From positions 1 to 64,000 of the forward strand of contig JAIBBR010000011.1 in assembly GCA_019694575.1 (NCBI GenBank): a stretch of DNA of 64,000 bases, in the 5' to 3' direction. This DNA comes from Myxococcaceae bacterium. Lineage in GTDB: Bacteria > Myxococcota > Myxococcia > Myxococcales > Myxococcaceae. The notes under the pieces are model-generated. The model was not told the DNA's origin, did not search any database, and worked only from the letters and a program-made list of their open reading frames with translations. Each line of letters begins with the position of its first letter. Position 1 is the first letter of the stretch. Both the position numbers and the translations under genes were made by a program. Positions 1-64,000 of the stretch are shown one piece after another.

Positions 1-49
1 CCCTTGGAGAAAGCAGACGCCTTTACGCCAACGAAAACGCGTTATTGCG

Positions 50-568
50 TTATTCGTCTTTCTTCTTCGCGGCCGGCTGCTTGGCCTTGGCCTCACCTTT
101 GGGAGCGGCCTCTTTCTTCGGCGCTTCTTCTTTTGCCTTGGCTTCTTTCTTAGGAGCGGTGGCGGCTTCGGCCTTCTTCTCAGACTCCGCAGCGTCTTCT
201 TTCACCTTCTCGACGCGGTCCACCAACTCGAGCATCGCCATTTCGGTGGCATCGCCACGGCGGAAGCCAATTTTCAGCAGACGCGTGTAACCTCCAGGAC
301 GGTTTGCGTAGCGGTCCTTCAGTTCGCCAAACACCTTCGCCAAAATGGCGCGGTTATGAACGGTACGCTCAGCCAAACGTACATTGTGCAAACCACCTCG
401 CTTACCGAGGGTGATGATCTTCTCGGCCATGCGGCGCGCTTCTTTGGCCTTGGGAATGGTGGTGGTAATGCGCTCGTGCTCAAGCAATGACGTCACCATG
501 TTCTTCAACATCGCCAAGCGATGCGCGGTGGTGCGTTGGAGCTTACGGTGGGCAACTCGGTGTTCCAT
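50..568 (-). CDS. rplQ: 50S ribosomal protein L17 with a long Lys/Ala/Glu-rich C-terminal tail
   Basis: L17 is a large-subunit protein near the peptide exit tunnel. The first ~118 residues are the full L17 domain, opening with MEHRVAHRKL and carrying the conserved Lys/Arg-rich loop. The protein is 172 aa against about 127 in E. coli. The extra ~50 residues are low-complexity Ala/Lys/Glu (repeats of KKEA and KAKE) and probably disordered. It is the last gene of the alpha operon, downstream of rpoA as usual. An AAAGGT-like ribosome site lies about 8 nt before the ATG. Identification is certain; the role of the tail is unknown. Confidence 0.98.
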   Translation of the reverse strand: MEHRVAHRKLQRTTAHRLAMLKNMVTSLLEHERITTTIPKAKEARRMAEKIITLGKRGGLHNVRLAERTVHNRAILAKVFGELKDRYANRPGGYTRLLKIGFRRGDATEMAMLELVDRVEKVKEDAAESEKKAEAATAPKKEAKAKEEAPKKEAAPKGEAKAKQPAAKKKDE

Positions 569-624
569 GGTGGTGCTACCTTTCGTGTGAACCAGCCCGG
601 CCGTTCGAGGTACCGGGTGGAAAT

Positions 625-650
625 AACCCGCGGGGAGATTCCTGCGGGTT
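625..650 (-). promoter_or_regulatory. Inverted repeat between rpoA and rplQ
   Basis: A 7-bp stem (AACCCGC with GCGGGTT) plus a weaker inner stem lies in the 127-bp rpoA-rplQ spacer. On the minus (transcribed) strand it is followed by ATTTCC rather than a clean T run. It could be a leaky terminator or an RNA processing site that lowers rplQ relative to rpoA. The repeat is seen directly; the function is inferred. Confidence 0.35.
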
Positions 651-695
651 TTAACGAAGGCAGGGGTTCACCCCGCCCTCGAAAATCGAGCTGAA

Positions 696-1742
696 CTAAA
701 CGCGGGGAGCGCCGCCATTGGCGACCGGCGCAGGAGCTGCCGGCATTGTCTTCGGAGGCCAGTTCTCGAGCTTCATGCCAAGCGACAAACCCATCTCAGC
801 GAGAATTTCTTTGATCTCCTTGAGCGATTTGCGGCCGAAGTTTTTGGTCTTCAGCATCTCGGCTTCGGTGCGTTGCACCAAATCACCGATGGTCTTGATG
901 TTCGCTTGCTGCAGGCAGTTCGCTGAACGCACCGACAGTTCAAGCTCGTCAACCGAGCGGAAAAGGTTCTCGTTGAGCTTGGTCTCTTCTCTCGGCGACT
1001 CAACCAATACCGGCTCTTCGGTCTCATCGAAGTTGATGAATACAGTGAGCTGCTCTTTGATGATCTTCGCCGCGAAGGCCACTGCGTCTTGCGGGGTGAC
1101 TGAGCCGTCAGTCCACACCTCGAGCGAGAGCTTGTCGTAGTCGGTCTGTTGGCCGACGCGGGCATTGGTGACTTGGTAGTTCACCTTGCGCACAGGCGAA
1201 AAGAGCGAGTCAACGGGAATGGTGCCCAACGGAGCGCCTTGAACCTTGTTGTTCATCGCCGGCACGTAACCACGGCCGCGGCGGCAGCTCATCTCCATGC
1301 GCAGCTTGCCGCCTTCGGCAATCGTGCAAATGTGATGACCCGGGTTCAAAATTTCGATCTGATCGTCAGCAATGATGTCGCCGGCCTTCACCTCTTTGGG
1401 GCCTTCGACTTCGATACGAATCGTCTTTGGCTCGTTGGTGTGCATGCGAAGCAGCACTTCCTTCAAGTTCAGAACGATGTCGGTGACATCTTCAGACACT
1501 TCAGGAATGGTGGTGAACTCGTGCTCAACGCCTTCGATCTTGATGCTGGTAATCGACGCGCCCTGCAGGGAGTTCAGGAGCACCCGGCGAACCGAGTTGC
1601 CCAGAGTAGTGCCAAAACCGCGCTCCAAAGGCTCGGCGACGAACTTGCCGTAGGTCTGGGTCAGCGAGTCAGCATCGACCTCGAGCTTGCGGGGTTTGAT
1701 CAGATCTCGCCAGTTCTTCGCATTAAACGCCGTGTCTGCCAT
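696..1742 (-). CDS. rpoA: DNA-directed RNA polymerase alpha subunit
   Basis: Alpha dimerises to start core polymerase assembly, and its C-terminal domain contacts UP elements and activators. At 348 aa it shows the alpha N-terminal domain (residues ~10-235, with the [12 protein letters not shown]-type motif) and the C-terminal domain (~255-325, two helix-hairpin-helix segments, [10 protein letters not shown]). A Pro/Ala-rich tail of ~20 residues follows. The start is set at MADTAF because GGAGG lies 8 nt upstream; a start five codons earlier is open but less supported. It sits between rpsD and rplQ as in most bacteria. Confidence 0.98.
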
Positions 1743-1843
1743 GTGTACTGCCTCCATAAAGAAACGCCACCCACTTACCCGTCACAAGAACGGGAGGACG
1801 TTTCGTTAGAACTACAAAACGTATTTCGAAAAAGACGCGTCGA

Positions 1844-2470
1844 TTACTTCGAGTACAACTCGACGATCAGCTGCTCTTGAATCGGCATCGTCAGGTCTTC
1901 GCGGTTCGGAGCCGACTTCACGGTGCCCTTGAGCGCCTTCTTGTCGATCTCGATCCACTGCGGAACGCCACGGCGGTCAACTGTCTCGATGGCTTCTTGA
2001 ATACGCAGAACCTTCTTTGACTTGTCGTGCACTTCAATGCCCGTGCCCGGCTTGACGCTGAAAGAGGGAATGTTTACCCGCTTACCGTTCACAGTGAAGT
2101 GACCGTGGCGTACCAACTGACGCGCCTCGGCGCGCGTGTCGGCGAAGCCCATGCGGAACACCACGTTATCGAGACGGAGCTCCAACTGCTGGAGGAGCGT
2201 TTCACCGGTCTTGCCCTTGGCCGACGCAGCACGGTGAAAGTACCCACGAAACTGGCGCTCAAGCAGGCCGTACATGCGCTTGACCTTTTGCTTCTCACGC
2301 AACTGCACGCCATAGCCCGAAAACTTCACGCGGCCTTGACCGTGCTGGCCGGGGGGGTAGGGGCGGCGCTCGATTGCACACTTGTCGGTGTAGCAACGGT
2401 CACCCTTCAAATACATCTTCAGATTTTCACGCCGGCAGATCCGGCAGACGCTTGCGGTGTAACGGGCCAC
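1844..2470 (-). CDS. rpsD: 30S ribosomal protein S4 (zinc-binding form)
   Basis: S4 nucleates 30S assembly on 16S rRNA and in many bacteria represses its own operon. The 208-aa protein has the N-terminal S4 domain, then the S4 RNA-binding fold (~98-160). Cys9, Cys12, Cys26 and Cys31 form a CxxC...C...C cluster, so this is the zinc-binding (C+) version rather than the C- version of E. coli. It lies between rpsK and rpoA. Confidence 0.98.
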
Positions 2471-2520
2471 TTCAATCTCCTCACTTCATTGTTTCTAAAA
2501 GGTGGTCTAGGCCAAAAAAC

Positions 2521-2970
2521 TTAAACGCGACGACGCTTCGGCTGACGGCAGCCGTTGTGCGGAATCGGCGTCACGTCGCGAATTAACGAAATCTTCAAGC
2601 CAGCGGCGGCGATCGCGCGCAACGCTGATTCACGGCCAGCGCCAGGCCCCTTCACCAGCACCTGCACGTTCTTCAGGCCGTGCTCCATGGCCTTGGCGGC
2701 GGCATCACCCGCGGCGACCTGGGCGGCGAACGGAGTCGACTTGCGACTGCCTTTGAACCCACGTGCACCCGCTGACGACCAGGCAATCACATTGCCAGTC
2801 ACGTCGGTAATGGTGATCATGGTGTTGTTGAAGGTCGACTGAACGTGCACCATGCCGTTCAGAATGTTCTTCTTGGCCTTCTTGCTGCGCTTCTTCTCAC
2901 CCGCAGCTGCTTCAGGAGCCGCCGGCGCCGCTGCTGCTGCTGTCGTCGCTTCTTTGTTTTCTTCAGCCAT
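2521..2970 (-). CDS. rpsK: 30S ribosomal protein S11 with an Ala/Lys-rich N-terminal extension
   Basis: S11 forms part of the mRNA exit platform of the 30S subunit. The S11 core begins about residue 33 ([16 protein letters not shown]) and ends in the typical [10 protein letters not shown]. The protein is 149 aa; about 25 extra N-terminal residues (Ala-rich, then KKRSKKAKK) are added relative to E. coli S11. It is in the usual place between rpsM and rpsD. Confidence 0.98.
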
Positions 2971-3037
2971 TTCGTTGTTCTCTTTTTCTTTTAGGTAATC
3001 ACCCCGCTCTACACATAAGCGGAGCCGTCAATGAAAA

Positions 3038-3427
3038 TTATGCCTTGGCCGCCGGGGTGGCTGGCTTGGCGCGCACGATGCCGCGCTTGGGGCCTTTACG
3101 GGTGCGGCTGTTGGTGTGCGTACGCTGACCGCGCACAGGCAGACCTTTGCGGTGACGCAGACCGCGGTAGCAGCCCAGGTCCATCAGACGCTTGATGTTC
3201 ATCGTCACTTCGCGGCGCAGATCGCCCTCGACCTTGTAGTCGGCCTCAATGATGTCGCGAATCTTGCGGGCCTGATCTTCGGTCAGGTCTTTGGTGCGGG
3301 TCGGTCCAGGAATACCGGCCTTGGCGCAAATGTCGGCGGCGGACTTTTTGCCGATGCCGTAGATGTATTGCAGCGAAATCACCACGCGCTTTGCGGGGGG
3401 CAAATCAACACCAGAAATACGAGCCAT
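3038..3427 (-). CDS. rpsM: 30S ribosomal protein S13
   Basis: S13 sits at the head of the 30S subunit and contacts the P-site tRNA and bridge B1. The 129-aa product starts [10 protein letters not shown] and has the helix-two-turn-helix RNA-binding fold. The basic C-terminal tail ([13 protein letters not shown]) reaches towards tRNA. It follows rpmJ in the alpha operon. Confidence 0.98.
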
Positions 3428-3476
3428 CGATCTTCACCTTCAATGTGTGTGCTGCGAGTTGGTCTAGAGCTGTTTT

Positions 3477-3593
3477 TTAGCCCTGGCGCTGCTTGTGTCG
3501 GGGGTTGGCGGCGCAGATCACCCGCACCGTGCCCTTACGGCGAATCACTTTGCATTTGTCACAGATCTTTTTCACTGACGCGCGAACCTTCAT
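3477..3593 (-). CDS. rpmJ: 50S ribosomal protein L36 (zinc-ribbon form)
   Basis: A 38-residue reading frame from ATG at 3593 to TAA at 3477 encodes [14 protein letters not shown] followed by a basic segment and ...[12 protein letters not shown]. Cys11, Cys14, Cys27 and the late His make the C+ zinc ribbon of L36, the smallest 50S protein. It sits between infA and rpsM, its normal neighbours. Length and motif match the family exactly. Confidence 0.97.
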
Positions 3594-3638
3594 GACACCC
3601 TCTTCAAAAAAACGAAAAAACTTTGGAGCTGACGAAAG

Positions 3639-3863
3639 TTACTTGGCCCGATAGGTGATGCGACCGCGTGAAAGGTCATATGGCGACAATTCGACCTTCA
3701 CTTTGTCTCCCGGGAGAATGCGAATGAAGTGCATGCGCATTTTCCCCGAGATGTGCGCGAGAACGATGTGACCTGACCCGTTGTCCAATTTCACGCGAAA
3801 CATCGCGTTGGGCAGGGGCTCCATCACGGTTCCCTCGACTTCAATGGCATCATCTTTCGGCAA
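3639..3863 (-). CDS. infA: Translation initiation factor IF-1
   Basis: IF-1 is an OB-fold protein that blocks the A site during initiation. The reading frame can be extended upstream to an ATG at 3980 (113 aa), but the family begins at about [14 protein letters not shown] at 3863 preceded by CCGGGG about 7 nt upstream gives 74 aa, close to the usual 72, so that start is preferred. Two residues (Ser-Gly) are inserted in the [12 protein letters not shown] hairpin loop compared with common IF-1. map, which often lies between adk and infA, is absent. Confidence 0.93.
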
Positions 3864-4007
3864 CAGAAACCCCGGTTTTCCACTGGTTGAACGACAAAAG
3901 AGCCGCGCCCATACCACTATGTACGACATTTGCGCAAGAGCACCTGAGACTCGTGCTTTTTTTGCAATTTTTTCAGACATTTACAAAGGCTTTCCCCGCC
4001 CTTTGTT

Positions 4008-4814
4008 TTAACGACCGATCGCATGTTTGATGCCGGCGTAGATCTCTTCGAGAGTGCCCACACCTTCTACTTTGGCCAAGCTGCCCTCTCGGGCATAAAA
4101 ATTTTTGAGCGGCGCAGTGTCGCGGGCGTAAATCTCAAGGCGCTTGAGAACCGTTTCGGGCGTGTCATCAGCACGGCCGCGCGCTTTCATGCGTTCGACG
4201 ATGACTTCATTGGGAACTTCGAGCGAAATAACCTTATCGATACGTTTGCCTTGCGCTGCCAGCGCCTTGGTGAGCGCTTGGGCTTGAGGCACCGTTCGTG
4301 GAAAGCCATCGAGCACGAAGCCATTTTGGCAATCATCGGCAGTGAGGCGCTCGTTGACGATGCCGATCACGATCTCGTCAGGCACCAACTTGCCTTCGGC
4401 CATCAGCGGCCCCGCCTGCTGACCAAGCGGCGTGCCCTGGCGAACAGCTTCACGTAAAATCTCACCCGTGGAGATCTGCGGCAGATTGAACTCCTTGATC
4501 AACATCTGCGCTTGGGTGCCTTTGCCGGCCCCCGGCGGCCCCAAGAAAATCAAATTCAGGCCACCCGCAAAGGGCTTACCAGAATGAACTTCAGCAATGT
4601 GCGCAGTGGGTTTGAGCATGCGCCGTGCCTTCGCCGCGGTTCGCTTCTTGGCCGCACCCTTTGTCGAGGGTCTCGCGCGAATGGCTTTCTTTGCCACCTT
4701 CTTCGTGACAACGGTCTTCGCAGCCGACTTTCGCTTTGAGGGCTTGACCGACTTAGCGGTTACTTTTCGGTTCACGGCCTTCTTGCCCGGCCGCGACGTC
4801 TTCTTGGTCTTCAA
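4008..4814 (-). CDS. adk: Adenylate kinase with an ~85-residue histone H1-like N-terminal extension
   Basis: Adenylate kinase interconverts ATP + AMP and 2 ADP in the cytoplasm. The catalytic core starts near residue 87: P-loop GPPGAGKGT (92-100), the AMP-site DGFPRT motif, and a short LID (ARGRADDTPE) with no zinc finger, so it is the short type. The ~85 residues before the core are Lys/Ala/Arg-rich (KKA, AAKK, KSVKPSKRKS), resembling histone H1 tails. The long form starts at a TTG with GGGGGA upstream; an internal ATG at 4619 would give a form with only ~20 extra residues. secY lies upstream and infA downstream. Confidence 0.95.
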   Translation of the reverse strand: MKTKKTSRPGKKAVNRKVTAKSVKPSKRKSAAKTVVTKKVAKKAIRARPSTKGAAKKRTAAKARRMLKPTAHIAEVHSGKPFAGGLNLIFLGPPGAGKGTQAQMLIKEFNLPQISTGEILREAVRQGTPLGQQAGPLMAEGKLVPDEIVIGIVNERLTADDCQNGFVLDGFPRTVPQAQALTKALAAQGKRIDKVISLEVPNEVIVERMKARGRADDTPETVLKRLEIYARDTAPLKNFYAREGSLAKVEGVGTLEEIYAGIKHAIGR

Positions 4815-4862
4815 GAGCAGTTCCCCCTGCTTGAGATCAATCTGCGGTTCGGTTCAAAGAGA

Positions 4863-6197
4863 CTAGGCCGCTGCCCGTAACCGGCCGCGAATGCGGGGGC
4901 CACGCGGCCCTGCAAAACCTTCGTAGTTACGTGAAATGAGGTGCTGCTCAATTTGCTGTACGGTGTCGAGCGCCACGCCGACCACAATCAACAAACCGGT
5001 CCCGCCGAACTGAAACGGAATGTTGAAAGACCCTGAGAGCGCAAATGGAATCACACAAACCGTCGCCAAGTACACGCCGCCGCCAAACGTCAAACGGTTC
5101 AATACGCGCTCGATGAAGTTCGCCGTTTGCTGGCCAGGTCGAATACCGGGAATGTACCCACCCTGCTTTTTGATGTTGTCAGCCACGTCGTCAGAGCGAA
5201 AAGTGAGTGAAGTGTAAAAAAAGGCAAAGAAGATAATCAGCAGCACGTAGAAGCCGCTGTACAACCAGAGATTGTTCTGAATGCTCTGGAAGCGCCCAAA
5301 GAACGGGAACCAGCCGCTCAACGTCGCGGGAAAAGACAACAGCGCACTGGCAAAAATGGGCGGAATCACCCCCGAGGCGTTTACCTTGATCGGAAAATAT
5401 GTCGCCTGGCCCGCGATGGTGCGACGCCCGGCCATGCGCTTAGCGTACTGCACCGGAATGCGTCGCATGCCACGCTCGATGTAAACGACGCCTGCTATCA
5501 CCATGATGATGAACGCCAAAATGGCGAGCGCCGACCCTACCGACAACGCGTCGGTCTTCACCATATTGTAGAACGCGGTGATGCTATGCGGCAGACCCGC
5601 CACAATACCGGCGAAGATGATCAGCGAAATGCCGTTGCCGATACCGTTTTCGGTGATGCGTTCGCCCAGCCACATAATGAAGGCAGTACCCGCGGTGAGG
5701 GTTATCACCGTCATCAGGCGAAAGTAGATACCGGTGTTGTGAACAACGATGGTTTCGATGCCTGAGCCAGCACCGTGATCGCGGCCAATGCGAGATAAAA
5801 ATTCAGCGATCGCAAAACCCTGAAAAATAGAGAGAACGATGGTGCCGTAGCGGGTGTACTGATTAATTTTCTGCCGTCCACCGGCCCCTTCTTTCTGCAA
5901 CGCCTCGAGGCTCGGCACCACCACAGTCAGCAGCTGCATGATGATCGATGCCGAGACGTAGGGCGTAATACCCAACGCGAAAATCGACATGTTGCTCAAT
6001 GCGCCGCCCGAGAACATGTTGAACAGGTTGAGCAACCCGCCCTGTTGGCTCATGTAGTCGTTCATCGCCGACCGGTCGACACCAGGGGTAGAGATGAAGA
6101 CACCCAGGCGGTATACCGCCAAGAGCACAACGGTGTAGGCCAACCGCGTTCGCAGCTCAGCTACCCGGAAGACGTTCGAAATGGCATTCAACGCCAC
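4863..6197 (-). CDS. secY: Preprotein translocase subunit SecY
   Basis: SecY is the pore-forming subunit of the Sec translocon in the inner membrane. The 444-aa product has ten predicted membrane helices, an N-terminal start (MALNAISNVFRVAELR) typical of the family, the plug segment after TM1, and the cytoplasmic loop TM8-TM9 (NRLTFGGG...). It keeps its conserved place between rplO and adk in the spc operon. Confidence 0.98.
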   Translation of the reverse strand: MALNAISNVFRVAELRTRLAYTVVLLAVYRLGVFISTPGVDRSAMNDYMSQQGGLLNLFNMFSGGALSNMSIFALGITPYVSASIIMQLLTVVVPSLEALQKEGAGGRQKINQYTRYGTIVLSIFQGFAIAEFLSRIGRDHGAGSGIETIVVHNTGIYFRLMTVITLTAGTAFIMWLGERITENGIGNGISLIIFAGIVAGLPHSITAFYNMVKTDALSVGSALAILAFIIMVIAGVVYIERGMRRIPVQYAKRMAGRRTIAGQATYFPIKVNASGVIPPIFASALLSFPATLSGWFPFFGRFQSIQNNLWLYSGFYVLLIIFFAFFYTSLTFRSDDVADNIKKQGGYIPGIRPGQQTANFIERVLNRLTFGGGVYLATVCVIPFALSGSFNIPFQFGGTGLLIVVGVALDTVQQIEQHLISRNYEGFAGPRGPRIRGRLRAAA

Positions 6198-6251
6198 GGT
6201 ACATTCCTTCCCGACGTATCAACTGTCGAACGGCACACTAACCATGAACGA

Positions 6252-6782
6252 CTACTTGGCCACTGCAGGGGTCTTTACGGCCTTAACGCCCTTGCCTGCG
6301 TGTGCCTTGGCGGCACCTTCTGGCTTGTGCGCAACCATCGGCATCTCTTCAGCCGTACCACCCACCTTAGAGATCGCCTGCTTCGCACTCTCGGAAAACT
6401 TGTGAGCACGAACAATGAGCTTTCTGCTCAACTTGCCAGAACCGAGCACCTTGATGCCGTGCCACTGGCCTTTGACCAAACCGGCTTTGCGAAGAACCGC
6501 CTCATCAACCAACGAGCCCGCTCCGAATTGCTCGAGATCGCCCGTGTTGACGATCGCGTAATAAATGCGGTTGGGTGAGTTAAAACCGAACTTGGGCAGC
6601 CGGCGTTGCAGCGGGCTTTGACCACCCTCGAAACCTTCGAAGTGCATATTGCCGGAGCGGGCCTTTTGACCCTTGCCGCCGCGACCGGCAGTCTTGCCCA
6701 AACCACTGCCTTGGCCACGGCCCACCCGCTTCTTGCGGTGGCGAGACTGGTAAGGCGCTTTCAAAGAGTGCAACGTCGTCAT
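6252..6782 (-). CDS. rplO: 50S ribosomal protein L15
   Basis: L15 is a late-assembly 50S protein. The N-terminal basic, Gly-rich segment (KKRVGRGQGSGLGKTAGRGGKGQKAR) is diagnostic. The product is 176 aa against 144 in E. coli. The added ~30 C-terminal residues are Ala/Lys-rich (AHAGKGVKAVKTPAVAK). It lies between rpmD and secY. Confidence 0.98.
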   Translation of the reverse strand: MTTLHSLKAPYQSRHRKKRVGRGQGSGLGKTAGRGGKGQKARSGNMHFEGFEGGQSPLQRRLPKFGFNSPNRIYYAIVNTGDLEQFGAGSLVDEAVLRKAGLVKGQWHGIKVLGSGKLSRKLIVRAHKFSESAKQAISKVGGTAEEMPMVAHKPEGAAKAHAGKGVKAVKTPAVAK

Positions 6783-6804
6783 GGCAAAAACCTTTCGTTA
6801 CTTC

Positions 6805-7077
6805 TTATTTCTTGGCCGCGGCCTTCGCTGCTTCAGCGCGGGCCAGTTCACGCACCCGAACCTTGCGGGGCTTGCGGCGTGCCGAGGGCTTGGGATCTTG
6901 TTTCACCACTTCGGCAGTCACCAGGTGTTGAAGCTTCTTCACCATGCCCCGAACTTCTGGGGTGTCTTTGAGAATCTTCTCGTCGCCAAACTTCTTCAGG
7001 CCCAACCCGGCGATAGTGGCCAGTTGACGCTCTGATGAACCCGCGAAGCTCTTTATCAACGTAATCTTCAGACCCAT
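6805..7077 (-). CDS. rpmD: 50S ribosomal protein L30 with a basic C-terminal extension
   Basis: The first ~58 residues (MGLKITLIKSFAG ... GMVKKLQHLVTAE) are the complete L30 fold. About 30 further residues are Lys/Arg/Ala-rich (KPSARRKPRKVRVRELARAEAAKAAAKK) and are absent from E. coli L30 (59 aa). The gene starts 2 nt after the end of rpsE and is followed by rplO. Confidence 0.97.
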   Translation of the reverse strand: MGLKITLIKSFAGSSERQLATIAGLGLKKFGDEKILKDTPEVRGMVKKLQHLVTAEVVKQDPKPSARRKPRKVRVRELARAEAAKAAAKK

Positions 7078-7079
7078 GA

Positions 7080-7604
7080 CTAGTTCCTCGCCTCGGTGTT
7101 GTTGCCCTTGCCGAAACGAATCTCCTTACCGCGAAGACGCGACACTTGGTCAGGAGAACGCAGCTGCTTGAGACCCGCCACTGTGGCCTTGAGCACGTTG
7201 TGAGGGTTACGCGACCCCTGGCTCTTGGTGAGAATATTGCGAATACCGGCGGCCTCGAGCACCGCGCGAACCGCGCCACCAGCAATCACGCCCGTACCTT
7301 CGCTGGCTGGCTTGAGCAGCACTTGGCCTGCGCCAAAGTGACCCAGCGCCTCGTGGGGAATGGTGTGCGCCATCAGGGGAACCTTAAACAGGTTCTTCTT
7401 GGCATTCTCTCCACCTTTGCGAATGGCCTCAGGCACTTCATTCGCCTTACCCAAGCCCACGCCCACGTGGCCGTTGCCGTCACCTACCACCACCAGCGCC
7501 GAAAAGCTGAAACGCCGGCCACCCTTCACCACCTTGGCCACGCGGTTGATGCTCACCACGCGATCTTGGAGGTCGAGGTCATCACTCTTGATTGGAATCG
7601 CCAT
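7080..7604 (-). CDS. rpsE: 30S ribosomal protein S5
   Basis: S5 helps keep decoding accurate and unwinds mRNA at the entry channel. The 174-aa protein has the N-terminal double-stranded RNA-binding domain ([30 protein letters not shown]) and the C-terminal S5 domain. An AAGGAA site lies about 8 nt before the ATG. It is tightly packed between rplR and rpmD. Confidence 0.98.
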
Positions 7605-7649
7605 TCGAAAAGTTCCTTTGTCCTTTTGCGCCCAAGCAGGGCAGTCTTT

Positions 7650-8003
7650 TTAGAGAGCCAACCCTGCTTCACGCGCCGCGTCAGCCACGGCAGCGATTCG
7701 CCCGTGGTACGGGCAGCCATTGCGGTCAAACACCACCGCATCGATTTTTGCCGCCTTGCACTTCTCGGCGATCAGCTTGCCGACACGCTTCGCGTCTTCA
7801 CGCTTGTCACCATCGTCTTTGCCTTTGAGTTCTTTCGACAATGACGAGGCGAACGCAACCGTGCGGCCAGTGCTGTCGTCGATGACCTGCGCATAAATGT
7901 AGCGCAGCGACTTGTAAACCGACATGCGCGGGCGGGCCGTCGTTCCGGACACCTTTTTACGAATGCGTGCTTTTCTTTTTTCAACAGGAGTGAGCTTCGA
8001 CAT
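7650..8003 (-). CDS. rplR: 50S ribosomal protein L18
   Basis: L18 binds 5S rRNA and brings it into the 50S subunit. The 117-aa product begins with a short basic segment ([13 protein letters not shown]) and continues with the family pattern [20 protein letters not shown] and a C-terminal [21 protein letters not shown]. Length equals that of E. coli. It lies between rplF and rpsE. Confidence 0.98.
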
Positions 8004-8066
8004 GTGACTACCCTTTCCTTCTGCGAGAGATAACGCGTTCCCCTCGCAGATGATGCGGGCCGCAAA

Positions 8067-8636
8067 TTACGCGGTGCCCGTCTTGCCTTCCTTGCGGCGA
8101 ACCCGCTCGTCAGCCAATTTGATGCCCTTGCCTTTGTACGGCTCGGGGGGGCGCAATGCCCGAATCTTCACTGCGGTCAAACCCACCAATTCTCGGTTCG
8201 ACGACCGCAAGAAAAGATCGATGGTCGGCAGTGTGTCTTCAGTGCGGGGCGTCTTACCCACTTCAGCAGTTACGCCTTCGGGCAGGTCGAACACCACTGG
8301 GTGCGAGTAACCGAGGGCAAAGTGAATTTGCTTGCCCTTGACTTCGGCACGGTAACCGACGCCGCGAATCGCCAATGCCTTTTCCCACCCCGTGCTCACG
8401 CCCTTGGCTGCATTGGCCATGATCGACCGCGTAAGCCCGTGCAGCGCGCGGTGCTTGCGCGACTCAGACGGCCGACTGACCGTTAGTACGCCGTCTTTTA
8501 CCGAGATAGTAATTTCGGTGTTGGGAATTTTTACGTCGAGTTTGCCCTTGGGGCCCTCGAACTTGACCATACCGCCAGCCACGGTGGCCTTGGTCTTGTC
8601 TTCTAGCTTAATGGGTAATTTTCCGATGCGGCTCAT
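8067..8636 (-). CDS. rplF: 50S ribosomal protein L6
   Basis: L6 sits near the factor-binding site of the 50S subunit. The start MSRIGKLPI and the C-terminal RPPEPYKGKGIKL signature are typical. At 189 aa it is about ten residues longer than E. coli L6. It lies between rpsH and rplR. Confidence 0.98.
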   Translation of the reverse strand: MSRIGKLPIKLEDKTKATVAGGMVKFEGPKGKLDVKIPNTEITISVKDGVLTVSRPSESRKHRALHGLTRSIMANAAKGVSTGWEKALAIRGVGYRAEVKGKQIHFALGYSHPVVFDLPEGVTAEVGKTPRTEDTLPTIDLFLRSSNRELVGLTAVKIRALRPPEPYKGKGIKLADERVRRKEGKTGTA

Positions 8637-8650
8637 GGCTTATCTGGCTC

Positions 8651-9049
8651 CTAGTACACGGTGCAGATGAGCTCGCCGCCCACCTTCTGCTTGCGGGCTT
8701 CTTGGTCGCCCATCACACCACGCGACGTCGAAAGAATTGAAATACCCATGCCGCCCATCACGCGAGGAATTTCACGCGTATTGACGTAGCGACGCAGACC
8801 TGGCCTCGAGACACGACGAATACCTTGAATCACCGGCGTACGGTCAGGGCCGTACTTCAACATCACGGTCATTTCGTTTTGGGGCTTTTTCTCGTGCACC
8901 ACGAAGTCGGCGATGAAGCCTTCTTCTTTGAGCACCCGAGCAACCTGCGCCTTCAAGTTCGAGGCGGGCAGCACCATTTTGTCGTGACGCGCACGCGAAG
9001 CGTTGCGCAGACGGGTCAGCATATCGCCGACGGGATCATTGAGAACCAT
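8651..9049 (-). CDS. rpsH: 30S ribosomal protein S8
   Basis: S8 is a primary 16S rRNA binder and in enterobacteria is the repressor of the spc operon. The 132-aa product starts with the conserved [13 protein letters not shown] and ends with the [26 protein letters not shown] signature. It follows rplE directly; the usual rpsN is missing from between them. Confidence 0.98.
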
Positions 9050-9157
9050 TCGTCACCTACGGCGCGGGCTTTTGGTTGCCCAAGTTCCCGCGCCTCCTAA
9101 AGTTCGTTTGCGCCGTTCCGAGCCAATCTCGGGAGGTTCGCCAACGGGTGTTACTGT

Positions 9158-9859
9158 TTACGCCTTGAACGGCATACCAAACTGCTTCAACAATGCGAAC
9201 CCGTGCTCGTCTTTACGGGCTGTGGTTACAAAACTGATATTCAACCCTTTGACCTTCTCGATTTGGTCATAGTTGATTTCGGGGAAAATGATCTGCTCGC
9301 GAACACCGAGGGTGTAGTTGCCGCGACCATCGAAAGCTTTGCCCGATACACCCTTGAAGTCACGCACGCGCGGGAGCGCCACCGTTATCAAGCGATCTAA
9401 GAATTCGTACATGCGATCGTTGCGCAACGTCACTGCCGCACCGATGGCTTGGCCCTGGCGAAGCTTGAAGTTCGCGATCGACTTGCGAGCCCGGGTCACC
9501 ACCGGCTTTTGGCCAGTGATCGCCATCATCTGATCGACGGCTGACTCAAGAATCTTGTTATTGGCGAGCGCTTCACCCAAACCCATGTTGACGACGATTT
9601 TCTCGAGCCGGGGAACCTCGTTGGGGTTCTTCAGGCCGAGCTCCTTCATCAGCGCGGGAACGATCTCTTTGCGGTAGCGCAACTTTAAGCGCGCCGGCTT
9701 GGCTTCGAGGCCTTCTTCAATATTGGCGGCAAAACCCGCCTTCTTGACCTCTTCCTTCTTGCGGTGCTTGGCCGCTTTCTTGGCCTTCGCTTCTGCGAGT
9801 GCCGCCGCGTCGGGCTTGTCGGGGCCCTTGTCAGACTTCTCTTTCTTGTCGTCAGCCAT
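9158..9859 (-). CDS. rplE: 50S ribosomal protein L5 with an ~50-residue Lys/Ala-rich N-terminal extension
   Basis: L5 binds 5S rRNA and contacts P-site tRNA. The family core begins around residue 54 ([13 protein letters not shown]...) and ends with the conserved [14 protein letters not shown]. The product is 233 aa against 179 in E. coli. The extension ([14 protein letters not shown], then [16 protein letters not shown]) is charged and probably disordered. GAGGT lies 8 nt before the ATG at 9859, so the extension is likely translated. The next gene is rpsH, 108 bp away, with no rpsN. Confidence 0.97.
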
Positions 9860-9873
9860 GTCGCGTTACCTCG

Positions 9874-10206
9874 TTACTTCTGGTCAATCGCAGCGTCGCA
9901 CTTCTTGCAGAAACGCTTGTTCTTCTCGCCTTTGAGCTTTACGCCCACTCGGGTCGGCTTGTCACATTTCGGGCACACCAAAGTCACGGAGGCCAAGGCA
10001 ATCGTTCCCGCCGATTCGATACGGCCGCCGTCGGGGTTCGTCTTGTCACGACCACGCTTGACATGCCGCTTCACCATGCGCAACCCTTCGACGCGCACCC
10101 GGTTTTTCTCGCGATCGATCTCGAGGATCTTGCCGCGGTTAACCTTTTGCGAACGCTCGGCGCCCGACGTGACTTGAACTGTGTCTCCTACGCGAAGCTT
10201 TTGCAT
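9874..10206 (-). CDS. rplX: 50S ribosomal protein L24
   Basis: L24 initiates 50S assembly. The KOW motif (RVGDTVQVTSGAERSQKVNRGKILEID) is near the N terminus. The C-terminal part carries CPKCDK and CKKCD, two CxxC pairs that suggest a zinc ribbon; E. coli L24 lacks them. At 110 aa it is about family length. It lies between rplN and rplE. Confidence 0.97.
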   Translation of the reverse strand: MQKLRVGDTVQVTSGAERSQKVNRGKILEIDREKNRVRVEGLRMVKRHVKRGRDKTNPDGGRIESAGTIALASVTLVCPKCDKPTRVGVKLKGEKNKRFCKKCDAAIDQK

Positions 10207-10209
10207 GAC

Positions 10210-10578
10210 TTAGAGCACCTCGGGAGCAAGCGAGATGATCTTCATGAACTTCTTCGCTCGCAGCTCGCGCGCCACGGGCCCAAAGATACGGGTACCGATT
10301 GGCTCGAGCTCTTTGTTGATCAAAACGGCGGAATTGCCGTCAAACTTAATGAAGCTGCCGTCAGGCCGGCCTACTTCACGGGCGGTGCGCACAATCACAG
10401 CCTTGGCAACATCGCCCTTCTTCACTTTGGCGTTGGGCAACGCTTCGCGAATCGAGACGACGATCACGTCGCCAATCGATGCGTACTCGCGCTTCGACCC
10501 GCCAAGCACCTTCACGCAGAACACGCGCTTCGCGCCCGAATTGTCGGCCACATCAAGGACGCTGGTCATCTGAATCAT
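10210..10578 (-). CDS. rplN: 50S ribosomal protein L14
   Basis: L14 forms bridge B5/B8 to the 30S subunit. The start is taken at [17 protein letters not shown], which gives 122 aa, the usual L14 length; an in-frame upstream extension of 27 codons is not family-like. The signature [12 protein letters not shown]-type segment ([23 protein letters not shown]) is present. It is the first gene after rpsQ in the spc block. Confidence 0.97.
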
Positions 10579-10616
10579 GGTGTCGTTCTCCCCGAATCTC
10601 TTCTCTTTAGACGCGC

Positions 10617-10928
10617 TTAAACGCGCGTGGCGCGTTCCAGCACCTTGGTCACCCGCCAACGCTTGTCTTTCGACATTGGCCGCGTCTCGCTGATAAGTAC
10701 CTTGTCGCCCTCGTTGAGAGTGATTTTCTTGGGGTACTCGTGGTCTTCAGCATGCGCCTTAAACTTCACGCGCAGCGTTTGAATTTTGCCGTACTGGGCA
10801 TGGGCGGCGCGACGGTGCACCGTCACCACCACGGTCTTCATCATCTTGTTGGAAGTGATGATGCCGATACGGGTCTTCGGACGGCCGCGTTCAGCGTTCG
10901 CCGTAGGAGTTGCGGTTGCCTCAGCCAT
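10617..10928 (-). CDS. rpsQ: 30S ribosomal protein S17
   Basis: S17 is an OB-fold primary 16S rRNA binder. The core ([22 protein letters not shown] ... [20 protein letters not shown]) matches the family. About 17 polar residues precede it. Its start overlaps the end of rpmC by 8 nt, which suggests translational coupling. Confidence 0.98.
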
Positions 10929-11160
10929 TGTTCACCTTCTTCGCAGATTGCTTCTTCGCCGCAACGGCGGCCTTCTTCTTCTCATTGAGAACGGTCAAGA
11001 CCCGGGCGAGCTCGCGCTTGTGGGCGGTACGCTCTGAGGGGTTGTCCAACGCGCCGGTCTTTAACTTCAACTGGTCTTGAAACAACGTCTGACGCATTTC
11101 ACCAGCTCGGCGGGTCAGGTCGTCAGCGTTCAGCTCTCGCAATTCTTTGGTGGTCGCCAT
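10921..11160 (-). CDS. rpmC: 50S ribosomal protein L29
   Basis: L29 lies at the exit tunnel and is a docking site for SRP and trigger factor. The 79-aa product has the expected two-helix hairpin (KELRELNADDL ... NPSERTAHKRELARVLTVLNEKK). A short Lys/Ala-rich tail follows. It sits between rplP and rpsQ and overlaps rpsQ. Confidence 0.97.
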   Translation of the reverse strand: MATTKELRELNADDLTRRAGEMRQTLFQDQLKLKTGALDNPSERTAHKRELARVLTVLNEKKKAAVAAKKQSAKKVNNG

Positions 11161-11177
11161 CTTTATCTACCCTTGCG

Positions 11178-11597
11178 TTAAATCGACTGCTCGTTGCGGT
11201 GAACGATGCGCGTCATCACCGGCAGCTTGGCTTGAGCCAACTTCATCGCGCCCTTGGCCAGCTCTTCGCTCATGCCGTCCATCTCGTAAAGAATGCGACC
11301 GGGCTTGACTACCGCCACGTAATACTCGACTCCGCCTTTACCGGTACCCATGCGGGTTTCAGCAGGCTTCTTGGTGATCGGCTTGTCGGGGAAAATACGG
11401 ATCCAGATTTTGCCGCCGCGCTTGATCTTGCGGCTCATGGCAATACGCGCCGCCTCGATTTGCCGTGAGGTGATCCACCCGGGCTGCAATGACATTAGGC
11501 CAAACTCACCGAAGGAGAGCTTGTTGCCGCGGTACGCCAAGCCCGGCGTGCGGCCCTTGTGCATTTTGCGATATTTCGTACGTGCCGGTTGCAACAT
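11178..11597 (-). CDS. rplP: 50S ribosomal protein L16
   Basis: L16 organises the A-site region of the 50S subunit. The start [16 protein letters not shown] and the signature [25 protein letters not shown] are diagnostic. Length 139 aa is normal. It lies between rpsC and rpmC. Confidence 0.98.
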
Positions 11598-11618
11598 GAC
11601 GTCGTTTCCTCTTCTTCG

Positions 11619-12281
<663 letters not shown>

Positions 12282-12304
12282 AGTGCGTCTCCTTAACTTT
12301 CCGC

Positions 12305-12664
12305 TTACTTCTTCTTGTTCTTCTTGGTGTCGTCGGTGAGCACGACGTGAACGTGACTGGTCTTCTTGTTGATTCGGCTGGCTCGACCCATTGCGCGCGG
12401 CATGAAGCGGCGAGCGGTGGGGCCTTGGTCGACTGAAATCGTCTTTACGATCAGCCTGTCGATATCGACCGAGCCCTTCGACTTGTCAGTCGCGTTGGCC
12501 ATGGCGCTCTGAATGAGCTTCTTGACCGGGCGCGCCGCGGCGCGAGGGGTGAAGGACAGAATATTGATCGCGGCCTCAACCGACTTGCCACGTACCAAGG
12601 CCGCCACGTCAGAAACTTTGCGGGGAGCCATGCTCAGGTGCCACAAATGCGCTGTCGATTCCAT
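12305..12664 (-). CDS. rplV: 50S ribosomal protein L22
   Basis: L22 lines the exit tunnel. The conserved C-terminal hairpin ([29 protein letters not shown]) is intact and without the deletions known from macrolide-resistant L22. Length is 119 aa. It lies between rpsS and rpsC. Confidence 0.98.
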
Positions 12665-12677
12665 GGTTGCCTAGTCC

Positions 12678-12974
12678 TTACTTGCCAGCCGGCTTGGAAG
12701 CGGGAGCGACCTTCTTCTCGGCCGAGTGACCAACGAAGGTACGGGTGGGACTGAACTCGCCGAGCTTGTGACCGACCATGTTCTCGGTAACGAACACGGG
12801 AATGAACTTTCGGCCGTTGTGCACAGCGAACGTGTGGCCAACGAACTCGGGCAGAATCGTCGAGCGGCGTGACCAGGTCTTGATCACGGCCTTTTTGTTG
12901 TTCTTCATCATGTCGTCGACCTTCTTGGTGAGGTGACGGTCGACGAAGGGACCTTTGCGAATTGAACGTGCCAT
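12678..12974 (-). CDS. rpsS: 30S ribosomal protein S19
   Basis: S19 binds 16S rRNA in the head with S13. The 98-aa product opens [12 protein letters not shown] and contains the [35 protein letters not shown]-type core. It lies between rplB and rplV. Confidence 0.98.
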
Positions 12975-12987
12975 TTTCTAAAGCTCC

Positions 12988-13833
12988 TTACTGGCTACGA
13001 ACGCCCTGGCGGCGGCTCGAAACAATGAACTTGTTGGTGCGCTTGTTGGTGCGCGTGGTGAGGCCCTTGGTCTTCTTGCCCCAGGGCGAGACGGGGTGTG
13101 GGTTACCTTGGCCAGACTTGCCTTCACCACCACCGTGGGGGTGATCGACAGGGTTCATCGCCAAACCACGAACGGTCGGCCGAATGCCGAGCCAGCGGCT
13201 CTTACCGGCCTTACCGATGCGAATAATTTCGTGATCGATATTGCCCAGCTGGCCAATGGTCGCGCGACACTCAATGAGTACCTTGCGCACTGCCCCCGAA
13301 GGCAGACGAATTTGAGCGTAAGCGCCCTCCTTCGCCATCAACTGCCCCCACGAACCGGCAGAGCGAATCATTTGCGCGCCACGGCCGGGTTTCAGCTCGA
13401 CATTGTGCACCACGGTACCCACCGGAATGTTCTGCAGCGGCAACGAGTTGCCGGGCCGAATGTCCGAATTGGGCCCCGCGAACAGCACGTCACCCACGTT
13501 GATGCCGGTGGGCGCGAGAATGTAGCGCTTGGTGCCGTCTTTGTAGTGCAGCAGTGCGATGTTGGCGGTGCGGTTCGGGTCGTACTCAACCGAGAAGACC
13601 TTGGCCGGTACGCCGTCTTTGTCGCGCCGCTTGAAGTCGATAATGCGGAAACGGCGCTTATGGCCGCCGCCTTGGTGCCGACGGGTAATATGACCGTGCG
13701 AGTTACGGCCACCCGACTTGCGCATTTCTTGGGTGAGCGACTTCTCAGGACGATCGCGGGTGATGTCAGCGAAGTCAGCCACCGTCATCAGACGGCGAGC
13801 GGCAGACGTCGGTTTGAAGGCTTTAACTCCCAT
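12988..13833 (-). CDS. rplB: 50S ribosomal protein L2
   Basis: L2 is needed for subunit association and supports the peptidyl transferase centre. The 281-aa product carries the conserved C-terminal [13 protein letters not shown] motif with the essential His. Its start codon overlaps the stop of rplW by one nucleotide (TAATG), indicating coupling. rpsS follows. Confidence 0.98.
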
Positions 13834-14126
13834 TAGACTGCGCCTCCTTCGAACAACTCGATCTTGTCGCCCTCTTTCAAGGTGACGAAGGCCTTCTTGA
13901 AATTGGGCCGTTTGCCCATCGAGCGACCAATTCGCTTGATCTTGCCGCGAATGGTGGTGGTGCGAACGTCTTCGACCGTGACCTTGAACAGCGTCGACAC
14001 CGCCCGAGCGACATCGTGCTTGCTGGCCGCGCGATCGACCACGAATGAATATTGGCGTTGCTTTTCGCGCAACCGATCAAGCTTCTCGGTAATCAACGGA
14101 CCTTTAATGACGTGGGTCAGTTCCAT
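13833..14126 (-). CDS. rplW: 50S ribosomal protein L23
   Basis: L23 is the main exit-site docking protein for trigger factor and SRP. The 97-aa product shows the N-terminal [18 protein letters not shown]... and the extended loop with [23 protein letters not shown]. Family length is normal. It lies between rplD and rplB. Confidence 0.98.
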
Positions 14127-14135
14127 GGCTTCCTC

Positions 14136-14783
14136 TTAGACCTTCGCTTTCTCGGCGCGACCACGGCGCAGAGCACCGTCGATCGCCTTCGCCGCGGCAG
14201 CGGTGATCACCACGCTCTTGCGCTTGAGCACCGACTCCAAGTTCAGCCCCTCAGGAGGCAGCACGTCGAACTTGGCGAGGTTACGCACCGCGCGGTGCAG
14301 CTTGGCGTTCTTCTTCTCGTCGATAATCAGCGCACTTTCAAGCTTGAGCCCCTTGGTGAGAGTCTCGAGCGCCTTCTGCGTCTTACCGTCTGACGCCCAC
14401 TCGCTGACAATGAGCAATTGCTTCTCTTTCGCACGAAGAGAAAGACCCGCCGCGAGACCACCGCGACGCACCGAGCGAGGAGGACGATAGAAGTAGTCAC
14501 GCGGCTTGGGGCCCATCGCCTTACCGCCGCCGACCCAATGTGACGCGCGGGTCGAACCTTGGCGAGCGCGGCCAGTGCCCTTTTGCTTCCACGGCTTCTT
14601 ACCGCCACCAGAAACAAGCGAGCTGTTCTTCACCATCACCGTGCCACGGCGACGGTTGATTTGCTGCATCTTCGCCACCTCGTACATCAGGTTGGCGTTG
14701 GGCTCGGCGGCAAACACCTCGTCCGAGAGCTCAATCTCAGCGACCTTCTTCTTGTTGAGATCAACAATGTCGAACTTGGCCAT
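14136..14783 (-). CDS. rplD: 50S ribosomal protein L4
   Basis: L4 lines the exit tunnel and in enterobacteria represses the S10 operon. The 215-aa product shows the tunnel loop GGGKKPWKQKGTGRARQGS. It begins only 3 nt after rpsJ ends. In most bacteria rplC sits exactly at this junction; here it is missing and lies at 49.6 kb. Confidence 0.98.
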   Translation of the reverse strand: MAKFDIVDLNKKKVAEIELSDEVFAAEPNANLMYEVAKMQQINRRRGTVMVKNSSLVSGGGKKPWKQKGTGRARQGSTRASHWVGGGKAMGPKPRDYFYRPPRSVRRGGLAAGLSLRAKEKQLLIVSEWASDGKTQKALETLTKGLKLESALIIDEKKNAKLHRAVRNLAKFDVLPPEGLNLESVLKRKSVVITAAAAKAIDGALRRGRAEKAKV

Positions 14784-14786
14784 GAC

Positions 14787-15095
14787 TTAGCTCTTAATTT
14801 CCACGTCGACGCCGGCCGAAAGGTCGAGCTTCATCAACGCGTCTAGGGTTTGTTGCGTAGGCTCGAGAATGTCGAGCAGCCGCTTGTGAGTACGAATTTC
14901 GAACTGCTCGCGGCTCTTCTTGTCGACGTGCGGGCTACGCAGCACGGTGAACTTGTTGATACGCGTGGGGAGCGGAATCGGCCCCGCGACGCGTGCACCG
15001 GTGCGCTTAGCGGTCTCAACGATCTCGCCTGCGCTCTGATCCAAAAGTTTGGAGTCGTACGCCTTCAAACGAATGCGAATCTTCTGTGTCGCCAT
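14787..15095 (-). CDS. rpsJ: 30S ribosomal protein S10
   Basis: S10 is a 30S head protein and, as NusE, a transcription antitermination factor. The 102-aa product contains the typical [40 protein letters not shown] segment. It is the first gene of the S10 block, with a 236-bp gap to fusA upstream. Confidence 0.98.
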
Positions 15096-15331
15096 TCTCT
15101 TTCGACCCTTCCTCTATGCTGCTGTCTTGAAGCAACCAGCCGACGCCGCACGGGGGTCTAAGACGTTTCCAAAACCTTTGGATGTCACAGAGCCGTGAAG
15201 CGAAGGCGGCGGCACTTACCACTATCTTCATTCACTACGCAAGAGGCTGACTGCACAAATCTTTTCTCGAAAGCTAAGCGCGCGGAGAAACACCTCTTGC
15301 GACCACATTGACGTGCGCCGCCCAGAAGCCG
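15096..15331. other. fusA-rpsJ spacer without tuf; probable S10 promoter region
   Basis: This 236-bp stretch separates fusA from rpsJ and has no credible reading frame. In many proteobacteria tuf occupies this place. It probably holds the S10 promoter on the minus strand: TTGTGC, an 18-nt spacer and TGAATG can be drawn near 15229-15258, but the match is weak. No convincing fusA terminator hairpin is visible. Confidence 0.5.
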
Positions 15332-17428
15332 TCAATACCCGCGCATCTTCTGAACCATGGCGTTCTTGATCGCCTCGGGCAGCGGAGCGTAATGGCCAAA
15401 CTGCATCGTGTACGACGCGCGGCCCTGGGTTCTTGATCGCAAATCGGTCGAATAGCCGAACATCTGCGAGAGCGGCACTTCGGCTTCGATCACCTGCGCT
15501 GCGTTGCGGGCGCCCATCGCGTTGATCTTTCCGCGCCGCGCATTCAAGTCGCCGATCACGTCTCCCATGAATTGCTCGGGAGTCACCACCTCACACTTCA
15601 TGATCGGCTCGAGCAGAAGCGGGTTGGCCTTGTTGCACGCGTCTTTGAAGGCCATCGACGCCGCAATTTTGTAAGCCATTTCTGAGGAGTCGACGTCGTG
15701 GAAGCTGCCGTCGAAAAGCTCACACGTCACATCGACCATCGGGTAGCCCGCGAGCACTCCCGAGGTCATCGCTTCGCCTACGCCCTTCTCGATGGGAGGA
15801 ATGAACTCTTTGGGGATCACTCCACCCGCGATGCTGTTCACGAAGGTGAAGCCCTTGCCCACTTCGTTGGGGCTGATGCGCAGCTTCACATGACCGTATT
15901 GCCCCTTACCGCCGCTCTGACGAATGTATTTGCCATCGGCTTCTGCTTGCTGACCAATCGTCTCGCGGTAAGCCACCTGCGGCTTGCCGACATTCGCTGA
16001 GACTTTAAACTCGCGCAGCAAACGATCGACGATGATCTCTAAATGCAGCTCACCCATGCCGGCGATGATCGTCTGCCCGGTCTCTGGATCAGTCCGCACA
16101 CGGAAGCTCGGATCTTCCGTCGCCAGCTTTTGCAGCGACAATGCGAGCTTGTCTTGATCTTCTTGGCTCTTCGGCTCGAGCGCGAGATCAATCACTGGGT
16201 CGGGAAACTCCATGCGTTCCAAAATCACCTGCGCGCCTTCGCTGCACAGCGTCTCGCCTGTCGCCACGTTCTTCAAACCGACGATGGCGCAAATGTCGCC
16301 GGCCAAACATTCAGTGATGTCGTCTTTTTTGTCGGCACGCATTTGCACCAAACGGCCCACGCGCTCGCGCTTGCCTTTCACTGTATTAAACACCGCGGTG
16401 CCCGATTCCAACCGGCCTGAGTACACGCGAATGAACGTCAGCGTGCCCACATAGGGGTCGGTCATGATCTTGAAAGCGAGCGCAGCGAACGGTGCATCGT
16501 CTTTCGTCTCACGCACCACGTCTTTGCCATCGGGGGTTTTGCCGTGCACGGGGGGAATGTCGACCGGCGAGGGCAAGTAATCGACGATCGCGTCGAGCAA
16601 CGGCTGCACCCCCTTGTGCTTGTACGCAGAGCCGCACAGCACGGGAAAAACCTTTCGCGCAATGCAGCCCGAACGCACCGCGCGGCGAATTTCGTCTTCG
16701 GTGATGTCTTTGCCTTCGTTCTCTAAGTACTTCGCCATCAACGCGTCATCGAGCTCCGCGCATTGCTCAACCAACTTGATGCGAGCGACTTGCGCTGCAT
16801 CATTCAGCTCAGCGGGAATCTCTGATTCGGTGTACGTAGAACCCTGCTCGCTGTCGTTGAATACCAGTGCCTTCATACGCACCAGATCAATCACCCCGCG
16901 GTGCTTCTCTTCAGAGCCAAGCGGGAGCTGGACCACGAGCGGATTCGCTCCCAGCCGCTCGCGCAGCGACGTCACCGACATTTCGAAGTCGGCGCCGATA
17001 CGGTCCATCTTGTTGATGAAGCAGATGCGCGGCACGTGATACTTGTCAGCCTGGCGCCACACTGTTTCACTCTGCGGCTCGACGCCGTTTACGCCATCAA
17101 ACACCGCTACCGCGCCGTCGAGCACTCGCAGAGAGCGCTCCACCTCGATCGTGAAGTCAACGTGGCCCGGCGTGTCGATGATGTTGACGCGGTATTTTTG
17201 ATCGCGGCGTGTCCAAAAGGCGGTAATCGCCGCGCTGGTAATGGTGATGCCACGCTCGCGCTCTTGCACCATCCAGTCCGTTGTAGTGTTCCCCTCATGC
17301 ACTTCGCCCATTTTGTGAATGGCGCCGGTGTAGAAAAGAATGCGTTCGGTAGTGGTGGTCTTGCCGGCGTCGATGTGCGCCATGATGCCGATGTTGCGGT
17401 AGCGCTCGAGCGGATATTCGCGTGCCAT
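15332..17428 (-). CDS. fusA: Elongation factor G
   Basis: EF-G is the GTPase that drives translocation and, with RRF, ribosome recycling. The 698-aa protein has the G1 motif [12 protein letters not shown], switch region [11 protein letters not shown]3 DTPGH, G4 NKMD, then domains II-V ending in the [21 protein letters not shown]-type tail. Length is typical. It is third in the str block after rpsL and rpsG, separated from rpsG by a terminator-like hairpin. Confidence 0.98.
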
Positions 17429-17471
17429 GATCGCGGCCTTATAGAGCGGAAATTCTCTGGGTGGGAACCGT

Positions 17472-17527
17472 CAAAAACACTTCGGGCCCGCCGATCTCGC
17501 GATTGCCGCGAAGCCGACAGGCCCGAA
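17472..17527 (-). terminator. Long hairpin plus T run between rpsG and fusA
   Basis: On the minus strand TTCGGGCC (17520-17527) pairs with GGCCCGAA (17481-17488) and encloses a nested TCGCG/CGCGA stem. GTGTTTTTG follows directly. This is a well-formed intrinsic terminator or attenuator inside the str block, so part of the rpsL-rpsG transcription would stop before fusA. Structure is seen; the degree of readthrough is unknown. Confidence 0.65.
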
Positions 17528-17544
17528 TGGTACGGCGAAATAAA

Positions 17545-18015
17545 TTACCAGCGGTAGTGAGCGAACGCCTTGTTGGCTTCGGCCATCTTGTGGGTGTCTT
17601 CTTTCTTCTTCACCGCGTTGCCACGGTTGTTCGCGGCGTCCATAATTTCGCCGGCGAGCTTCTCTTCCATCGTCTTTTCGCCACGCGCTTTGGCGTAGCC
17701 GATGATCCAGCGCATGCCGAGCGCGATGCGGCGGTCTTGGCGAACCTCGACCGGAACCTGATACGTCGCACCACCGACACGGCGGCTCTTTACCTCGAGC
17801 ACCGGCTTCACGTTGTCGAGCGCCTTCTTGAAGAGCTTCAACGGCTCTTCTTTCGCGCGTTCTTCGATCAGCGCCAATGCGCCGTAGGTAATGCCTTCAG
17901 CGGTGGCTTTCTTGCCCTTGCGCATCAGGTCGTTGACGAACTTGGTAACCAACCGATCCTGAAACTTCGGGTCCGGCAGAATCTTGCGTTTTGCGGCTAC
18001 ATGGCGACGTGGCAT
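17545..18015 (-). CDS. rpsG: 30S ribosomal protein S7
   Basis: S7 nucleates the 30S head and contacts E-site tRNA. The 156-aa product begins [18 protein letters not shown] and carries the [11 protein letters not shown]-type signature. It follows rpsL by 21 bp. The canonical str operon order rpsL-rpsG-fusA is kept. Confidence 0.98.
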
Positions 18016-18036
18016 TGCGTAGGTTCCTTACGAAAA

Positions 18037-18408
18037 TCAGCTGGGGCGCTTAGCGCCGTATTTGGAGCGGCTCTGCTTGCGTCCCTGAACGCCAACGGAG
18101 TCGAGGGTGCCACGAATGATGTGATAGCGAACGCCGGGAAGGTCCTTCACGCGGCCACCGCGAATCATCACCACCGAGTGCTCCTGCAGGTTGTGACCCA
18201 CGCCAGGAATGTAGGACGTCACTTCGACGCCGTTGGTAAGACGAACACGCGCAACCTTGCGGAGCGCCGAATTCGGCTTCTTGGGAGTGGTGGTGTAAAC
18301 GCGCGTGCAAACACCGCGTTTTTGGGGGCACTCACGGAGCGCGGGGCTCTTGCCCTTGAAGCGAACCTTCTCGCGGCCCTTGCGAATCAATTGGCTAATC
18401 GTCGGCAT
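18037..18408 (-). CDS. rpsL: 30S ribosomal protein S12
   Basis: S12 controls decoding accuracy. The 123-aa product has [15 protein letters not shown] with the lysine equivalent to E. coli Lys43, so it is the streptomycin-sensitive type. It also has [14 protein letters not shown] with the Asp that is methylthiolated by RimO in many bacteria. It is the first gene after the str promoter. Confidence 0.98.
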
Positions 18409-18444
18409 GCTTACCTTGGTAAAAGAAATTCAAAAAGGGCGGCC

Positions 18445-18473
18445 CGCTTACAGGCTTGAGAAGGCGCTGTCAA
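18445..18473 (-). promoter_or_regulatory. Sigma-70-type promoter upstream of rpsL
   Basis: On the minus strand a perfect TTGACA (18468-18473) is followed by a 17-nt spacer and TAAGCG (18445-18450), about 37 nt before the rpsL ATG. The -35 box is consensus; the -10 box keeps only TA. Position in front of the str operon supports the call. Confidence 0.5.
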
Positions 18474-18537
18474 GGAGCGCACTTAGCCAGTTCAACGCTC
18501 GCCGAAAATCAAAACACCCCGGCAACGCCTCCCACGC

Positions 18538-19017
18538 CTATTTACTGGCCTGCCCGTGAAAGTCGAGAACCATCACTGCCGCGTCTTCTTTGTTGTCTGC
18601 GTAGTACTGCGGGCGCAACCCCACGGTGCGAAAGCCGAGCGCTTCGTACAAAGCAATCGCCGGGGCGTTACCGCGCCGCACCTCGAGGGTGGCAATGCGA
18701 CATTGATGCGACTGCCCAAAAGCGAGCGCCGCATTCATGGCGTAGCGCCCAATTCCACGCCGGCGATGTTCAGGGGTCACCGCCACGTTCAAGATATGCA
18801 GCTCGTCGTGCACCAGCCAAAAGATGATGAACCCAAGGAGCGCAGACCGGCCAGCCATTTGCTCCTCGATGAGGAGCACGGTCGACCAGTCTTGCGTCAA
18901 CTCCTTTTTCACCATGTCTTCCGACCAGGGGTTGCTAAAGGCTTTGAGCTGAATGCGCATCACCTCGGGCAGGTCTGCCGCCACCATGCGACGGCTGCGA
19001 AAAGCACTTTCGTTCAC
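18538..19017 (-). CDS. rimI: Ribosomal protein S18-alanine N-acetyltransferase RimI (GNAT)
   Basis: RimI acetylates the N-terminal alanine of S18. The 159-aa GNAT protein has the acetyl-CoA loop EHRRRGIGRYAM (family pattern RxxGxG/A) and the RimI-like LEVRRGNAPAIALYEALGFRTVGLRPQYY segment. The start overlaps the stop of the SurA-like gene by ATGA, so they are coupled. It ends 130 bp before rpsL. General RimI-like GNATs of other specificity remain possible. Confidence 0.9.
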   Translation of the reverse strand: MNESAFRSRRMVAADLPEVMRIQLKAFSNPWSEDMVKKELTQDWSTVLLIEEQMAGRSALLGFIIFWLVHDELHILNVAVTPEHRRRGIGRYAMNAALAFGQSHQCRIATLEVRRGNAPAIALYEALGFRTVGLRPQYYADNKEDAAVMVLDFHGQASK

Positions 19018-19700
19018 GGCAGACCCGCGTCACTTCCCGGCCCAAACGGACCGAGCAGTCGCACCTGGGCATTCTTTCGCAGCACTTTGAGCTCGGCGTC
19101 GGCCAACTCTTTAAACCGCTGTGTCATCAACCGTTGCCGTACCGCCGGCAAGGGCAAGTCAGCGAGCTCGGGCGATGCGGCCTGCGCTCGTTTTGCTTCG
19201 CTCTCAGACACTTGCGCCTTGAGTTTCAACTTTCCCTCGAGAATGTGTTCTGAGCGCAACATGCGTTTGAGCACCGCGGCGAGCGCTTCTCCGTCGACCT
19301 CGTGCCGGCCTAGAAAAGCCGCGAGGTCTCGTTCAGAGCGAAACTTGCGGTGAAATTCGACCACTGCGCCCTCGAGCTCGCCTTCATCGAGCGGGTACGC
19401 CATGAGCTTGTCGGCTTCAGCGGTCTGCAGGCGCTGTTGAATGGCCGTCTCGAGCGCAGGGCGCAACACCTCCATATCGAGCGGGGCAGTGGCGGCTTCA
19501 ACGCCTCCCCGGTAAATCAAAAAGACCCGGGCTTCAAAATCGAGCTCAGAATAGGTCAGCACCCGACCGTCAATGAGCGCGACGGCGCGATCGATGACCT
19601 GAACCCCACCCTCTGGCGGGGCGGCATGACCTGATACGCAGAAAAGCAACATTGCAAGCTGGCAGAAGCGCGCGCACTGGTTAATGTGATCTTGCGCCAT
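19014..19700 (-). CDS. Exported SurA N-domain-like chaperone protein
   Basis: The N terminus has a short hydrophobic segment ending in CVSGHA, probably a signal peptide, then [24 protein letters not shown]. That opening is the hallmark of SurA/PpiD N-terminal domains. A helical region follows, and no parvulin isomerase domain is present in the 228 aa. It likely binds unfolded proteins in the periplasm. The start at 19700 shares CCATGG with the start of the divergent cbpA; an internal ATG at 19652 is an alternative. It is coupled to rimI. Confidence 0.75.
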
Positions 19701-20631
19701 GGGAGAGGACTACTACGAACGGCTCGGGGTTTCGCGCCAAGCAAGCAACGACGAAATAAAGAAGGCTTACCGCAAGTTAGCGCGCAAGTATCACCCCGAT
19801 GTAAACCCCGGCAACAAAGGGGCCGAAGAAAACTTCAAGAAGGTGACGGCCGCGTTCGAGGTGCTTTCGGACCCGAAGAAGCGCCCCATGTACGATGAGT
19901 TTGGCGAAGACGCCGCCAAGCTCGGGTGGGACGAAGCGAAGGCCGCTAATTTTCGCGCGTATCGTCAGGCGGGCTCAGGCCGCGGTGGCGGTAACCCGTT
20001 TGGCGGTGTGCCCTTTGACTTCGAAGGCCAGGGCGTCGATCTCGACGGCATTTTGGGGCAAATGTTTGGGCAGCGGCGCAACCGCTCGGGCCCGCGTCAG
20101 GGCGCTGATCTCGAGACCAGCGTGCGGCTCACCCTGACAGAAGCCGTGCTCGGCACCGAGCGCACGTTGAGCGTCGATGGCCGGCGGCTCACCGTGAAAA
20201 TTCCCCCCGGGGTCGACACCGGCTCGCGGGTGCGCCTGAGCGGCCAGGGAGAACCGGGCGTTCGCGGAGGCCCCCCGGGCGACTTGTACGTAGAGACCGA
20301 AATTGAGCCCCACCCACTCGTTCGACGTGAAGGCAATGACCTCTACGTCGAGTTGCCCATTACCGTGCGCGAAGCGATGTACGGCGGCGAAATTCGGGTG
20401 CCGACATTTCACGGTGCGGGCCACATCACACTGAAACCTGGCACCCAGTCAGGGCTTAAAGTGCGCTTACGCGGCAAAGGGGCACCGGCTTTGAAAGGCG
20501 GCCCCGCCGGTGATTTGTACTTGGTGATCTCGGTTCGCGTACCCGAAGGTGATGACGCCAGTGTGCGCAAAGCAGTAGACACGATCGAGAAGGCTTACGC
20601 TTCCGACGTGCGTGCTGGCTTGAAGCTCTGA
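19699..20631 (+). CDS. cbpA: CbpA-type J-domain co-chaperone (DnaJ without zinc finger)
   Basis: J proteins stimulate DnaK ATPase. The J domain (residues ~4-66) has the HPD motif in [10 protein letters not shown] Gly-rich segment follows (~90-120), then two beta-sandwich substrate domains (~135-300). The four CxxCxGxG zinc repeats of DnaJ are absent, so this is the type B/CbpA group; the length of 310 aa fits CbpA (306). No Shine-Dalgarno is visible and the ATG lies in a palindromic CCATGG shared with the opposite gene. A HEAT-repeat gene follows after 15 bp. Confidence 0.92.
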
Positions 20632-20646
20632 TAGACGCGTATCACC

Positions 20647-21372
20647 ATGGGACTTTTCGATTTCTTCACGAGCACCGGCCCAGAAAAGGCGCTCAAGCTC
20701 AAACCCAAAGTGACGCAGAAGTATGGCGACCCTACCAGCCGTCAGAAAGCGATCTCGACGCTGGGCGAGATGGGCACTCCCGAAGCTGTGGCAGTGTTGT
20801 TGTATCGCTTTACGATTAACGTAACGCCCGATACCACCGACGCGTTTGAAAAAGACACCGCATTTCAAGCGATCACCGCGCTGGGCGCTGACGCTGTAAC
20901 TCCGGTAAAAGAATTTTTGCGCAAGTCAGATCAGGCCACGTCATGGGCGCTGCGTTTACTCACCAAGCTGGTGACGACCGAAGAAACCGTCGAGTCGGTG
21001 TGCGAGCTGCTGAGTGCACTCGGCGCCGAGTACACGCGCGACCCCGAGAAGAAAGTCGTGCTACTTCATTTTCTCGAAGACAAGCAGGGCCCGCGCATCG
21101 GAGCGGTGGTTGCTCCCTTTTTGCAAGACATGTCTGACGACGTGAAGTTCGCGGCGATCAAGGTGGTGGCAGCGCAAAAACATGAGCCTGCCCGTGAAGC
21201 ACTGCTCGAGTTGCTGGTCAACGAAGACACCGCGCGGCGGGTGCAAACCGCGGCCATTCAAGCGCTTCACGACACGGGTTTTTCAGTGCAAGGTTTTCGC
21301 GAAAAGGTCGAGTCGCGCTTGTCAGACCCGTGGTTCGTCGACAAGTCAGGCCAAGTCAAAAAACGCGGTTAA
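20647..21372 (+). CDS. HEAT-repeat protein
   Basis: The 241-aa soluble protein consists of helical pairs with the HEAT pattern, for example RQKAISTLGEMGTPEAVAVLL, DTAFQAITALGADAVTPVKEFL and VQTAAIQALHDTGF. Such repeats make protein-protein scaffolds. No signal peptide or catalytic motif is seen. It is 15 bp downstream of cbpA and probably cotranscribed, so a link to protein quality control is possible but unproven. Confidence 0.85.
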   Translation: MGLFDFFTSTGPEKALKLKPKVTQKYGDPTSRQKAISTLGEMGTPEAVAVLLYRFTINVTPDTTDAFEKDTAFQAITALGADAVTPVKEFLRKSDQATSWALRLLTKLVTTEETVESVCELLSALGAEYTRDPEKKVVLLHFLEDKQGPRIGAVVAPFLQDMSDDVKFAAIKVVAAQKHEPAREALLELLVNEDTARRVQTAAIQALHDTGFSVQGFREKVESRLSDPWFVDKSGQVKKRG

Positions 21373-21383
21373 GGCGGAGCCAC

Positions 21384-22748
21384 GTGCAGCAGCTTGCCTT
21401 TCGCTCGATGGTGATCGCGCTCACGGCGTGTGCCGGGTTGCCGTTCGGCTGCGCGGGCCATGCCGCTGTCGACGGCGGAGCCGATGGAGGGCCGCAGCTC
21501 ACTGTGGTCGAAATGTGCGAGCGGTTGGCTTCGGCTCGCTGTGGTTTGCTGAACCGTTGCTACCCTGCATTCGCCCGCGAAGCGCTGGTTGACTGCAGGC
21601 ATTACGAGCAGACACGCTGCCTCGACGGGTACCAAGCGTTGCGAACCTCATTCGAGGCAAATCGTGTCGAACTGAACGTCGAGGCCATTCTGCGCTGCGA
21701 AGTGCGCCTTGGCCAAAGCAGTTGCCCTCCCAGTTTTCCTCCTGCGCACCCCGGTGGTTTTCTGGCGCCGTTCGCCGACTGTGAGCTGGGCACCGGGCTC
21801 TTGCGCGGAAAAGTACCGGCAGGAGAAACCTGTGACACGGCCGTGGAATGTGCCGCGGGCACCGTTTGCGTGACGCCCGGGGGCGTGTGCCGAGGCATCT
21901 GTTCCACCGCCCCCCAAGAAAACGAGCCCTGCGCGTTCGGCTGCGCGGCGGGCTTTCGTTGCGATCTCAACGGCACCGAAGACGACACGGCTGACGATCG
22001 CTGCGTCGCACTCAAGCCGCTCAACACGACTTGCTCATCGAGCGCCGAATGTGCGAGCGACTTGGTGTGCGTCGGCACTTGCCGGCCCCGGGCGAAGCTG
22101 GGCGAAACGTGCAGGCTCGACAAGTCACGCCTCTCGACGTGCGAACCAGGCCTCGCATGCGATGTGACACCTTTCGTTTCATCATCAACAGGGCAATGCG
22201 TGATTCCCCAAGGGCTCGGAGCCTCGTGCCAATTTCACTGGAGCTGCCAAGCAGGGCTCATTTGTGCGCGCGACTGGGCGCCATTTCCCACCATGGCGCC
22301 CGGGCCTGGCATCTGCAGTCAGCCCCAAGCTTTGGGAGCGCCCTGCACTGGCACCCCTTACACCCTTTTCGTGGGTGACATGTGCGAACCCGGCAGCTAC
22401 TGCGACGATACCCAGCACACATGCGTCACCCCGCCCAAGCTTGGAGAGCCATGCCTGCCTTCGCTCCAGAATTGCGCGGGGGTGAACATGTACTGCAAGC
22501 CTGTCTCGGGCGATCAGGGCGTGTGTGTCGGAAAGGTGAGCCAAGGCGAACGCTGCGCGTTCGATCTCGATGCCACGCGCACCGTGGTGATTCCCTGTGG
22601 CTCGGGCTACTGCGACAAACAGACGACGCAGACATGCCGTGCGGCACACAAGGCGCTGAATGAAATGTGCGAATCGGCGGGCGAGTGCCTTTCGAACCGT
22701 TGCGCTGTACAAAGCGACCGCACACTGCGGTGCGCCAACCCCTGTTAG
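21384..22748 (+). CDS. Cys-rich exported lipoprotein
   Basis: A GTG at 21384 with GGAG 8 nt upstream gives 454 aa. The N terminus has a short hydrophobic stretch with LTAC (a lipobox fit) and a second Cys in PFGC. The mature part holds repeated Cys-rich modules of the type GExCxxxxECAxGxxC, common in myxobacterial surface lipoproteins. Disulfide-rich modules suggest an outer-membrane or exported location. Function is unknown. argS follows 11 bp downstream. Confidence 0.8.
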   Translation: MQQLAFRSMVIALTACAGLPFGCAGHAAVDGGADGGPQLTVVEMCERLASARCGLLNRCYPAFAREALVDCRHYEQTRCLDGYQALRTSFEANRVELNVEAILRCEVRLGQSSCPPSFPPAHPGGFLAPFADCELGTGLLRGKVPAGETCDTAVECAAGTVCVTPGGVCRGICSTAPQENEPCAFGCAAGFRCDLNGTEDDTADDRCVALKPLNTTCSSSAECASDLVCVGTCRPRAKLGETCRLDKSRLSTCEPGLACDVTPFVSSSTGQCVIPQGLGASCQFHWSCQAGLICARDWAPFPTMAPGPGICSQPQALGAPCTGTPYTLFVGDMCEPGSYCDDTQHTCVTPPKLGEPCLPSLQNCAGVNMYCKPVSGDQGVCVGKVSQGERCAFDLDATRTVVIPCGSGYCDKQTTQTCRAAHKALNEMCESAGECLSNRCAVQSDRTLRCANPC

Positions 22749-22759
22749 GACCAAAGACG

Positions 22760-24499
22760 ATGACGACAGTTTTGGAGGCTTATCAACGGGAGTTTGCCGA
22801 GGCGCTGGCGAAAGCGCTCAACGTTACCCTCGCAGACGTCGAGCGTCAGCTCAAACCCGCCGACCCGCAGCATGCGGACTTCACGTTTCCCACGTTTGCG
22901 CTGGCGAAGACGCTCAAAGAAGCACCCTTGGCCATCGCGGCGCGCGTGGCGAGCCAGCTCGAAGCACCCTCGTTCGACATTGCGGCCGCCGGCGGCTACG
23001 TCAATGCGCGCATCAAAGCGATGCCGTTTACTGGGCACGTGCTCGACGCCGCGCGAGCACAAGGCTTAGGCTACGGCGGCAGTGACAGCGGCCGCGGTAA
23101 GACAGTGGTGATCGACTACTCGTCTCCCAATATCGCCAAGCCGATTGCGTACCACCACATTCGCAGCACGGCGATCGGCCACGCATTGGCCAATTTGTAC
23201 CGTGCGTCGGGTTATCAGGTCGAAGGCATCAACTACCTGGGAGACTGGGGCAAGCAGTTCGGCCTGGTGGCGGTGGGCTTTCAAGAATGGGGCGACCCGG
23301 CGCGCAAGCATGAAGTGTCGCACCTGGTCGAGGTGTACCAAAAGGCCAATAAACGAGCCGACGGAGACAAAAAAGCCAATCTCGCTCCCGATGTCGCGTT
23401 CGACGAAAGTGCACGCGCCTTTTTTCGCCGCATGGAGTTAGGTGACCCGCAAGCGCTGGCCTTTTGGGAAGAAGTGCGGCGCGTCTCGATTGACGACTTC
23501 AAAAAGGTGTACCAACGGCTGGGCATCGCTTTCGAGCACTACGAAGGCGAGAGCCGCTACCAAGGCAAGATGGAATCAGTGATCGCGCAGATCACCGCGA
23601 AGCCCGGCACGAAAGAGTCTGACGGAGCGTTGATTGTCGACATGCCGTACGACGACAACGAGCCTCCCGTGTTACTCAAAAAGACAGACGGCTCGACGTT
23701 GTACGCCACGCGCGACATCACCGCGGCGGTTGACCGCTTCGAACGTTTTCACTTCGCCCGGGCGCTGTACGTGGTAGCGACAGATCAATCACTGCACTTT
23801 CGCCAAGTCTTCAAGGTGCTCGACCTCATGGGCAAAGAATGGGCGAAGACACTGACGCACGTGAATTTCGGCCGCGTGCATGGCATGAGCACGCGTCAGG
23901 GCAATTTGAAGTTGCTGCGCGAAGTGCTCGACGAAGCATCGGCACGCGCGCTCGAAAAAGTGAACGAAAACATCGCTGAAGGCCGCATGCAGACCGACAA
24001 CCCCAAACTGCTTGCCGAGCAAATCGGCATCGGCGGTATTGTCTTCAACGATCTGAAAAACCCGCGCACCACCGATTACACGTTTCGCTGGGAAGACATT
24101 TTGAACTTCGAAGGCCATTCAGGCCCGTACCTGCAATATGCCCATGCCCGCACGCTAAGCATTCTTACCAAGGGAGGTGGAGCGCCGAAGCAGTGCGATG
24201 CGGCGTTGCTTACCCTGCCCGAAGAGCAGGCGCTGGTTCGCAGCGTGGCCAAGCTGCCCAAGGTGGTGGCTGACGCGATCGAGCACAACGAACCTTCGTT
24301 GCTTGCACGCCACCTGCTCGAGTTGGCCGCTGAATTCAGCCGCTACTTCACCGCGGGCAACCAAGATCGCACCAAGCGCATTCTGCTCGACGAAGAGGGG
24401 CCGCTACGGGCCGCCCGCCTTGGGCTGACCGACGCGGTTCGGCTCTCGCTCGCCAATGGGTTGCGCTGGTTGGGCTTGGCCACTCCCGAAAGAATGTAG
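22760..24499 (+). CDS. argS: Arginyl-tRNA synthetase
   Basis: ArgRS is the class I synthetase that charges tRNA-Arg in the cytoplasm. The 579-aa protein has the N-terminal Add-1 domain, the catalytic core (SSPNIAKP..., GDWGKQFGL), a KMSKS-loop equivalent GMSTRQGN, and the C-terminal anticodon-binding helices (YLQYAHARTLSI). The HIGH element is unusual: where most ArgRS read HVGHLRS this one reads AYHHIRS. The ATG at 22760 has AGGA 8 nt upstream. The stop lies inside a 12-bp palindrome shared with the convergent gene. Confidence 0.96.
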   Translation: MTTVLEAYQREFAEALAKALNVTLADVERQLKPADPQHADFTFPTFALAKTLKEAPLAIAARVASQLEAPSFDIAAAGGYVNARIKAMPFTGHVLDAARAQGLGYGGSDSGRGKTVVIDYSSPNIAKPIAYHHIRSTAIGHALANLYRASGYQVEGINYLGDWGKQFGLVAVGFQEWGDPARKHEVSHLVEVYQKANKRADGDKKANLAPDVAFDESARAFFRRMELGDPQALAFWEEVRRVSIDDFKKVYQRLGIAFEHYEGESRYQGKMESVIAQITAKPGTKESDGALIVDMPYDDNEPPVLLKKTDGSTLYATRDITAAVDRFERFHFARALYVVATDQSLHFRQVFKVLDLMGKEWAKTLTHVNFGRVHGMSTRQGNLKLLREVLDEASARALEKVNENIAEGRMQTDNPKLLAEQIGIGGIVFNDLKNPRTTDYTFRWEDILNFEGHSGPYLQYAHARTLSILTKGGGAPKQCDAALLTLPEEQALVRSVAKLPKVVADAIEHNEPSLLARHLLELAAEFSRYFTAGNQDRTKRILLDEEGPLRAARLGLTDAVRLSLANGLRWLGLATPERM

Positions 24500-24507
24500 C
24501 GCGCTAC
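24496..24507. other. 12-bp perfect palindrome containing both convergent stop codons
   Basis: GTAGCGCGCTAC contains the TAG stop of argS (24497-24499) and, read on the other strand, the TAG stop of the cyclase gene (24504-24506). No T run flanks it, so it is not a normal terminator. Confidence 0.6.
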
Positions 24508-26366
24508 CGGCGCCGCTTCGTTTTCGGCCCTGATGTTCGGCGACCGCGCTCCAACGCCTCGCGTTCTTCGCGGCTGAGCGGAGGCGTTTTGTCGGAAGAA
24601 GGGTCTCCACGCACGGCCTGCGTCAGAGGAATGGGCGTCGAATGCCCGCTGGCAAAACCTTTGAGGGTATACGGCACAATCGGCACTTCGATGCCCTTGA
24701 GCAATACCGGTTCGGTGCTGTCGGCAAACACGCCCTGCCCGGCCTTCATCAACGTCTCGGCGGTGAGCAGCGCGGTGCCTCGTGGCGCAACACCGCACAG
24801 CCGCGATGCGATGTTCACCGTGCTGCCGATCGCCGTGTAATCGAGCCGCCGTGGCGAGCCGATGCAGCCCAGCACCGCCAGCCCGGTGTTGATGCCGATG
24901 CCCATTTGCAGCGGCTTGCCGCCGAAGGTGATCTTCTTCGCCCGCTCGAGCATCGACAGCGCGGCGCGCAGCGCGTTGCGAACGTCGTCAGGCCGCGACT
25001 GCGGTGCACCCCACAGCGCCATCACGCAATCGCCAACGAATTTATCGACGGTACCTCCGTGCTGCTGAATCGCCTCGACCATCTCGGCGAAGTAACGGTT
25101 CAGCGTGCCGACGACATCTTCAGGGCGCATTTGCGCGGTCACCGGAGTGAAGCCACGAATGTCGGCGAACATCACCGTCACTTCGGTGCTCTGGCCGTCG
25201 AGCTTCAAGGTGCTGCGGCCAGCGAGCACTTCTTCAACCGCTGCGGCCGAAAGAAAACGCGACAAGCTCATGCGGTTTTCAGTTTCTCGCCGCACTTCAA
25301 CGAGCAGTTCGGCGTTATCGAGCAGAATCGAAGCCTGCGCACCAATCGAATCGAGCAGCGCCAGATCTTGATCGGTGAACGCCGAGGCCTGTGAGAGCGA
25401 CTCGACATAGAGCACGCCCAGCGTTCGGCTGCGCGAGCGGAGCGGCACCGCCATCACGCTCTTCACGCCCCGCATCACCACGCTCTTGGAGTGATCAAAA
25501 CGACCGTCTGCCTGAGCGTTGTAAGCAAGCACTCCTGACGCCGAGGTGATCGTCTGATCAATGACCGAGCGCGGCACTGCAAGGCCCGCACCGCCGTCTT
25601 TGGTTCGGCACTTGAGCTCGCCAGAGCTGAACCAAATTGCCACGCCTTCAGCCGGCACCAGCTCGAACATCACTGCGAGAATTCGCTCGACCATTGCTTC
25701 GAACGAGCGCTCCAGCGTCACTCTGCGGTGAAATTCTTGCGCGATGCGGTACTTGGCGTTCTCTTGCCGCAGTGCATTCAGCGCGGAATTGTCTTCAGTC
25801 GACGTGACAATCGTTTTCGCGGGGCCAACTTCGCGGGCATACAACGACGGCGCTGACGATGCCGAATACGCTTGTGCCGCGAGCGACAAGTCGACGCCGT
25901 CAGGTTCAGGCGGCAGCTCACGCTGCATCAGCTCACGCACGGCTACCGCGGTTGAAAGGCACAGATCGATCGCGAGCGCGTCGAAGTAACCCTTCAGCGC
26001 CGGCTCGAGCGACATCGGCACGGGAGGCGCAGTGACGACTCGCAAGGTGCGCGATTTTTCGTCCCAAGCGATGGGCATGGCGCGTTGCTTCCAGGCCAGC
26101 TCGCTGTCGACTTTGCCCAGCAGCCCCGCCGGAACGTCGACTTGCTTCACCTGATCAGCCGACATTGGCGTGGCACGGTACACCTCGGCCAAACAACGCA
26201 AAAACGCGGCCTCACGCACGTGGCCCAAGCGCAGCAGCGCCGCGCTTACTGATTCACTGCGATCGGTTCGTGCACTCCGCGCAGCCTCGATCGCCTCGGC
26301 GTCGACCAAGCCACGGCCTTCGAGCGTTCGCACGACCTCAACATCGGGATCATCAAGGAGAGACAT
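24504..26366 (-). CDS. MshEN-GAF-class III adenylate cyclase
   Basis: This 620-aa signalling protein has three parts. Residues ~1-155 resemble the MshEN/GspE N-terminal domain (LLRLGHVREAAFLRCLAEVY ... LAWKQRAMPI). ~205-360 is a GAF domain, and ~390-575 a class III nucleotide cyclase. Cyclase residues are complete: metal Asp402 and Asp446, base-selecting Lys442 and Asp509, and Asn518/Arg522 for the transition state. It should therefore make cAMP. A Lys/Arg-rich tail follows. MshEN domains of other proteins bind c-di-GMP; binding here is inferred. A lipoprotein gene lies 10 bp upstream on the same strand. Confidence 0.9.
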   Translation of the reverse strand: MSLLDDPDVEVVRTLEGRGLVDAEAIEAARSARTDRSESVSAALLRLGHVREAAFLRCLAEVYRATPMSADQVKQVDVPAGLLGKVDSELAWKQRAMPIAWDEKSRTLRVVTAPPVPMSLEPALKGYFDALAIDLCLSTAVAVRELMQRELPPEPDGVDLSLAAQAYSASSAPSLYAREVGPAKTIVTSTEDNSALNALRQENAKYRIAQEFHRRVTLERSFEAMVERILAVMFELVPAEGVAIWFSSGELKCRTKDGGAGLAVPRSVIDQTITSASGVLAYNAQADGRFDHSKSVVMRGVKSVMAVPLRSRSRTLGVLYVESLSQASAFTDQDLALLDSIGAQASILLDNAELLVEVRRETENRMSLSRFLSAAAVEEVLAGRSTLKLDGQSTEVTVMFADIRGFTPVTAQMRPEDVVGTLNRYFAEMVEAIQQHGGTVDKFVGDCVMALWGAPQSRPDDVRNALRAALSMLERAKKITFGGKPLQMGIGINTGLAVLGCIGSPRRLDYTAIGSTVNIASRLCGVAPRGTALLTAETLMKAGQGVFADSTEPVLLKGIEVPIVPYTLKGFASGHSTPIPLTQAVRGDPSSDKTPPLSREEREALERGRRTSGPKTKRRR

Positions 26367-26387
26367 GGCTCTTTCCGCCGCGTGTAT

Positions 26388-27377
26388 TTAGCCACCGCGT
26401 CTGTCGAAATGAAACCGCGTGGCTTGCGTGCCATCTGTTTGCCCCAACCGGTTGGGAATGCGCCACAGCGTACCTTGGGCATTGAGCAGCACCAGTTCGT
26501 ACTCTCCGGCTGGAGGCGCGGGCAGGGCGGTTAGCACCGGCTTCTGGCCGGGTTGGGTTAGCCGCGAAAACGCTTGCGGCAGCACCAACCAGTCAAGCCG
26601 CTCGAGCACCGTGTAGGGACGCGCAGCCGAAAAGCTTTCAGCAATGGCCGCGGCATTGGTGAGAACGAGTGGAACGACGATCTCGACACCTTCTTGCGTC
26701 TGCCCAGGGCGAGGTTGAAAACGCAGCACCGCCTGCAGCGAGAGATCGGGCAGACCATCGCCATCGGCGTCGTCAGGGCGACCGTCGCCATCAGCGTCAT
26801 TCAGCCCGACGGCAAAACCCCTGCCCGCTTCGCGTAAACGGCCGTTGGCGTCGTACGGCACCACGCTGATGGTTCGAATACCGCCCTGGGTAGCGTCGAG
26901 GCGAATATCGGCGTCGGAACCTTCGAGTCGAAACGCGGGAGGATCGCGCGCGAGTCGCTGGTTGAAGGTCAGCGTCGTTTCATGGCTCTTACCGGGTTGG
27001 AGGTTGAGCTCAACCGCCTCGCCAATCAAATCGTTGAAAGTGGGCTGCGCCAACACGTCAATGCTGGGGTCAAAGTTGGCATCAGCGTCGATGAAGCCCC
27101 ACAGCCGCCAGGGGTTCGGCTGAACCGCGGCGAAAATGAAGCGGGCATCAACCTGCTGTCGGCGCAAGTCACTCACTGCCGTGGCATACCGGGGTAAGGC
27201 CGGGCTGACGGGAAACCCCTGCCCTTCGTCGAAGAGAAAAACCCAGGCAGCGCCGCGCACTTGGGCAGAAACGTCGAGTGTGCCAGTGAGGCGGCTCGCC
27301 TTGTCGAGCGGCGCGTAATCACTCGGCTGACACCCGAGAAGCGCGACAATGACGCCGATGGCTGCGCAGCGGTTCAT
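26388..27377 (-). CDS. Lipoprotein with calcium-type DxDGDG repeats
   Basis: The start at MNRCAAIG gives 329 aa with a lipoprotein signal ending in LLGC, so it is probably anchored in the outer membrane. Near the middle are two tandem DADGDGRPDD / DADGDGLPD motifs, like thrombospondin type 3 or dockerin calcium loops. A further Asp-rich stretch occurs at IDADANFDPSID. The rest is beta-rich and unfamiliar. It lies 10-20 bp before the cyclase gene on the same strand and is divergent from the carboxyltransferase gene. Confidence 0.8.
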   Translation of the reverse strand: MNRCAAIGVIVALLGCQPSDYAPLDKASRLTGTLDVSAQVRGAAWVFLFDEGQGFPVSPALPRYATAVSDLRRQQVDARFIFAAVQPNPWRLWGFIDADANFDPSIDVLAQPTFNDLIGEAVELNLQPGKSHETTLTFNQRLARDPPAFRLEGSDADIRLDATQGGIRTISVVPYDANGRLREAGRGFAVGLNDADGDGRPDDADGDGLPDLSLQAVLRFQPRPGQTQEGVEIVVPLVLTNAAAIAESFSAARPYTVLERLDWLVLPQAFSRLTQPGQKPVLTALPAPPAGEYELVLLNAQGTLWRIPNRLGQTDGTQATRFHFDRRGG

Positions 27378-27443
27378 GGCTGTGCATGATAGCGCTTGTC
27401 GCTTGGCAACCAACGCCAGGGAACGGTAACAAGCCTGGCCCTC

Positions 27444-29027
27444 ATGAAAATGAAAGAGCTAACCGACGACTTGGCGAAGCGTAAGGCACGCGCCGCAGAC
27501 ATGGGCGGCAAAGAACGCGTCGAGCGGCAGCGTAGCCGCGGCAAGCTCGATGCGCGCAGCCGGTTGGCGGCGCTTTTTGACCCTGGCAGCTTCGACGAGT
27601 TCGGCGCCTTGGCGTACGCGGGGGGCTCGTTGGCCGACGAGGAAGATGCCGCCAAGCCGTCACCGGCCGACGCAGTGATCACCGGCGTTGGCACCATTGA
27701 AGGGAGGCCCGTAGCTGCCGCGGTGTACGACTTCACCGTTTTCGGTGGAACCATCGGCGAAGTCGGCGAGCGTAAGGTGACGCGGCTGCGAGACTTGGCA
27801 CTGAAGAACCGCATACCCCTGGTGTGGTTGATCGACTCAGGCGGAGCACGGTTAGACGCGAGAGACGACGCTGACCCACGTAAGGTCGCTGGTTTCGCCG
27901 ACACGGGTTACCTGTTCCGCGAGCAGGTGGTGCTGTCAGGCGTGGTGCCACAAGTCGCGGCGATGGTGGGGCCGGGAGCGGCAGGCACAGCGTACATTCC
28001 CGGGTTGGCTGACTTCGTGCCCATGGTGAAGGGCACCAGCTCGATCGCGATTGGCGGCCCGTACTTGGTGGAGTCAGTGGTGGGCGAAAAAGTCACCGAA
28101 GAAGAGCTCGGTGGCTCTCAGGTACACAATGCCCAATCGGGCGTGGCCGACGCTGAATACACAGACGACTCTTCATGCATCGCGGCGATTCGCGAGTACC
28201 TAAGCTTCTTTCCTTCGCACTGTCTGCAGCCGCCTCCCAGGCGCGCCACCCTTGACCCAATCGATCGCCGAGACGACTCACTTCTTTCTGTCGTTCCGGA
28301 AAACCCCCGTCAGGCGTTCGACATGCACAAGGTGATCACCACCTTGGTTGATGATCACCGTTTCTTCGCGATGAAGCCAAAGTGGGCGAAAAACATCATC
28401 ACTGGGCTGGCGCATATCGGTGGGTACCCCATTGGCATCGTCGCCAACAATTCAATGTTCTATGGCGGCGTTCTCGACGTGAACACGTCTGACAAAGCGG
28501 CGCGCTTCATTAATTTGTGCGACGCGTTCAACGTTCCCCTGCTCTTTTTGCAAGACGTACCGGGCTTCATGGTCGGCACCAAGGTTGAGCAGGCCGGCAT
28601 CATTCGCCACGGCGCCAAAATGCTCTACGCGGTGAGCACGGCGACAGTGCCAAAGTTCACGGTGATTGTGCGCAAGGGCTACGGCGCGGGGTATTACGTG
28701 ATGAACGGCCGCGCATTCGAGCCTGACCTGATCGTGGCCTGGCCCGGCTCAGAAATCGGCATCATGGGCCCCGAAGGCATGGTGTCGATCGCCGCGCGCA
28801 AGTTGCTGCAGAGCGCGGAATCGCCGGAAGCCGCGAAAGAGCTGAAGGAGCAGATGTCTGCCAAGCTCCGCTCTCAAATCGACATCTACCGAACCGCTGC
28901 GCTGGGGCTGCTTGACGACGTCATTGACCCCCGTGATACGCGCCGTTCGCTGTACCGGGCCCTGCAGCGAACCGAGAGCAAGAAAGTCGAACGACCGTAC
29001 CGCAAGCGCGAACTTTCGCCGGTTTAA
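27444..29027 (+). CDS. Acyl-CoA carboxylase carboxyltransferase (propionyl-CoA carboxylase beta type)
   Basis: This crotonase-fold protein transfers CO2 from biotin to an acyl-CoA, making methylmalonyl-CoA if propionyl-CoA is the substrate. The 527-aa product has both carboxyltransferase halves: RSRGKLDARSRLAALFDPGSF, the GPGAAGTAYIPGLADFVPMV oxyanion region, and PGFMVGTKVEQAGIIRHGAKML in the C-terminal half. No biotin carboxylase or biotin carrier gene is adjacent, so those subunits must be elsewhere. Starts at 27444 or 27450 are equally plausible; neither has a clear Shine-Dalgarno. Confidence 0.88.
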   Translation: MKMKELTDDLAKRKARAADMGGKERVERQRSRGKLDARSRLAALFDPGSFDEFGALAYAGGSLADEEDAAKPSPADAVITGVGTIEGRPVAAAVYDFTVFGGTIGEVGERKVTRLRDLALKNRIPLVWLIDSGGARLDARDDADPRKVAGFADTGYLFREQVVLSGVVPQVAAMVGPGAAGTAYIPGLADFVPMVKGTSSIAIGGPYLVESVVGEKVTEEELGGSQVHNAQSGVADAEYTDDSSCIAAIREYLSFFPSHCLQPPPRRATLDPIDRRDDSLLSVVPENPRQAFDMHKVITTLVDDHRFFAMKPKWAKNIITGLAHIGGYPIGIVANNSMFYGGVLDVNTSDKAARFINLCDAFNVPLLFLQDVPGFMVGTKVEQAGIIRHGAKMLYAVSTATVPKFTVIVRKGYGAGYYVMNGRAFEPDLIVAWPGSEIGIMGPEGMVSIAARKLLQSAESPEAAKELKEQMSAKLRSQIDIYRTAALGLLDDVIDPRDTRRSLYRALQRTESKKVERPYRKRELSPV

Positions 29028-29043
29028 GTAGCCGATTGCAGCG

Positions 29044-29616
29044 CTAGAAAAAATAGCCGTCGCAGAAGTCAGCCGCCGTGCTGCCCATCGGCAACCACAC
29101 ATTCGTCGAATTCGGAGGCATGACGTTCGAGAGCACCTGCAAGTCGGCGGCGTCTACCTTCGCCTCGACGTGATCATTCCAGCCGTAAAAAATCAGATGC
29201 GCTCCCACGTCTGCGCCCGAGCACTTGCCGTCGCCATCAACGTCGACGAACACTGCCCACGACGGGTAACCGTAGTTCACATCGAGCGAGCTCTGACACT
29301 CGAGCGAGAAAGCACCGTTCTGAATAGAACCATTGAGCAACACCGGCCGGCCGAAAGTATTGGGCCAGTTGGGCCAGTCGTCTTGGTTCACCGCTGCCCG
29401 CACGACATGCCCTTCCCACGCGGACAGTCCTGTTCCTCCGATGCGAAAATTCAAGACATGGCCCCCGCCGCAAATGTCTGCCCGGTTGCTCGGCTGGCTG
29501 CTGCCAACGAGACCCGTCATGTTTTCGTCGCCTGGCTGCTCCAATGACGGCGCATTCTGGGGCACGCCGCACGCCTGAAACAAAACGACAACCAACCAGC
29601 CTGCCTTCGCTTTCAT
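29044..29616 (-). CDS. Small lipoprotein of unknown function
   Basis: The 190-aa protein starts with a signal ending FQACG, consistent with a lipobox Cys at residue 16. It carries an Asp-rich VDVDGDGKCSGAD loop that resembles a calcium-binding motif, and aromatic-rich C-terminal strands. I do not recognise the family. It is convergent with the carboxyltransferase gene and upstream of, but on the same strand as, the lysine operon end. Confidence 0.72.
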   Translation of the reverse strand: MKAKAGWLVVVLFQACGVPQNAPSLEQPGDENMTGLVGSSQPSNRADICGGGHVLNFRIGGTGLSAWEGHVVRAAVNQDDWPNWPNTFGRPVLLNGSIQNGAFSLECQSSLDVNYGYPSWAVFVDVDGDGKCSGADVGAHLIFYGWNDHVEAKVDAADLQVLSNVMPPNSTNVWLPMGSTAADFCDGYFF

Positions 29617-29725
29617 GTGCGTTCCTGAAGAAAAGTGCGACCCTCAGGGCATAAAGTAGCGACCGGGTTTTTACGGTCTATCAGAATGATTCGAACAGCC
29701 GTATTCGGCAATTACGAACAATGAC

Positions 29726-30559
29726 CTAACCCAGCCGCAACAACTCACGCGCTTGTTGCGGAGTCGCCAGCTCACGGCCCGCGGCCTTCGCTCGTTTCGC
29801 CGCTTCGGCGACCAGTTCGTAGTTACCCTTCGCGAGCACGCCCTTCGACAAGTAGATGTTGTCTTCGAGACCCACGCGTGCGTTGCCACCCCGCTCTGCC
29901 GAGAGTGTGACGAATGGCAATTGGTGACGCCCCATCGCCGCGCAGGTCCAGCTGCTGCCAGCGGGCACGTAGCTGCGGAGGAAATCGAGCGCCTCGGGAC
30001 GTGCCGCGAGCGCTCCACCGACACCGAGCACAAAATCGAAGTGCGCGGGAAATGTGATCAAACCTTCTTTTTCGAGCGCGAACGCTTCGTCGATCATGCC
30101 GGCGTCAAAGCACTCAATCTCAGGCTTCAACCCCAACGCCTTGATGCGCGTGGCGATCTCTCGCACCAATGGCCGCGAATTCCAAAACACGTCGTTGCCA
30201 AAGTTCACGGTGCCAGTGGTCAACGTGGCCATATCAGGGCGGTCAGCCCCCGTGAGCTTCAGCGGGCCGCAGCGCTCATCGACCTCCATGCCCACGGCGC
30301 CGCCGGTCGACACCTGCACCAAAATGTCGCATTTTTTTCGAATGGCGCGAATCGCCGCACGGAACAGCTCGGTGTCCTGGCTGGGAGATCCATCAGCCTT
30401 GCGCGCGTGAATGTGCACCATCGCGGCGCCCGCTTCACGGCACTTGGCCGCGTCTTCAGCGATTTCCTCGGGGGTTATCGGCAAATGCGGCGTCATCTCG
30501 CGCGTCACCTCTGCGCCAATCATCGCCGCGGTGATCACCATTGGAGCTTGCGCACTCAT
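29726..30559 (-). CDS. kce: 3-keto-5-aminohexanoate cleavage enzyme (BKACE family)
   Basis: Kce condenses 5-amino-3-oxohexanoate with acetyl-CoA to give 3-aminobutyryl-CoA and acetoacetate. The 277-aa TIM-barrel protein shows the zinc ligands in MVHIHAR and the late Glu in GLEDN, and STGG in the substrate pocket. BKACE enzymes vary in substrate, but the direct ATGA overlap with kamE fixes the likely role in lysine breakdown. It is the last gene of the operon. Confidence 0.93.
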   Translation of the reverse strand: MSAQAPMVITAAMIGAEVTREMTPHLPITPEEIAEDAAKCREAGAAMVHIHARKADGSPSQDTELFRAAIRAIRKKCDILVQVSTGGAVGMEVDERCGPLKLTGADRPDMATLTTGTVNFGNDVFWNSRPLVREIATRIKALGLKPEIECFDAGMIDEAFALEKEGLITFPAHFDFVLGVGGALAARPEALDFLRSYVPAGSSWTCAAMGRHQLPFVTLSAERGGNARVGLEDNIYLSKGVLAKGNYELVAEAAKRAKAAGRELATPQQARELLRLG

Positions 30560-31371
30560 GTCTTCGCTCCCTTCGCTGCCTTCGCCGTGGGCTCACCTTC
30601 GTAGTGCAGGCCTTTCTCTTCTTTGCCCATGCGCTGCAACACTTGATGCACGACGAAGTTCGCCACGTCTGACGGCTTGGTGCCAGGGCCAAAACCCGCG
30701 TCGAAACCAAGCGAGGTGGCGAGCTTGTGATCTACGCGCGGGCCTCCAAGCAACAAGCTGACTTTGCCGTGCAAGCCCATTTTCTTTGCTTCTTCGATGA
30801 ACTGCTTCGAATTGTCTTTGTGCACATCGCGCTGGGTCACCACTTGGCTCACCAACACCGCGTCGGCGTTTCGCTCGCGCGCGCGGCGCAGCAGCTCGAC
30901 GTTCGGCACTTGACTGCCCAAATTGAACGCTTCGAACCATGGGTAGCGCTCGAGCCCGTAGTCGCCCGAATAGCCCTTCATGTTCAAAATCGCGTCGATG
31001 CCGACGGTGTGTGTGTCGGTACCCGTGCAGGCGCCGAACACCACGATGCGCCGGCCCACCTGCTCTTCAATCACCTTGTTCAGATCATCAAAGCCGAGCT
31101 TCTTCACCACCAGCTCGGGCGTGTCGATCTCGGCGTAATCGAGCACAGCCTTGGTGTGCGCATAGACAATGAAAAACGAATAATTGTCAGCCGCGCGCTC
31201 GGTGGCGGCAATTTTAATGTCGTGAAAGCCCATCTTTTGGCAGTAGAGCAATGCTGCTTCTTTGGCTTTTTCAGACATCGGCACGGGCAACGTGAAGGCC
31301 AACTGCACCACCCCGTCATCGCGACGGTCGCCATACGCTCGAATGAGCTCTTTCTCACCTTTGGTGCTCAT
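30556..31371 (-). CDS. kamE: Lysine 5,6-aminomutase beta subunit (B12-binding)
   Basis: KamE holds coenzyme B12 and supplies the lysine that binds PLP in the 5,6-aminomutase acting on beta-lysine. At 271 aa it shows the base-off B12 motif DTHTVG with His121, and Lys132 eleven residues later. That spacing matches His133 and Lys144 of the clostridial enzyme. The start MSTKGEK at 31371 overlaps the preceding stop by ATGA; a longer frame reaching 31470 is only upstream coding overlap. The Rossmann part continues through KVSLLLGGPRVDH. A Lys/Ala-rich tail ends the protein. Confidence 0.96.
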   Translation of the reverse strand: MSTKGEKELIRAYGDRRDDGVVQLAFTLPVPMSEKAKEAALLYCQKMGFHDIKIAATERAADNYSFFIVYAHTKAVLDYAEIDTPELVVKKLGFDDLNKVIEEQVGRRIVVFGACTGTDTHTVGIDAILNMKGYSGDYGLERYPWFEAFNLGSQVPNVELLRRARERNADAVLVSQVVTQRDVHKDNSKQFIEEAKKMGLHGKVSLLLGGPRVDHKLATSLGFDAGFGPGTKPSDVANFVVHQVLQRMGKEEKGLHYEGEPTAKAAKGAKT

Positions 31372-31853
31372 GGCGCTCCCTTGCCGTAGCTGACTGATTC
31401 GACCACCCGGCGCACCAGCACCCCGAAACGCGCCGCGCGGTTCGCCTTCGAGCTGACCGTCAACACCCATTTGAGCTCACCATTGCAGCCCACATGGGTC
31501 ACGCTCGAAATGCGGTTGGCCGCACTGCGCCCTGCGTCAGCGCCTCCGACATAGTCGATCACCACTTTGCGCGCCGCGGGCCGACCGTCGGCGCGCGCGG
31601 TGTCCCACCCGTCACGGCCGAGCTTCTCGAGAATTTGATCCATGCATTCTCGGGCAGCACGTTTGGGCTCGACCGGAAACACCGAGAGCTCCATTTGCCC
31701 TTCACCATCGGGAGACTCGTAGTTCTTGCCCGCTTCGGTGTCGTCGACGATCCAGTTCTTGGGGACCTTCAACGTCAGACCGTTCACCGTCACCCGGGTC
31801 AAATCGTCAGCCCCCGCCAACGTCACGGCCGCGGCCAATGCGAGCGCGATCAT
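31368..31853 (-). CDS. Unknown exported protein between the two aminomutase subunit genes
   Basis: The 161-aa product begins MIALALAAAVTLAGADD, a probable signal peptide, followed by VNGLTLKVPKNWIVDDTEAG, beta-rich strands and one Cys pair. It overlaps kamD by ATGA upstream and kamE by ATGA downstream, so all three are translationally coupled. An exported protein is unexpected between two cytoplasmic subunits. The opening resembles periplasmic proteins that follow the pattern VPxxW, but I do not recognise a named family. Confidence 0.85.
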   Translation of the reverse strand: MIALALAAAVTLAGADDLTRVTVNGLTLKVPKNWIVDDTEAGKNYESPDGEGQMELSVFPVEPKRAARECMDQILEKLGRDGWDTARADGRPAARKVVIDYVGGADAGRSAANRISSVTHVGCNGELKWVLTVSSKANRAARFGVLVRRVVESVSYGKGAP

Positions 31854-33403
31854 GCCCGGCCCTCCAGCAGCTCGAGAAACGGGTTGAAATAGTCGGGGCC
31901 TTTCTCAATCACGCCATCTAACCCCTTGCCGCCGAACTCGTCGCGCTTCACATCGCCGAAACGACCCTTGCCGATCGCCGCCACCATGCCATCGGCTTTG
32001 CACTCTTCAAGCAACTGCAGCGCGTGCTCAAAAACGTAACGAGCCCGGGTGGCGATACGGCCGTCTTCACGTACGGTGAACTCTTCGTCAATGCCCCGCG
32101 CTGCACGGTGAATGTAGTCAGCCGCCTTCAGCGCCACGTAGCGATCGGCGAGCAGCGGTGTGTGCATCGCTTCAGTCATCATGCCGAGCAGCTGAATGCC
32201 CTGCCGGGTCCACACCGCCACCAGGTCGGCCATCACGTCGTACGCGTGAGAGAAGAAAATATCTGTCTCTTTGTGCTTCGTCGGCGGCATGTATTTCAGC
32301 GGCGCATGGGGGAAACAGCGCCGCACCAACATCGCCTGTGACAGCTCGAGGAGCAGCGTCTCAGGCCGGGCGGGGTCAATTTCATAGGAATGGCCCAAAC
32401 CCAACTGCTCGTCTTTCAAGCCAGCGCGCTTGGCGAAGCATTCGTTGATGAACTGGCTGGCGATCACCGTGTGCGCGGCATCGAACGCGTCGGCAGTGGT
32501 GATGTAATTGTCTTCACCGGTGTTGATGATGATGCCCGCCATCGCGCAAATGCGCCGCGAAAAGTATTGATCAACGAAGGTGCGCCGCATGTTGATGTCG
32601 CGAAACAAAATGCCGTACATCGCGTCGTTGAGCAGCATGTCGAGCCGCTCCCAGGCCGCGCAAAAAGCAATTTCGGCCATGCACAAGCCCGACGAATAAT
32701 TGGTCAATTGTACATAGCGCTTGAGCTTCTTCGATTCGACGTCGAGCGCTTCACGCATGATGCGAAAATTTTCCTGCGTGGCGTAAGTGCCGCCGTACCC
32801 TTCGGTGGTGGCGCCGTGTGGCACATAGTCGAGCAGCGATTGCGCAGTCGAACGAATCACCGCAATGACGTCGGCTCCGGCTTGCGCGGCGGCGGTCGCC
32901 TGATCAACGTCGTCATGAATATTACCGGTGGCGACGATGACGTACTTATGCGGAGCCCGCCCCATGGGAAATTCGGCGCGCAAGGCGTTGCGCTTCGCCA
33001 CCCGCGACGTGAGCTCTTCGACCGCGGCCCGTGCTTCACCACGAATCTCGTCGCGCAGCTTGCCTTCGTCTTCTGCGCTCAACGGCAGCAGTTTCTCGAG
33101 CGGCATGGTGGTGAGCCGTTCAACCGCGTCGAGTGGGCTCTGCGCCCCGGCGCGCAAGGCCCGGCCATACCAATAGGCAGCTCCCTTGTTCAGCACCCCG
33201 GCCTGTTGCAACCGGTCGACCATCAGATTGACCAGCGGAGCACCCATGGCACCCGTGCCGTCAACCCCGAACCAGCGCAACACGGTGCGCTCGATAGAGA
33301 CGGTGGTGTTTTTGTCGATCAGCGAAAAAATGGGAGCAGTGATGTCGAGCGCCAGCTGACGTGCGCGCGCAACTTGCTCATCGGAAATAAAGACGCCCGG
33401 CAT
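31850..33403 (-). CDS. kamD: Lysine 5,6-aminomutase alpha subunit
   Basis: KamD is the TIM-barrel subunit that binds PLP phosphate and substrate. With the start at MPGVFISDEQ it is 517 aa, the length of the clostridial protein; an alternative ATG at 33427 adds eight residues. Conserved blocks include VSIERTVLRWFGVDG, RAPHKYVIVATGNIHDDVDQA and YVQLTNYSSGLCMAEIAFCAAWERLDMLLNDAMYGILFRDINM. The pair KamD/KamE migrates the epsilon-type amino group from C6 to C5, using radical chemistry. kdd lies upstream. Confidence 0.96.
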   Translation of the reverse strand: MPGVFISDEQVARARQLALDITAPIFSLIDKNTTVSIERTVLRWFGVDGTGAMGAPLVNLMVDRLQQAGVLNKGAAYWYGRALRAGAQSPLDAVERLTTMPLEKLLPLSAEDEGKLRDEIRGEARAAVEELTSRVAKRNALRAEFPMGRAPHKYVIVATGNIHDDVDQATAAAQAGADVIAVIRSTAQSLLDYVPHGATTEGYGGTYATQENFRIMREALDVESKKLKRYVQLTNYSSGLCMAEIAFCAAWERLDMLLNDAMYGILFRDINMRRTFVDQYFSRRICAMAGIIINTGEDNYITTADAFDAAHTVIASQFINECFAKRAGLKDEQLGLGHSYEIDPARPETLLLELSQAMLVRRCFPHAPLKYMPPTKHKETDIFFSHAYDVMADLVAVWTRQGIQLLGMMTEAMHTPLLADRYVALKAADYIHRAARGIDEEFTVREDGRIATRARYVFEHALQLLEECKADGMVAAIGKGRFGDVKRDEFGGKGLDGVIEKGPDYFNPFLELLEGRA

Positions 33404-33520
33404 GGCCGTAGCGTATAGCCGAAGCATCGTGCCAGAGTGAAAGTCGAATGACGCCGTCTCTCGCGAACCGGTGGTTCCCCACCCTCACAGACCCCGCAGT
33501 GCGCCACGAGCCCAGCGACG

Positions 33521-34552
33521 TTAGACGTAACGCTCTTCGAACAACTTTCGCAGGCCCTCATGGCGCCGGAGCAGCTCCAACGTCAGCTCGGCATGTTTGG
33601 GCACATAGCCATTGCCCATTACCATGGTGACGTCTTTGCCCACGCCCTCGGCTCCAAGCGTGGCCTTGGTGAAGCTGGTGGCCATCGAGAAGAAGATCAC
33701 CGTACCGCCGTCGCGCACCGACAAAATCGACGCCATTTCGGTATTCGCCACTGACGCGCAGTTCACCACCAGGTCGGGCAGTATGCCGCCCGTGGCCGTA
33801 AGCACCTGCTGCATCACGTCGACTGCGCGCGTTGCATCGACCGGCACCGTGGCATCGCACAGCTTCAGCTGGCTCAGCGTGTCGAGGGCTGGGCGAGAGA
33901 TGTCGAGGGCCAACAACTTGCCCTGACCTTGCATGCTCTCACGCGCCTGAGCCAGACACAGCGCGCCACTTTTACCGGCACCCAAAATGGCCACGGTCAT
34001 GCCGGGTTTCACATAACGAGCCACCAGCGCGGGCGCCCCGCACACATCGAGCGCGGCCAGCGCCAAGGTGTCGGCCATGTCAGAAGGGAGCTTGGCGTAA
34101 ATGCCGCTGGCGAACAAAATCGCGTGCCCTTTGATATCGACCCGATCGATCTCGAGATGCACCGCTTTGATTTCTTCAATCACCAGCGGCGTCAATGTCA
34201 GACTGACCAGCGTCGCAATGCGATCGCCCACCGAAAGCACCTTCGCCGCGGGGTGCGCTGAAGACATTTCGCGCACGCGGCCAATCAACATGCCGCCTGA
34301 CCCGGTAATCGGGTTCTGCATCTTGCCGCGCTCGGCGACAATGGCGCGAATCATCTGCGCAATCGCCTGCTCGTCTTTCTGGCAGGCCTCTTTGAGTTGC
34401 TTGAATGACGCGGCGTCGATGTTCAGACACTCGACATCGATGAGCAGCTCACCGTCACGCAATGGCAAGCTGGGATTCAAACGTTGCGCCCCCTGAGGGA
34501 GCACCCCCGCCTCACCCATCACCCGAGAGAGGCCATACGCGTCGACCGTCAC
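33521..34552 (-). CDS. kdd: L-erythro-3,5-diaminohexanoate dehydrogenase
   Basis: Kdd oxidises 3,5-diaminohexanoate to 5-amino-3-oxohexanoate with NAD+. The 343-aa protein is a medium-chain dehydrogenase-like fold with the nucleotide loop AILGAGKSGALCLAQA and the Kdd-type MQNPITGSGGMLIGRV segment. It starts with GTG four bases after the upstream outer-membrane protein gene and is followed by kamD after 117 bp. Confidence 0.95.
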   Translation of the reverse strand: MTVDAYGLSRVMGEAGVLPQGAQRLNPSLPLRDGELLIDVECLNIDAASFKQLKEACQKDEQAIAQMIRAIVAERGKMQNPITGSGGMLIGRVREMSSAHPAAKVLSVGDRIATLVSLTLTPLVIEEIKAVHLEIDRVDIKGHAILFASGIYAKLPSDMADTLALAALDVCGAPALVARYVKPGMTVAILGAGKSGALCLAQARESMQGQGKLLALDISRPALDTLSQLKLCDATVPVDATRAVDVMQQVLTATGGILPDLVVNCASVANTEMASILSVRDGGTVIFFSMATSFTKATLGAEGVGKDVTMVMGNGYVPKHAELTLELLRRHEGLRKLFEERYV

Positions 34553-34556
34553 GAGA

Positions 34557-35174
34557 CTAAAAGGTGTATTTGACGCGGGGAAAGAACTGCAGCGAGATGA
34601 TATTCGGCCCCAGAATCATGCGGCCGGTGACATCAACGCCGATGCTGAAGTGATCCATATTGGTGGCGTATTCAATGCCGACACCCAGGCCCAAGTTCAG
34701 CGCTCCGTTGACCAAGCTGCCGTCAGAACGCTCCGCCGGAGCAGGCTCAAGCAACGTGTAGCCAACCATCAACTTCGGAGCCACGTACAGGCGCTCGTAA
34801 ATCTGAAAAAAGTACGCCGCCGAGGCGTCGATGAAGAACATCGTGAAGTTGTCGGTCAGCGGCGACTTGCCGTCTTGGCCCACGCAACCGTCAGGGTTGT
34901 TCACTGGCCGCGCGCCGTAGCAGTTCTGCGCATTGGCGCCGATGCCGACGTGCACGCCAAGCTCAATGGACTGGCCGATGTTGTAGCCGACACCGAGCTG
35001 CAGATAAGTCTGCAAGTTCGAGTAGCCGTCGGCGCCTCCGAAATTCACCAGACCGCCAACGTTCGTCTCGGTAAAGAAACCGCGCCGCACCGTGAGGGGA
35101 ATGCCTTCAGCGGGCTCCGCAGCTTGGGTTACCAACGGGACCACGAGCATCGACAATAAGGCTAGCTTCCGCAC
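34557..35174 (-). CDS. Outer-membrane beta-barrel-like protein heading the lysine operon
   Basis: A GTG at 35174 just after GGGAGGA gives 205 aa with a clear signal peptide (MRKLALLSMLVVPLVTQAAEP). The mature part is made of alternating aromatic/glycine strands, for example YLQLGVGYNIGQSIELGVHVGIG, and ends in VKYTF, the aromatic C-terminal signature of outer-membrane barrels. It lies 4 bp before kdd, so it may be an uptake barrel for the lysine pathway. It could instead be the last outer-membrane part of the envelope complex at 35-50 kb; the spacing favours the lysine operon. Confidence 0.75.
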   Translation of the reverse strand: MRKLALLSMLVVPLVTQAAEPAEGIPLTVRRGFFTETNVGGLVNFGGADGYSNLQTYLQLGVGYNIGQSIELGVHVGIGANAQNCYGARPVNNPDGCVGQDGKSPLTDNFTMFFIDASAAYFFQIYERLYVAPKLMVGYTLLEPAPAERSDGSLVNGALNLGLGVGIEYATNMDHFSIGVDVTGRMILGPNIISLQFFPRVKYTF

Positions 35175-35392
35175 GATTCCTCCCAACACGGCTCTTGGAG
35201 CGCGCACCTTTTACTTACCTGGCGCGCCAACGCAATAGGCAATGCCTTACTTTGTGTTTTCAGTTTTTTGCACCAGCGAAGTCGCCAAACCCAAGGCACG
35301 AACCATGGCTGTCAAATGGGTCATGGTGAACGCAGGCACGAAACAGAACGAAGCCACTCGCTAGGAGCAGCCTCGCCTGACCGATGCGGCTG

Positions 35393-37237
35393 TTACTCTT
35401 CGTCGCCGCCCGCACCGGCCGGCTTGAAGATCCAGGGGTACGTCACCGTGGTCACGCCGCCCTGCGACTCGGGGAACTTCCAGCGACGCACGCGAGAAAG
35501 CATGCAGCTCTCGGCGTTGCTGTTACCGAGCGTCGTCTCAGAAACGTTGGCGTCAGCCACCGCGCCTGCCGAATCGATGGTGAAGAGCACGGCCACCTTA
35601 CCCGACAGGTCAGGCGCCTTTTGCAGCTCTTGCTCGTAGCAGAACTTGATCTCATTCTGGTGACGGCGAATTACCTTCTCGATGTCAGCCTTTGACAGGC
35701 CACCCACCACGGTCGTCTTACCGGGCACCACGCGGGTCACCGACTTGCCAGTGCCGCCGAGATCGATCGAACCATAGCCTCCCGCACCGCGACCACCCCC
35801 CTTGGTGCCCAAGCCGCCGAGACCCAGGCCCGTGCCGCCACCACCCGCGCCCGCTCCACGCGAACCCAGACCACCGACACCGTGCGAGTCGCCCACGCCC
35901 GCTCCACCCTTGAGGCCGCCCAAAGCGTCATTCACGCCCGTGCCCAAACCACCGGGGCCGAACACGTTCGAAGCGGCGCCGTTCATCGCGCCCAACAGAC
36001 CCGCCGCCATCACCTTCTTGCGGTCTTCTTCACGCTTGTTCGCATCGACCACCGGAGCGCCCTTCTTCGAAGGGTCGGCATCTTTCTTCTTCGCTTCGAG
36101 CTTGCCGAACTTGCCCTCGTCGTCCTTGGGCTTGGCGCCTTCTTTGATGCCCGAGAGATCGACCTTTTTCACTTCTTGTTTCTTCTCGGGCTTGATCATC
36201 AACTTCACGTACTTCGACGGGTTCTGGAAGATGTCGTCGGAGTACAGGCTGTCACCCGAACCACCAAGCCACATCGCCGCGACCAACGCGACGAACGCCA
36301 TCAAGCACACTGAGGTGATCTTGAAGAAGGTGAAGTCAGCCTCTTCAAGCGTGCTCACCGTCACCGCCGCCGACGGCCGCACGTACCGAACGATGAAGGC
36401 CACGTTCTCGAAAGAGATCTGCGCCCGGTCATGCAGCCCAAGCTCAATCGCGTCAGCCCGCACGCCGCCTTCGGCTGCGCGAAGCTTGCCTTCACCCTTG
36501 AGCTGCTCCTTCGTCTTGTGGGTATCGTCGCCCTTGCTGACGATCAAACCGGCGTCATTGGGCACGTTGAGAATCGCATTGGGGCCCTTGCTGGTCGCGA
36601 GCGTGAAGAGCTGCCCCACGTCACCAGAGAACACATTGAACGCCACGCCAGCACCTTCACCGATGGTTACCGGGGCGCCATCACCGAAGTGCTTCACGTT
36701 GATCAGCGTGTCGCCCCACAACAGCGCGACTTGCAGAACCTTCGAGTCTTCAGACGGAGTGGCCTCGGCCGGGAGCGGCTCATTGAAGAGCATCGCCGCG
36801 TTGGCCCCCGTACCCGCCAGCGCCTGAGGTGGAGCAGGAGGCGGCTTCACTTTTTTCTTGTCATGGTCTGACGAGCCGTTCACATGCACCCCATTGGTCT
36901 TCTTTTCTGCCGGCTTCTCGGTCTTCTGCTCACCGAAGACAACCCGGACTTCTGACCCACCCACGGTCAAAGTGTCGCCCGAGATCAAGGTCACCGGGTC
37001 TTTGATCACCTGATCTTTGAACCGGGTGCCATGCTCACTGCCCAAGTCGATCGCTGTCACCTGGCCCGTCTTCTCGACCTTGAGCATCACGTGCAGGTTC
37101 GACACTTTGGGATCAGGAATTTTGATCGCCGCGCCGGCGCCGCTACCGACGATCACGCTCTCGAGATCAGAGATCGATTCGCTGGTGGTGCCATCAGGGT
37201 TGGTGATGCGGAGAGTGATGGGGGTCTTCTTGGCCAT
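35393..37237 (-). CDS. FHA domain, membrane helix and AgmX/PglI (TonB-like) C-terminal domain protein, GltG/NfsG type
   Basis: This 614-aa inner-membrane protein has a cytoplasmic FHA domain (~15-105), a Pro/Lys linker, a second conserved region (~145-275), one TM helix (~300-320, VCLMAFVALVAAMWL), a long Lys/Gly-rich periplasmic linker and a C-terminal AgmX/PglI domain (~515-605, IEKVIRRHQNEIKFCYEQEL). This order is that of Myxococcus GltG (PglI) and its spore-coat paralog NfsG. It should couple a motor or cytoplasmic signal to the outer membrane. The ATG at 37237 is preferred to a TTG at 37246. Confidence 0.88.
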   Translation of the reverse strand: MAKKTPITLRITNPDGTTSESISDLESVIVGSGAGAAIKIPDPKVSNLHVMLKVEKTGQVTAIDLGSEHGTRFKDQVIKDPVTLISGDTLTVGGSEVRVVFGEQKTEKPAEKKTNGVHVNGSSDHDKKKVKPPPAPPQALAGTGANAAMLFNEPLPAEATPSEDSKVLQVALLWGDTLINVKHFGDGAPVTIGEGAGVAFNVFSGDVGQLFTLATSKGPNAILNVPNDAGLIVSKGDDTHKTKEQLKGEGKLRAAEGGVRADAIELGLHDRAQISFENVAFIVRYVRPSAAVTVSTLEEADFTFFKITSVCLMAFVALVAAMWLGGSGDSLYSDDIFQNPSKYVKLMIKPEKKQEVKKVDLSGIKEGAKPKDDEGKFGKLEAKKKDADPSKKGAPVVDANKREEDRKKVMAAGLLGAMNGAASNVFGPGGLGTGVNDALGGLKGGAGVGDSHGVGGLGSRGAGAGGGGTGLGLGGLGTKGGGRGAGGYGSIDLGGTGKSVTRVVPGKTTVVGGLSKADIEKVIRRHQNEIKFCYEQELQKAPDLSGKVAVLFTIDSAGAVADANVSETTLGNSNAESCMLSRVRRWKFPESQGGVTTVTYPWIFKPAGAGGDEE

Positions 37238-37297
37238 AACGTTCAATACCTAAACAAACGGGAAAAACAGTCGCGGACCGCGGCCGTCCGAAACGTT

Positions 37298-37561
37298 TTA
37301 CAGGTTATCGACCGACTTCTGGAGCTCGGGGTTAAAGTTCTCTCGAACCTTGATAAGGCTCTTGAATCGCGTTCGGTTTTTCGAAATCGCGTAGCTGCCT
37401 TCGGGTTTGGTGAGCTCGCCTTCGAGCTGAACGTCAGTGAAGTCGATCACCGTCTTCTTACGAACGACGACTTTGTCGGCTTCTTGCACCACGTTTACTT
37501 TGCCTTGGGCGAATGCCACCGAAGCCAGGGCCATCGCTACCACCGCCACTTGCCGCTTCAT
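37298..37561 (-). CDS. Small exported protein in the envelope-complex operon
   Basis: The 87-aa product has a clean signal peptide (MKRQVAVVAMALASVAFAQ) and a short mature domain with VVVRKKTVIDFTDVQLEGELTKP. It lies between the GltE-like and GltG-like genes, where Nfs/Glt loci carry a small F gene. AAGGAGG lies ~6 nt before the ATG. I do not recognise a family; GltF/NfsF equivalence is by position only. Confidence 0.75.
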   Translation of the reverse strand: MKRQVAVVAMALASVAFAQGKVNVVQEADKVVVRKKTVIDFTDVQLEGELTKPEGSYAISKNRTRFKSLIKVRENFNPELQKSVDNL

Positions 37562-37640
37562 GAGAGCCTCCTTGGTACGTCTTTTATGACAACTACCTAC
37601 CTGATGTGGTTCCGAGAAAAAAGTGCGCGGACACTGGGTT

Positions 37641-37667
37641 TTTTAAAGCCTGGCCGTATTTGCCAGG
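37641..37667 (-). terminator. Weak hairpin after the GltE-like gene
   Basis: On the minus strand CCTGGC-AAATACG-GCCAGG is followed by CTTTAAAAAA. The stem is 6 bp and the T run short, so this is at most a partial terminator that would reduce expression of the small exported protein and GltG-like genes. Confidence 0.35.
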
Positions 37668-37684
37668 GGTTATGAAAAACGCCG

Positions 37685-39007
37685 CTATTTCGGAGCGTTA
37701 CCGCCTTCAGGGGCGGCCGGAGCAGGCGCCGGTGCTGTTTCTTCCTTCGCCGCCTCGTCAGACACCTTGTCGAGCAATGCCGCACCACCTGCTTCGGCCT
37801 TCGGCTTCTCCTTCGCTGCCGCCTGCGCGGGAGGCGCCTGCGCACCGCTCTTCTGCATTGCCACCAGCCCCTTCACCTTGGCGTCGATGAGCTGTTTGTC
37901 AGACGCGGTGGTCGTCGAAAGCGCCGCACACTTCTCGAGGTAGCTGATCGCTTTTTCCCAACCTGATTTTTCAGCCGAGTAGGCCCAGCCTGCGCCACAG
38001 ATCGCCTCGGGCGTTTCAGCCTTCAAGGTGAGCACCTTTTCGAAAACCTGCCCCGCAGCGATACCCTTCTTCGGGTCGCGGCCCCTTTGCCCATCGAGCG
38101 CATAGCCGTACGCCAGAAACGCCTCGTACGACGTGGGATCTAACTGGGTAGCCTTGGCGAACGACTTTTCGGCATTCACATAGTCGCGGTACGACAACGC
38201 CATGGCCCCCAAGTTGACGTGGCCCGGAGCGAACTTGTCGTTCAATGCGACGGCCTTTTGAAACTGGCCGAGCGCCAACTGCCGCTCATCGAGCTTCAAA
38301 TAAATCATGCCCAGGTTGTTGTAGACACCGGGGTCTTTGTCATCGAGCTTCTTGGCGTTACCGCTAATGAATTCGGCCAAGCGGTAATTACCCTGATCGA
38401 AATAAATGAGCGTCAGGTTCTTGTAAGCATCGGCATTGTCTTTGGCCTTCACCAGTACACTGCGCGCGGTCGCCTCGGCCTTGTCGAACTTCTTCGCCAA
38501 GCGGTAGGCCACAGTGAGGTTGTTGAGCAACGCCACATCACCTTCGTTGCCAGGCGTCTTGAGCGCCTGCTCGTAAAGCGCAATCGCCTTTTCGAACTTG
38601 TCTTGCAACCGGTACACCTTGCCCAAATTGAGCAACGTAGAACGGTGCTGCGGGTCGATCTCGTACGCCGCTAAATAGTGCTTTTCGGCCTGTGCCAGCT
38701 GACCTTCGCGCTCGGCGATCACACCTAAGTTGTAGTGCGCCGAAACCAGTTTCGGTTGCAACTCGAGCAGCTTCGAGAACGCCTGCTTCGCACCATCGAG
38801 GTTACCGGCGTCGAAGGCCGCCACGCCCGCGGCAAACAGCCCCTGCGGCGTATTGGCAGGGGTCACTTGCGGCGTCACCGTTTCGGCCGGCTTCACCACT
38901 TCTTGCTGCGTGGCGCAGCCCACGGCCACCAAGGCCAGTGCGGCTGCCAACGCCCCATTTCGCATCGACTTGGTCACCTTCAACTCCTGTTTCGACATAG
39001 TCGTCAT
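37685..39007 (-). CDS. TPR lipoprotein, GltE/AglT type
   Basis: The 440-aa protein has a lipoprotein signal ending in AVGC and then about nine TPR units (for example AHYNLGVIAEREGQLAQAEKHYLAAYEIDP). A Pro/Ala/Lys-rich tail of ~60 residues follows. GGAGG precedes the ATG by 8 nt and the gene starts 4 nt after the GltD-like gene. In Myxococcus the equivalent AglT/GltE is a TPR protein of the envelope complex; here it would be anchored to the outer membrane facing the periplasm. Confidence 0.85.
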   Translation of the reverse strand: MTTMSKQELKVTKSMRNGALAAALALVAVGCATQQEVVKPAETVTPQVTPANTPQGLFAAGVAAFDAGNLDGAKQAFSKLLELQPKLVSAHYNLGVIAEREGQLAQAEKHYLAAYEIDPQHRSTLLNLGKVYRLQDKFEKAIALYEQALKTPGNEGDVALLNNLTVAYRLAKKFDKAEATARSVLVKAKDNADAYKNLTLIYFDQGNYRLAEFISGNAKKLDDKDPGVYNNLGMIYLKLDERQLALGQFQKAVALNDKFAPGHVNLGAMALSYRDYVNAEKSFAKATQLDPTSYEAFLAYGYALDGQRGRDPKKGIAAGQVFEKVLTLKAETPEAICGAGWAYSAEKSGWEKAISYLEKCAALSTTTASDKQLIDAKVKGLVAMQKSGAQAPPAQAAAKEKPKAEAGGAALLDKVSDEAAKEETAPAPAPAAPEGGNAPK

Positions 39008-39010
39008 CGC

Positions 39011-42000
39011 TTACCCCTCCACCGGCGAAACTGACGAGACACTGGGAGACGCTTTGGCCGGCTCATTCACCGGCGCCTGGGTGGGCTTCTTTTCGATCAC
39101 TTTTTCAAGCGAACCACCAATAAAGAATTCAGACCCACGGTACGGCACGTCGCGTACCTTGGCGTAGGCCCCTGGTCGGTACTTGTTCAACCGGTCTTGG
39201 GCCAAAATCGTCCACTCGTTGTAAACCGACAGCTCGTAACTCTTGGCGAGCGCCTTCTCGAGCGCTTCAATCGCCTTTTCTTCGAGGGGGAAAGCGCGGT
39301 TCTCGAGCTCACCGCGGTACATCGAGAGCTGATCTTCATCGAGCCCCTTCGGGTCGGGCGAGTCGAGGAAGTTCTGCGCGAAGTCGGCGTACATCAGGCC
39401 AATGCGGGTGAGCGCGGCAATACCGTACTCGCCGTTACCAATCGCCAACACGTCGGTATACGCCTTGAGCACTTCAGGCGTCTTCTTGGTCTTGGTCTGC
39501 AGGTCGCTCTTGAGCGTCTTCACGTTGTTCAACTTGATCGCCAAGTAACCGTTCCACGTGGGTTCCAATTGATAGAAGCGCACGTGGGCGTACGCGGCCA
39601 TCGCGCGGTCGCTCTTCTTGTCGGCGTCGCTCAGCTTTGGGTACATGGCGGCAATTTCTTTCGCCGTCTTGTCCATCGCGCTGGCGTCTTTAAGCAATTT
39701 GTACGCGAGGAACTGGCGGTACTTCGCGTCGATACGCTTCACGTCGTTGACGCGTGTGTCTTTGGCATAGGTGGTGAGAAAGCTGTCGTACACCTTGATC
39801 GCCTCGGCCCACTTTTTGTCTTTCTCGTGAATCAGGCCAATGTTGAAGGCAATGTCGGGAACGTCTTTCTTCTCTTTGAAGCGCGCGATGTAGCGGCTGT
39901 AAGCAGCGATCGCCTTGTCAGACTTGCCCAAGCCTTCCCACCACAGCGCCGCGTTGAACTGTGCGTCAGCGACCCACTTCTCGGCTTCTTTCACCAGCTC
40001 ATCGCGTTCTTTCTTGAACTGCTCTTCCTTCTCTTTGGTGGCGAACTTGCGGGGCGCGGCAATCACCGGCTTGTCTTTGCCCTTGGCGTCTTTGGCGGTG
40101 GTCTTGCTCTTTGCCGCGGCTTTCGCTTCTTTCTCTTTCGTTTCTTTTTCTTTCTTCAGCAAGTCTTTGATGTTGTCGAAGCCGATCGCCTTGGGGCCCG
40201 CCGACTCGTCGTACGAGGCAATGAAACCTTCGTAACCTTCAGCCGACTTCTCGAAATTGGCGACCTTCTCGTACGCCACCGCCAAGCGGTACCGCACCTT
40301 CAAGTCAAACTGCGTGAAAGGGTACTCCTTCAACACGCGCTCACCGGTCTCAATCACCTTATCGAGTTCACCCGCTTCATCGAAAATGATCATCGCGTAG
40401 GTCAACGCGCGGTCAGCGTTGTCAGACGTGGGGAACTCCGCGACAAATTTGAGGAACTCGCCCGCGGCCTGCTTGGGGTTCTTTTCTTTCTTGTAGATGA
40501 CTTCGTCGACGTACTTGTACTGCGAGCCTTCGACGACCGCCGCGGTGCGCTTGGTGAAGTCGGTACCGGCCTTGGCCAGCTTCTTGTTGGCCAAGAACTG
40601 ACGCGACAATTTGTTTAGCTCGAGCCATTCTTGTTTCTCTTCGAGCACCGCCATCGAGAGGTCGGCCGCTTCTTGCGAGCGCTTCTCTTCAGGCCACTTC
40701 AAAATAATCTCGCCAAACCGGCGGGCCGCGTCGACGAAGTGGTTGCGGTCGTAAAAAATGACCGCCGCCTGATACCGCACGTCGATTTCTTCAGCGTTGT
40801 TCGGGTAGCGCGCAATGTAGTTGTCGCACGCGGCGACCAACTTTTCTTCTGCCTTGGTGAGCTTCTGTTCTTCGAGCTCTTTGGCCGAGCGCTTTTGAAT
40901 TTTGGCTTGTTTTTGAACTTCGCCCTTCTTCTTCGTCTCGTCGACCTTGTCGCCCTGCTTCAGCTCGCTCTTTTGGAGCAAGCCCCGCTCGATACGCACC
41001 AGCTTGTCGTGCGCGAGAATGGCGTTGTAAGCCGACGACTTGCGGTAGCTCTCGTTCGAAGCTTCTTTGGCAGTGTCGCGGTTGGGAATCTTGAACGCGG
41101 TCACTTCATCGTACTGCTTGGCCGCCGCTTCCCACTCCTCTAACGCCCACAGAATTTCGGCGTAGAAAAACTTCAGGTTGTAGGCGAAGTCTGAAACGAA
41201 GTTCTCGTCTTCACTGCTGGCAAAAGCATCGACATACTGTTTGTAAATGTCGCGTGCCAGGCGGTACGTATCAACTTGCTTCGTGCGCTGCGCTTCTTGG
41301 TGGTACTCGGTGACGATGGTGCGCATCGCTTCTTCGGCGACGTTGAAGCCGTTTACCAGCACTTCTTTCTTCGACTCGTTCGCCTTCCACCAGGCACTGC
41401 CGGGGCGATACAGCTCGGCCAACACGCGAACCTCAGCCTTCACCTTGTCGCGCTGGCGCAGCCCTTCGTAGCTCTTGATGATCGCCTGCTGATAGTCAGG
41501 CGCCTGCTCGGCCATGGCGTTCTCGGCGAGCATGAAGCGAAAAGTCTTGATCGCGCTGTCGTGATGACCCGCGTCGGCGAGCTGGTATGCCAGACGGGTG
41601 GTCAGCTGAAACTGCTTCTTCTTACCCGCATGCGCCTTGAAGTACGCCATCGCGTCATCAGCGCGGTTTAGCTGAACAAACATCACCACCATGTCGTTTA
41701 AGCCTTCGTTCTTCAAGTCGGTCATCGACTTGCCTTGTTTCTCGGCAAACTCGACGACGTCTTGCAGCTTCTTGAGCGCCTTCTCGTGCTCACCCGCGTT
41801 GAAATCACACCAGGCGAGCTTGTAGAGCGCGTACGACTTGATCTTCGGGTTGGGCGACGCGAACGCTTTTTCGTACATCTCTTTGGCGCGCGAGAGGTTG
41901 TTGGCGACGTCGAAGTAGTGGTTACCCAACTGCACATAGGTGTCGGCGACGAATTTTGAGCCCGGGTAATGCTTGATCAGCTCTTCGTAGCGCTTGACGG

Positions 42001-42583
42001 CCTGATCTTTCTTGCCAATTTCATAGAGGTTGTAGCCGAGCGAGAAGAGCACTTCGTCTTTGCGATCGTAAGCCGGGTACTCACGCAAGATCGTCTCGTA
42101 CAAGCGCATCGTCTCGGAACGGTACAGCTCGCTCTCGCGGTGATCTTCTTTCGCCTCGGCCACTTTCTCGCCACGGTTCTTCGCTTCGTCGGCCTTCTTT
42201 TCTTCGGCCGCGTACTTGGTCATTTCTTTGCGATAGAGGTATTTCGACTTCTCCCAGTACATTTCCGAAAGCTGAAAGAGCAGCTCGGCTTTTTGCGGCG
42301 AGCCGTCTTCGATTTTCGGAATGATCTTCTTCAAGCTGTCGATCGCTTCGTCGCGCTTCTTGTCGGCGATCGCCTCTTTTTCGGCGTCTTCTAACATCGG
42401 CGCGTCTTTGAACGACGCGGGGCCACGGCGCTCGGGCGGCTTCTTGCCCTTCTTGTCGTCTTTCGCGGGGGCGGTGGTGGTGGCCTTTTTCGGCTCGACT
42501 TTCTTCTTGTCTGCCGCCGTAGCGCTCGTCACGAGCAACGCAGCCAAAATCACAGAGAGATGACGAATCGCAGTCACAGGCAT
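39011..42583 (-). CDS. Large periplasmic TPR protein, GltD/AgmU type
   Basis: At 1190 aa this is the largest protein of the window. It has a signal peptide (MPVTAIRHLSVILAALLVTSATA), a Lys-rich linker, then a very long array of TPR-like helical pairs (YETILREYPAYDRKDEVLFSLGYNLYEIGKK, and many more). A highly charged Lys/Glu/Ala stretch lies around residues 770-805. AgmU/GltD of Myxococcus has the same size and repeat build. It would span the periplasm as a scaffold. AAGGAG lies ~7 nt before the ATG. Confidence 0.87.
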   Translation of the reverse strand: MPVTAIRHLSVILAALLVTSATAADKKKVEPKKATTTAPAKDDKKGKKPPERRGPASFKDAPMLEDAEKEAIADKKRDEAIDSLKKIIPKIEDGSPQKAELLFQLSEMYWEKSKYLYRKEMTKYAAEEKKADEAKNRGEKVAEAKEDHRESELYRSETMRLYETILREYPAYDRKDEVLFSLGYNLYEIGKKDQAVKRYEELIKHYPGSKFVADTYVQLGNHYFDVANNLSRAKEMYEKAFASPNPKIKSYALYKLAWCDFNAGEHEKALKKLQDVVEFAEKQGKSMTDLKNEGLNDMVVMFVQLNRADDAMAYFKAHAGKKKQFQLTTRLAYQLADAGHHDSAIKTFRFMLAENAMAEQAPDYQQAIIKSYEGLRQRDKVKAEVRVLAELYRPGSAWWKANESKKEVLVNGFNVAEEAMRTIVTEYHQEAQRTKQVDTYRLARDIYKQYVDAFASSEDENFVSDFAYNLKFFYAEILWALEEWEAAAKQYDEVTAFKIPNRDTAKEASNESYRKSSAYNAILAHDKLVRIERGLLQKSELKQGDKVDETKKKGEVQKQAKIQKRSAKELEEQKLTKAEEKLVAACDNYIARYPNNAEEIDVRYQAAVIFYDRNHFVDAARRFGEIILKWPEEKRSQEAADLSMAVLEEKQEWLELNKLSRQFLANKKLAKAGTDFTKRTAAVVEGSQYKYVDEVIYKKEKNPKQAAGEFLKFVAEFPTSDNADRALTYAMIIFDEAGELDKVIETGERVLKEYPFTQFDLKVRYRLAVAYEKVANFEKSAEGYEGFIASYDESAGPKAIGFDNIKDLLKKEKETKEKEAKAAAKSKTTAKDAKGKDKPVIAAPRKFATKEKEEQFKKERDELVKEAEKWVADAQFNAALWWEGLGKSDKAIAAYSRYIARFKEKKDVPDIAFNIGLIHEKDKKWAEAIKVYDSFLTTYAKDTRVNDVKRIDAKYRQFLAYKLLKDASAMDKTAKEIAAMYPKLSDADKKSDRAMAAYAHVRFYQLEPTWNGYLAIKLNNVKTLKSDLQTKTKKTPEVLKAYTDVLAIGNGEYGIAALTRIGLMYADFAQNFLDSPDPKGLDEDQLSMYRGELENRAFPLEEKAIEALEKALAKSYELSVYNEWTILAQDRLNKYRPGAYAKVRDVPYRGSEFFIGGSLEKVIEKKPTQAPVNEPAKASPSVSSVSPVEG

Positions 42584-42637
42584 GAGAACTCCTTCAAAAA
42601 AACGGCTTCACCCGTGCCCGAAAATTGGGAAGGGCTT

Positions 42638-42671
42638 AAAAAAAATTTGCCGCGCACCCTACACCAGGGTG
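42638..42671 (-). terminator. Terminator-like hairpin between GltC-like and GltD-like genes
   Basis: On the minus strand CACCCT-GGTGT-AGGGTG is followed after about ten bases by TTTTTTTT. It sits in the 208-bp gap that splits the envelope locus. Another stem (AGCCCA...TGGGCT) lies just upstream of it. The downstream genes may have their own promoter in this gap. Confidence 0.5.
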
Positions 42672-42791
42672 TTTCTCGAAAGAAAGCCCAGGGGGTACGC
42701 GCGGTTTCTTGGGCTCGAGAGGGTACTCATTCAGCTTCGGGGTGAAGCCTGCAGATCAACGCGCATCGGGGCGGCGACCACGAGCACCGCT

Positions 42792-44297
42792 TCATTCTGC
42801 TGCTTTCGGGCAACCGTTGCGCAACGTGTACTGGTAGTAGCCGATTTCGTCGCGCCAAAATTCGCCCTGAAACTTCCAGTAGTTCCAGTTCTCTGCGGGC
42901 ATACGCGGACGGTAGAGCTTTTGCTTCGCCAGCATTGCCTTCTGATCAACACCCGCTTCGGCCAATTCTTTTTCGGCCTTCGATGTCTCGAAGCGAATGA
43001 TTTCGGCGGTGTCTGAATATTCTTTCAACATGCGCTGCGCTTCGATCAAGCGGCTCTTCGCGGCGCTGCCAGCGACGAGCTTCATCACCACGTCTTTGTT
43101 GCCATCGAGCAACGATATCAACTCAGGGGCCAACTTCGCGGCTTTCCACCCTTGGTTTGATTCGACGATGCGGCGCTCACTTTCGATTTCGGCGAACAGG
43201 CGCTCTAAGTCGAGCATCTTCTCGTTGCTCCGCACCCAATTGAGCACCGGCTTGGGAAGCTTGCTGTCAGGCGACGACACCAACTTGTAAAACTGCTCGT
43301 TCTCTTTTTGCGCGTCGATCAGCGGCTTCATCGCCTCGGCCATGGGGCCGTAAATTTCGTCGTACGCGGCGAGCGCTGACTTGGCCTCTTCGTACAAGCA
43401 ACTGAAGTAGTACGTCGTGCTCTTCAGAATCCACGATTCGGGTTGAAACGCACCGGCGAACTGTGGAGCGTGCAACGCTTGCAACGAACCCAGCGCACCA
43501 CCGAAGTCTTCGTTCTGAAACCGTGCGAAGCCGTTTTCAAATAGCGCTACGTCCCAATAGCGAGAGAAGCGCGGCACTTTCTCGTACCATTCGACGCTCT
43601 TCGCGTATTCGCCCATGTTGTAGTACGCGCGACCCAAGCCCAACATCGCCAGCTGCTGCGTCTGCACCAAGTCTTTTTGATTCTTGAGCTGATTTTCGAT
43701 CACGCTCTCGAAGGCCTTGATCGCATCTTTGTATTGCGGGCCACCCGGGTACCGCGGATCAATCAACACAATGCCGAGCAAGTATTGCGACTTGGCGTGC
43801 ACCGCAGCGTCTTTGGGCACTGCTTCGAGAAACGAACGCGCCTCTTCGTAACGCGCCTTGCGCTGGCTGATGGCGCCGATCAAATAGTTGATGCGCGCCA
43901 ACGTTTCAGTAGGCAGCGTGGCCCACTCGTCGTTGTACTGCGCGTTAAGCAAGCTGGGGAGCAAGTCACGCTCGTCGAGCGTTTCTTGCATGTTGACCAC
44001 GCCCTCGACCGCCTTCAGGTACATGGGGTGCGTCTTGCCGTGCTTGATGATCGCCGCATAGCCCATGCCGGCGAGAAACGGCAGGCCCTGCTTGGCGAGC
44101 GACGCGGCGCGGTAATATTCAGCCTTGGCGCGAACATCGGCGTCGACCACTGTCTGCTCAGCCTCAAAAAACAGCTGCGCCGACTTGTTGTAGTCACCCG
44201 AATTGAAGGCCGACAGCGCCTTGTTGTAGGTCGCCAGATCTTGCGCGTTCGCTGTAACTGCGGCGACGGCTGCAAAGAGCACCGAAAGACGTTTCAT
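42792..44297 (-). CDS. Periplasmic TPR protein, GltC/NfsC type
   Basis: The start MKRLSVLFAAVAAVTANAQ gives 501 aa with a signal peptide; an ATG four codons upstream at 44309 is the alternative. The N-terminal ~290 residues form TPR-like pairs (YNKALSAFNSGDYNKSAQLFFEAE, LGLGRAYYNMGEYAKSVEWYEKVP). The C-terminal part is coiled-coil-like and ends with a WNYWKFQGEFWRDEIGYYQY segment. GltC is the periplasmic partner of the GltA/GltB barrels in Myxococcus, and here it directly follows the two barrel genes. Confidence 0.83.
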   Translation of the reverse strand: MKRLSVLFAAVAAVTANAQDLATYNKALSAFNSGDYNKSAQLFFEAEQTVVDADVRAKAEYYRAASLAKQGLPFLAGMGYAAIIKHGKTHPMYLKAVEGVVNMQETLDERDLLPSLLNAQYNDEWATLPTETLARINYLIGAISQRKARYEEARSFLEAVPKDAAVHAKSQYLLGIVLIDPRYPGGPQYKDAIKAFESVIENQLKNQKDLVQTQQLAMLGLGRAYYNMGEYAKSVEWYEKVPRFSRYWDVALFENGFARFQNEDFGGALGSLQALHAPQFAGAFQPESWILKSTTYYFSCLYEEAKSALAAYDEIYGPMAEAMKPLIDAQKENEQFYKLVSSPDSKLPKPVLNWVRSNEKMLDLERLFAEIESERRIVESNQGWKAAKLAPELISLLDGNKDVVMKLVAGSAAKSRLIEAQRMLKEYSDTAEIIRFETSKAEKELAEAGVDQKAMLAKQKLYRPRMPAENWNYWKFQGEFWRDEIGYYQYTLRNGCPKAAE

Positions 44298-44311
44298 CGT
44301 GGTGTCCATGG

Positions 44312-45376
44312 TTAGAAAATCACCGAAAAGCCGGCGTAAAAACCAACGTTGTTGAGCACGTCAGAAGAGCCCTCTTCAACGAACTTCTTGGCGATGTTCA
44401 GCTCAGTCACCAGCGAGTTGCCGGTGTCGGGGTCTTGAAACGCCTGGTACTGGCAGCCTGGGTTCAGCCGGTCAGCCAAGGTGTTGAGCGGCTTGGTGGT
44501 CTCGTTCATCGCCTTGAGTGACGCCCCGTCGCAGCCGTTCACCCGGTCGACGCGCGCGGTGTAAACCACGTCGGTGACTTCTAAGCGAATGGCGAAGCGC
44601 TCGCCCAATTGCAACCGAAAACCCGCGCCCAGCGAGCCTAAGAAGCGCGGAGCCGTTTGGCCAAAGCGGGCCGCCACGCCATTGGCGGGGTCAGCCGGCA
44701 ACAGCTGCAGACGCGTCGCACCCGCTCCGGCGCCGCCCGAGATCACGAACGAGAAGTGCGCAAGCGTGTTTTCATACCACGCGAACTTACCGTACAGCGG
44801 CGTCACTTCGACGCCACCGAGCGCACCCCAGGTCCACAACAGCGAGGTGGCGGGCGTGGCTGAAGCGCGCAGCTTCTTCACCAGCTCTTCGTTGAAACTC
44901 GATTCAGACGCGTACCAGTTGTACTGGCCCCACGCCTTGAGCGCGAAGTTTTCATGCAAGTGCCACAACACTGCCATGGCACTGCCGGCGTGCTGAGTGA
45001 ACTTGCCATTCACTTGCACCGTGGCCGGGTAGATCACCACTTCGCGCTGTTTGCTGTCAGAGAACTGTTTCGCTTCGACGATGTGTACCGCGACATTGGG
45101 GTTATAGAGCGGAGCGCCCGACACCAACTTCTGCGCATCAGCGCTGCTGCCTGTCGCTGCAGGAGCCGGAGCGGTCACCACAGCGTCACCTTTCTTGGGC
45201 GCATCGCTGGGCGTCGCGGGTTTGTTGGGGGCCGGCTTGGCGTCGTCTTCGTCATCGTCGTCGTTCGCCGCCGGGGCTTGCGCGGTGAACACCTTGGTCA
45301 TTTCGCTCGGCCAACGCAGCGCCGCTTGCGCGCCCGCTGCCCACAAAAGCCCAGCCATCAAAAGTGAAGTTCTCAT
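44312..45376 (-). CDS. Outer-membrane beta-barrel, GltB/NfsB type
   Basis: The start MRTSLLMAGLLWAAGAQA gives 354 aa with a signal peptide, then an Asp/Pro/Ala-rich linker (~25-75) and a C-terminal barrel of alternating strands ending in GFYAGFSVIF. Linker plus barrel plus terminal Phe is the outer-membrane pattern. The position between a smaller barrel gene and the GltC-like gene fits GltB/NfsB. No pore specificity can be read from sequence. Confidence 0.8.
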   Translation of the reverse strand: MRTSLLMAGLLWAAGAQAALRWPSEMTKVFTAQAPAANDDDDEDDAKPAPNKPATPSDAPKKGDAVVTAPAPAATGSSADAQKLVSGAPLYNPNVAVHIVEAKQFSDSKQREVVIYPATVQVNGKFTQHAGSAMAVLWHLHENFALKAWGQYNWYASESSFNEELVKKLRASATPATSLLWTWGALGGVEVTPLYGKFAWYENTLAHFSFVISGGAGAGATRLQLLPADPANGVAARFGQTAPRFLGSLGAGFRLQLGERFAIRLEVTDVVYTARVDRVNGCDGASLKAMNETTKPLNTLADRLNPGCQYQAFQDPDTGNSLVTELNIAKKFVEEGSSDVLNNVGFYAGFSVIF

Positions 45377-45391
45377 GTCAGTGGCGCTCAC

Positions 45392-46165
45392 TTAGAAAAT
45401 GAAGGAATAGCCGAGATCGAGCAGCACCACGTTGGTGATGCCGGGTGAGCTCGCCAACGTGCCTCCCTGCGCTCCGTTGGCGCTGGCCGGCACGTTCTCG
45501 TAGTACGAGTCGAAGTATGACCAGTCGCGCACTTCAATACGAACCACGTGATGCTCGTTGATGAAGAAGCGAAAGCCCGCCGCCAAAGAAACAACGGGAG
45601 CAAACTTCTGCTCGGTGAGGTACTCGTTGCAGGCGGTAATTGCATTCATCGAGCCGCCGCGCACCGGCTGAGTGCACAACACCGCTGACTCGCGGTCGAG
45701 CAACGCCCCGCCCGCCCCCGCCCATAAATAGAGCTGAAAATGCACCGGCACTTCGGCGACCAATGAAATCTTGCCGTAAATGGGTTGCCAACGCGCGCCG
45801 ATTGCCCCGTTGACGCTCATGCGCCACAGACCCGACACGTCGCTGAACTTCTCGACGCTGGTCGACAGCAACTGCTCACGCACCCGGTTGGTCAAGCTGG
45901 TGTTGCGCGAATAAGCCCACCCCGCGCGCAGCTCGACAGCAAAGGAGTCGGCGATGTTGTAGCCAAGGTTCGCTTGAAAATTGTAGTGCTCGGTCAGCCG
46001 CGAAACCAACGTGAGGCCAGCCGACGCGCCGAGCTCGAACTTGCCGGCCGGCGTAAAGAGGCGGTTACGCACCACCACCTTTTCGATGAGCTCGTCGTCG
46101 TCAGCCCAGGCCGGAGCGCTGGTCAACAGCACCGCGGCAATTCCCCAAAGCATTTTCATTTTCAT
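45392..46165 (-). CDS. Outer-membrane beta-barrel, GltA/NfsA type
   Basis: The 257-aa product starts MKMKMLWGIAAVLLTSAPAWA (signal peptide) and continues with amphipathic strands such as GASAGLTLVSRLTEHYNFQANLGYNIADSFAVELRAGW. It ends with LGYSFIF, an outer-membrane C-terminal signature. It is immediately upstream of the larger barrel gene and downstream of the VWA lipoprotein gene. The pair corresponds in order and size to NfsA/NfsB and GltA/GltB of Myxococcus. Confidence 0.8.
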   Translation of the reverse strand: MKMKMLWGIAAVLLTSAPAWADDDELIEKVVVRNRLFTPAGKFELGASAGLTLVSRLTEHYNFQANLGYNIADSFAVELRAGWAYSRNTSLTNRVREQLLSTSVEKFSDVSGLWRMSVNGAIGARWQPIYGKISLVAEVPVHFQLYLWAGAGGALLDRESAVLCTQPVRGGSMNAITACNEYLTEQKFAPVVSLAAGFRFFINEHHVVRIEVRDWSYFDSYYENVPASANGAQGGTLASSPGITNVVLLDLGYSFIF

Positions 46166-46183
46166 CGTCGTAGCGGCTCCACG

Positions 46184-47650
46184 TCACGGACAGCTGTTCT
46201 GAAAATTGGCTTGCACGTCGTAGCAAATCTCAACGGCGCTCAACGATTCGGGTACCGACGAGCCCTCAAAACGCACGACATTGCGCAGACTCGACCCCTC
46301 ACATTTCACGTAGCCCGGCGCATTCGACGTTGCGTGAGTGGTGACATCAATACGCTTGGCGCAACGGTTCGAACGGCAGAATTGGCCCATGGGGCAGTTA
46401 CCGTCGATTTGGCAGTTGGCTGCCGTCGGAGCCGACACATAGAGATCGAAGCCCGAAGCAATGTTGCCCATTGGTCGCACGTCGGGGCCGCGGCTCAACC
46501 GGTATTCTCGGCGCAGGCCTGAAGCGGCATAGCCCAACGCCTTCAACGCGTCGGTGAAGTTGTCATCGCAGATCGAAACGGCTGTACCACCGGTTTCGGC
46601 AGCGACTTTGACGTATCGGCTACCGAAGTAACCCACGTCGAAGCCCGCATCGACCGCGTAGGTACCCGACTTGGGGCAACTGCCGCCGTCTCGGGCGCGG
46701 CAACAGCCTACATGCTGACTCGTATCACCATATTGCGCGGGCACTCCGGCATCAGGCCCGTCGTCGAGCGCAACGATCGCCGCCACCGCCACCGCGTCAG
46801 CATTGCCGTAGCCCTTGTAGGTCTCAAAGAAGCGCGTGAAGTACTCGGTCGAGCCGAACGCGCCCACGCCGCCCAACGCCTGATCAGACGCGCAGCGGCA
46901 GCCGGGGTCAGCCGTACAAGTGGCCTGCCGTACCACCGGGTTGCATGAAGCATCGTCTTCATCGCTAACGAAGATCACGTACAACGCTGCGTCGGGGCGC
47001 ACGAAGCGTTCTCCTGCTGTGCCGGTAATGTTGTCGGGGTTGGTCAGCGCCAAATACGCCGCGTAAAGACCGCGCTCCTGCGCGCTGCCTAAGAGACCCA
47101 CGTTGGCCATCGAGTTGAAGGCTGCTTCGGCCGAGCTGGTGGCCATCGCCACATTCGGCGAGGTGTTGCATAACAGCCCACCTGTCTGCTGGGGCGTGCA
47201 CGCAACGAAGTTGCCTGACAAGCCGCCGACTGACCACGGCCGCAATTGCCCGCGGGTAAGCGCACTGTCGGTATCAGTAGAGACGACGCCAATATGAAAG
47301 TCGATCGGCGGGTTGGCCTTGAGTAACTCGCTCAAAAACTCACTGATTTTTGATTTTAGGCGCTGCTGCTTCGACTCCATCGAGCCCGAGGAATCGACCA
47401 CCCACAAGATGTCGACCTTGCGCACCGAGAGCTGCTGATAAAGGTCGCACTGCTTGGGAACATTGATGCCGAACCGATCGTTCTCGCGGGTGTCGTCGAT
47501 CAGCACCTGCGGAGTGCCTTCATCGACCGTCGGGGTACCCGGCACCAGCGTGTACGACTCGATAATGCGCCGGGTGCGCGAGCGATCGCCACAGCCATAG
47601 GCAAGCAAGGCGAGAACGGCAATAACACTGAAGACCCTACCCAGTTTCAT
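46184..47650 (-). CDS. VWA-domain lipoprotein, CglB-like
   Basis: The 488-aa product has a lipoprotein signal ending in LAYGC (Cys20) and a von Willebrand A domain starting at VDILWVVDSSGSM. Asp86, Ser88 and Ser90 make the DxSxS metal (MIDAS) site, with a second acidic cluster in FVSDEDDASC. Many paired cysteines follow, including a Dickkopf-like CQIDGNCPMGQFCRSNRC. In Myxococcus CglB is an outer-membrane VWA adhesin of the gliding complex. Here the gene lies 18 bp before the GltA-like barrel, so the adhesin and barrels are linked. Confidence 0.83.
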   Translation of the reverse strand: MKLGRVFSVIAVLALLAYGCGDRSRTRRIIESYTLVPGTPTVDEGTPQVLIDDTRENDRFGINVPKQCDLYQQLSVRKVDILWVVDSSGSMESKQQRLKSKISEFLSELLKANPPIDFHIGVVSTDTDSALTRGQLRPWSVGGLSGNFVACTPQQTGGLLCNTSPNVAMATSSAEAAFNSMANVGLLGSAQERGLYAAYLALTNPDNITGTAGERFVRPDAALYVIFVSDEDDASCNPVVRQATCTADPGCRCASDQALGGVGAFGSTEYFTRFFETYKGYGNADAVAVAAIVALDDGPDAGVPAQYGDTSQHVGCCRARDGGSCPKSGTYAVDAGFDVGYFGSRYVKVAAETGGTAVSICDDNFTDALKALGYAASGLRREYRLSRGPDVRPMGNIASGFDLYVSAPTAANCQIDGNCPMGQFCRSNRCAKRIDVTTHATSNAPGYVKCEGSSLRNVVRFEGSSVPESLSAVEICYDVQANFQNSCP

Positions 47651-47743
47651 AAGACGCTACGTCAAACGACCGGCCTGTAGAACGGCGCGCTCCCTAGCAC
47701 ACCGCGCGAAAAAAAGTGACATAGGGTTTCGGTACTTAACGGG

Positions 47744-49582
47744 TCACCTCAAGCTATTGGGAATGCAGGCCTGCACCGATTGCTCGGTGACGGCTTTGAC
47801 CACGTCACACGCCCAATCGACCGGACAGTCACCCGAGTCGCTGCACGGCATGGTGCAGATTGGGCCTGAATCTTTGCGAATGCACAAACCTTGCGCGCAC
47901 GCCGCGGGGCCAAACGTGCAACTTGCGCCCGCTTCACCGCCACCTTCAGGGAAACAAACGTCGACATCGTTACCGTCGGCGATCTTCGCCTTGCGACAAG
48001 CGAACCCCGGCGCGCACGAGATGCCTGCACCGCACGGTGTGGTGCACACCCGCGCAGTGCCCAAGTCTAAGCAGGTGCCCGTCTGGCAGGGAGGACGCCC
48101 CGGCGTACAGTCGTCGCCGAACAAGCCGCCAAACGGTGTGCACACCCCCGAGCCACTCTTGGGCCCAGTGGCGGTGCGTTTCTCTTCGGCGCAGTCATAG
48201 CCACTGCTTGACGACTCACAGCAGCGAAAACGCGTATCGCCACACTCAGCGTCGGCCTTGCACGCATGGCTGCACAGTGAAGCGTTACCGACCTTCAGGC
48301 AAACACCTGCCACACAGTCTTGCGCGCCGTTGACACTGCAGTCTTCACCCAAACGGTGCGTACCCGACTGACAGGTACCCCGCTGAGGAATGCAGTAGCT
48401 CTTCATCGCCCCCGACGCGTCACTGACCGCCTTGCAAACAAAGCCAGGCCCGAAACTGCGCAAACATGCGGCGTCATCAGCACACGGGGTTGCGCAGAAC
48501 GCCTCACCCTTGAATGCACAGTCTGTACAGTTATTTACGATGCAGCGGTTCTCAGGGTGACTGCCCCGACGGCAGTCGTCATTGTCGAAGCACGGCGCAC
48601 ATTCTCGACCGTCACCCGCCCCCTGACACTGGTTTTGAACGCAGCTCTTGCCCAAACCGCACTGGCGCAGTTGGCTCACTTCTTCAGTGCCGTCGCAATA
48701 ACCCTTGCAGCTGTTTGATACCGGCACGCACTGAAATGGCCCGCTGACATTGGGGTCATCGGTCTTGCCGATGTTGGTACAAGCAAAGCCACTGGGGCAC
48801 TCGGGGTTCTGCGCGCTATCGAGGTCTTCAGGTACGCACCCAGGCGTCGGGCACAGATTTTTCTTAGGGTTGCAGTCACGGCCGCAGAACGTTTCACCCG
48901 ACACCACGTTGCGCACGCATACATCGTGAGGCCCGCCGCACTCCGCGTCGCCCTGGCACGGCTCGCACAACACCTTGCCGAAATTGCACGACTGGGTAAG
49001 CGGCACACACTGTTTGATCAGCGCCTTTTCTTTACCCGCCGGAATCTCTTGGCAACCAAAGCCCGCGGGGCAGCTGTCGTTGGCGCCACATGCCGACGTG
49101 CAGAACTTTTCACCCGAGCCAACCGCTTCGAAGCAAGCGCCCCCTTGCGGGCATTGCTCAGAGTCTTGGCAAGGCGAGCACAAAATACGGTCGACTTTGA
49201 TGTAACAGTTGCCGGTTTCGGCGTTGCAGACATGGCCCGACGGACAGTCGGTTGACTGCTTGCAACCCGTCAGCTTGCGACACACTTTGCCGTAACGACC
49301 GGCTGCCTGACAGAGATAGCCATTGGGGCATTCGCTGTCGTTGGTGCATTCTTGGGTGCAGAACCCCGACGCAGAATCGAGCGCTACGCAGAGGCCCGAA
49401 ATGCATTGAGGGTTGCTGTCGCCCGGCGCCACCGTGGGAAAACACGGCTCACCCAGAGCCAAGTTGTCATTCGGAGCGGTGCTGCAGGCACTGGCCAGCA
49501 GCATCACCAGCGCCACCAAGCCAAAGGCGCCTCTACGGGAAAACCCGCTCAAGACCGAACCGTGATTGCCCGAAGCCTTCAC
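47744..49582 (-). CDS. Very Cys-rich multi-module lipoprotein
   Basis: A GTG at 49582 with GAGGG upstream gives 612 aa; longer starts would overlap rplC. The lipoprotein signal ends at LASAC. The mature protein is a chain of about ten repeats of CxxDxxCxxGxxCxxxxxG.xxxC type (for example CTNDSECPNGYLCQ), resembling Dickkopf-like Cys modules. It is likely a rigid disulfide-rich surface stalk. It stands between rplC and the CglB-like gene, in the place where a surface partner of the complex would be expected. CglD equivalence cannot be claimed. Confidence 0.82.
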   Translation of the reverse strand: MKASGNHGSVLSGFSRRGAFGLVALVMLLASACSTAPNDNLALGEPCFPTVAPGDSNPQCISGLCVALDSASGFCTQECTNDSECPNGYLCQAAGRYGKVCRKLTGCKQSTDCPSGHVCNAETGNCYIKVDRILCSPCQDSEQCPQGGACFEAVGSGEKFCTSACGANDSCPAGFGCQEIPAGKEKALIKQCVPLTQSCNFGKVLCEPCQGDAECGGPHDVCVRNVVSGETFCGRDCNPKKNLCPTPGCVPEDLDSAQNPECPSGFACTNIGKTDDPNVSGPFQCVPVSNSCKGYCDGTEEVSQLRQCGLGKSCVQNQCQGAGDGRECAPCFDNDDCRRGSHPENRCIVNNCTDCAFKGEAFCATPCADDAACLRSFGPGFVCKAVSDASGAMKSYCIPQRGTCQSGTHRLGEDCSVNGAQDCVAGVCLKVGNASLCSHACKADAECGDTRFRCCESSSSGYDCAEEKRTATGPKSGSGVCTPFGGLFGDDCTPGRPPCQTGTCLDLGTARVCTTPCGAGISCAPGFACRKAKIADGNDVDVCFPEGGGEAGASCTFGPAACAQGLCIRKDSGPICTMPCSDSGDCPVDWACDVVKAVTEQSVQACIPNSLR

Positions 49583-49610
49583 GAGGCGCCCTCTGTTGAA
49601 AAAGTGACGG

Positions 49611-50276
49611 TTACTTCTTCTTCTTGTGGCTCTCACGAATGGCCGACTTGATCGACGGGCGCACAATCACCACGCCTTCGTTGTGACCGGGAATGCCACC
49701 CTTCACCAAAATCAAATTCTTCTCTGTAATCACTTCGATTACTTCGAGGTTCTGCGTGGTGACTTGCTCTACACCATAGTGACCCGGCAGCTTCTTGTTG
49801 GGGTACACGCGGCCCGGCGTTTTACGCTGACCGATGGCGCCGGGGTGACGGCGGTATTCGTGGGTACCGTGGGTCTGACCGAACCCGCGAAAGCTCCACC
49901 GCTTCATGACACCTTGGTAGCCACGGCCCTTGGTGATGCCGGTGACATCGACCATTTGACCCTTGATGAACAGGTCAGCTTTGACTTCGTCACCGACATT
50001 GAGCTTGGCGACCTCTTCAGCCGACATGCGAAACTCTTTGACGATCTTGCGGCCTGGAGCACCCGCCTTCTTGAACGAGCCCTTTTGCGCCGCGGTCAGA
50101 CGCTTCTCTTTCGCCACACCAAAGCCGAGAGTGACTGCCGAGTATTTGTCTTTCTCAGGTGTGCGCTTGCCCACCACGATGAGCGAGGTGATGTCGATCA
50201 CCGTCACGGGAACCATGTTTCCGCCTTCGACGAAAACTTGGCTCATACCGACCTTCTTACCGATCAAACCCTTCAT
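49611..50276 (-). CDS. rplC: 50S ribosomal protein L3, away from the S10 operon
   Basis: L3 reaches towards the peptidyl transferase centre and is one of the first proteins in 50S assembly. The start MKGLIGKKVGMSQ is preceded by GAGGAAG and gives 221 aa; the core KRWSFRGFGQTHGTHEYRRHPGAIGQRKTPGRV is typical and includes the Gln methylated by PrmB in other bacteria. It is normally between rpsJ and rplD, but here it lies 35 kb from them and heads the envelope-complex operon, 28 bp upstream of the Cys-rich lipoprotein gene. Confidence 0.97.
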   Translation of the reverse strand: MKGLIGKKVGMSQVFVEGGNMVPVTVIDITSLIVVGKRTPEKDKYSAVTLGFGVAKEKRLTAAQKGSFKKAGAPGRKIVKEFRMSAEEVAKLNVGDEVKADLFIKGQMVDVTGITKGRGYQGVMKRWSFRGFGQTHGTHEYRRHPGAIGQRKTPGRVYPNKKLPGHYGVEQVTTQNLEVIEVITEKNLILVKGGIPGHNEGVVIVRPSIKSAIRESHKKKK

Positions 50277-50388
50277 ATTTGCTTCCTCTTTCTCTCGCAC
50301 GTGGACTGCAGCCAGAGGTGCGGGGGCGAAATGCCCATTGCAGCGGGGCGGCTCGTACCAACAACCCCCTGAGAATGCAAGCAACCGG

Positions 50389-50410
50389 CTGCCGCGGCCA
50401 TTTGCGGCAG
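50389..50410 (-). promoter_or_regulatory. Inverted repeat in the rplC upstream region
   Basis: CTGCCGC and GCGGCAG are separated by 8 nt about 113 bp before the rplC start. On the minus strand, just after it, TTGCAT - 17 nt - TACGAG could be a sigma-70 promoter for rplC. The 175-208 bp gap between rplC and the divergent BioF-like gene must hold promoters for both. The repeat is seen; both roles are inferred. Confidence 0.35.
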
Positions 50411-50484
50411 AAATGATCAACCGGGGGTAATGAGCACAAGGCCTTCCTTGGGTGCAAGGAGCGCTCTGCGCTACAAATGCGCAC

Positions 50485-51915
50485 GTGGCGTCATTTCTCG
50501 AGCGATTCGAAGCGTGGGCGCGAGAACAAGTCGCGCAAAAAGCCCCGTGGGAAATCGACGCCGTGGTCGCTCAAGCCGAGGTTGAAGCTTTCGGCCGGCG
50601 GGTCGTGAACCTGGCATCTGACGACGTGCTCGGTCTTTCAGGCGACGCACGCGTCAAAGAGGCGGCCCAATCAGCGCTGCGCCGTTACGGCCCTGTTCCC
50701 CTGATCGCTGCGAAGTCGGTGCGCGAGCTCGAAGACGCCTTTGCCCGCCAAAGTGGTTGCGAAGCCGCCGTCGCATCTTCTTCAGCGGCCGATCTGTGGC
50801 GGTTGCTCTTGGAGCAGGCCGATCGCGTGTTCGTCGACGGCCGCTCTCGTTTGGGCATGCGCGATCTGCTCGCATCTTCGCCCTCACTCCTGATTTCCGC
50901 TGGTGATCTCGAGACGGTGAAGCAGCTGCCGGCGGCTGAAGCAGCGCTCTGGGTCAGCGCGGGCATTTACCCCTTCGAAGGTGATTTCGCCTCGCTGGCG
51001 GGGCCGGCAGAAGCCGCGCGCACTGTGAACGCCACTTGGCTGGTCGACGAAAGCCATGCGCTCGGGGTGCTGGGCAAGAGCGGCGGCGGCGCACTCGAGC
51101 ATCAACGGCTACAAGGCACCGCGGCCGTTGTCTTCACGCGGCTCGACACTGCCCTCGCGTCATCGGGAGCGCTGGTGGCGGGCCCCAAGGCTTTGGTCGA
51201 GTGCTTGAGAGCCGAGCTGCCCGAGCATGCCCTATTGTCTGCACCGTTCGCAGCGGCCGCGGCCAAGAGCTTAGAAATCATCGCGCGAGAACCCGCCCGC
51301 CGGGCCCGTCTGTTCGACGTGGCGCAAAAGCTAAATGAGGGCTTGAGCGCGCAAGGCTTCGACACCGGCCCTTCGGTGACGCCACGCATTCCCCTTTGGG
51401 TGGGAGACAGCGTGCGCGCCAACCGTTTCGCACGGGAGCTGCGAGAGGCCGGCGTATGGCTGCGCGTTGCGTATGGCACGGGCCCCTGGTTGCTCGCCAC
51501 CCCACAGGCCACCCTGTCTGATGCGCAAGCCTCGCTGGTGCTCGACACCGTGGCGCGGGTAGCCAAGAAACTCTCGCTGACGCCCGCGGCACGCACTGCC
51601 GATCGCGCGCCGTTGATCTTGGCCCGGCCCGACATTCAGGCCTATGGGCGCGCGGCCGAAGCACACTGGTTTCCGGCCGCGGCCACTGACGAACAGCCTC
51701 TCGATGTGCACGAGCAACAGCGCGATGGCGCCTCGCCCGACTGGACCCACCGCGTTTTCGATGGGCTCGAACGCCTGACTTGGCGCGCTACCAACATGCG
51801 GTCGCAAGATTTACGCGTTCTCTTTCAGAAGAGCCGCACGTTGCGTGCTTTGGTGGCGCCACGTCTCAAAGGTGTGCGGGCCTCGTTTTGGCCTCGTGGA
51901 CCCAAGCCAGAATAG
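50485..51915 (+). CDS. BioF/alpha-oxoamine synthase-like protein lacking the PLP lysine
   Basis: The fold is that of 8-amino-7-oxononanoate synthase/KBL: VVNLASDDVLGLSGD, VDESHALGVLGKSGGGALEH (Asp and His kept) and SSGALVAG. Where the family has TFxKAxGSSGA, this protein reads TRLDTALASSGA, with Thr222 in place of the catalytic lysine. PLP cannot form the usual Schiff base, so it is probably a non-catalytic or altered protein. About 90 extra C-terminal residues are unlike the family. GTG at 50485 is chosen; a GTG at 50452 adds 11 residues. The next gene follows after 40 bp. Confidence 0.75.
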   Translation: MASFLERFEAWAREQVAQKAPWEIDAVVAQAEVEAFGRRVVNLASDDVLGLSGDARVKEAAQSALRRYGPVPLIAAKSVRELEDAFARQSGCEAAVASSSAADLWRLLLEQADRVFVDGRSRLGMRDLLASSPSLLISAGDLETVKQLPAAEAALWVSAGIYPFEGDFASLAGPAEAARTVNATWLVDESHALGVLGKSGGGALEHQRLQGTAAVVFTRLDTALASSGALVAGPKALVECLRAELPEHALLSAPFAAAAAKSLEIIAREPARRARLFDVAQKLNEGLSAQGFDTGPSVTPRIPLWVGDSVRANRFARELREAGVWLRVAYGTGPWLLATPQATLSDAQASLVLDTVARVAKKLSLTPAARTADRAPLILARPDIQAYGRAAEAHWFPAAATDEQPLDVHEQQRDGASPDWTHRVFDGLERLTWRATNMRSQDLRVLFQKSRTLRALVAPRLKGVRASFWPRGPKPE

Positions 51916-51955
51916 AATGCCGCCCACAGTCGTACGGTTCGTGAAGGAGCTATCG

Positions 51956-52546
51956 ATGCGAATTCGCCTTGGAGTTTTTGCCGCCACCCTGCTCGCCACC
52001 ACCGCGTGGTCAGCCGACAAGCCCAAGAAGCCGCCCCAGAAGCTCGATCTCGGGCTCCCCTCGTTTGGAGCCATACCCAAGGCAGAAGGCCTCACCAAGC
52101 CCAAGGAGGTCAACCCCGCGGCTCAAGGGCCCACGGTAACCCCCGCCAGCGCCACTTACAGCGTGGTGAAAGTGACGCACGGCAAGTCGTTCACACGCAC
52201 GGCTGCTGGGGCGCAACCGTCTGCGCCTTTTGACGGCGTAAAGCTCGCAGGAGACCCTCTGGTAAGCGAAAAGTTCACCACGGTCGTACGCGTGAAGTGC
52301 CCACAGAAGGTGAATACCTCGATCGACGTGGCGATTTTAGATTCACACGGTGAAACGATGATGGAAGTCACCGGCGGGCAGCTCAATTTCAAGGGTCTAA
52401 AAGACGACGAGGTCGACTACACCGTCGATTGGGACCCCACGACGATGAGCGGCGCTGGCGAATATCAAACGCTGGTGCGGGTGGGCGGCAACCCCATGGG
52501 GAGCACCCCGCTGAAAGTGATCGCCCCGAAACCTGACACGAAGTGA
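51956..52546 (+). CDS. Exported protein of unknown function
   Basis: AAGGAG lies 7 nt before the ATG. The 196-aa product has a signal peptide (MRIRLGVFAATLLATTAWSA), a Lys/Pro-rich segment, and a beta-rich domain with FTTVVRVKCPQKVNTSIDVAILDSHGETMMEV. It probably works in the periplasm. I do not recognise the family. It lies between the BioF-like gene and the aldolase gene on the same strand. Confidence 0.78.
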   Translation: MRIRLGVFAATLLATTAWSADKPKKPPQKLDLGLPSFGAIPKAEGLTKPKEVNPAAQGPTVTPASATYSVVKVTHGKSFTRTAAGAQPSAPFDGVKLAGDPLVSEKFTTVVRVKCPQKVNTSIDVAILDSHGETMMEVTGGQLNFKGLKDDEVDYTVDWDPTTMSGAGEYQTLVRVGGNPMGSTPLKVIAPKPDTK

Positions 52547-52612
52547 TCTGCTGACAGGTCGCCATCTTGAGGTATACGAACGGCCGTTCCTTTTTAACGA
52601 GGAGTGGCAGCC

Positions 52613-53533
52613 ATGGCGTATACCGAACGTGTTCAACAGATTCTCTCGTGGTACCCCTCTGACAACCCGGGCACGCTGACGCAGCTGGCGCGCATGCTCA
52701 ATCACGGCACGCTCGCGGGCACCGGCAAAATGGTGATTCTGCCGGTTGATCAGGGCTTCGAGCACGGCCCAGCACGATCATTTCAGCAAAACCCAGCTGG
52801 CTACGACCCCGACTATCACGCGGCGCTGGCGATCGAATCGGGCTGTAATGCATATGCTGCTCCGCTGGGCTTTTTGGAGGCCGTGGCTGGCAAGTTGAAG
52901 GGCGAAATTCCACTCATTCTCAAGCTCAACAACTCTGACTCGCTGGCGAAGATCGCTGAGCCCTGCTCGGCGCTCACCGGCACGGTAAAAGACGCGGTGC
53001 GGCTCGGCTGCTCGGCGATCGGTTACACGATTTACCCGGGCTCGGGTCAACGCAATCAGATGTACCAAGACCTGCGCGACCTGATCGCCGAGGCCAAGTC
53101 GTGCGGCATGCCCACGGTGCTGTGGGCTTACCCGCGTGGAGGCGGCATGTCGAAAGACGGCGAGACGGCGATCGACGTGGTGGCATATGCGGCGCAAATT
53201 TCAGCGCAGCTCGGCGCGCATGTGATCAAAGTGAAGCCTCCGAAAGACTTCATCGAGCAGGCCGAAGCAAAGAAGGTCTTCGAGAAATTCCAAATTCCCA
53301 CCAAGACGATGGCCGACCGGGTGAAGCACGTGGTGCAGAGCTCGTTCAACGGCAAGCGCATCGTGATCTTCTCGGGTGGCGAAGCGAAAGACACTCCGGC
53401 GTTGCTCGAAGAGATTCGCGGCATCGCGGCGGGCGGCGGGTTCGGTTCAATCATGGGCCGCAACGCGTTTCAGCGACCGAAGGCCGAAGCGCTCACGTTA
53501 CTGAAAGATGTGATGGCGATTTTTAGGGGGTAG
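52613..53533 (+). CDS. fbaB: Class I fructose-bisphosphate aldolase (DhnA/FbaB family)
   Basis: This cytoplasmic enzyme cleaves fructose 1,6-bisphosphate in glycolysis or condenses trioses in gluconeogenesis by a Schiff-base mechanism. The 306-aa TIM barrel has VDQGFEHGP near the N terminus and the Schiff-base lysine in AHVIKVKPP. GAGGAG lies before the ATG at 52613. It resembles E. coli FbaB rather than the zinc class II enzyme. A GTG nine bases upstream is less likely. Confidence 0.92.
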   Translation: MAYTERVQQILSWYPSDNPGTLTQLARMLNHGTLAGTGKMVILPVDQGFEHGPARSFQQNPAGYDPDYHAALAIESGCNAYAAPLGFLEAVAGKLKGEIPLILKLNNSDSLAKIAEPCSALTGTVKDAVRLGCSAIGYTIYPGSGQRNQMYQDLRDLIAEAKSCGMPTVLWAYPRGGGMSKDGETAIDVVAYAAQISAQLGAHVIKVKPPKDFIEQAEAKKVFEKFQIPTKTMADRVKHVVQSSFNGKRIVIFSGGEAKDTPALLEEIRGIAAGGGFGSIMGRNAFQRPKAEALTLLKDVMAIFRG

Positions 53534-53577
53534 CAGTAGCAGCACCGTCTTCTCGTAGGTTCAAAGGAAAACGATTC

Positions 53578-54291
53578 ATGTTCCGCACCTTGGCAATGGC
53601 ACTCGTGGTGAGCACTTCGACCCTGGCAGCTCCGGCAGCCACCGATGGCGGCACTCCGCCGCTCTCGCAGGCCGACATCAACAACATTCTCTATTCCATC
53701 GGCTTCAACTTTGGCGACCGCGTGGCCAAGGACTTCGTGCTCAGCAAGGCCGAAGTGGCCGAGCTGCAAAAGGGCATTGGCGACGGAGCGAGCGGCGGCA
53801 AAGCCCGCGTCGCGGCGGCCGACTACATGCCCAAAGTGCAGCAGCTGGTGCAGGCGCGCGCGTCAGCCAAGCAAGAGATCGAAAAGACCAAGGCGGCCGC
53901 CGAAAAGAAGAAGTCTGAGGCCTTCTTGACCAAAATGGGGGCTGAAAAAGGTGCTCTGAAGTCTGACAGCGGCTTGATTCTGTTCCACACCAAGGAAGGT
54001 TCGGGCCCCTCGCCGGCCCCGACCGACACGGTGTCGGTGCACTACAAGGGCACGTTGATCGACGGTACCGAGTTTGATTCGAGCTACAAGCGCGGTCAGC
54101 CCACCGAGTTTCCGCTCAACGGCGTGATCAAATGCTGGACCGAGGGCGTGGGCAAGATGAAAGTCGGCGGCAAGGCCAAGCTGATCTGCCCCTCGGCGAT
54201 TGCTTACGGCGACGCAGGCGCGGGCGGTCAAATTCCCGGTGGCGCGACCTTGATCTTCGAAGTCGAGTTGCTGTCGATCAAAGGCAAATAA
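53578..54291 (+). CDS. Periplasmic FKBP-type peptidyl-prolyl isomerase (FkpA-like)
   Basis: The 237-aa product has a signal peptide (MFRTLAMALVVSTSTLAAPA), a helical dimerisation domain (~30-120) and a C-terminal FKBP domain (~140-235) with DTVSVHYKGTLIDGTEFDSSYKRG and the LICPSAIAYGDAGAG loop. It should assist folding of exported proteins, as FkpA does. An intrinsic terminator follows 40 bp downstream. Confidence 0.92.
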   Translation: MFRTLAMALVVSTSTLAAPAATDGGTPPLSQADINNILYSIGFNFGDRVAKDFVLSKAEVAELQKGIGDGASGGKARVAAADYMPKVQQLVQARASAKQEIEKTKAAAEKKKSEAFLTKMGAEKGALKSDSGLILFHTKEGSGPSPAPTDTVSVHYKGTLIDGTEFDSSYKRGQPTEFPLNGVIKCWTEGVGKMKVGGKAKLICPSAIAYGDAGAGGQIPGGATLIFEVELLSIKGK

Positions 54292-54329
54292 GCAGCTGCT
54301 TACGAAGTTTCGACTGGCGGTTCGCCTTT

Positions 54330-54352
54330 AAAAGCGGGCCGCCCGTTTTTTT
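54330..54352. terminator. Bidirectional terminator between convergent genes
   Basis: AAAA-G-CGGG-CCG-CCCG-TTTTTTT forms a hairpin with A and T runs on both sides. It ends the FKBP gene on the plus strand and the small membrane protein gene on the minus strand. Stem is short (4 GC pairs plus A-T pairs) but the T run is clear. Confidence 0.65.
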
Positions 54353-54381
54353 GTCTGCGCCGCGCGGTGAAGGTCGCTCTT

Positions 54382-54789
54382 TCAGGTCACTTCGGAGCGC
54401 CAACGCGGGCGAAACATCGCCCAGTAGGAGCGGACCGAAATGGCGATACCGATTAGCAAGCCCAAACCCGCGCCGACCCATTCACCAACGGTACCGAGCA
54501 GATGACTGCCCAGGCCCAGACCAGCTGCAGTGGGAATGGCGGTCATGGTGAAGCTGCCCAACATCATCGGCAGCCAGGCGGTGTACCGGCTCGCGTAGCA
54601 AGCAAAGAGCACAATGTACGCGACAACGATGGTGACAATTGATGCAACGGCGCTGGCGTTGAACTGAAAGAATGCGACGACGCCCACCGCTGCAGACGCC
54701 AGTAACGTACCGACGCCGACAAACTCAGTGTCGGGGTGCCGGTTGAACTGCGAGATCTTTTTGCTGAGTTGATGGAACACGCGAATCAT
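54382..54789 (-). CDS. Small four-helix membrane protein of unknown function
   Basis: The 135-aa product starts MIRVFHQLSKKISQF, then has about four hydrophobic helices (for example VGVGTLLASAAVGVVAFFQF, ASIVTIVVAYIVLFACY, WVGAGLGLLIGIAISV). No family is recognised. The first 31 codons are repeated almost exactly at 55932-56023, where the copy is truncated. The gene lies between the FKBP gene and the tRNA-Ala relic region. Confidence 0.65.
   Translation of the reverse strand: MIRVFHQLSKKISQFNRHPDTEFVGVGTLLASAAVGVVAFFQFNASAVASIVTIVVAYIVLFACYASRYTAWLPMMLGSFTMTAIPTAAGLGLGSHLLGTVGEWVGAGLGLLIGIAISVRSYWAMFRPRWRSEVT
54698..54789. repeat. Direct repeat copy A (92 bp)
   Basis: This 92-bp block matches 55932-56023 with one mismatch. 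It covers the first ~31 codons of the membrane protein gene (minus strand). To its right the two loci continue to align without gaps at clearly lower identity for about 60 bp, up to the tRNA-related sequences. Confidence 0.85.
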
Positions 54790-54856
54790 TGATGATCTGG
54801 AACCAAAGACGCCCGCCTTTATTCACGAAATGGGCGGCAATGCCAGTCGGACTCCC

Positions 54857-54889
54857 TTCTTGCTCGAGCAGATCCTCGTCGAGCAAGAA
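54857..54889. repeat. Perfect 11-bp inverted repeat with 11-nt loop
   Basis: TTCTTGCTCGA (54857-54867) pairs exactly with TCGAGCAAGAA (54879-54889). No T run follows on either strand. It lies 18 bp from the tRNA fragment. It may be a protein-binding or recombination site, or the remnant of a terminator. Confidence 0.55.
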
Positions 54890-54906
54890 GAGGCCATCAC
54901 CATCAG

Positions 54907-54947
54907 TGGAGCCAGACGGGATCGAACCGTCGACCTCATGAATGCCA
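54907..54947 (-). other. 41-nt tRNA-Ala 3'-end fragment (attachment-site-like)
   Basis: Thirty-eight of 41 bases match the 3' half of tRNA-Ala at 56189-56229 (anticodon loop to discriminator base). Two of the three differences are a compensating pair that keeps the T stem base-paired. The 5' half of a tRNA is absent. Integration into tRNA genes typically leaves such a 3'-end copy at the far end of the insert. Confidence 0.7.
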
Positions 54948-55060
54948 ACCCTTTGCGGACGGAGTCTTGCACCCAGCGTGACAGCCAACCACAGCCTCGA
55001 TCAATGATTCACAGCACGGGCGCATTGCACCCAGATCGTTTGCATCGCGTGGAGAAGCTC

Positions 55061-55804
55061 TCAAGCTTCCTTGAGGAACTCGGCGGGCGGGGCTGTTGCG
55101 TACCAATGGCCCGGAGGGCTCGACAACACGCGAAGCAGCCGGCCTGTGATGGGCTTGCGACCGTCTTTCTCGGCCTCGGTCACGAGTTTCTGCACACGAC
55201 TTCTGCGGGCGCGGTCGCCGTCCTCAAACAGGACCAGCGTTTCCCGGTGGGGAATCATCGCGCAAATCTCGCCGGTCGCGCCCAACGCCCGCTGCGCCGT
55301 CTCTCGCAGCCCAGGGAGCAAGAGGCAGTTTGCGCCGAGCCAGCCAATGAAAAAGAACAATTTCAGATCCTCACTCGGCTGACGAAGAGACATTGGGATC
55401 TGGTCCTTCTCGGCCGCCGTCATCAAATTCTCCAGCGCCAGGCGATGCGCTTCTCTCGTCGTGAGCTTCATCGTCTCAAGATCGATGGTCCTCACGTAGC
55501 CTGCGATCCCGTTCAAGTCTTCGCAAATGACGACTTCGAGCCCGTCAAGCAGGGGCATTCGCGGCATCGCGACGCTCGTCTGGTCCAAATAGCCGATCGG
55601 AACAATCGCGGGAAACAGCCGCTGCCGATCGATCTCCCGTGGTTTGACGCCGCGGTCCGGCACTACCAGCTTCGACCCGTCGTTCGGAACGAGAAGCGGG
55701 GCCAAGGGGTGACCCGCTGGCGGCTGTGGGGCTGCCTTCTTCTGAGCAAATGAGTTCATCGAGATCAGACCGATTCCACCAAGAAGACTTCTACGGGTGA
55801 GCAC
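55061..55804 (-). CDS. Exported protein (Tat-like signal) carried between the direct repeats
   Basis: The 247-aa product starts MLTRRSLLGGIGLISMNSFAQ, with a TRRSLLG motif resembling a Tat signal and a cleavage site. The mature part includes GLEVVICEDLNGIAGYVRTID and EICAMIPHRETLVLFEDGDRA; it may belong to a DUF1444-like group but this is not certain. A long reading frame also exists on the opposite strand, but lacks a signal or recognisable pattern. It is the only gene inside the tRNA-linked duplication and is therefore its likely cargo. Confidence 0.6.
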   Translation of the reverse strand: MLTRRSLLGGIGLISMNSFAQKKAAPQPPAGHPLAPLLVPNDGSKLVVPDRGVKPREIDRQRLFPAIVPIGYLDQTSVAMPRMPLLDGLEVVICEDLNGIAGYVRTIDLETMKLTTREAHRLALENLMTAAEKDQIPMSLRQPSEDLKLFFFIGWLGANCLLLPGLRETAQRALGATGEICAMIPHRETLVLFEDGDRARRSRVQKLVTEAEKDGRKPITGRLLRVLSSPPGHWYATAPPAEFLKEA

Positions 55805-55843
55805 AAGAGTCCCTCTTACAACATCGTTGGGGTGGGTGGTCCC

Positions 55844-56023
55844 TCAATGCCGATCTTTTGAAGTGCCGCCATGTCGCGTCAGTCGCCGCCGCCAATGATG
55901 ACGGAGGCAGCCAAGACCACCGGCACCGACCGCCAGCAACGTACCGACGCCGACAAACTCAGTGTCGGGGTGCCGGTTGAACTGCGAGATCTTTTTGCTG
56001 AGTTGATGGAACACGCGAATCAT
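55844..56023 (-). pseudogene. Truncated copy of the membrane protein gene
   Basis: The first 31 codons are the same as in the gene at 54382-54789, then the frame runs into unrelated sequence (LAVGAGGLGCLRHHWRRR) and stops at 59 aa, before any full membrane helix set. It is the right copy of the duplication. The plus strand of the same stretch has a frame (55871-56142) with one internal TGA and a family-like end (AAEILAAQEDLDAR) just before a terminator. Whichever strand was coding, the copy is broken. Confidence 0.55.
55932..56023. repeat. Direct repeat copy B (92 bp)
   Basis: Right-hand copy of the repeat at 54698-54789, 91 of 92 bases the same. It is followed by diverged spacer, a plus-strand terminator and intact tRNA-Ala. 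Confidence 0.85.
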
Positions 56024-56148
56024 CGAAAAGAAGTACCCAAAGGCGGGCGTCTTTATTCATGAATTGGTCGCCAACGCCAGCTGGAGGCCTCTGCCAAAGC
56101 CGCGGAGATCCTTGCTGCACAAGAAGACCTCGACGCCCGCTAAGCACG

Positions 56149-56181
56149 AAGCCCCCGGCTGTTTGGCCGAGGGCTTGTTTT
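56149..56181 (+). terminator. Intrinsic terminator after a plus-strand relic frame
   Basis: AAGCCC pairs with GGGCTT and CGGC with GCCG around a 6-nt loop, followed by GTTTT. It lies 7 bp after the TAA of the plus-strand relic frame, which suggests that a real plus-strand gene once ended here. Confidence 0.65.
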
Positions 56182-56188
56182 CCACCAA

Positions 56189-56261
56189 TGGAGCCAGTCG
56201 GGATCGAACCGACGACCTCCTGAATGCCATTCAGGCGCTCTCCCAGCTGAGCTATGACCCC
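56189..56261 (-). tRNA. tRNA-Ala (anticodon GGC)
   Basis: The 73-nt minus-strand sequence folds as a full cloverleaf. The acceptor stem GGGGTCA/TGGCTCC includes the G3-U70 pair that identifies tRNA-Ala. The anticodon arm is CCTGA-ATGGCAT-TCAGG with anticodon GGC, and the T arm contains GTTCGATC. The CCA end is not encoded. Its 3' half is duplicated at 54907-54947. Confidence 0.95.
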
Positions 56262-56301
56262 GTTAAACCCGTTCGCGTTGGGGAAACGAACGCGGCGCTT
56301 A

Positions 56302-56691
56302 CTATCGCTTCTTGTCCTTCGTGGCTACCCCTGTTTTGGACATCTTTTCTTTTAACTTGGCAGCGACGTCGGCTCCCTCTGAGAGCAGGTCGTTGATGCT
56401 CGCGTTCTGCTCTTGAATTCGCTGAGTGACAGTCTCGAGCGCTTTGAGCACAGCCGACATGTTCTTGGGCAAGGTGAGCTGCCCCTTCGACACCTGGGCC
56501 CACACCGCCTCGCCCAAGTCGCGGTAAGCCCTGTCGAGATCTCTCGCCAAGAAGTTCGACTGCACTTTGGCCTGCGCCATGGCGGCGGTTTTTTCGACTT
56601 GGCCGCGCAACGCTTTGAGCTGATCTTGCGCGTCGGCCCATGCGGCGTTGATCTGCTTCAACACTTCATTGCCACGCTGTTCAGGCACGCT
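56302..56691 (-). CDS. Small coiled-coil protein of unknown function
   Basis: A GTG at 56691 with GAGGAG 7 nt upstream gives 129 aa. The protein is almost entirely helical with heptad-like patterns (QINAAWADAQDQLKALRGQVEKTAAMAQAK) and a basic tail; no signal peptide or TM helix. It lies between tRNA-Ala and the RsmB-like gene on the same strand. Function is unknown. Confidence 0.75.
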   Translation of the reverse strand, partial: SVPEQRGNEVLKQINAAWADAQDQLKALRGQVEKTAAMAQAKVQSNFLARDLDRAYRDLGEAVWAQVSKGQLTLPKNMSAVLKALETVTQRIQEQNASINDLLSEGADVAAKLKEKMSKTGVATKDKKR

Positions 56692-56730
56692 GACTCTCCT
56701 CGTTGAAACCAACTCGCAGTAACGCCACCC

Positions 56731-58023
56731 TTACCCCTTCACCAACCGTGCACCATAGTAGCCGCCGCCGACGCTTTGGTGCGGCCAAACACGCAAGTCG
56801 GGCTGTGTTCTGCCAAAGGTGGGGTGCCGCTTGAGGAACGCGTCAACGATCTCCTCGTTCTCAGCGCGCAGAATCGAGCACGTGCCGTACACCAGCACCG
56901 CCCCTCGCTTTAGCCGTGGCGCGAGCTTGTTCAAAATCTCAGTTTGGCTGACGGTGCGCTCGGCAATTGTCTTCTCGCTGAGCTTCCACTTTTGATCAGG
57001 CTCGCGGGCCAAAGTGCCAGCCCCGCTGCATGGAGCGTCGACAAGCACGCAATCGGCTGTTTCCACCGGCAGCTCCGAGGGAAACGACACGTGCGTCAAC
57101 TTGAGCATTCGCACGCGGGTTTGGGCGTCTTCAAGGCGGCGTTTAGAGAGATCTGACGCGTAGACCCGGCCGGCAGGGCCAACTGCATCGGCCAAAGCAA
57201 TTGTCTTACCGCCTGCGCCCGCGCAGTAATCGACTACCTTCGCTCCTTCAGCCGGAGCACAAAGCGCCGCGAGCCGTTGGCTGCCGGCGTCCATCACTTG
57301 TAGCAAGCCGACCTTCATTTCTCGCGATTCAAAAACCGCGCGGCGCCCATTGGGAACCCAAATCGCCTGGTTGGCTTCATCGAGCAGCTCGGCCTCAACA
57401 CCTTGCGCCCGCAGCGAAGCGAGCACCGCTTCACGACGCAAAGGAGGACGCACCCGCAACGCCAACGCCGACTCGTGGTTGAGCGCGGCAAGCAGCGGCT
57501 CGAGCTGCGTCGCGTCTACCTCGGTGGCAAGGCGGGCAGCCAACCAGTTGGGAAATGAGTGAACCGCGGCGGCCCGTTCTACCGGCTCTTCTGGCAGCGG
57601 AAATTCGGGCGTTGGAGCGTCGAGCAGCTTCTGCAACGCCGCGTCGGGCAGCGAACGGGGCCGCACCGGTCCGGGCAATTTCAGCTCAGCGAGAATCTGA
57701 ACAGGAGCCGCTGCGAGGCGATGCTTTCTCCAGATCGCATAGCGAATAATCGCCGCATCTTCTTTCAGGTGAAACGACGACGGAGGGCAGCCATAGGCGC
57801 GGCCCCACGCATCGAGCCAGCGCAGGTGCCGTGAAAGCTCACGCACCGCGAAGGCGGCGAAATGCCGTTCTTGCCCGCCCAAGCCCTTCGCTTCAGCCAG
57901 CGCATCGCTCAGCGCCTGACGCAGCGGCGTGCCCTTCACCACCTGCACATGGGCTGACAAGGCCGCAGCTGCTGCTTTTCGCGAGGCTTTGCCGAGATCG
58001 GCGTTATCAAGCTTCACTGTCAT
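56731..58023 (-). CDS. RsmB-type 16S rRNA cytosine-C5 methyltransferase
   Basis: RsmB/NOP2 enzymes methylate cytosine with SAM via a Cys adduct. The 430-aa protein has an N-terminal NusB-like helical domain and a C-terminal methyltransferase domain. It has the SAM loop VVDYCAGAGGKTIALAD, the motif IV VDAPCSGAGTLAREPDQKW with the general-base Cys, and the motif VI YGTCSILRAENEE with the catalytic Cys. The target (m5C967 in E. coli) is inferred. Confidence 0.9.
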   Translation of the reverse strand: MTVKLDNADLGKASRKAAAAALSAHVQVVKGTPLRQALSDALAEAKGLGGQERHFAAFAVRELSRHLRWLDAWGRAYGCPPSSFHLKEDAAIIRYAIWRKHRLAAAPVQILAELKLPGPVRPRSLPDAALQKLLDAPTPEFPLPEEPVERAAAVHSFPNWLAARLATEVDATQLEPLLAALNHESALALRVRPPLRREAVLASLRAQGVEAELLDEANQAIWVPNGRRAVFESREMKVGLLQVMDAGSQRLAALCAPAEGAKVVDYCAGAGGKTIALADAVGPAGRVYASDLSKRRLEDAQTRVRMLKLTHVSFPSELPVETADCVLVDAPCSGAGTLAREPDQKWKLSEKTIAERTVSQTEILNKLAPRLKRGAVLVYGTCSILRAENEEIVDAFLKRHPTFGRTQPDLRVWPHQSVGGGYYGARLVKG

Positions 58024-58064
58024 GAGCGGCAGCCCTTTAGCAGGCGGCGCCCGTCACTGGCATA

Positions 58065-58586
58065 GTGCTCACCGTGCGCTATGGCGTTCCTCTCACGGCT
58101 TTGGGTTTATTGCTTCTTGCTGGAGCAGCCCACCTGGCTCACTACCTGCCCTTGATGCCTGACCCAATCGCCTCGCATTTCGACGGCAGCGGCGCGCCCA
58201 ATGGGTGGATGTCGCCTTCTGGCATGGTCATTTTCGAAGGGGTGCTGCTCTGCTTCATCGCGCTGGTGATGCTGGGCTCGGTGCGGCTGATTGATCGCAT
58301 GCCACCCTCGATGATCAACGTGCCCCACCGCGATTACTGGCTTGCACCCGAGCACCGCGCTGAGCTGTCGCAGATCATGATGCGCCACATGCTGTGGCTG
58401 GTGTGCTGGGCGGTTGCGTTGTTCATCGCCATCAACCAGCTGATTTTTACAGCGAACCGCGACCCATCGACACCGCGGCTTTCGCCCGAGAATACACTCT
58501 TGGTCGTCGGGCTGGGCCTGGCGGCAATCGCGATGTGGACTTCGACGTTGCTGCGCCAATTTCGGCGCCCGCCATCACCCGGTTAG
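58065..58586 (+). CDS. DUF1648-type membrane protein
   Basis: The 173-aa product has about four TM helices and near the start carries LPLMPDPIASHFDGSGAPNGWMSP, the pattern of DUF1648 membrane proteins (SdpI-like group). The GTG start at 58065 is provisional; a second GTG three codons on is possible. Its TAG stop overlaps the TAA of the convergent lipoprotein gene. Role unknown. Confidence 0.78.
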   Translation: MLTVRYGVPLTALGLLLLAGAAHLAHYLPLMPDPIASHFDGSGAPNGWMSPSGMVIFEGVLLCFIALVMLGSVRLIDRMPPSMINVPHRDYWLAPEHRAELSQIMMRHMLWLVCWAVALFIAINQLIFTANRDPSTPRLSPENTLLVVGLGLAAIAMWTSTLLRQFRRPPSPG

Positions 58587-58912
58587 AGCTTACAGGCCGC
58601 GTCGTTCGGGTGCGCGGTGCAGTAGTCGGCTGCGCAGCTCACGAACGCATTCATTTCGGTTTTGCAAAGCGTGTTCGTGGAGCTGCACCGATCAGCATCG
58701 GCCAGCCCCGACAGACAGCTGACGTACACATCGTATTTTTGCTGGCAGCTCGACGCCTTGGTGACCGCAGCCGCTTTGGTGCATGACGCCTTGCAGTCTG
58801 ACGTCGTTATCCCGCTGCACGGCTTTTCGCAGAGCTCATTGCAGCTGCGGGGCCCACACGCCGTCATCACCAAGCTGCTCACCACACCCATCAATAGAAC
58901 GATTTTTCGCAT
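58583..58912 (-). CDS. Small Cys-rich lipoprotein
   Basis: AAGGAG precedes the ATG. The 109-aa product has a lipoprotein signal ending in MTAC, then ten or more cysteines spaced as in small disulfide-rich domains (CNELCEKPC, CKASCTK, CAADYCTAHPNDAAC). Upstream it shares the 33-bp motif found before the gene at 59645. Convergent with the DUF1648 gene. Function unknown. Confidence 0.8.
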   Translation of the reverse strand: MRKIVLLMGVVSSLVMTACGPRSCNELCEKPCSGITTSDCKASCTKAAAVTKASSCQQKYDVYVSCLSGLADADRCSSTNTLCKTEMNAFVSCAADYCTAHPNDAACKL

Positions 58913-58935
58913 TGTGAACGTCTCCTTGACCAGGT

Positions 58936-58968
58936 CATTGGGCGAGGCCGTTGAAGTCCGTCACGAAG
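58936..58968 (-). promoter_or_regulatory. Shared 33-bp upstream motif, copy 1
   Basis: On the minus strand CTTCGTGACGGA - N10 - CTCGCCCAATG lies about 23 nt before the start of the Cys-rich lipoprotein gene. The same two blocks with the same 10-nt spacing occur at 59654-59686. It may be a promoter or an operator. Confidence 0.5.
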
Positions 58969-58982
58969 TCTTCACAACACAC

Positions 58983-59645
58983 TTAAGCAGGCGCGTCGTC
59001 TGGTTCGAAAGCAGGCCTGTTTAGGCTGAGCACCGAGCTCAACGCCGACAGCCCCCAAAAAACACCGGTGAGAAGCAAGAACAGCGGCCACCACACCCCC
59101 GGCTTTCCTTCGTCTACCTGACGCACGACGACTGTCGCGCTGGGCAAGTTCGGCATCAGCTTTGCCAATTCGCCCGAGGGTGGCCCCTCGACGCGGGCCT
59201 GAAACCGCGGAACGGTGACTGGCTTGAGCGCCTGCAGCACCGTGCCACGGTTCTGCTGAACCTCGTCGGGCGTGTGCTGCTCAGGGTCAATGCCGTTTTC
59301 GCTTTTCTTCACCGCGCGCACAGCCGAAAGCATTTTCTCGTTGGCAGTGCTGAGCACGATGCGTGGCTCTTCAAGCGACCCCTTCGATCGCAGAGGCACC
59401 GAAACAGCTCTCACCGTCTTGCTCTTCTTGGTCTCTTCCACCACCGCGTCCCAGAACAAGGCTTCGCAGCCTTCCACCACTATCCACCCGCCCTGCTTCG
59501 ACATGTCGAGGTCGGCACACGTGGTAGGCGTCGGAGCTTCGTACGTCACGCGCTCATAAATGCCGTGAACACCGGCCACCGAGCAGCCCGCAGCCAATGC
59601 ACCTGAAATGAGTATCGATTTGATCACCCGAAATGTTTTGAGCAT
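58983..59645 (-). CDS. Lipoprotein-like protein with a C-terminal membrane helix
   Basis: The 220-aa product begins MLKTFRVIKSILISGALAAGCS (possible lipobox) and ends with a strong hydrophobic helix (WWPLFLLLTGVFWGLSALSSVL), so both termini may be membrane-associated. Between them is a charged domain with EEPRIVLSTANEKMLSAVRAVKK. I do not recognise it. The shared 33-bp motif lies about 9 nt before its ATG. Confidence 0.7.
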   Translation of the reverse strand: MLKTFRVIKSILISGALAAGCSVAGVHGIYERVTYEAPTPTTCADLDMSKQGGWIVVEGCEALFWDAVVEETKKSKTVRAVSVPLRSKGSLEEPRIVLSTANEKMLSAVRAVKKSENGIDPEQHTPDEVQQNRGTVLQALKPVTVPRFQARVEGPPSGELAKLMPNLPSATVVVRQVDEGKPGVWWPLFLLLTGVFWGLSALSSVLSLNRPAFEPDDAPA

Positions 59646-59653
59646 TACCGGGG

Positions 59654-59686
59654 CATTGGGCGAGACGCTTTCGTTCCGTCACGAAG
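59654..59686 (-). promoter_or_regulatory. Shared 33-bp upstream motif, copy 2
   Basis: Same bipartite sequence as at 58936-58968 (CTTCGTGACGGA - N10 - CTCGCCCAATG, minus strand), ending 9 nt before the ATG at 59645. All 23 defined positions agree between the two copies; the 10-nt spacers differ. Confidence 0.5.
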
Positions 59687-59696
59687 ACTGTTCGAA

Positions 59697-59978
59697 ATGC
59701 CTCAGCGAATGGCCCTCCCCGGACTCGAATGCCGTCAGGGGACGGCGGTTGACGTCAGTTTAGATGAGTCTGGCGTGGGCGTCCCGGGAAGTTCAGGCGC
59801 TTGCGTGGAAGGTGAGCTGGGGCCGACATCGGTCGAGGCGCCTTTGCCGCCGATTGCGGGTAGCACGGTAGCAAACGTCCTCGCCGAGGTGCTCGAACTG
59901 GCCCGGAGCCTGGGCGCTGAGGAGGGGCACCCAGCGGTGGCTCGAGCTGCAGAGCTTCTGCGTCGTGATGGCTGCTGA
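59697..59978 (+). CDS. Possible small plus-strand gene or gene remnant
   Basis: The 93-aa frame ends with a convincing helical segment (VLAEVLELARSLGAEEGHPAVARAAELLRRDGC), but the N-terminal part is low-complexity and no ribosome site is seen. It may be the C-terminal remnant of a mobile-element protein. It lies between two minus-strand genes in the accessory region. Confidence 0.35.
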   Translation: MPQRMALPGLECRQGTAVDVSLDESGVGVPGSSGACVEGELGPTSVEAPLPPIAGSTVANVLAEVLELARSLGAEEGHPAVARAAELLRRDGC

Positions 59979-60008
59979 GAGGCGAGGCCGGCGCTCGGGC
60001 GAGCTCGC

Positions 60009-61205
60009 CTAAGGTCCCCGGCGCAGCACCCGATGGCCATCGGCAAACCACGCTGTACCGGCTGTGTCGGTCCACACCGATGCCACTGGCGCGGTCCCGC
60101 CTCCGGGCCACGGCACCATCTGCCACCCCGTTCCGTTCCAGTGCAGCGCACCGTCTCTCGCCGCCACCCAGACATCGTTCCGGCTGGTCCCGTGGACACC
60201 CAACAAGGTGCCGGCGTCGGTCCCCAGCGGCATTGGAGCCAGACGTTGCCCGTCCCAGCGAAGAAGGGTCGAGCCGACAACCCAGACATCGTCCGCCGCG
60301 GAGCCCCAAACGCCATTGAACTGCGGTGGCGGTTCAGGGGGATAACTCGTCGGAACTCCGGCGTCGAATCGCGTGGAAGACCATGCTCCTCCGTCCCAAC
60401 GAGCAACCAGCCCCTTTTCACCTACCGCCCATACGTTTGAGCCAGACAAGGCCCAGGCAGCATTGACACTTGTAGCGCTGTCGAGACCGTTTCTGCTTGC
60501 TGTCCAGCTTGTGCCATCCCAGTGCTTGGCGGCACTGCCATGGAATGCCCAAGCGTCGTTCGCCGATATCGCAATGACGGCATAGCAACCACCCGGCAAG
60601 GGGACGGGCGCCCATCCGCCGTCGAACCGCATCGCCGTATCGCTGTATCCACAGATCCAGACGTCGTATCGAGCGCGAGCGAAGACCCCGGTCACCACGC
60701 CAGGGAACGTCGCCAACCTCGGCACCGCCTCCCAGGATGCACCGTTCCAGTGCATGCCCGGGTTGCCCTCACCCACGGCCCACACATCGTCGGGCCCAGT
60801 CCCGTGCACACGGTCCAGAAACCCCGTTGCGATGGATGGGCGTTCGGCGAGTTGCCACCCATTTTCGAGCGTTGCCCAGCCTCCGTCGAACACTACCGTG
60901 CCGCCGCCGTCTCCTCCCCCGCCGCCGCCAGCGTCCGGGTTGCCCGCGTCACCACCACCATCGCCACCGCCACCTGACCCGGGCAAGCACGTGCCAGCCG
61001 ACGAGCACGTGGCGTTCTGCACCGAGCAATCGATGCAGGCCACCCCGTTCGCTCCGCACGCGGAAGTGACGTTGCCAGTCCGGCAAGCTCCCTCCGGGGT
61101 ACAGCAGCCTTCGCACGTCGTCGCGTTGCAGCTGTTTCCGGCGTTTAGGGACGAGTCACAGGCGCTGGCCACCAAGACTGCAAATGAAAGAACCCACGTC
61201 TTCAT
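60009..61205 (-). CDS. Beta-propeller lipoprotein with Cys-rich stalk
   Basis: The 398-aa product has a lipoprotein signal ending in VASAC, a Cys-rich segment (CEGCCTPEGAC), a Gly/Asp-rich linker (~75-105), and then five or more blades of the pattern DVWAVGxxGxxxxWDGxxW. Such blades are frequent in myxobacterial surface proteins. It is likely an outer-membrane sensor or binding protein. It lies 124 bp downstream of the sigma-factor partner gene. Confidence 0.82.
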   Translation of the reverse strand: MKTWVLSFAVLVASACDSSLNAGNSCNATTCEGCCTPEGACRTGNVTSACGANGVACIDCSVQNATCSSAGTCLPGSGGGGDGGGDAGNPDAGGGGGGDGGGTVVFDGGWATLENGWQLAERPSIATGFLDRVHGTGPDDVWAVGEGNPGMHWNGASWEAVPRLATFPGVVTGVFARARYDVWICGYSDTAMRFDGGWAPVPLPGGCYAVIAISANDAWAFHGSAAKHWDGTSWTASRNGLDSATSVNAAWALSGSNVWAVGEKGLVARWDGGAWSSTRFDAGVPTSYPPEPPPQFNGVWGSAADDVWVVGSTLLRWDGQRLAPMPLGTDAGTLLGVHGTSRNDVWVAARDGALHWNGTGWQMVPWPGGGTAPVASVWTDTAGTAWFADGHRVLRRGP

Positions 61206-61329
61206 TTCCGTGCTCCCACCTGGACGCGTTCGTCTCTTACGGGACGATGCTGTCCATCGTCAAATCGTGCTGCGCCACCCTCGACGACTCTGTTGCGGGC
61301 ACCCCGGACTTTCTATCAAACGGCGCGCA

Positions 61330-62100
61330 CTATTTTTCGCCCTGAAGGACGGCTTCAACGGCAGGCCCGAACACGCTATGGGGATACCGCTCGAGGAACG
61401 TCCTGGCGGCTGCCTTCGCGTCGGCTTCACGCTTGGCCTGCTGCAGCGCCTGAACCTGAAGGCTGTCGCGCTCCTCGGCTAACTGGCCTCGCGGAAACTC
61501 GCGTCGCAGCTTGTCCAACGTCTCCAGGGCGAAATTCGCGTCTCGACGTACGAGGGCAGTCCTAGCCCCCTCGAGCAGTTGCCGCTCAAGGTTGGTGCCG
61601 GCAGCCTCGACCGCAGGCTCCTTCTGCACAGGCCGCTGCTCCTTGGGCTCGGACTTCTGCAAGGCGGTCCTCGCGGCCGGTGTCGGGGGCGCTGTGGGGG
61701 GCGCCGGCAAGGGAACCTCGACGCGCACCTCTTGGGTACGTACGACAACCCTCTCAACGACGGTCGGCTCGGGTGGAAACCCGTACCGGTCAACCGCGGC
61801 GCCCGCTGCGACGCCGGTGACGAGTGCCGCAAGGCCCCACTTGACTACCGCAGAGTTCAGGCCCGCTTTGGCGACGAGCGATGGGGCCGCTCCAGCAGAC
61901 GTGGCGAGTCGCTCGGCTGACATCTGATGCTCGGCACCACCCGACTGCGCCACAGCCTCTGTGGCTGCCGCTGCCACCGCTGCTGACGCCTCGACGCGAG
62001 ACCAGAGCATCGCCTTCTGCCCCGCACCCATGCGCACGGGCGGCAAGGCCTGAAGCTCAACCGGCCTGGGGGGCATCGGCTCGTTCTCGTCGAAATTCAT
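61330..62100 (-). CDS. Membrane/TPR partner of the ECF sigma factor (possible anti-sigma)
   Basis: The start overlaps the stop of the sigma gene by ATGA. The 256-aa product has an N-terminal cytoplasmic region (~1-85), one TM helix (~86-106, VVKWGLAALVTGVAAGAAV) and a Pro-rich periplasmic linker. A C-terminal pair of TPR-like helices follows (FALETLDKLRREFPRGQLAEERD). Translational coupling and topology suggest an anti-sigma or sigma-regulating role, but no ZAS zinc motif is visible. Confidence 0.75.
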   Translation of the reverse strand: MNFDENEPMPPRPVELQALPPVRMGAGQKAMLWSRVEASAAVAAAATEAVAQSGGAEHQMSAERLATSAGAAPSLVAKAGLNSAVVKWGLAALVTGVAAGAAVDRYGFPPEPTVVERVVVRTQEVRVEVPLPAPPTAPPTPAARTALQKSEPKEQRPVQKEPAVEAAGTNLERQLLEGARTALVRRDANFALETLDKLRREFPRGQLAEERDSLQVQALQQAKREADAKAAARTFLERYPHSVFGPAVEAVLQGEK

Positions 62101-62645
62101 AGCCGCCCTCCCGCCTGACGAAGCTGTTCAACTCCGCGGGTGAAGGCCAAGCGTGCCAAGCGCAACCTCGAATAGGTGGTGGCCAGGGGCGCATCCATGG
62201 CTGTGGCGATGTCCGCCATCGGGAGGTCCTGCAGGTCGTGCAGCACGAAGACGGACCGCTGCTCTTCAGGAAGCTGTTCGAGCGCCTGCTGGGCAAGGCG
62301 TTCGGCGCGGCGGGCAACCAGGGCCCGCTCGGGGTCTTGCCCCGGGTCCGGGGAGTCGGGGACCTCGCCGAGTTCCTCCCTCGTCCGACCGTGCCGGGTG
62401 CGCGCGACGGCCACCCGAAGCGCGATACCCAGAAGCCATGGCCGCGCTGGGCGGCTCGCATCGAAGCTCCGGGCCCGCCCGAGCGCCGCCACGAAGGTGT
62501 CGTGGACTGCGTCTTCCGCCTCAACAGGCCGCAGGCCAAAGCGGGTCAGGAAGGCAAACACGGTGTCGGCCTCCTTTTCGTAAAGGCTCTTGAGATCCAG
62601 CGCCGCGGGCATCTCAACTGGGTATTGCGGGCGGGCGTCCCCCAT
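62097..62645 (-). CDS. ECF-family RNA polymerase sigma factor
   Basis: The start at MGDARPQYPVE gives 182 aa, normal for the group. Region 2 is LYEKEADTVFAFLTRFGLRPVEAEDAVHDTFVAALGR with RPWLLGIALR; region 4 is ALEQLPEEQRSVFVLHDLQDLPMADIATAMDAPLATTYSRLRLAR, a helix-turn-helix for the -35 element. It lies between an outer-membrane protein gene and its membrane partner, so all three probably form one signalling unit. Confidence 0.93.
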   Translation of the reverse strand: MGDARPQYPVEMPAALDLKSLYEKEADTVFAFLTRFGLRPVEAEDAVHDTFVAALGRARSFDASRPARPWLLGIALRVAVARTRHGRTREELGEVPDSPDPGQDPERALVARRAERLAQQALEQLPEEQRSVFVLHDLQDLPMADIATAMDAPLATTYSRLRLARLAFTRGVEQLRQAGGRL

Positions 62646-62647
62646 TG

Positions 62648-63592
62648 TCAAAGCACCCCGATGATTCCCAGGCCCACATTGCCAGCCACGGGACTGGTGG
62701 ACCAAATCGCAACGTCGTCGGCGAAAACGGTGACGCGGGTGGGAACACCGCTCACCTCGCCGTGAATCAGCAGGCCAACGTGCCGAAACAGCATCCACTC
62801 GTACTGCAGCCGCACGCCGGCCTTGACCACCGGGCTGGTGTCACGTCGGCCGAAAGCGAGCCGGCCATCAACTTGGAGTGCCCCGACGCTCAGCGACATG
62901 CAGGCGCCGATGTGCTTCCACTGGAGGCATGGCAGCACCGTGCCCAGAAGGAGGCTGGTGTGCACAACCCCAGCGGCGAGTTCAATCGATGCGGGCGCAT
63001 CGAAGCGGCCCTCGCCATAGAGAGCAAGAGCCCTGTAGCGGAAGCCCAGCCCGACGTTGCCGCCGACGGTGGGGCTGGGTGACAGACCAACGCTGACCAG
63101 CCCACCGCCGTAGACGGCGAGCTCGACGGGAGCGCTGGCATGCGGCACCGCTGGGACTGGCAGGGGTGGAGGCGCGGGGGGCACGGCGCGAGGCTTCTCC
63201 CGCACCAAGAACTGCGGGTCGATGGCAAGCGTCAGGGCCAGCGCGAGGGATTCGGCAACATCGCGGCAGTCAGTCGATTCTGAATCCAGCGTTCGGGTGC
63301 GGGGGGCCTCACCCTCGCGAACGAGCTCCAGTGAGGCGCTGAAGCGTTGCCCAGCCCTGGTGAAGCGGGTCAGAGCGCGAACCGGTGCAGCGGGGACGAA
63401 TGGGTCGTACCCGAGCCGCGATACCACATTCCCCTTGAGCGCGGCCTCGTCGGGGCAAGAGAGGGTGCCCTCGCCGCGGATGTGGGTGATCGTCACCGTG
63501 GTGGGCACGGCGCTCGCGGTGGCGGTGGTCGCAATCAGCAGAAGTACTTGGGCAAGCTGCGGCAGCATCTTGAGCGGAGCAAGGTACTGCAT
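62648..63592 (-). CDS. Exported, probably outer-membrane protein next to the sigma factor
   Basis: The start at MQYLAPLKML gives 314 aa with a signal peptide (QVLLLIATTATASA); an ATG eight codons later is the alternative. An N-terminal domain with HIRGEGTLSCPDEAALKGNVVSRLGYDPF is followed by a Pro-rich linker (~155-170) and a C-terminal half of glycine/aromatic strands typical of a barrel. It ends 2 bp before the sigma factor start. It may sense the signal that releases the sigma factor. Confidence 0.72.
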   Translation of the reverse strand: MQYLAPLKMLPQLAQVLLLIATTATASAVPTTVTITHIRGEGTLSCPDEAALKGNVVSRLGYDPFVPAAPVRALTRFTRAGQRFSASLELVREGEAPRTRTLDSESTDCRDVAESLALALTLAIDPQFLVREKPRAVPPAPPPLPVPAVPHASAPVELAVYGGGLVSVGLSPSPTVGGNVGLGFRYRALALYGEGRFDAPASIELAAGVVHTSLLLGTVLPCLQWKHIGACMSLSVGALQVDGRLAFGRRDTSPVVKAGVRLQYEWMLFRHVGLLIHGEVSGVPTRVTVFADDVAIWSTSPVAGNVGLGIIGVL

Positions 63593-63732
63593 TTGCCACT
63601 TGGAGACGTCAACAGAGCTTTCCCAGGTGCTCGATTTTCCTGCCAAATTCGGCCCCCGGGGATGATGACGGTCAAGCGGACGAGAGGAAAGCGCATCGCA
63701 GCGCCGGCACATAGACTCCGGCTCCGGCCGAA

Positions 63733-63954
63733 TCAGGGGGCCGCCCGCCGGAAGACGTTCCTATCCCTGCTCTTCCATCGAGAGCACGCCCGACAGCAGA
63801 GCCAAACGCCGTCAACGTGGCCCAGCCGCATCACGGCGGCCCCACACCGGCAGCGTAGCCAGCGCTTCTTCCCGCCGAACGTCGTTGCGCAGGGAAGGTC
63901 AAGAAACTCCACGGTGGTCACCACGCCATCGATGGTGAGCACCACCGAGCTCAT
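63733..63954 (-). CDS. Small zinc-ribbon protein of the mobile-element type
   Basis: The 73-aa product reads LTIDGVVTTVEFLDLPCATTFGGKKRWLRCRCGAAV...WLCCRACSRW. The two Cys pairs (CRC and CRAC) form a zinc ribbon. Small proteins of this build are common near transposons and integrated plasmids. It is close to the window edge, so context to the right is unknown. Confidence 0.55.
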   Translation of the reverse strand: MSSVVLTIDGVVTTVEFLDLPCATTFGGKKRWLRCRCGAAVMRLGHVDGVWLCCRACSRWKSRDRNVFRRAAP

Positions 63955-64000
63955 GCCGCGCCACTCCGGGCCGACGGTCCTGCGCAGGTCGGCGACCGAA

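Follow-up and report, generated by a model that had tools for sequence, protein, structure and literature searches.

The window analysed here, a 64,000-nt stretch of DNA from a Myxococcaceae bacterium (contig JAIBBR010000011.1 of assembly GCA_019694575.1), carries an operon whose orthology with nfsA-H, the spore-coat operon of Myxococcus, is well supported by sequence relationships. The nfs machine itself is known, and what is new is a variant of it headed by two lipoprotein genes, one encoding a Cys-rich protein (CysR) and the other a VWA protein that is a candidate surface adhesin. We consider it probable that this operon is nfs in an adhesin-bearing, probably ancestral form, and that the spore-forming genera have lost the adhesin pair, with the machine now handling Exo spore-coat polysaccharide. 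All genes of the operon lie on the minus strand with intact reading frames, in the order CysR, VWA, A-B-C-D-E-F-G-H, as follows.

49611..50276, minus strand: L3 (rplC), marker of the conserved nfs site (TIGR03625, 253.8 bits)
47744..49582, minus strand: CysR, Cys-rich lipoprotein of 612 aa, lipobox C33 (Myxo_Cys_RPT match, weak)
46184..47650, minus strand: VWA lipoprotein of 488 aa with intact MIDAS, candidate surface adhesin (Pfam VWA_2 below cut-off; NF052240, 57.5 bits)
45392..46165, minus strand: NfsA-type outer-membrane barrel (TIGR04565, OMP_myx_plus, 140.5 bits)
44312..45391, minus strand: NfsB-type outer-membrane barrel (TIGR04565, OMP_myx_plus, 61 bits)
42792..44309, minus strand: NfsC, GltC family, TPR (NF033756, 198.3 bits)
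39011..42583, minus strand: NfsD, TPR, 1190 aa (TPR matches; D tree and AU tests)
37685..39007, minus strand: NfsE, GltE family, TPR lipoprotein (NF033758, 120 bits)
37298..37561, minus strand: NfsF, CglF/GltF family, 87 aa, signal peptide (NF033764, 66.4 bits)
35393..37246, minus strand: NfsG, with FHA domain, transmembrane helix and AgmX/PglI (TonB-like) tail (NF033760, 294.6 bits; NF033768, 114 bits; FHA match; G tree)
34557..35207, minus strand: NfsH, GltH/CglE-type barrel (NF033755, 167 bits, cut-off 70)

An earlier note on this DNA had listed the genes from the VWA lipoprotein to G, and every one of them is present and intact, in that order and on the minus strand. Its description of a single-locus operon of Nfs order, with a MIDAS-bearing VWA protein and a Cys-rich lipoprotein at the head, is borne out by the profile matches, the motif and the recurrence of the order in relatives. 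NfsH, the gene after G, lies beyond the interval that the note covered and completes the A-H set; it also follows G in those orthologous loci that are long enough to include it. CysR starts 28 bp after L3, the CysR-VWA gap is 93 bp and the VWA-A gap 18 bp, and the window operon contains no I, J or K genes. A scan of the region for promoters and terminators was uninformative, with 0 promoter-like sites and a terminator count at chance level; among the terminator-like sites, a 13-pair stem directly after G (35347-35377) could set H apart, at regional counts that do not exceed chance. The next gene past L3 (50452) runs in the opposite direction, so L3, which at 49611-50276 marks the nfs site phylum-wide, appears to lie outside an S10-type ribosomal operon. 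On the other side, 4 bp after NfsH (31850-34552), genes resembling 3,5-diaminohexanoate dehydrogenase and a lysine 5,6-aminomutase subunit were recognized by inspection, and the dehydrogenase-like gene is kept in several loci that extend to it.

The identity of the machine is set by gene order, chromosomal site and phylogeny together. In the complete Myxococcus-type genome G121, L3 is followed by A-H at 3.95 Mb (L107), with gene lengths near those published for nfsA-H. Profiles built from the window-type proteins scored 346 (A), 477 (B), 690 (C), 1524 (D), 772 (G) and 250 (H) on the nfs proteins of this genome, compared to ~430 on GltD, 274 on GltG and ~20 on GltH. In the D tree the window-type and Myxococcus-type nfs loci form one clade (support 100), nested within an L3-linked Nfs clade that also takes in other classes of the phylum, and grouping the window with Glt was rejected by the AU test (p-AU 3.5e-43). 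The G tree agrees, placing the window on the Nfs side, and the window G protein scores 294.6 bits against the NCBIfam GltG model, below its cut-off of 650 bits. A-H stand in order in one locus, NfsD and NfsG cluster with their Nfs counterparts, and the locus adjoins L3 at the chromosomal site that nfs occupies in Myxococcus-type genomes. The shared site and order, the D and G trees and the AU result rule out a Glt machine that is new or merged, as well as a Glt-Nfs hybrid. The earlier note had spoken of a Glt/Nfs-type trans-envelope machine, of which the Nfs order and the single locus stand; the operon is not a hybrid, being an nfs orthologue at the nfs site in a genome that has its canonical Glt elsewhere. 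The TPR proteins group with Nfs, and the D and G trees place the operon on the Nfs side and away from Glt.

Comparison with the Nfs of Myxococcus xanthus (nfsA-H, MXAN_3371-3378; PMC2875238) shows the same A-H order and similar C-D, F-G and G-H spacers, with L3 as neighbor (in the Myxococcus-type genome) and I/J/K likewise missing from the operon; the window differs in adding CysR and VWA between L3 and nfsA, and its genome gives no ExoB match. With the Glt complex (GltA-K) and CglB the operon shares homologous trans-envelope parts and a MIDAS-bearing VWA lipoprotein as likely surface partner, but it falls in a separate clade by the AU test, has no I/J/K, and carries within the operon a VWA protein of another family. 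The window's genome has a separate canonical Glt cluster (C15, GltG 924.8 bits), and it also holds a G5-like cluster (C164) and, at C8, the counterpart by orthology of Myxococcus G4; the G4 and G5 Glt-like clusters of Myxococcus are paralogous to the window operon, from which the D and G trees separate them as distant clades. The same genome encodes an AglR orthologue (C192) 74% identical to G121 AglR and followed by two ExbD-type genes, a MXAN_3003-5-type motor set (C159, assigned by position in G121), and, away from the operon, a CglB orthologue (C63, 48%). A MotA/MotB-like pair in this genome (L104:6394-9205) hints at flagellar or related genes.

The VWA protein has its lipobox cysteine at C20, and the MIDAS residues D86-x-S88-x-S90 and D230 are invariant in an alignment of 19 sequences. 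CysR has many invariant Cys among 14 orthologues and is a possible stalk or partner of the candidate adhesin. The earlier note had called the VWA protein CglB-like, while naming a grouping away from CglB as a finding that would count against its reading, and away from CglB is where the protein groups. The NF033757 model (gliding_CglB) gave no match to the window VWA up to E 1, as compared to 589.6 bits for Myxococcus-type CglB, BLASTP between the two reached only E=0.05, and a profile-to-profile comparison aligned 34 columns. Identity with CglB was rejected on these results; the true CglB orthologue of the genome is at C63. Alignments to other VWA lipoproteins encoded in the same genome and to CglD-like proteins covered 264-303 columns (hhalign E 5e-22 to the CglD-like set), and by these profile comparisons the window VWA belongs to a different family of VWA lipoproteins, nearer to CglD-like proteins than to CglB. 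Kinship is also detectable to the Bdellovibrio MIDAS adhesin Bd0875 (NF052240), which like the CglD-like proteins is a VWA lipoprotein with a MIDAS; the window protein scores 57.5 bits, far under the equivalog cut-off of 700 bits, and the portion of the Bd0875 source that we consulted describes no link to a Glt/Nfs operon. A 411-aa VWA lipoprotein adjoining a Lon protease gene was considered as the Myxococcus-type CglB and dropped, the true CglB lying at G121:3602120 (D56xS58xS60 motif, NF033757). L243:2121-3371 holds CglB of a Myxococcus-type genome, and some genomes (G066, G103, G070 and G150) have two or three CglB-like copies.

A PDB search with the VWA family found no sequence relatives. 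An AF2 model of medium quality (pLDDT 66.7) matched integrin beta headpieces and the pilus adhesin SpaC in fold, with a TM-score of ~0.3; as whole-chain TM-scores are low, the likeness is limited to the domain level.

The arrangement is not confined to the window. The order L3-CysR-VWA-A..H recurs in 15 other genomes of the family, complete as far as their contigs extend, and with such repetition it is not due to chance. A VWA search of 96 family genomes returned, apart from the window's own genome, 20 genomes with orthologues of ~60-69% identity, from ten further genera, and none in Myxococcus-type genera. The named hosts of the close relatives are all MAGs, labelled Myxococcaceae, Archangium, Myxococcus or unclassified myxobacteria/Deltaproteobacteria. 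Loci from families f1, f7, f8, f9 and f10 have the CysR-VWA pair between L3 and A, and an f2 locus has it upstream of A; it is absent, with L3 adjoining A, in the Myxococcus-type f1 genera, g25, f4, f6, f11, f18 and f19. In G161, a 4.35-Mb single-contig genome from f9, the operon is present in full. A scan of the phylum detected VWA in 32 of 193 genomes, from seven families (f1, f2, f5, f7, f8, f9 and f10) of one class, lying upstream of D wherever D was listed on the same contig. The VWA and CysR trees match the operon tree at supported forks. Parsimony requires 5 changes, and alone does not separate one gain with several losses from repeated gains; since position, pairing and gene trees agree, we favor a single origin of the pair followed by multiple losses. 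The earlier note had raised an ancestral form as one option, and we consider it the probable one.

The spore-coat exporter ExoB was searched with a query from the Exo locus of G121, a locus identified by position and by neighboring Wza-, Wzz- and sugar-transferase-type genes. Except for g17, every tested Myxococcus-type genus had ExoB, and no match was found in 9 of the 11 genera with VWA-nfs, the window's own genome included. ExoB and VWA occur together in two genera, g10 and g11, and two others, g17 and g25, have nfs and neither of them. Counted over 21 genera the contrast between VWA and ExoB is significant (Fisher p=0.009), but on the tree it collapses to two independent pairs, within which ExoB mostly does not differ, so that it is not independent evidence, and the association was not upheld as such.

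These observations bear on an alternative that we regard as unlikely, in which the window holds a conventional nfs machine for the spore coat, CysR and VWA assist in binding another spore-coat or capsule polymer, and sporulation proceeds with another exporter. The nfs orthology is clear, the two VWA genera g10 and g11 also have ExoB, and Nfs carries Exo polymer in M. xanthus (PMC3858216), all of which fit such a role; however, the ExoB match is missing in most VWA-nfs genera, the spore-coat Nfs of Myxococcus functions without CysR and VWA, and MIDAS domains are characteristic of adhesion, if not confined to it.

Slightly less probable still is that CysR and VWA are mere neighbors, a lipoprotein pair that uses the L3-proximal promoter and is independent of the Nfs complex. 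The longer gap of 93 bp between CysR and VWA and the persistence of the machine without the pair in many lineages would be in line with this. It is opposed by the 18 bp between VWA and A, by a linkage kept over seven families with congruent gene trees, and by the report that the related Glt complex of M. xanthus recruits the VWA adhesin CglB (PMC13104615). A second gliding-type machine in which Glt/Nfs genes and a CglB adhesin were recently fused, close to the framing of the earlier note, is very improbable: the gene content does resemble Glt plus an adhesin, but the trees contradict it, with the window-Glt grouping rejected by the AU test, the VWA protein is not CglB, and the genome has separate canonical Glt and CglB.

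An adhesin-bearing Nfs could work as follows. An AglRQS-type proton motor encoded elsewhere would drive NfsG, and NfsG, by way of C-D-E-F, would act across the periplasm on a platform of the barrels A, B and H in the outer membrane. The platform would display and move the MIDAS lipoprotein, with CysR as its stalk or partner, and metal-dependent adhesion to a substrate, a neighbor or a prey cell would thereby be coupled to work at the inner membrane. In the spore-forming genera the pair would have been lost, and Exo spore-coat polysaccharide would be handled instead. In M. xanthus spores Nfs is driven by AglRQS, and motor-driven transport has been described for both Agl-Nfs and Agl-Glt (PMC3858216); the Glt complex of this species recruits CglB, according to a review (PMC13104615). 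From an Nfs moved by AglRQS and a CglB recruited by Glt we infer, by analogy, that the window machine displays and moves its own MIDAS lipoprotein, and by the same analogy it is plausible that an inner-membrane signal is coupled to the candidate adhesin. More tentatively, at a little under an even chance, Nfs may originally have been a motor-driven adhesin machine of myxobacteria whose spore-coat role in Myxococcus was derived by loss of the adhesin pair and a switch to secreted polysaccharide as cargo, the window keeping the ancestral form in a lineage alive today.

Whether gliding or sporulation arose more recently was not decided by Luciano et al. (2011; PMC3169522), and later work regarded glt and nfs as having duplicated recently, in a terminal deltaproteobacterial branch (PMC3858216); in our D and G trees several families of the order have both paralogues. 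With an L3-linked nfs clade extending across classes, both paralogues in several families and the adhesin in seven, the proposed exchange of cargo is directly testable, and on this view myxobacteria without the Exo spore-coat exporter should have a second machine for adhesion or transport.

Several loci depart from the layout of the window. The C-D gap measures 2.4 kb at L097:7285-9661, compared to ~0.2 kb in the window; H occurs in two tandem copies in G104, and G103 has an additional partial G (L125:1516-2800 and L086:601-1761). In a genome of family f19 (L141:1970-15180), a different VWA lipoprotein gene immediately precedes another Glt-like B-C-D-E-F-G-H cluster, which may represent a separate association of such a machine with an adhesin.
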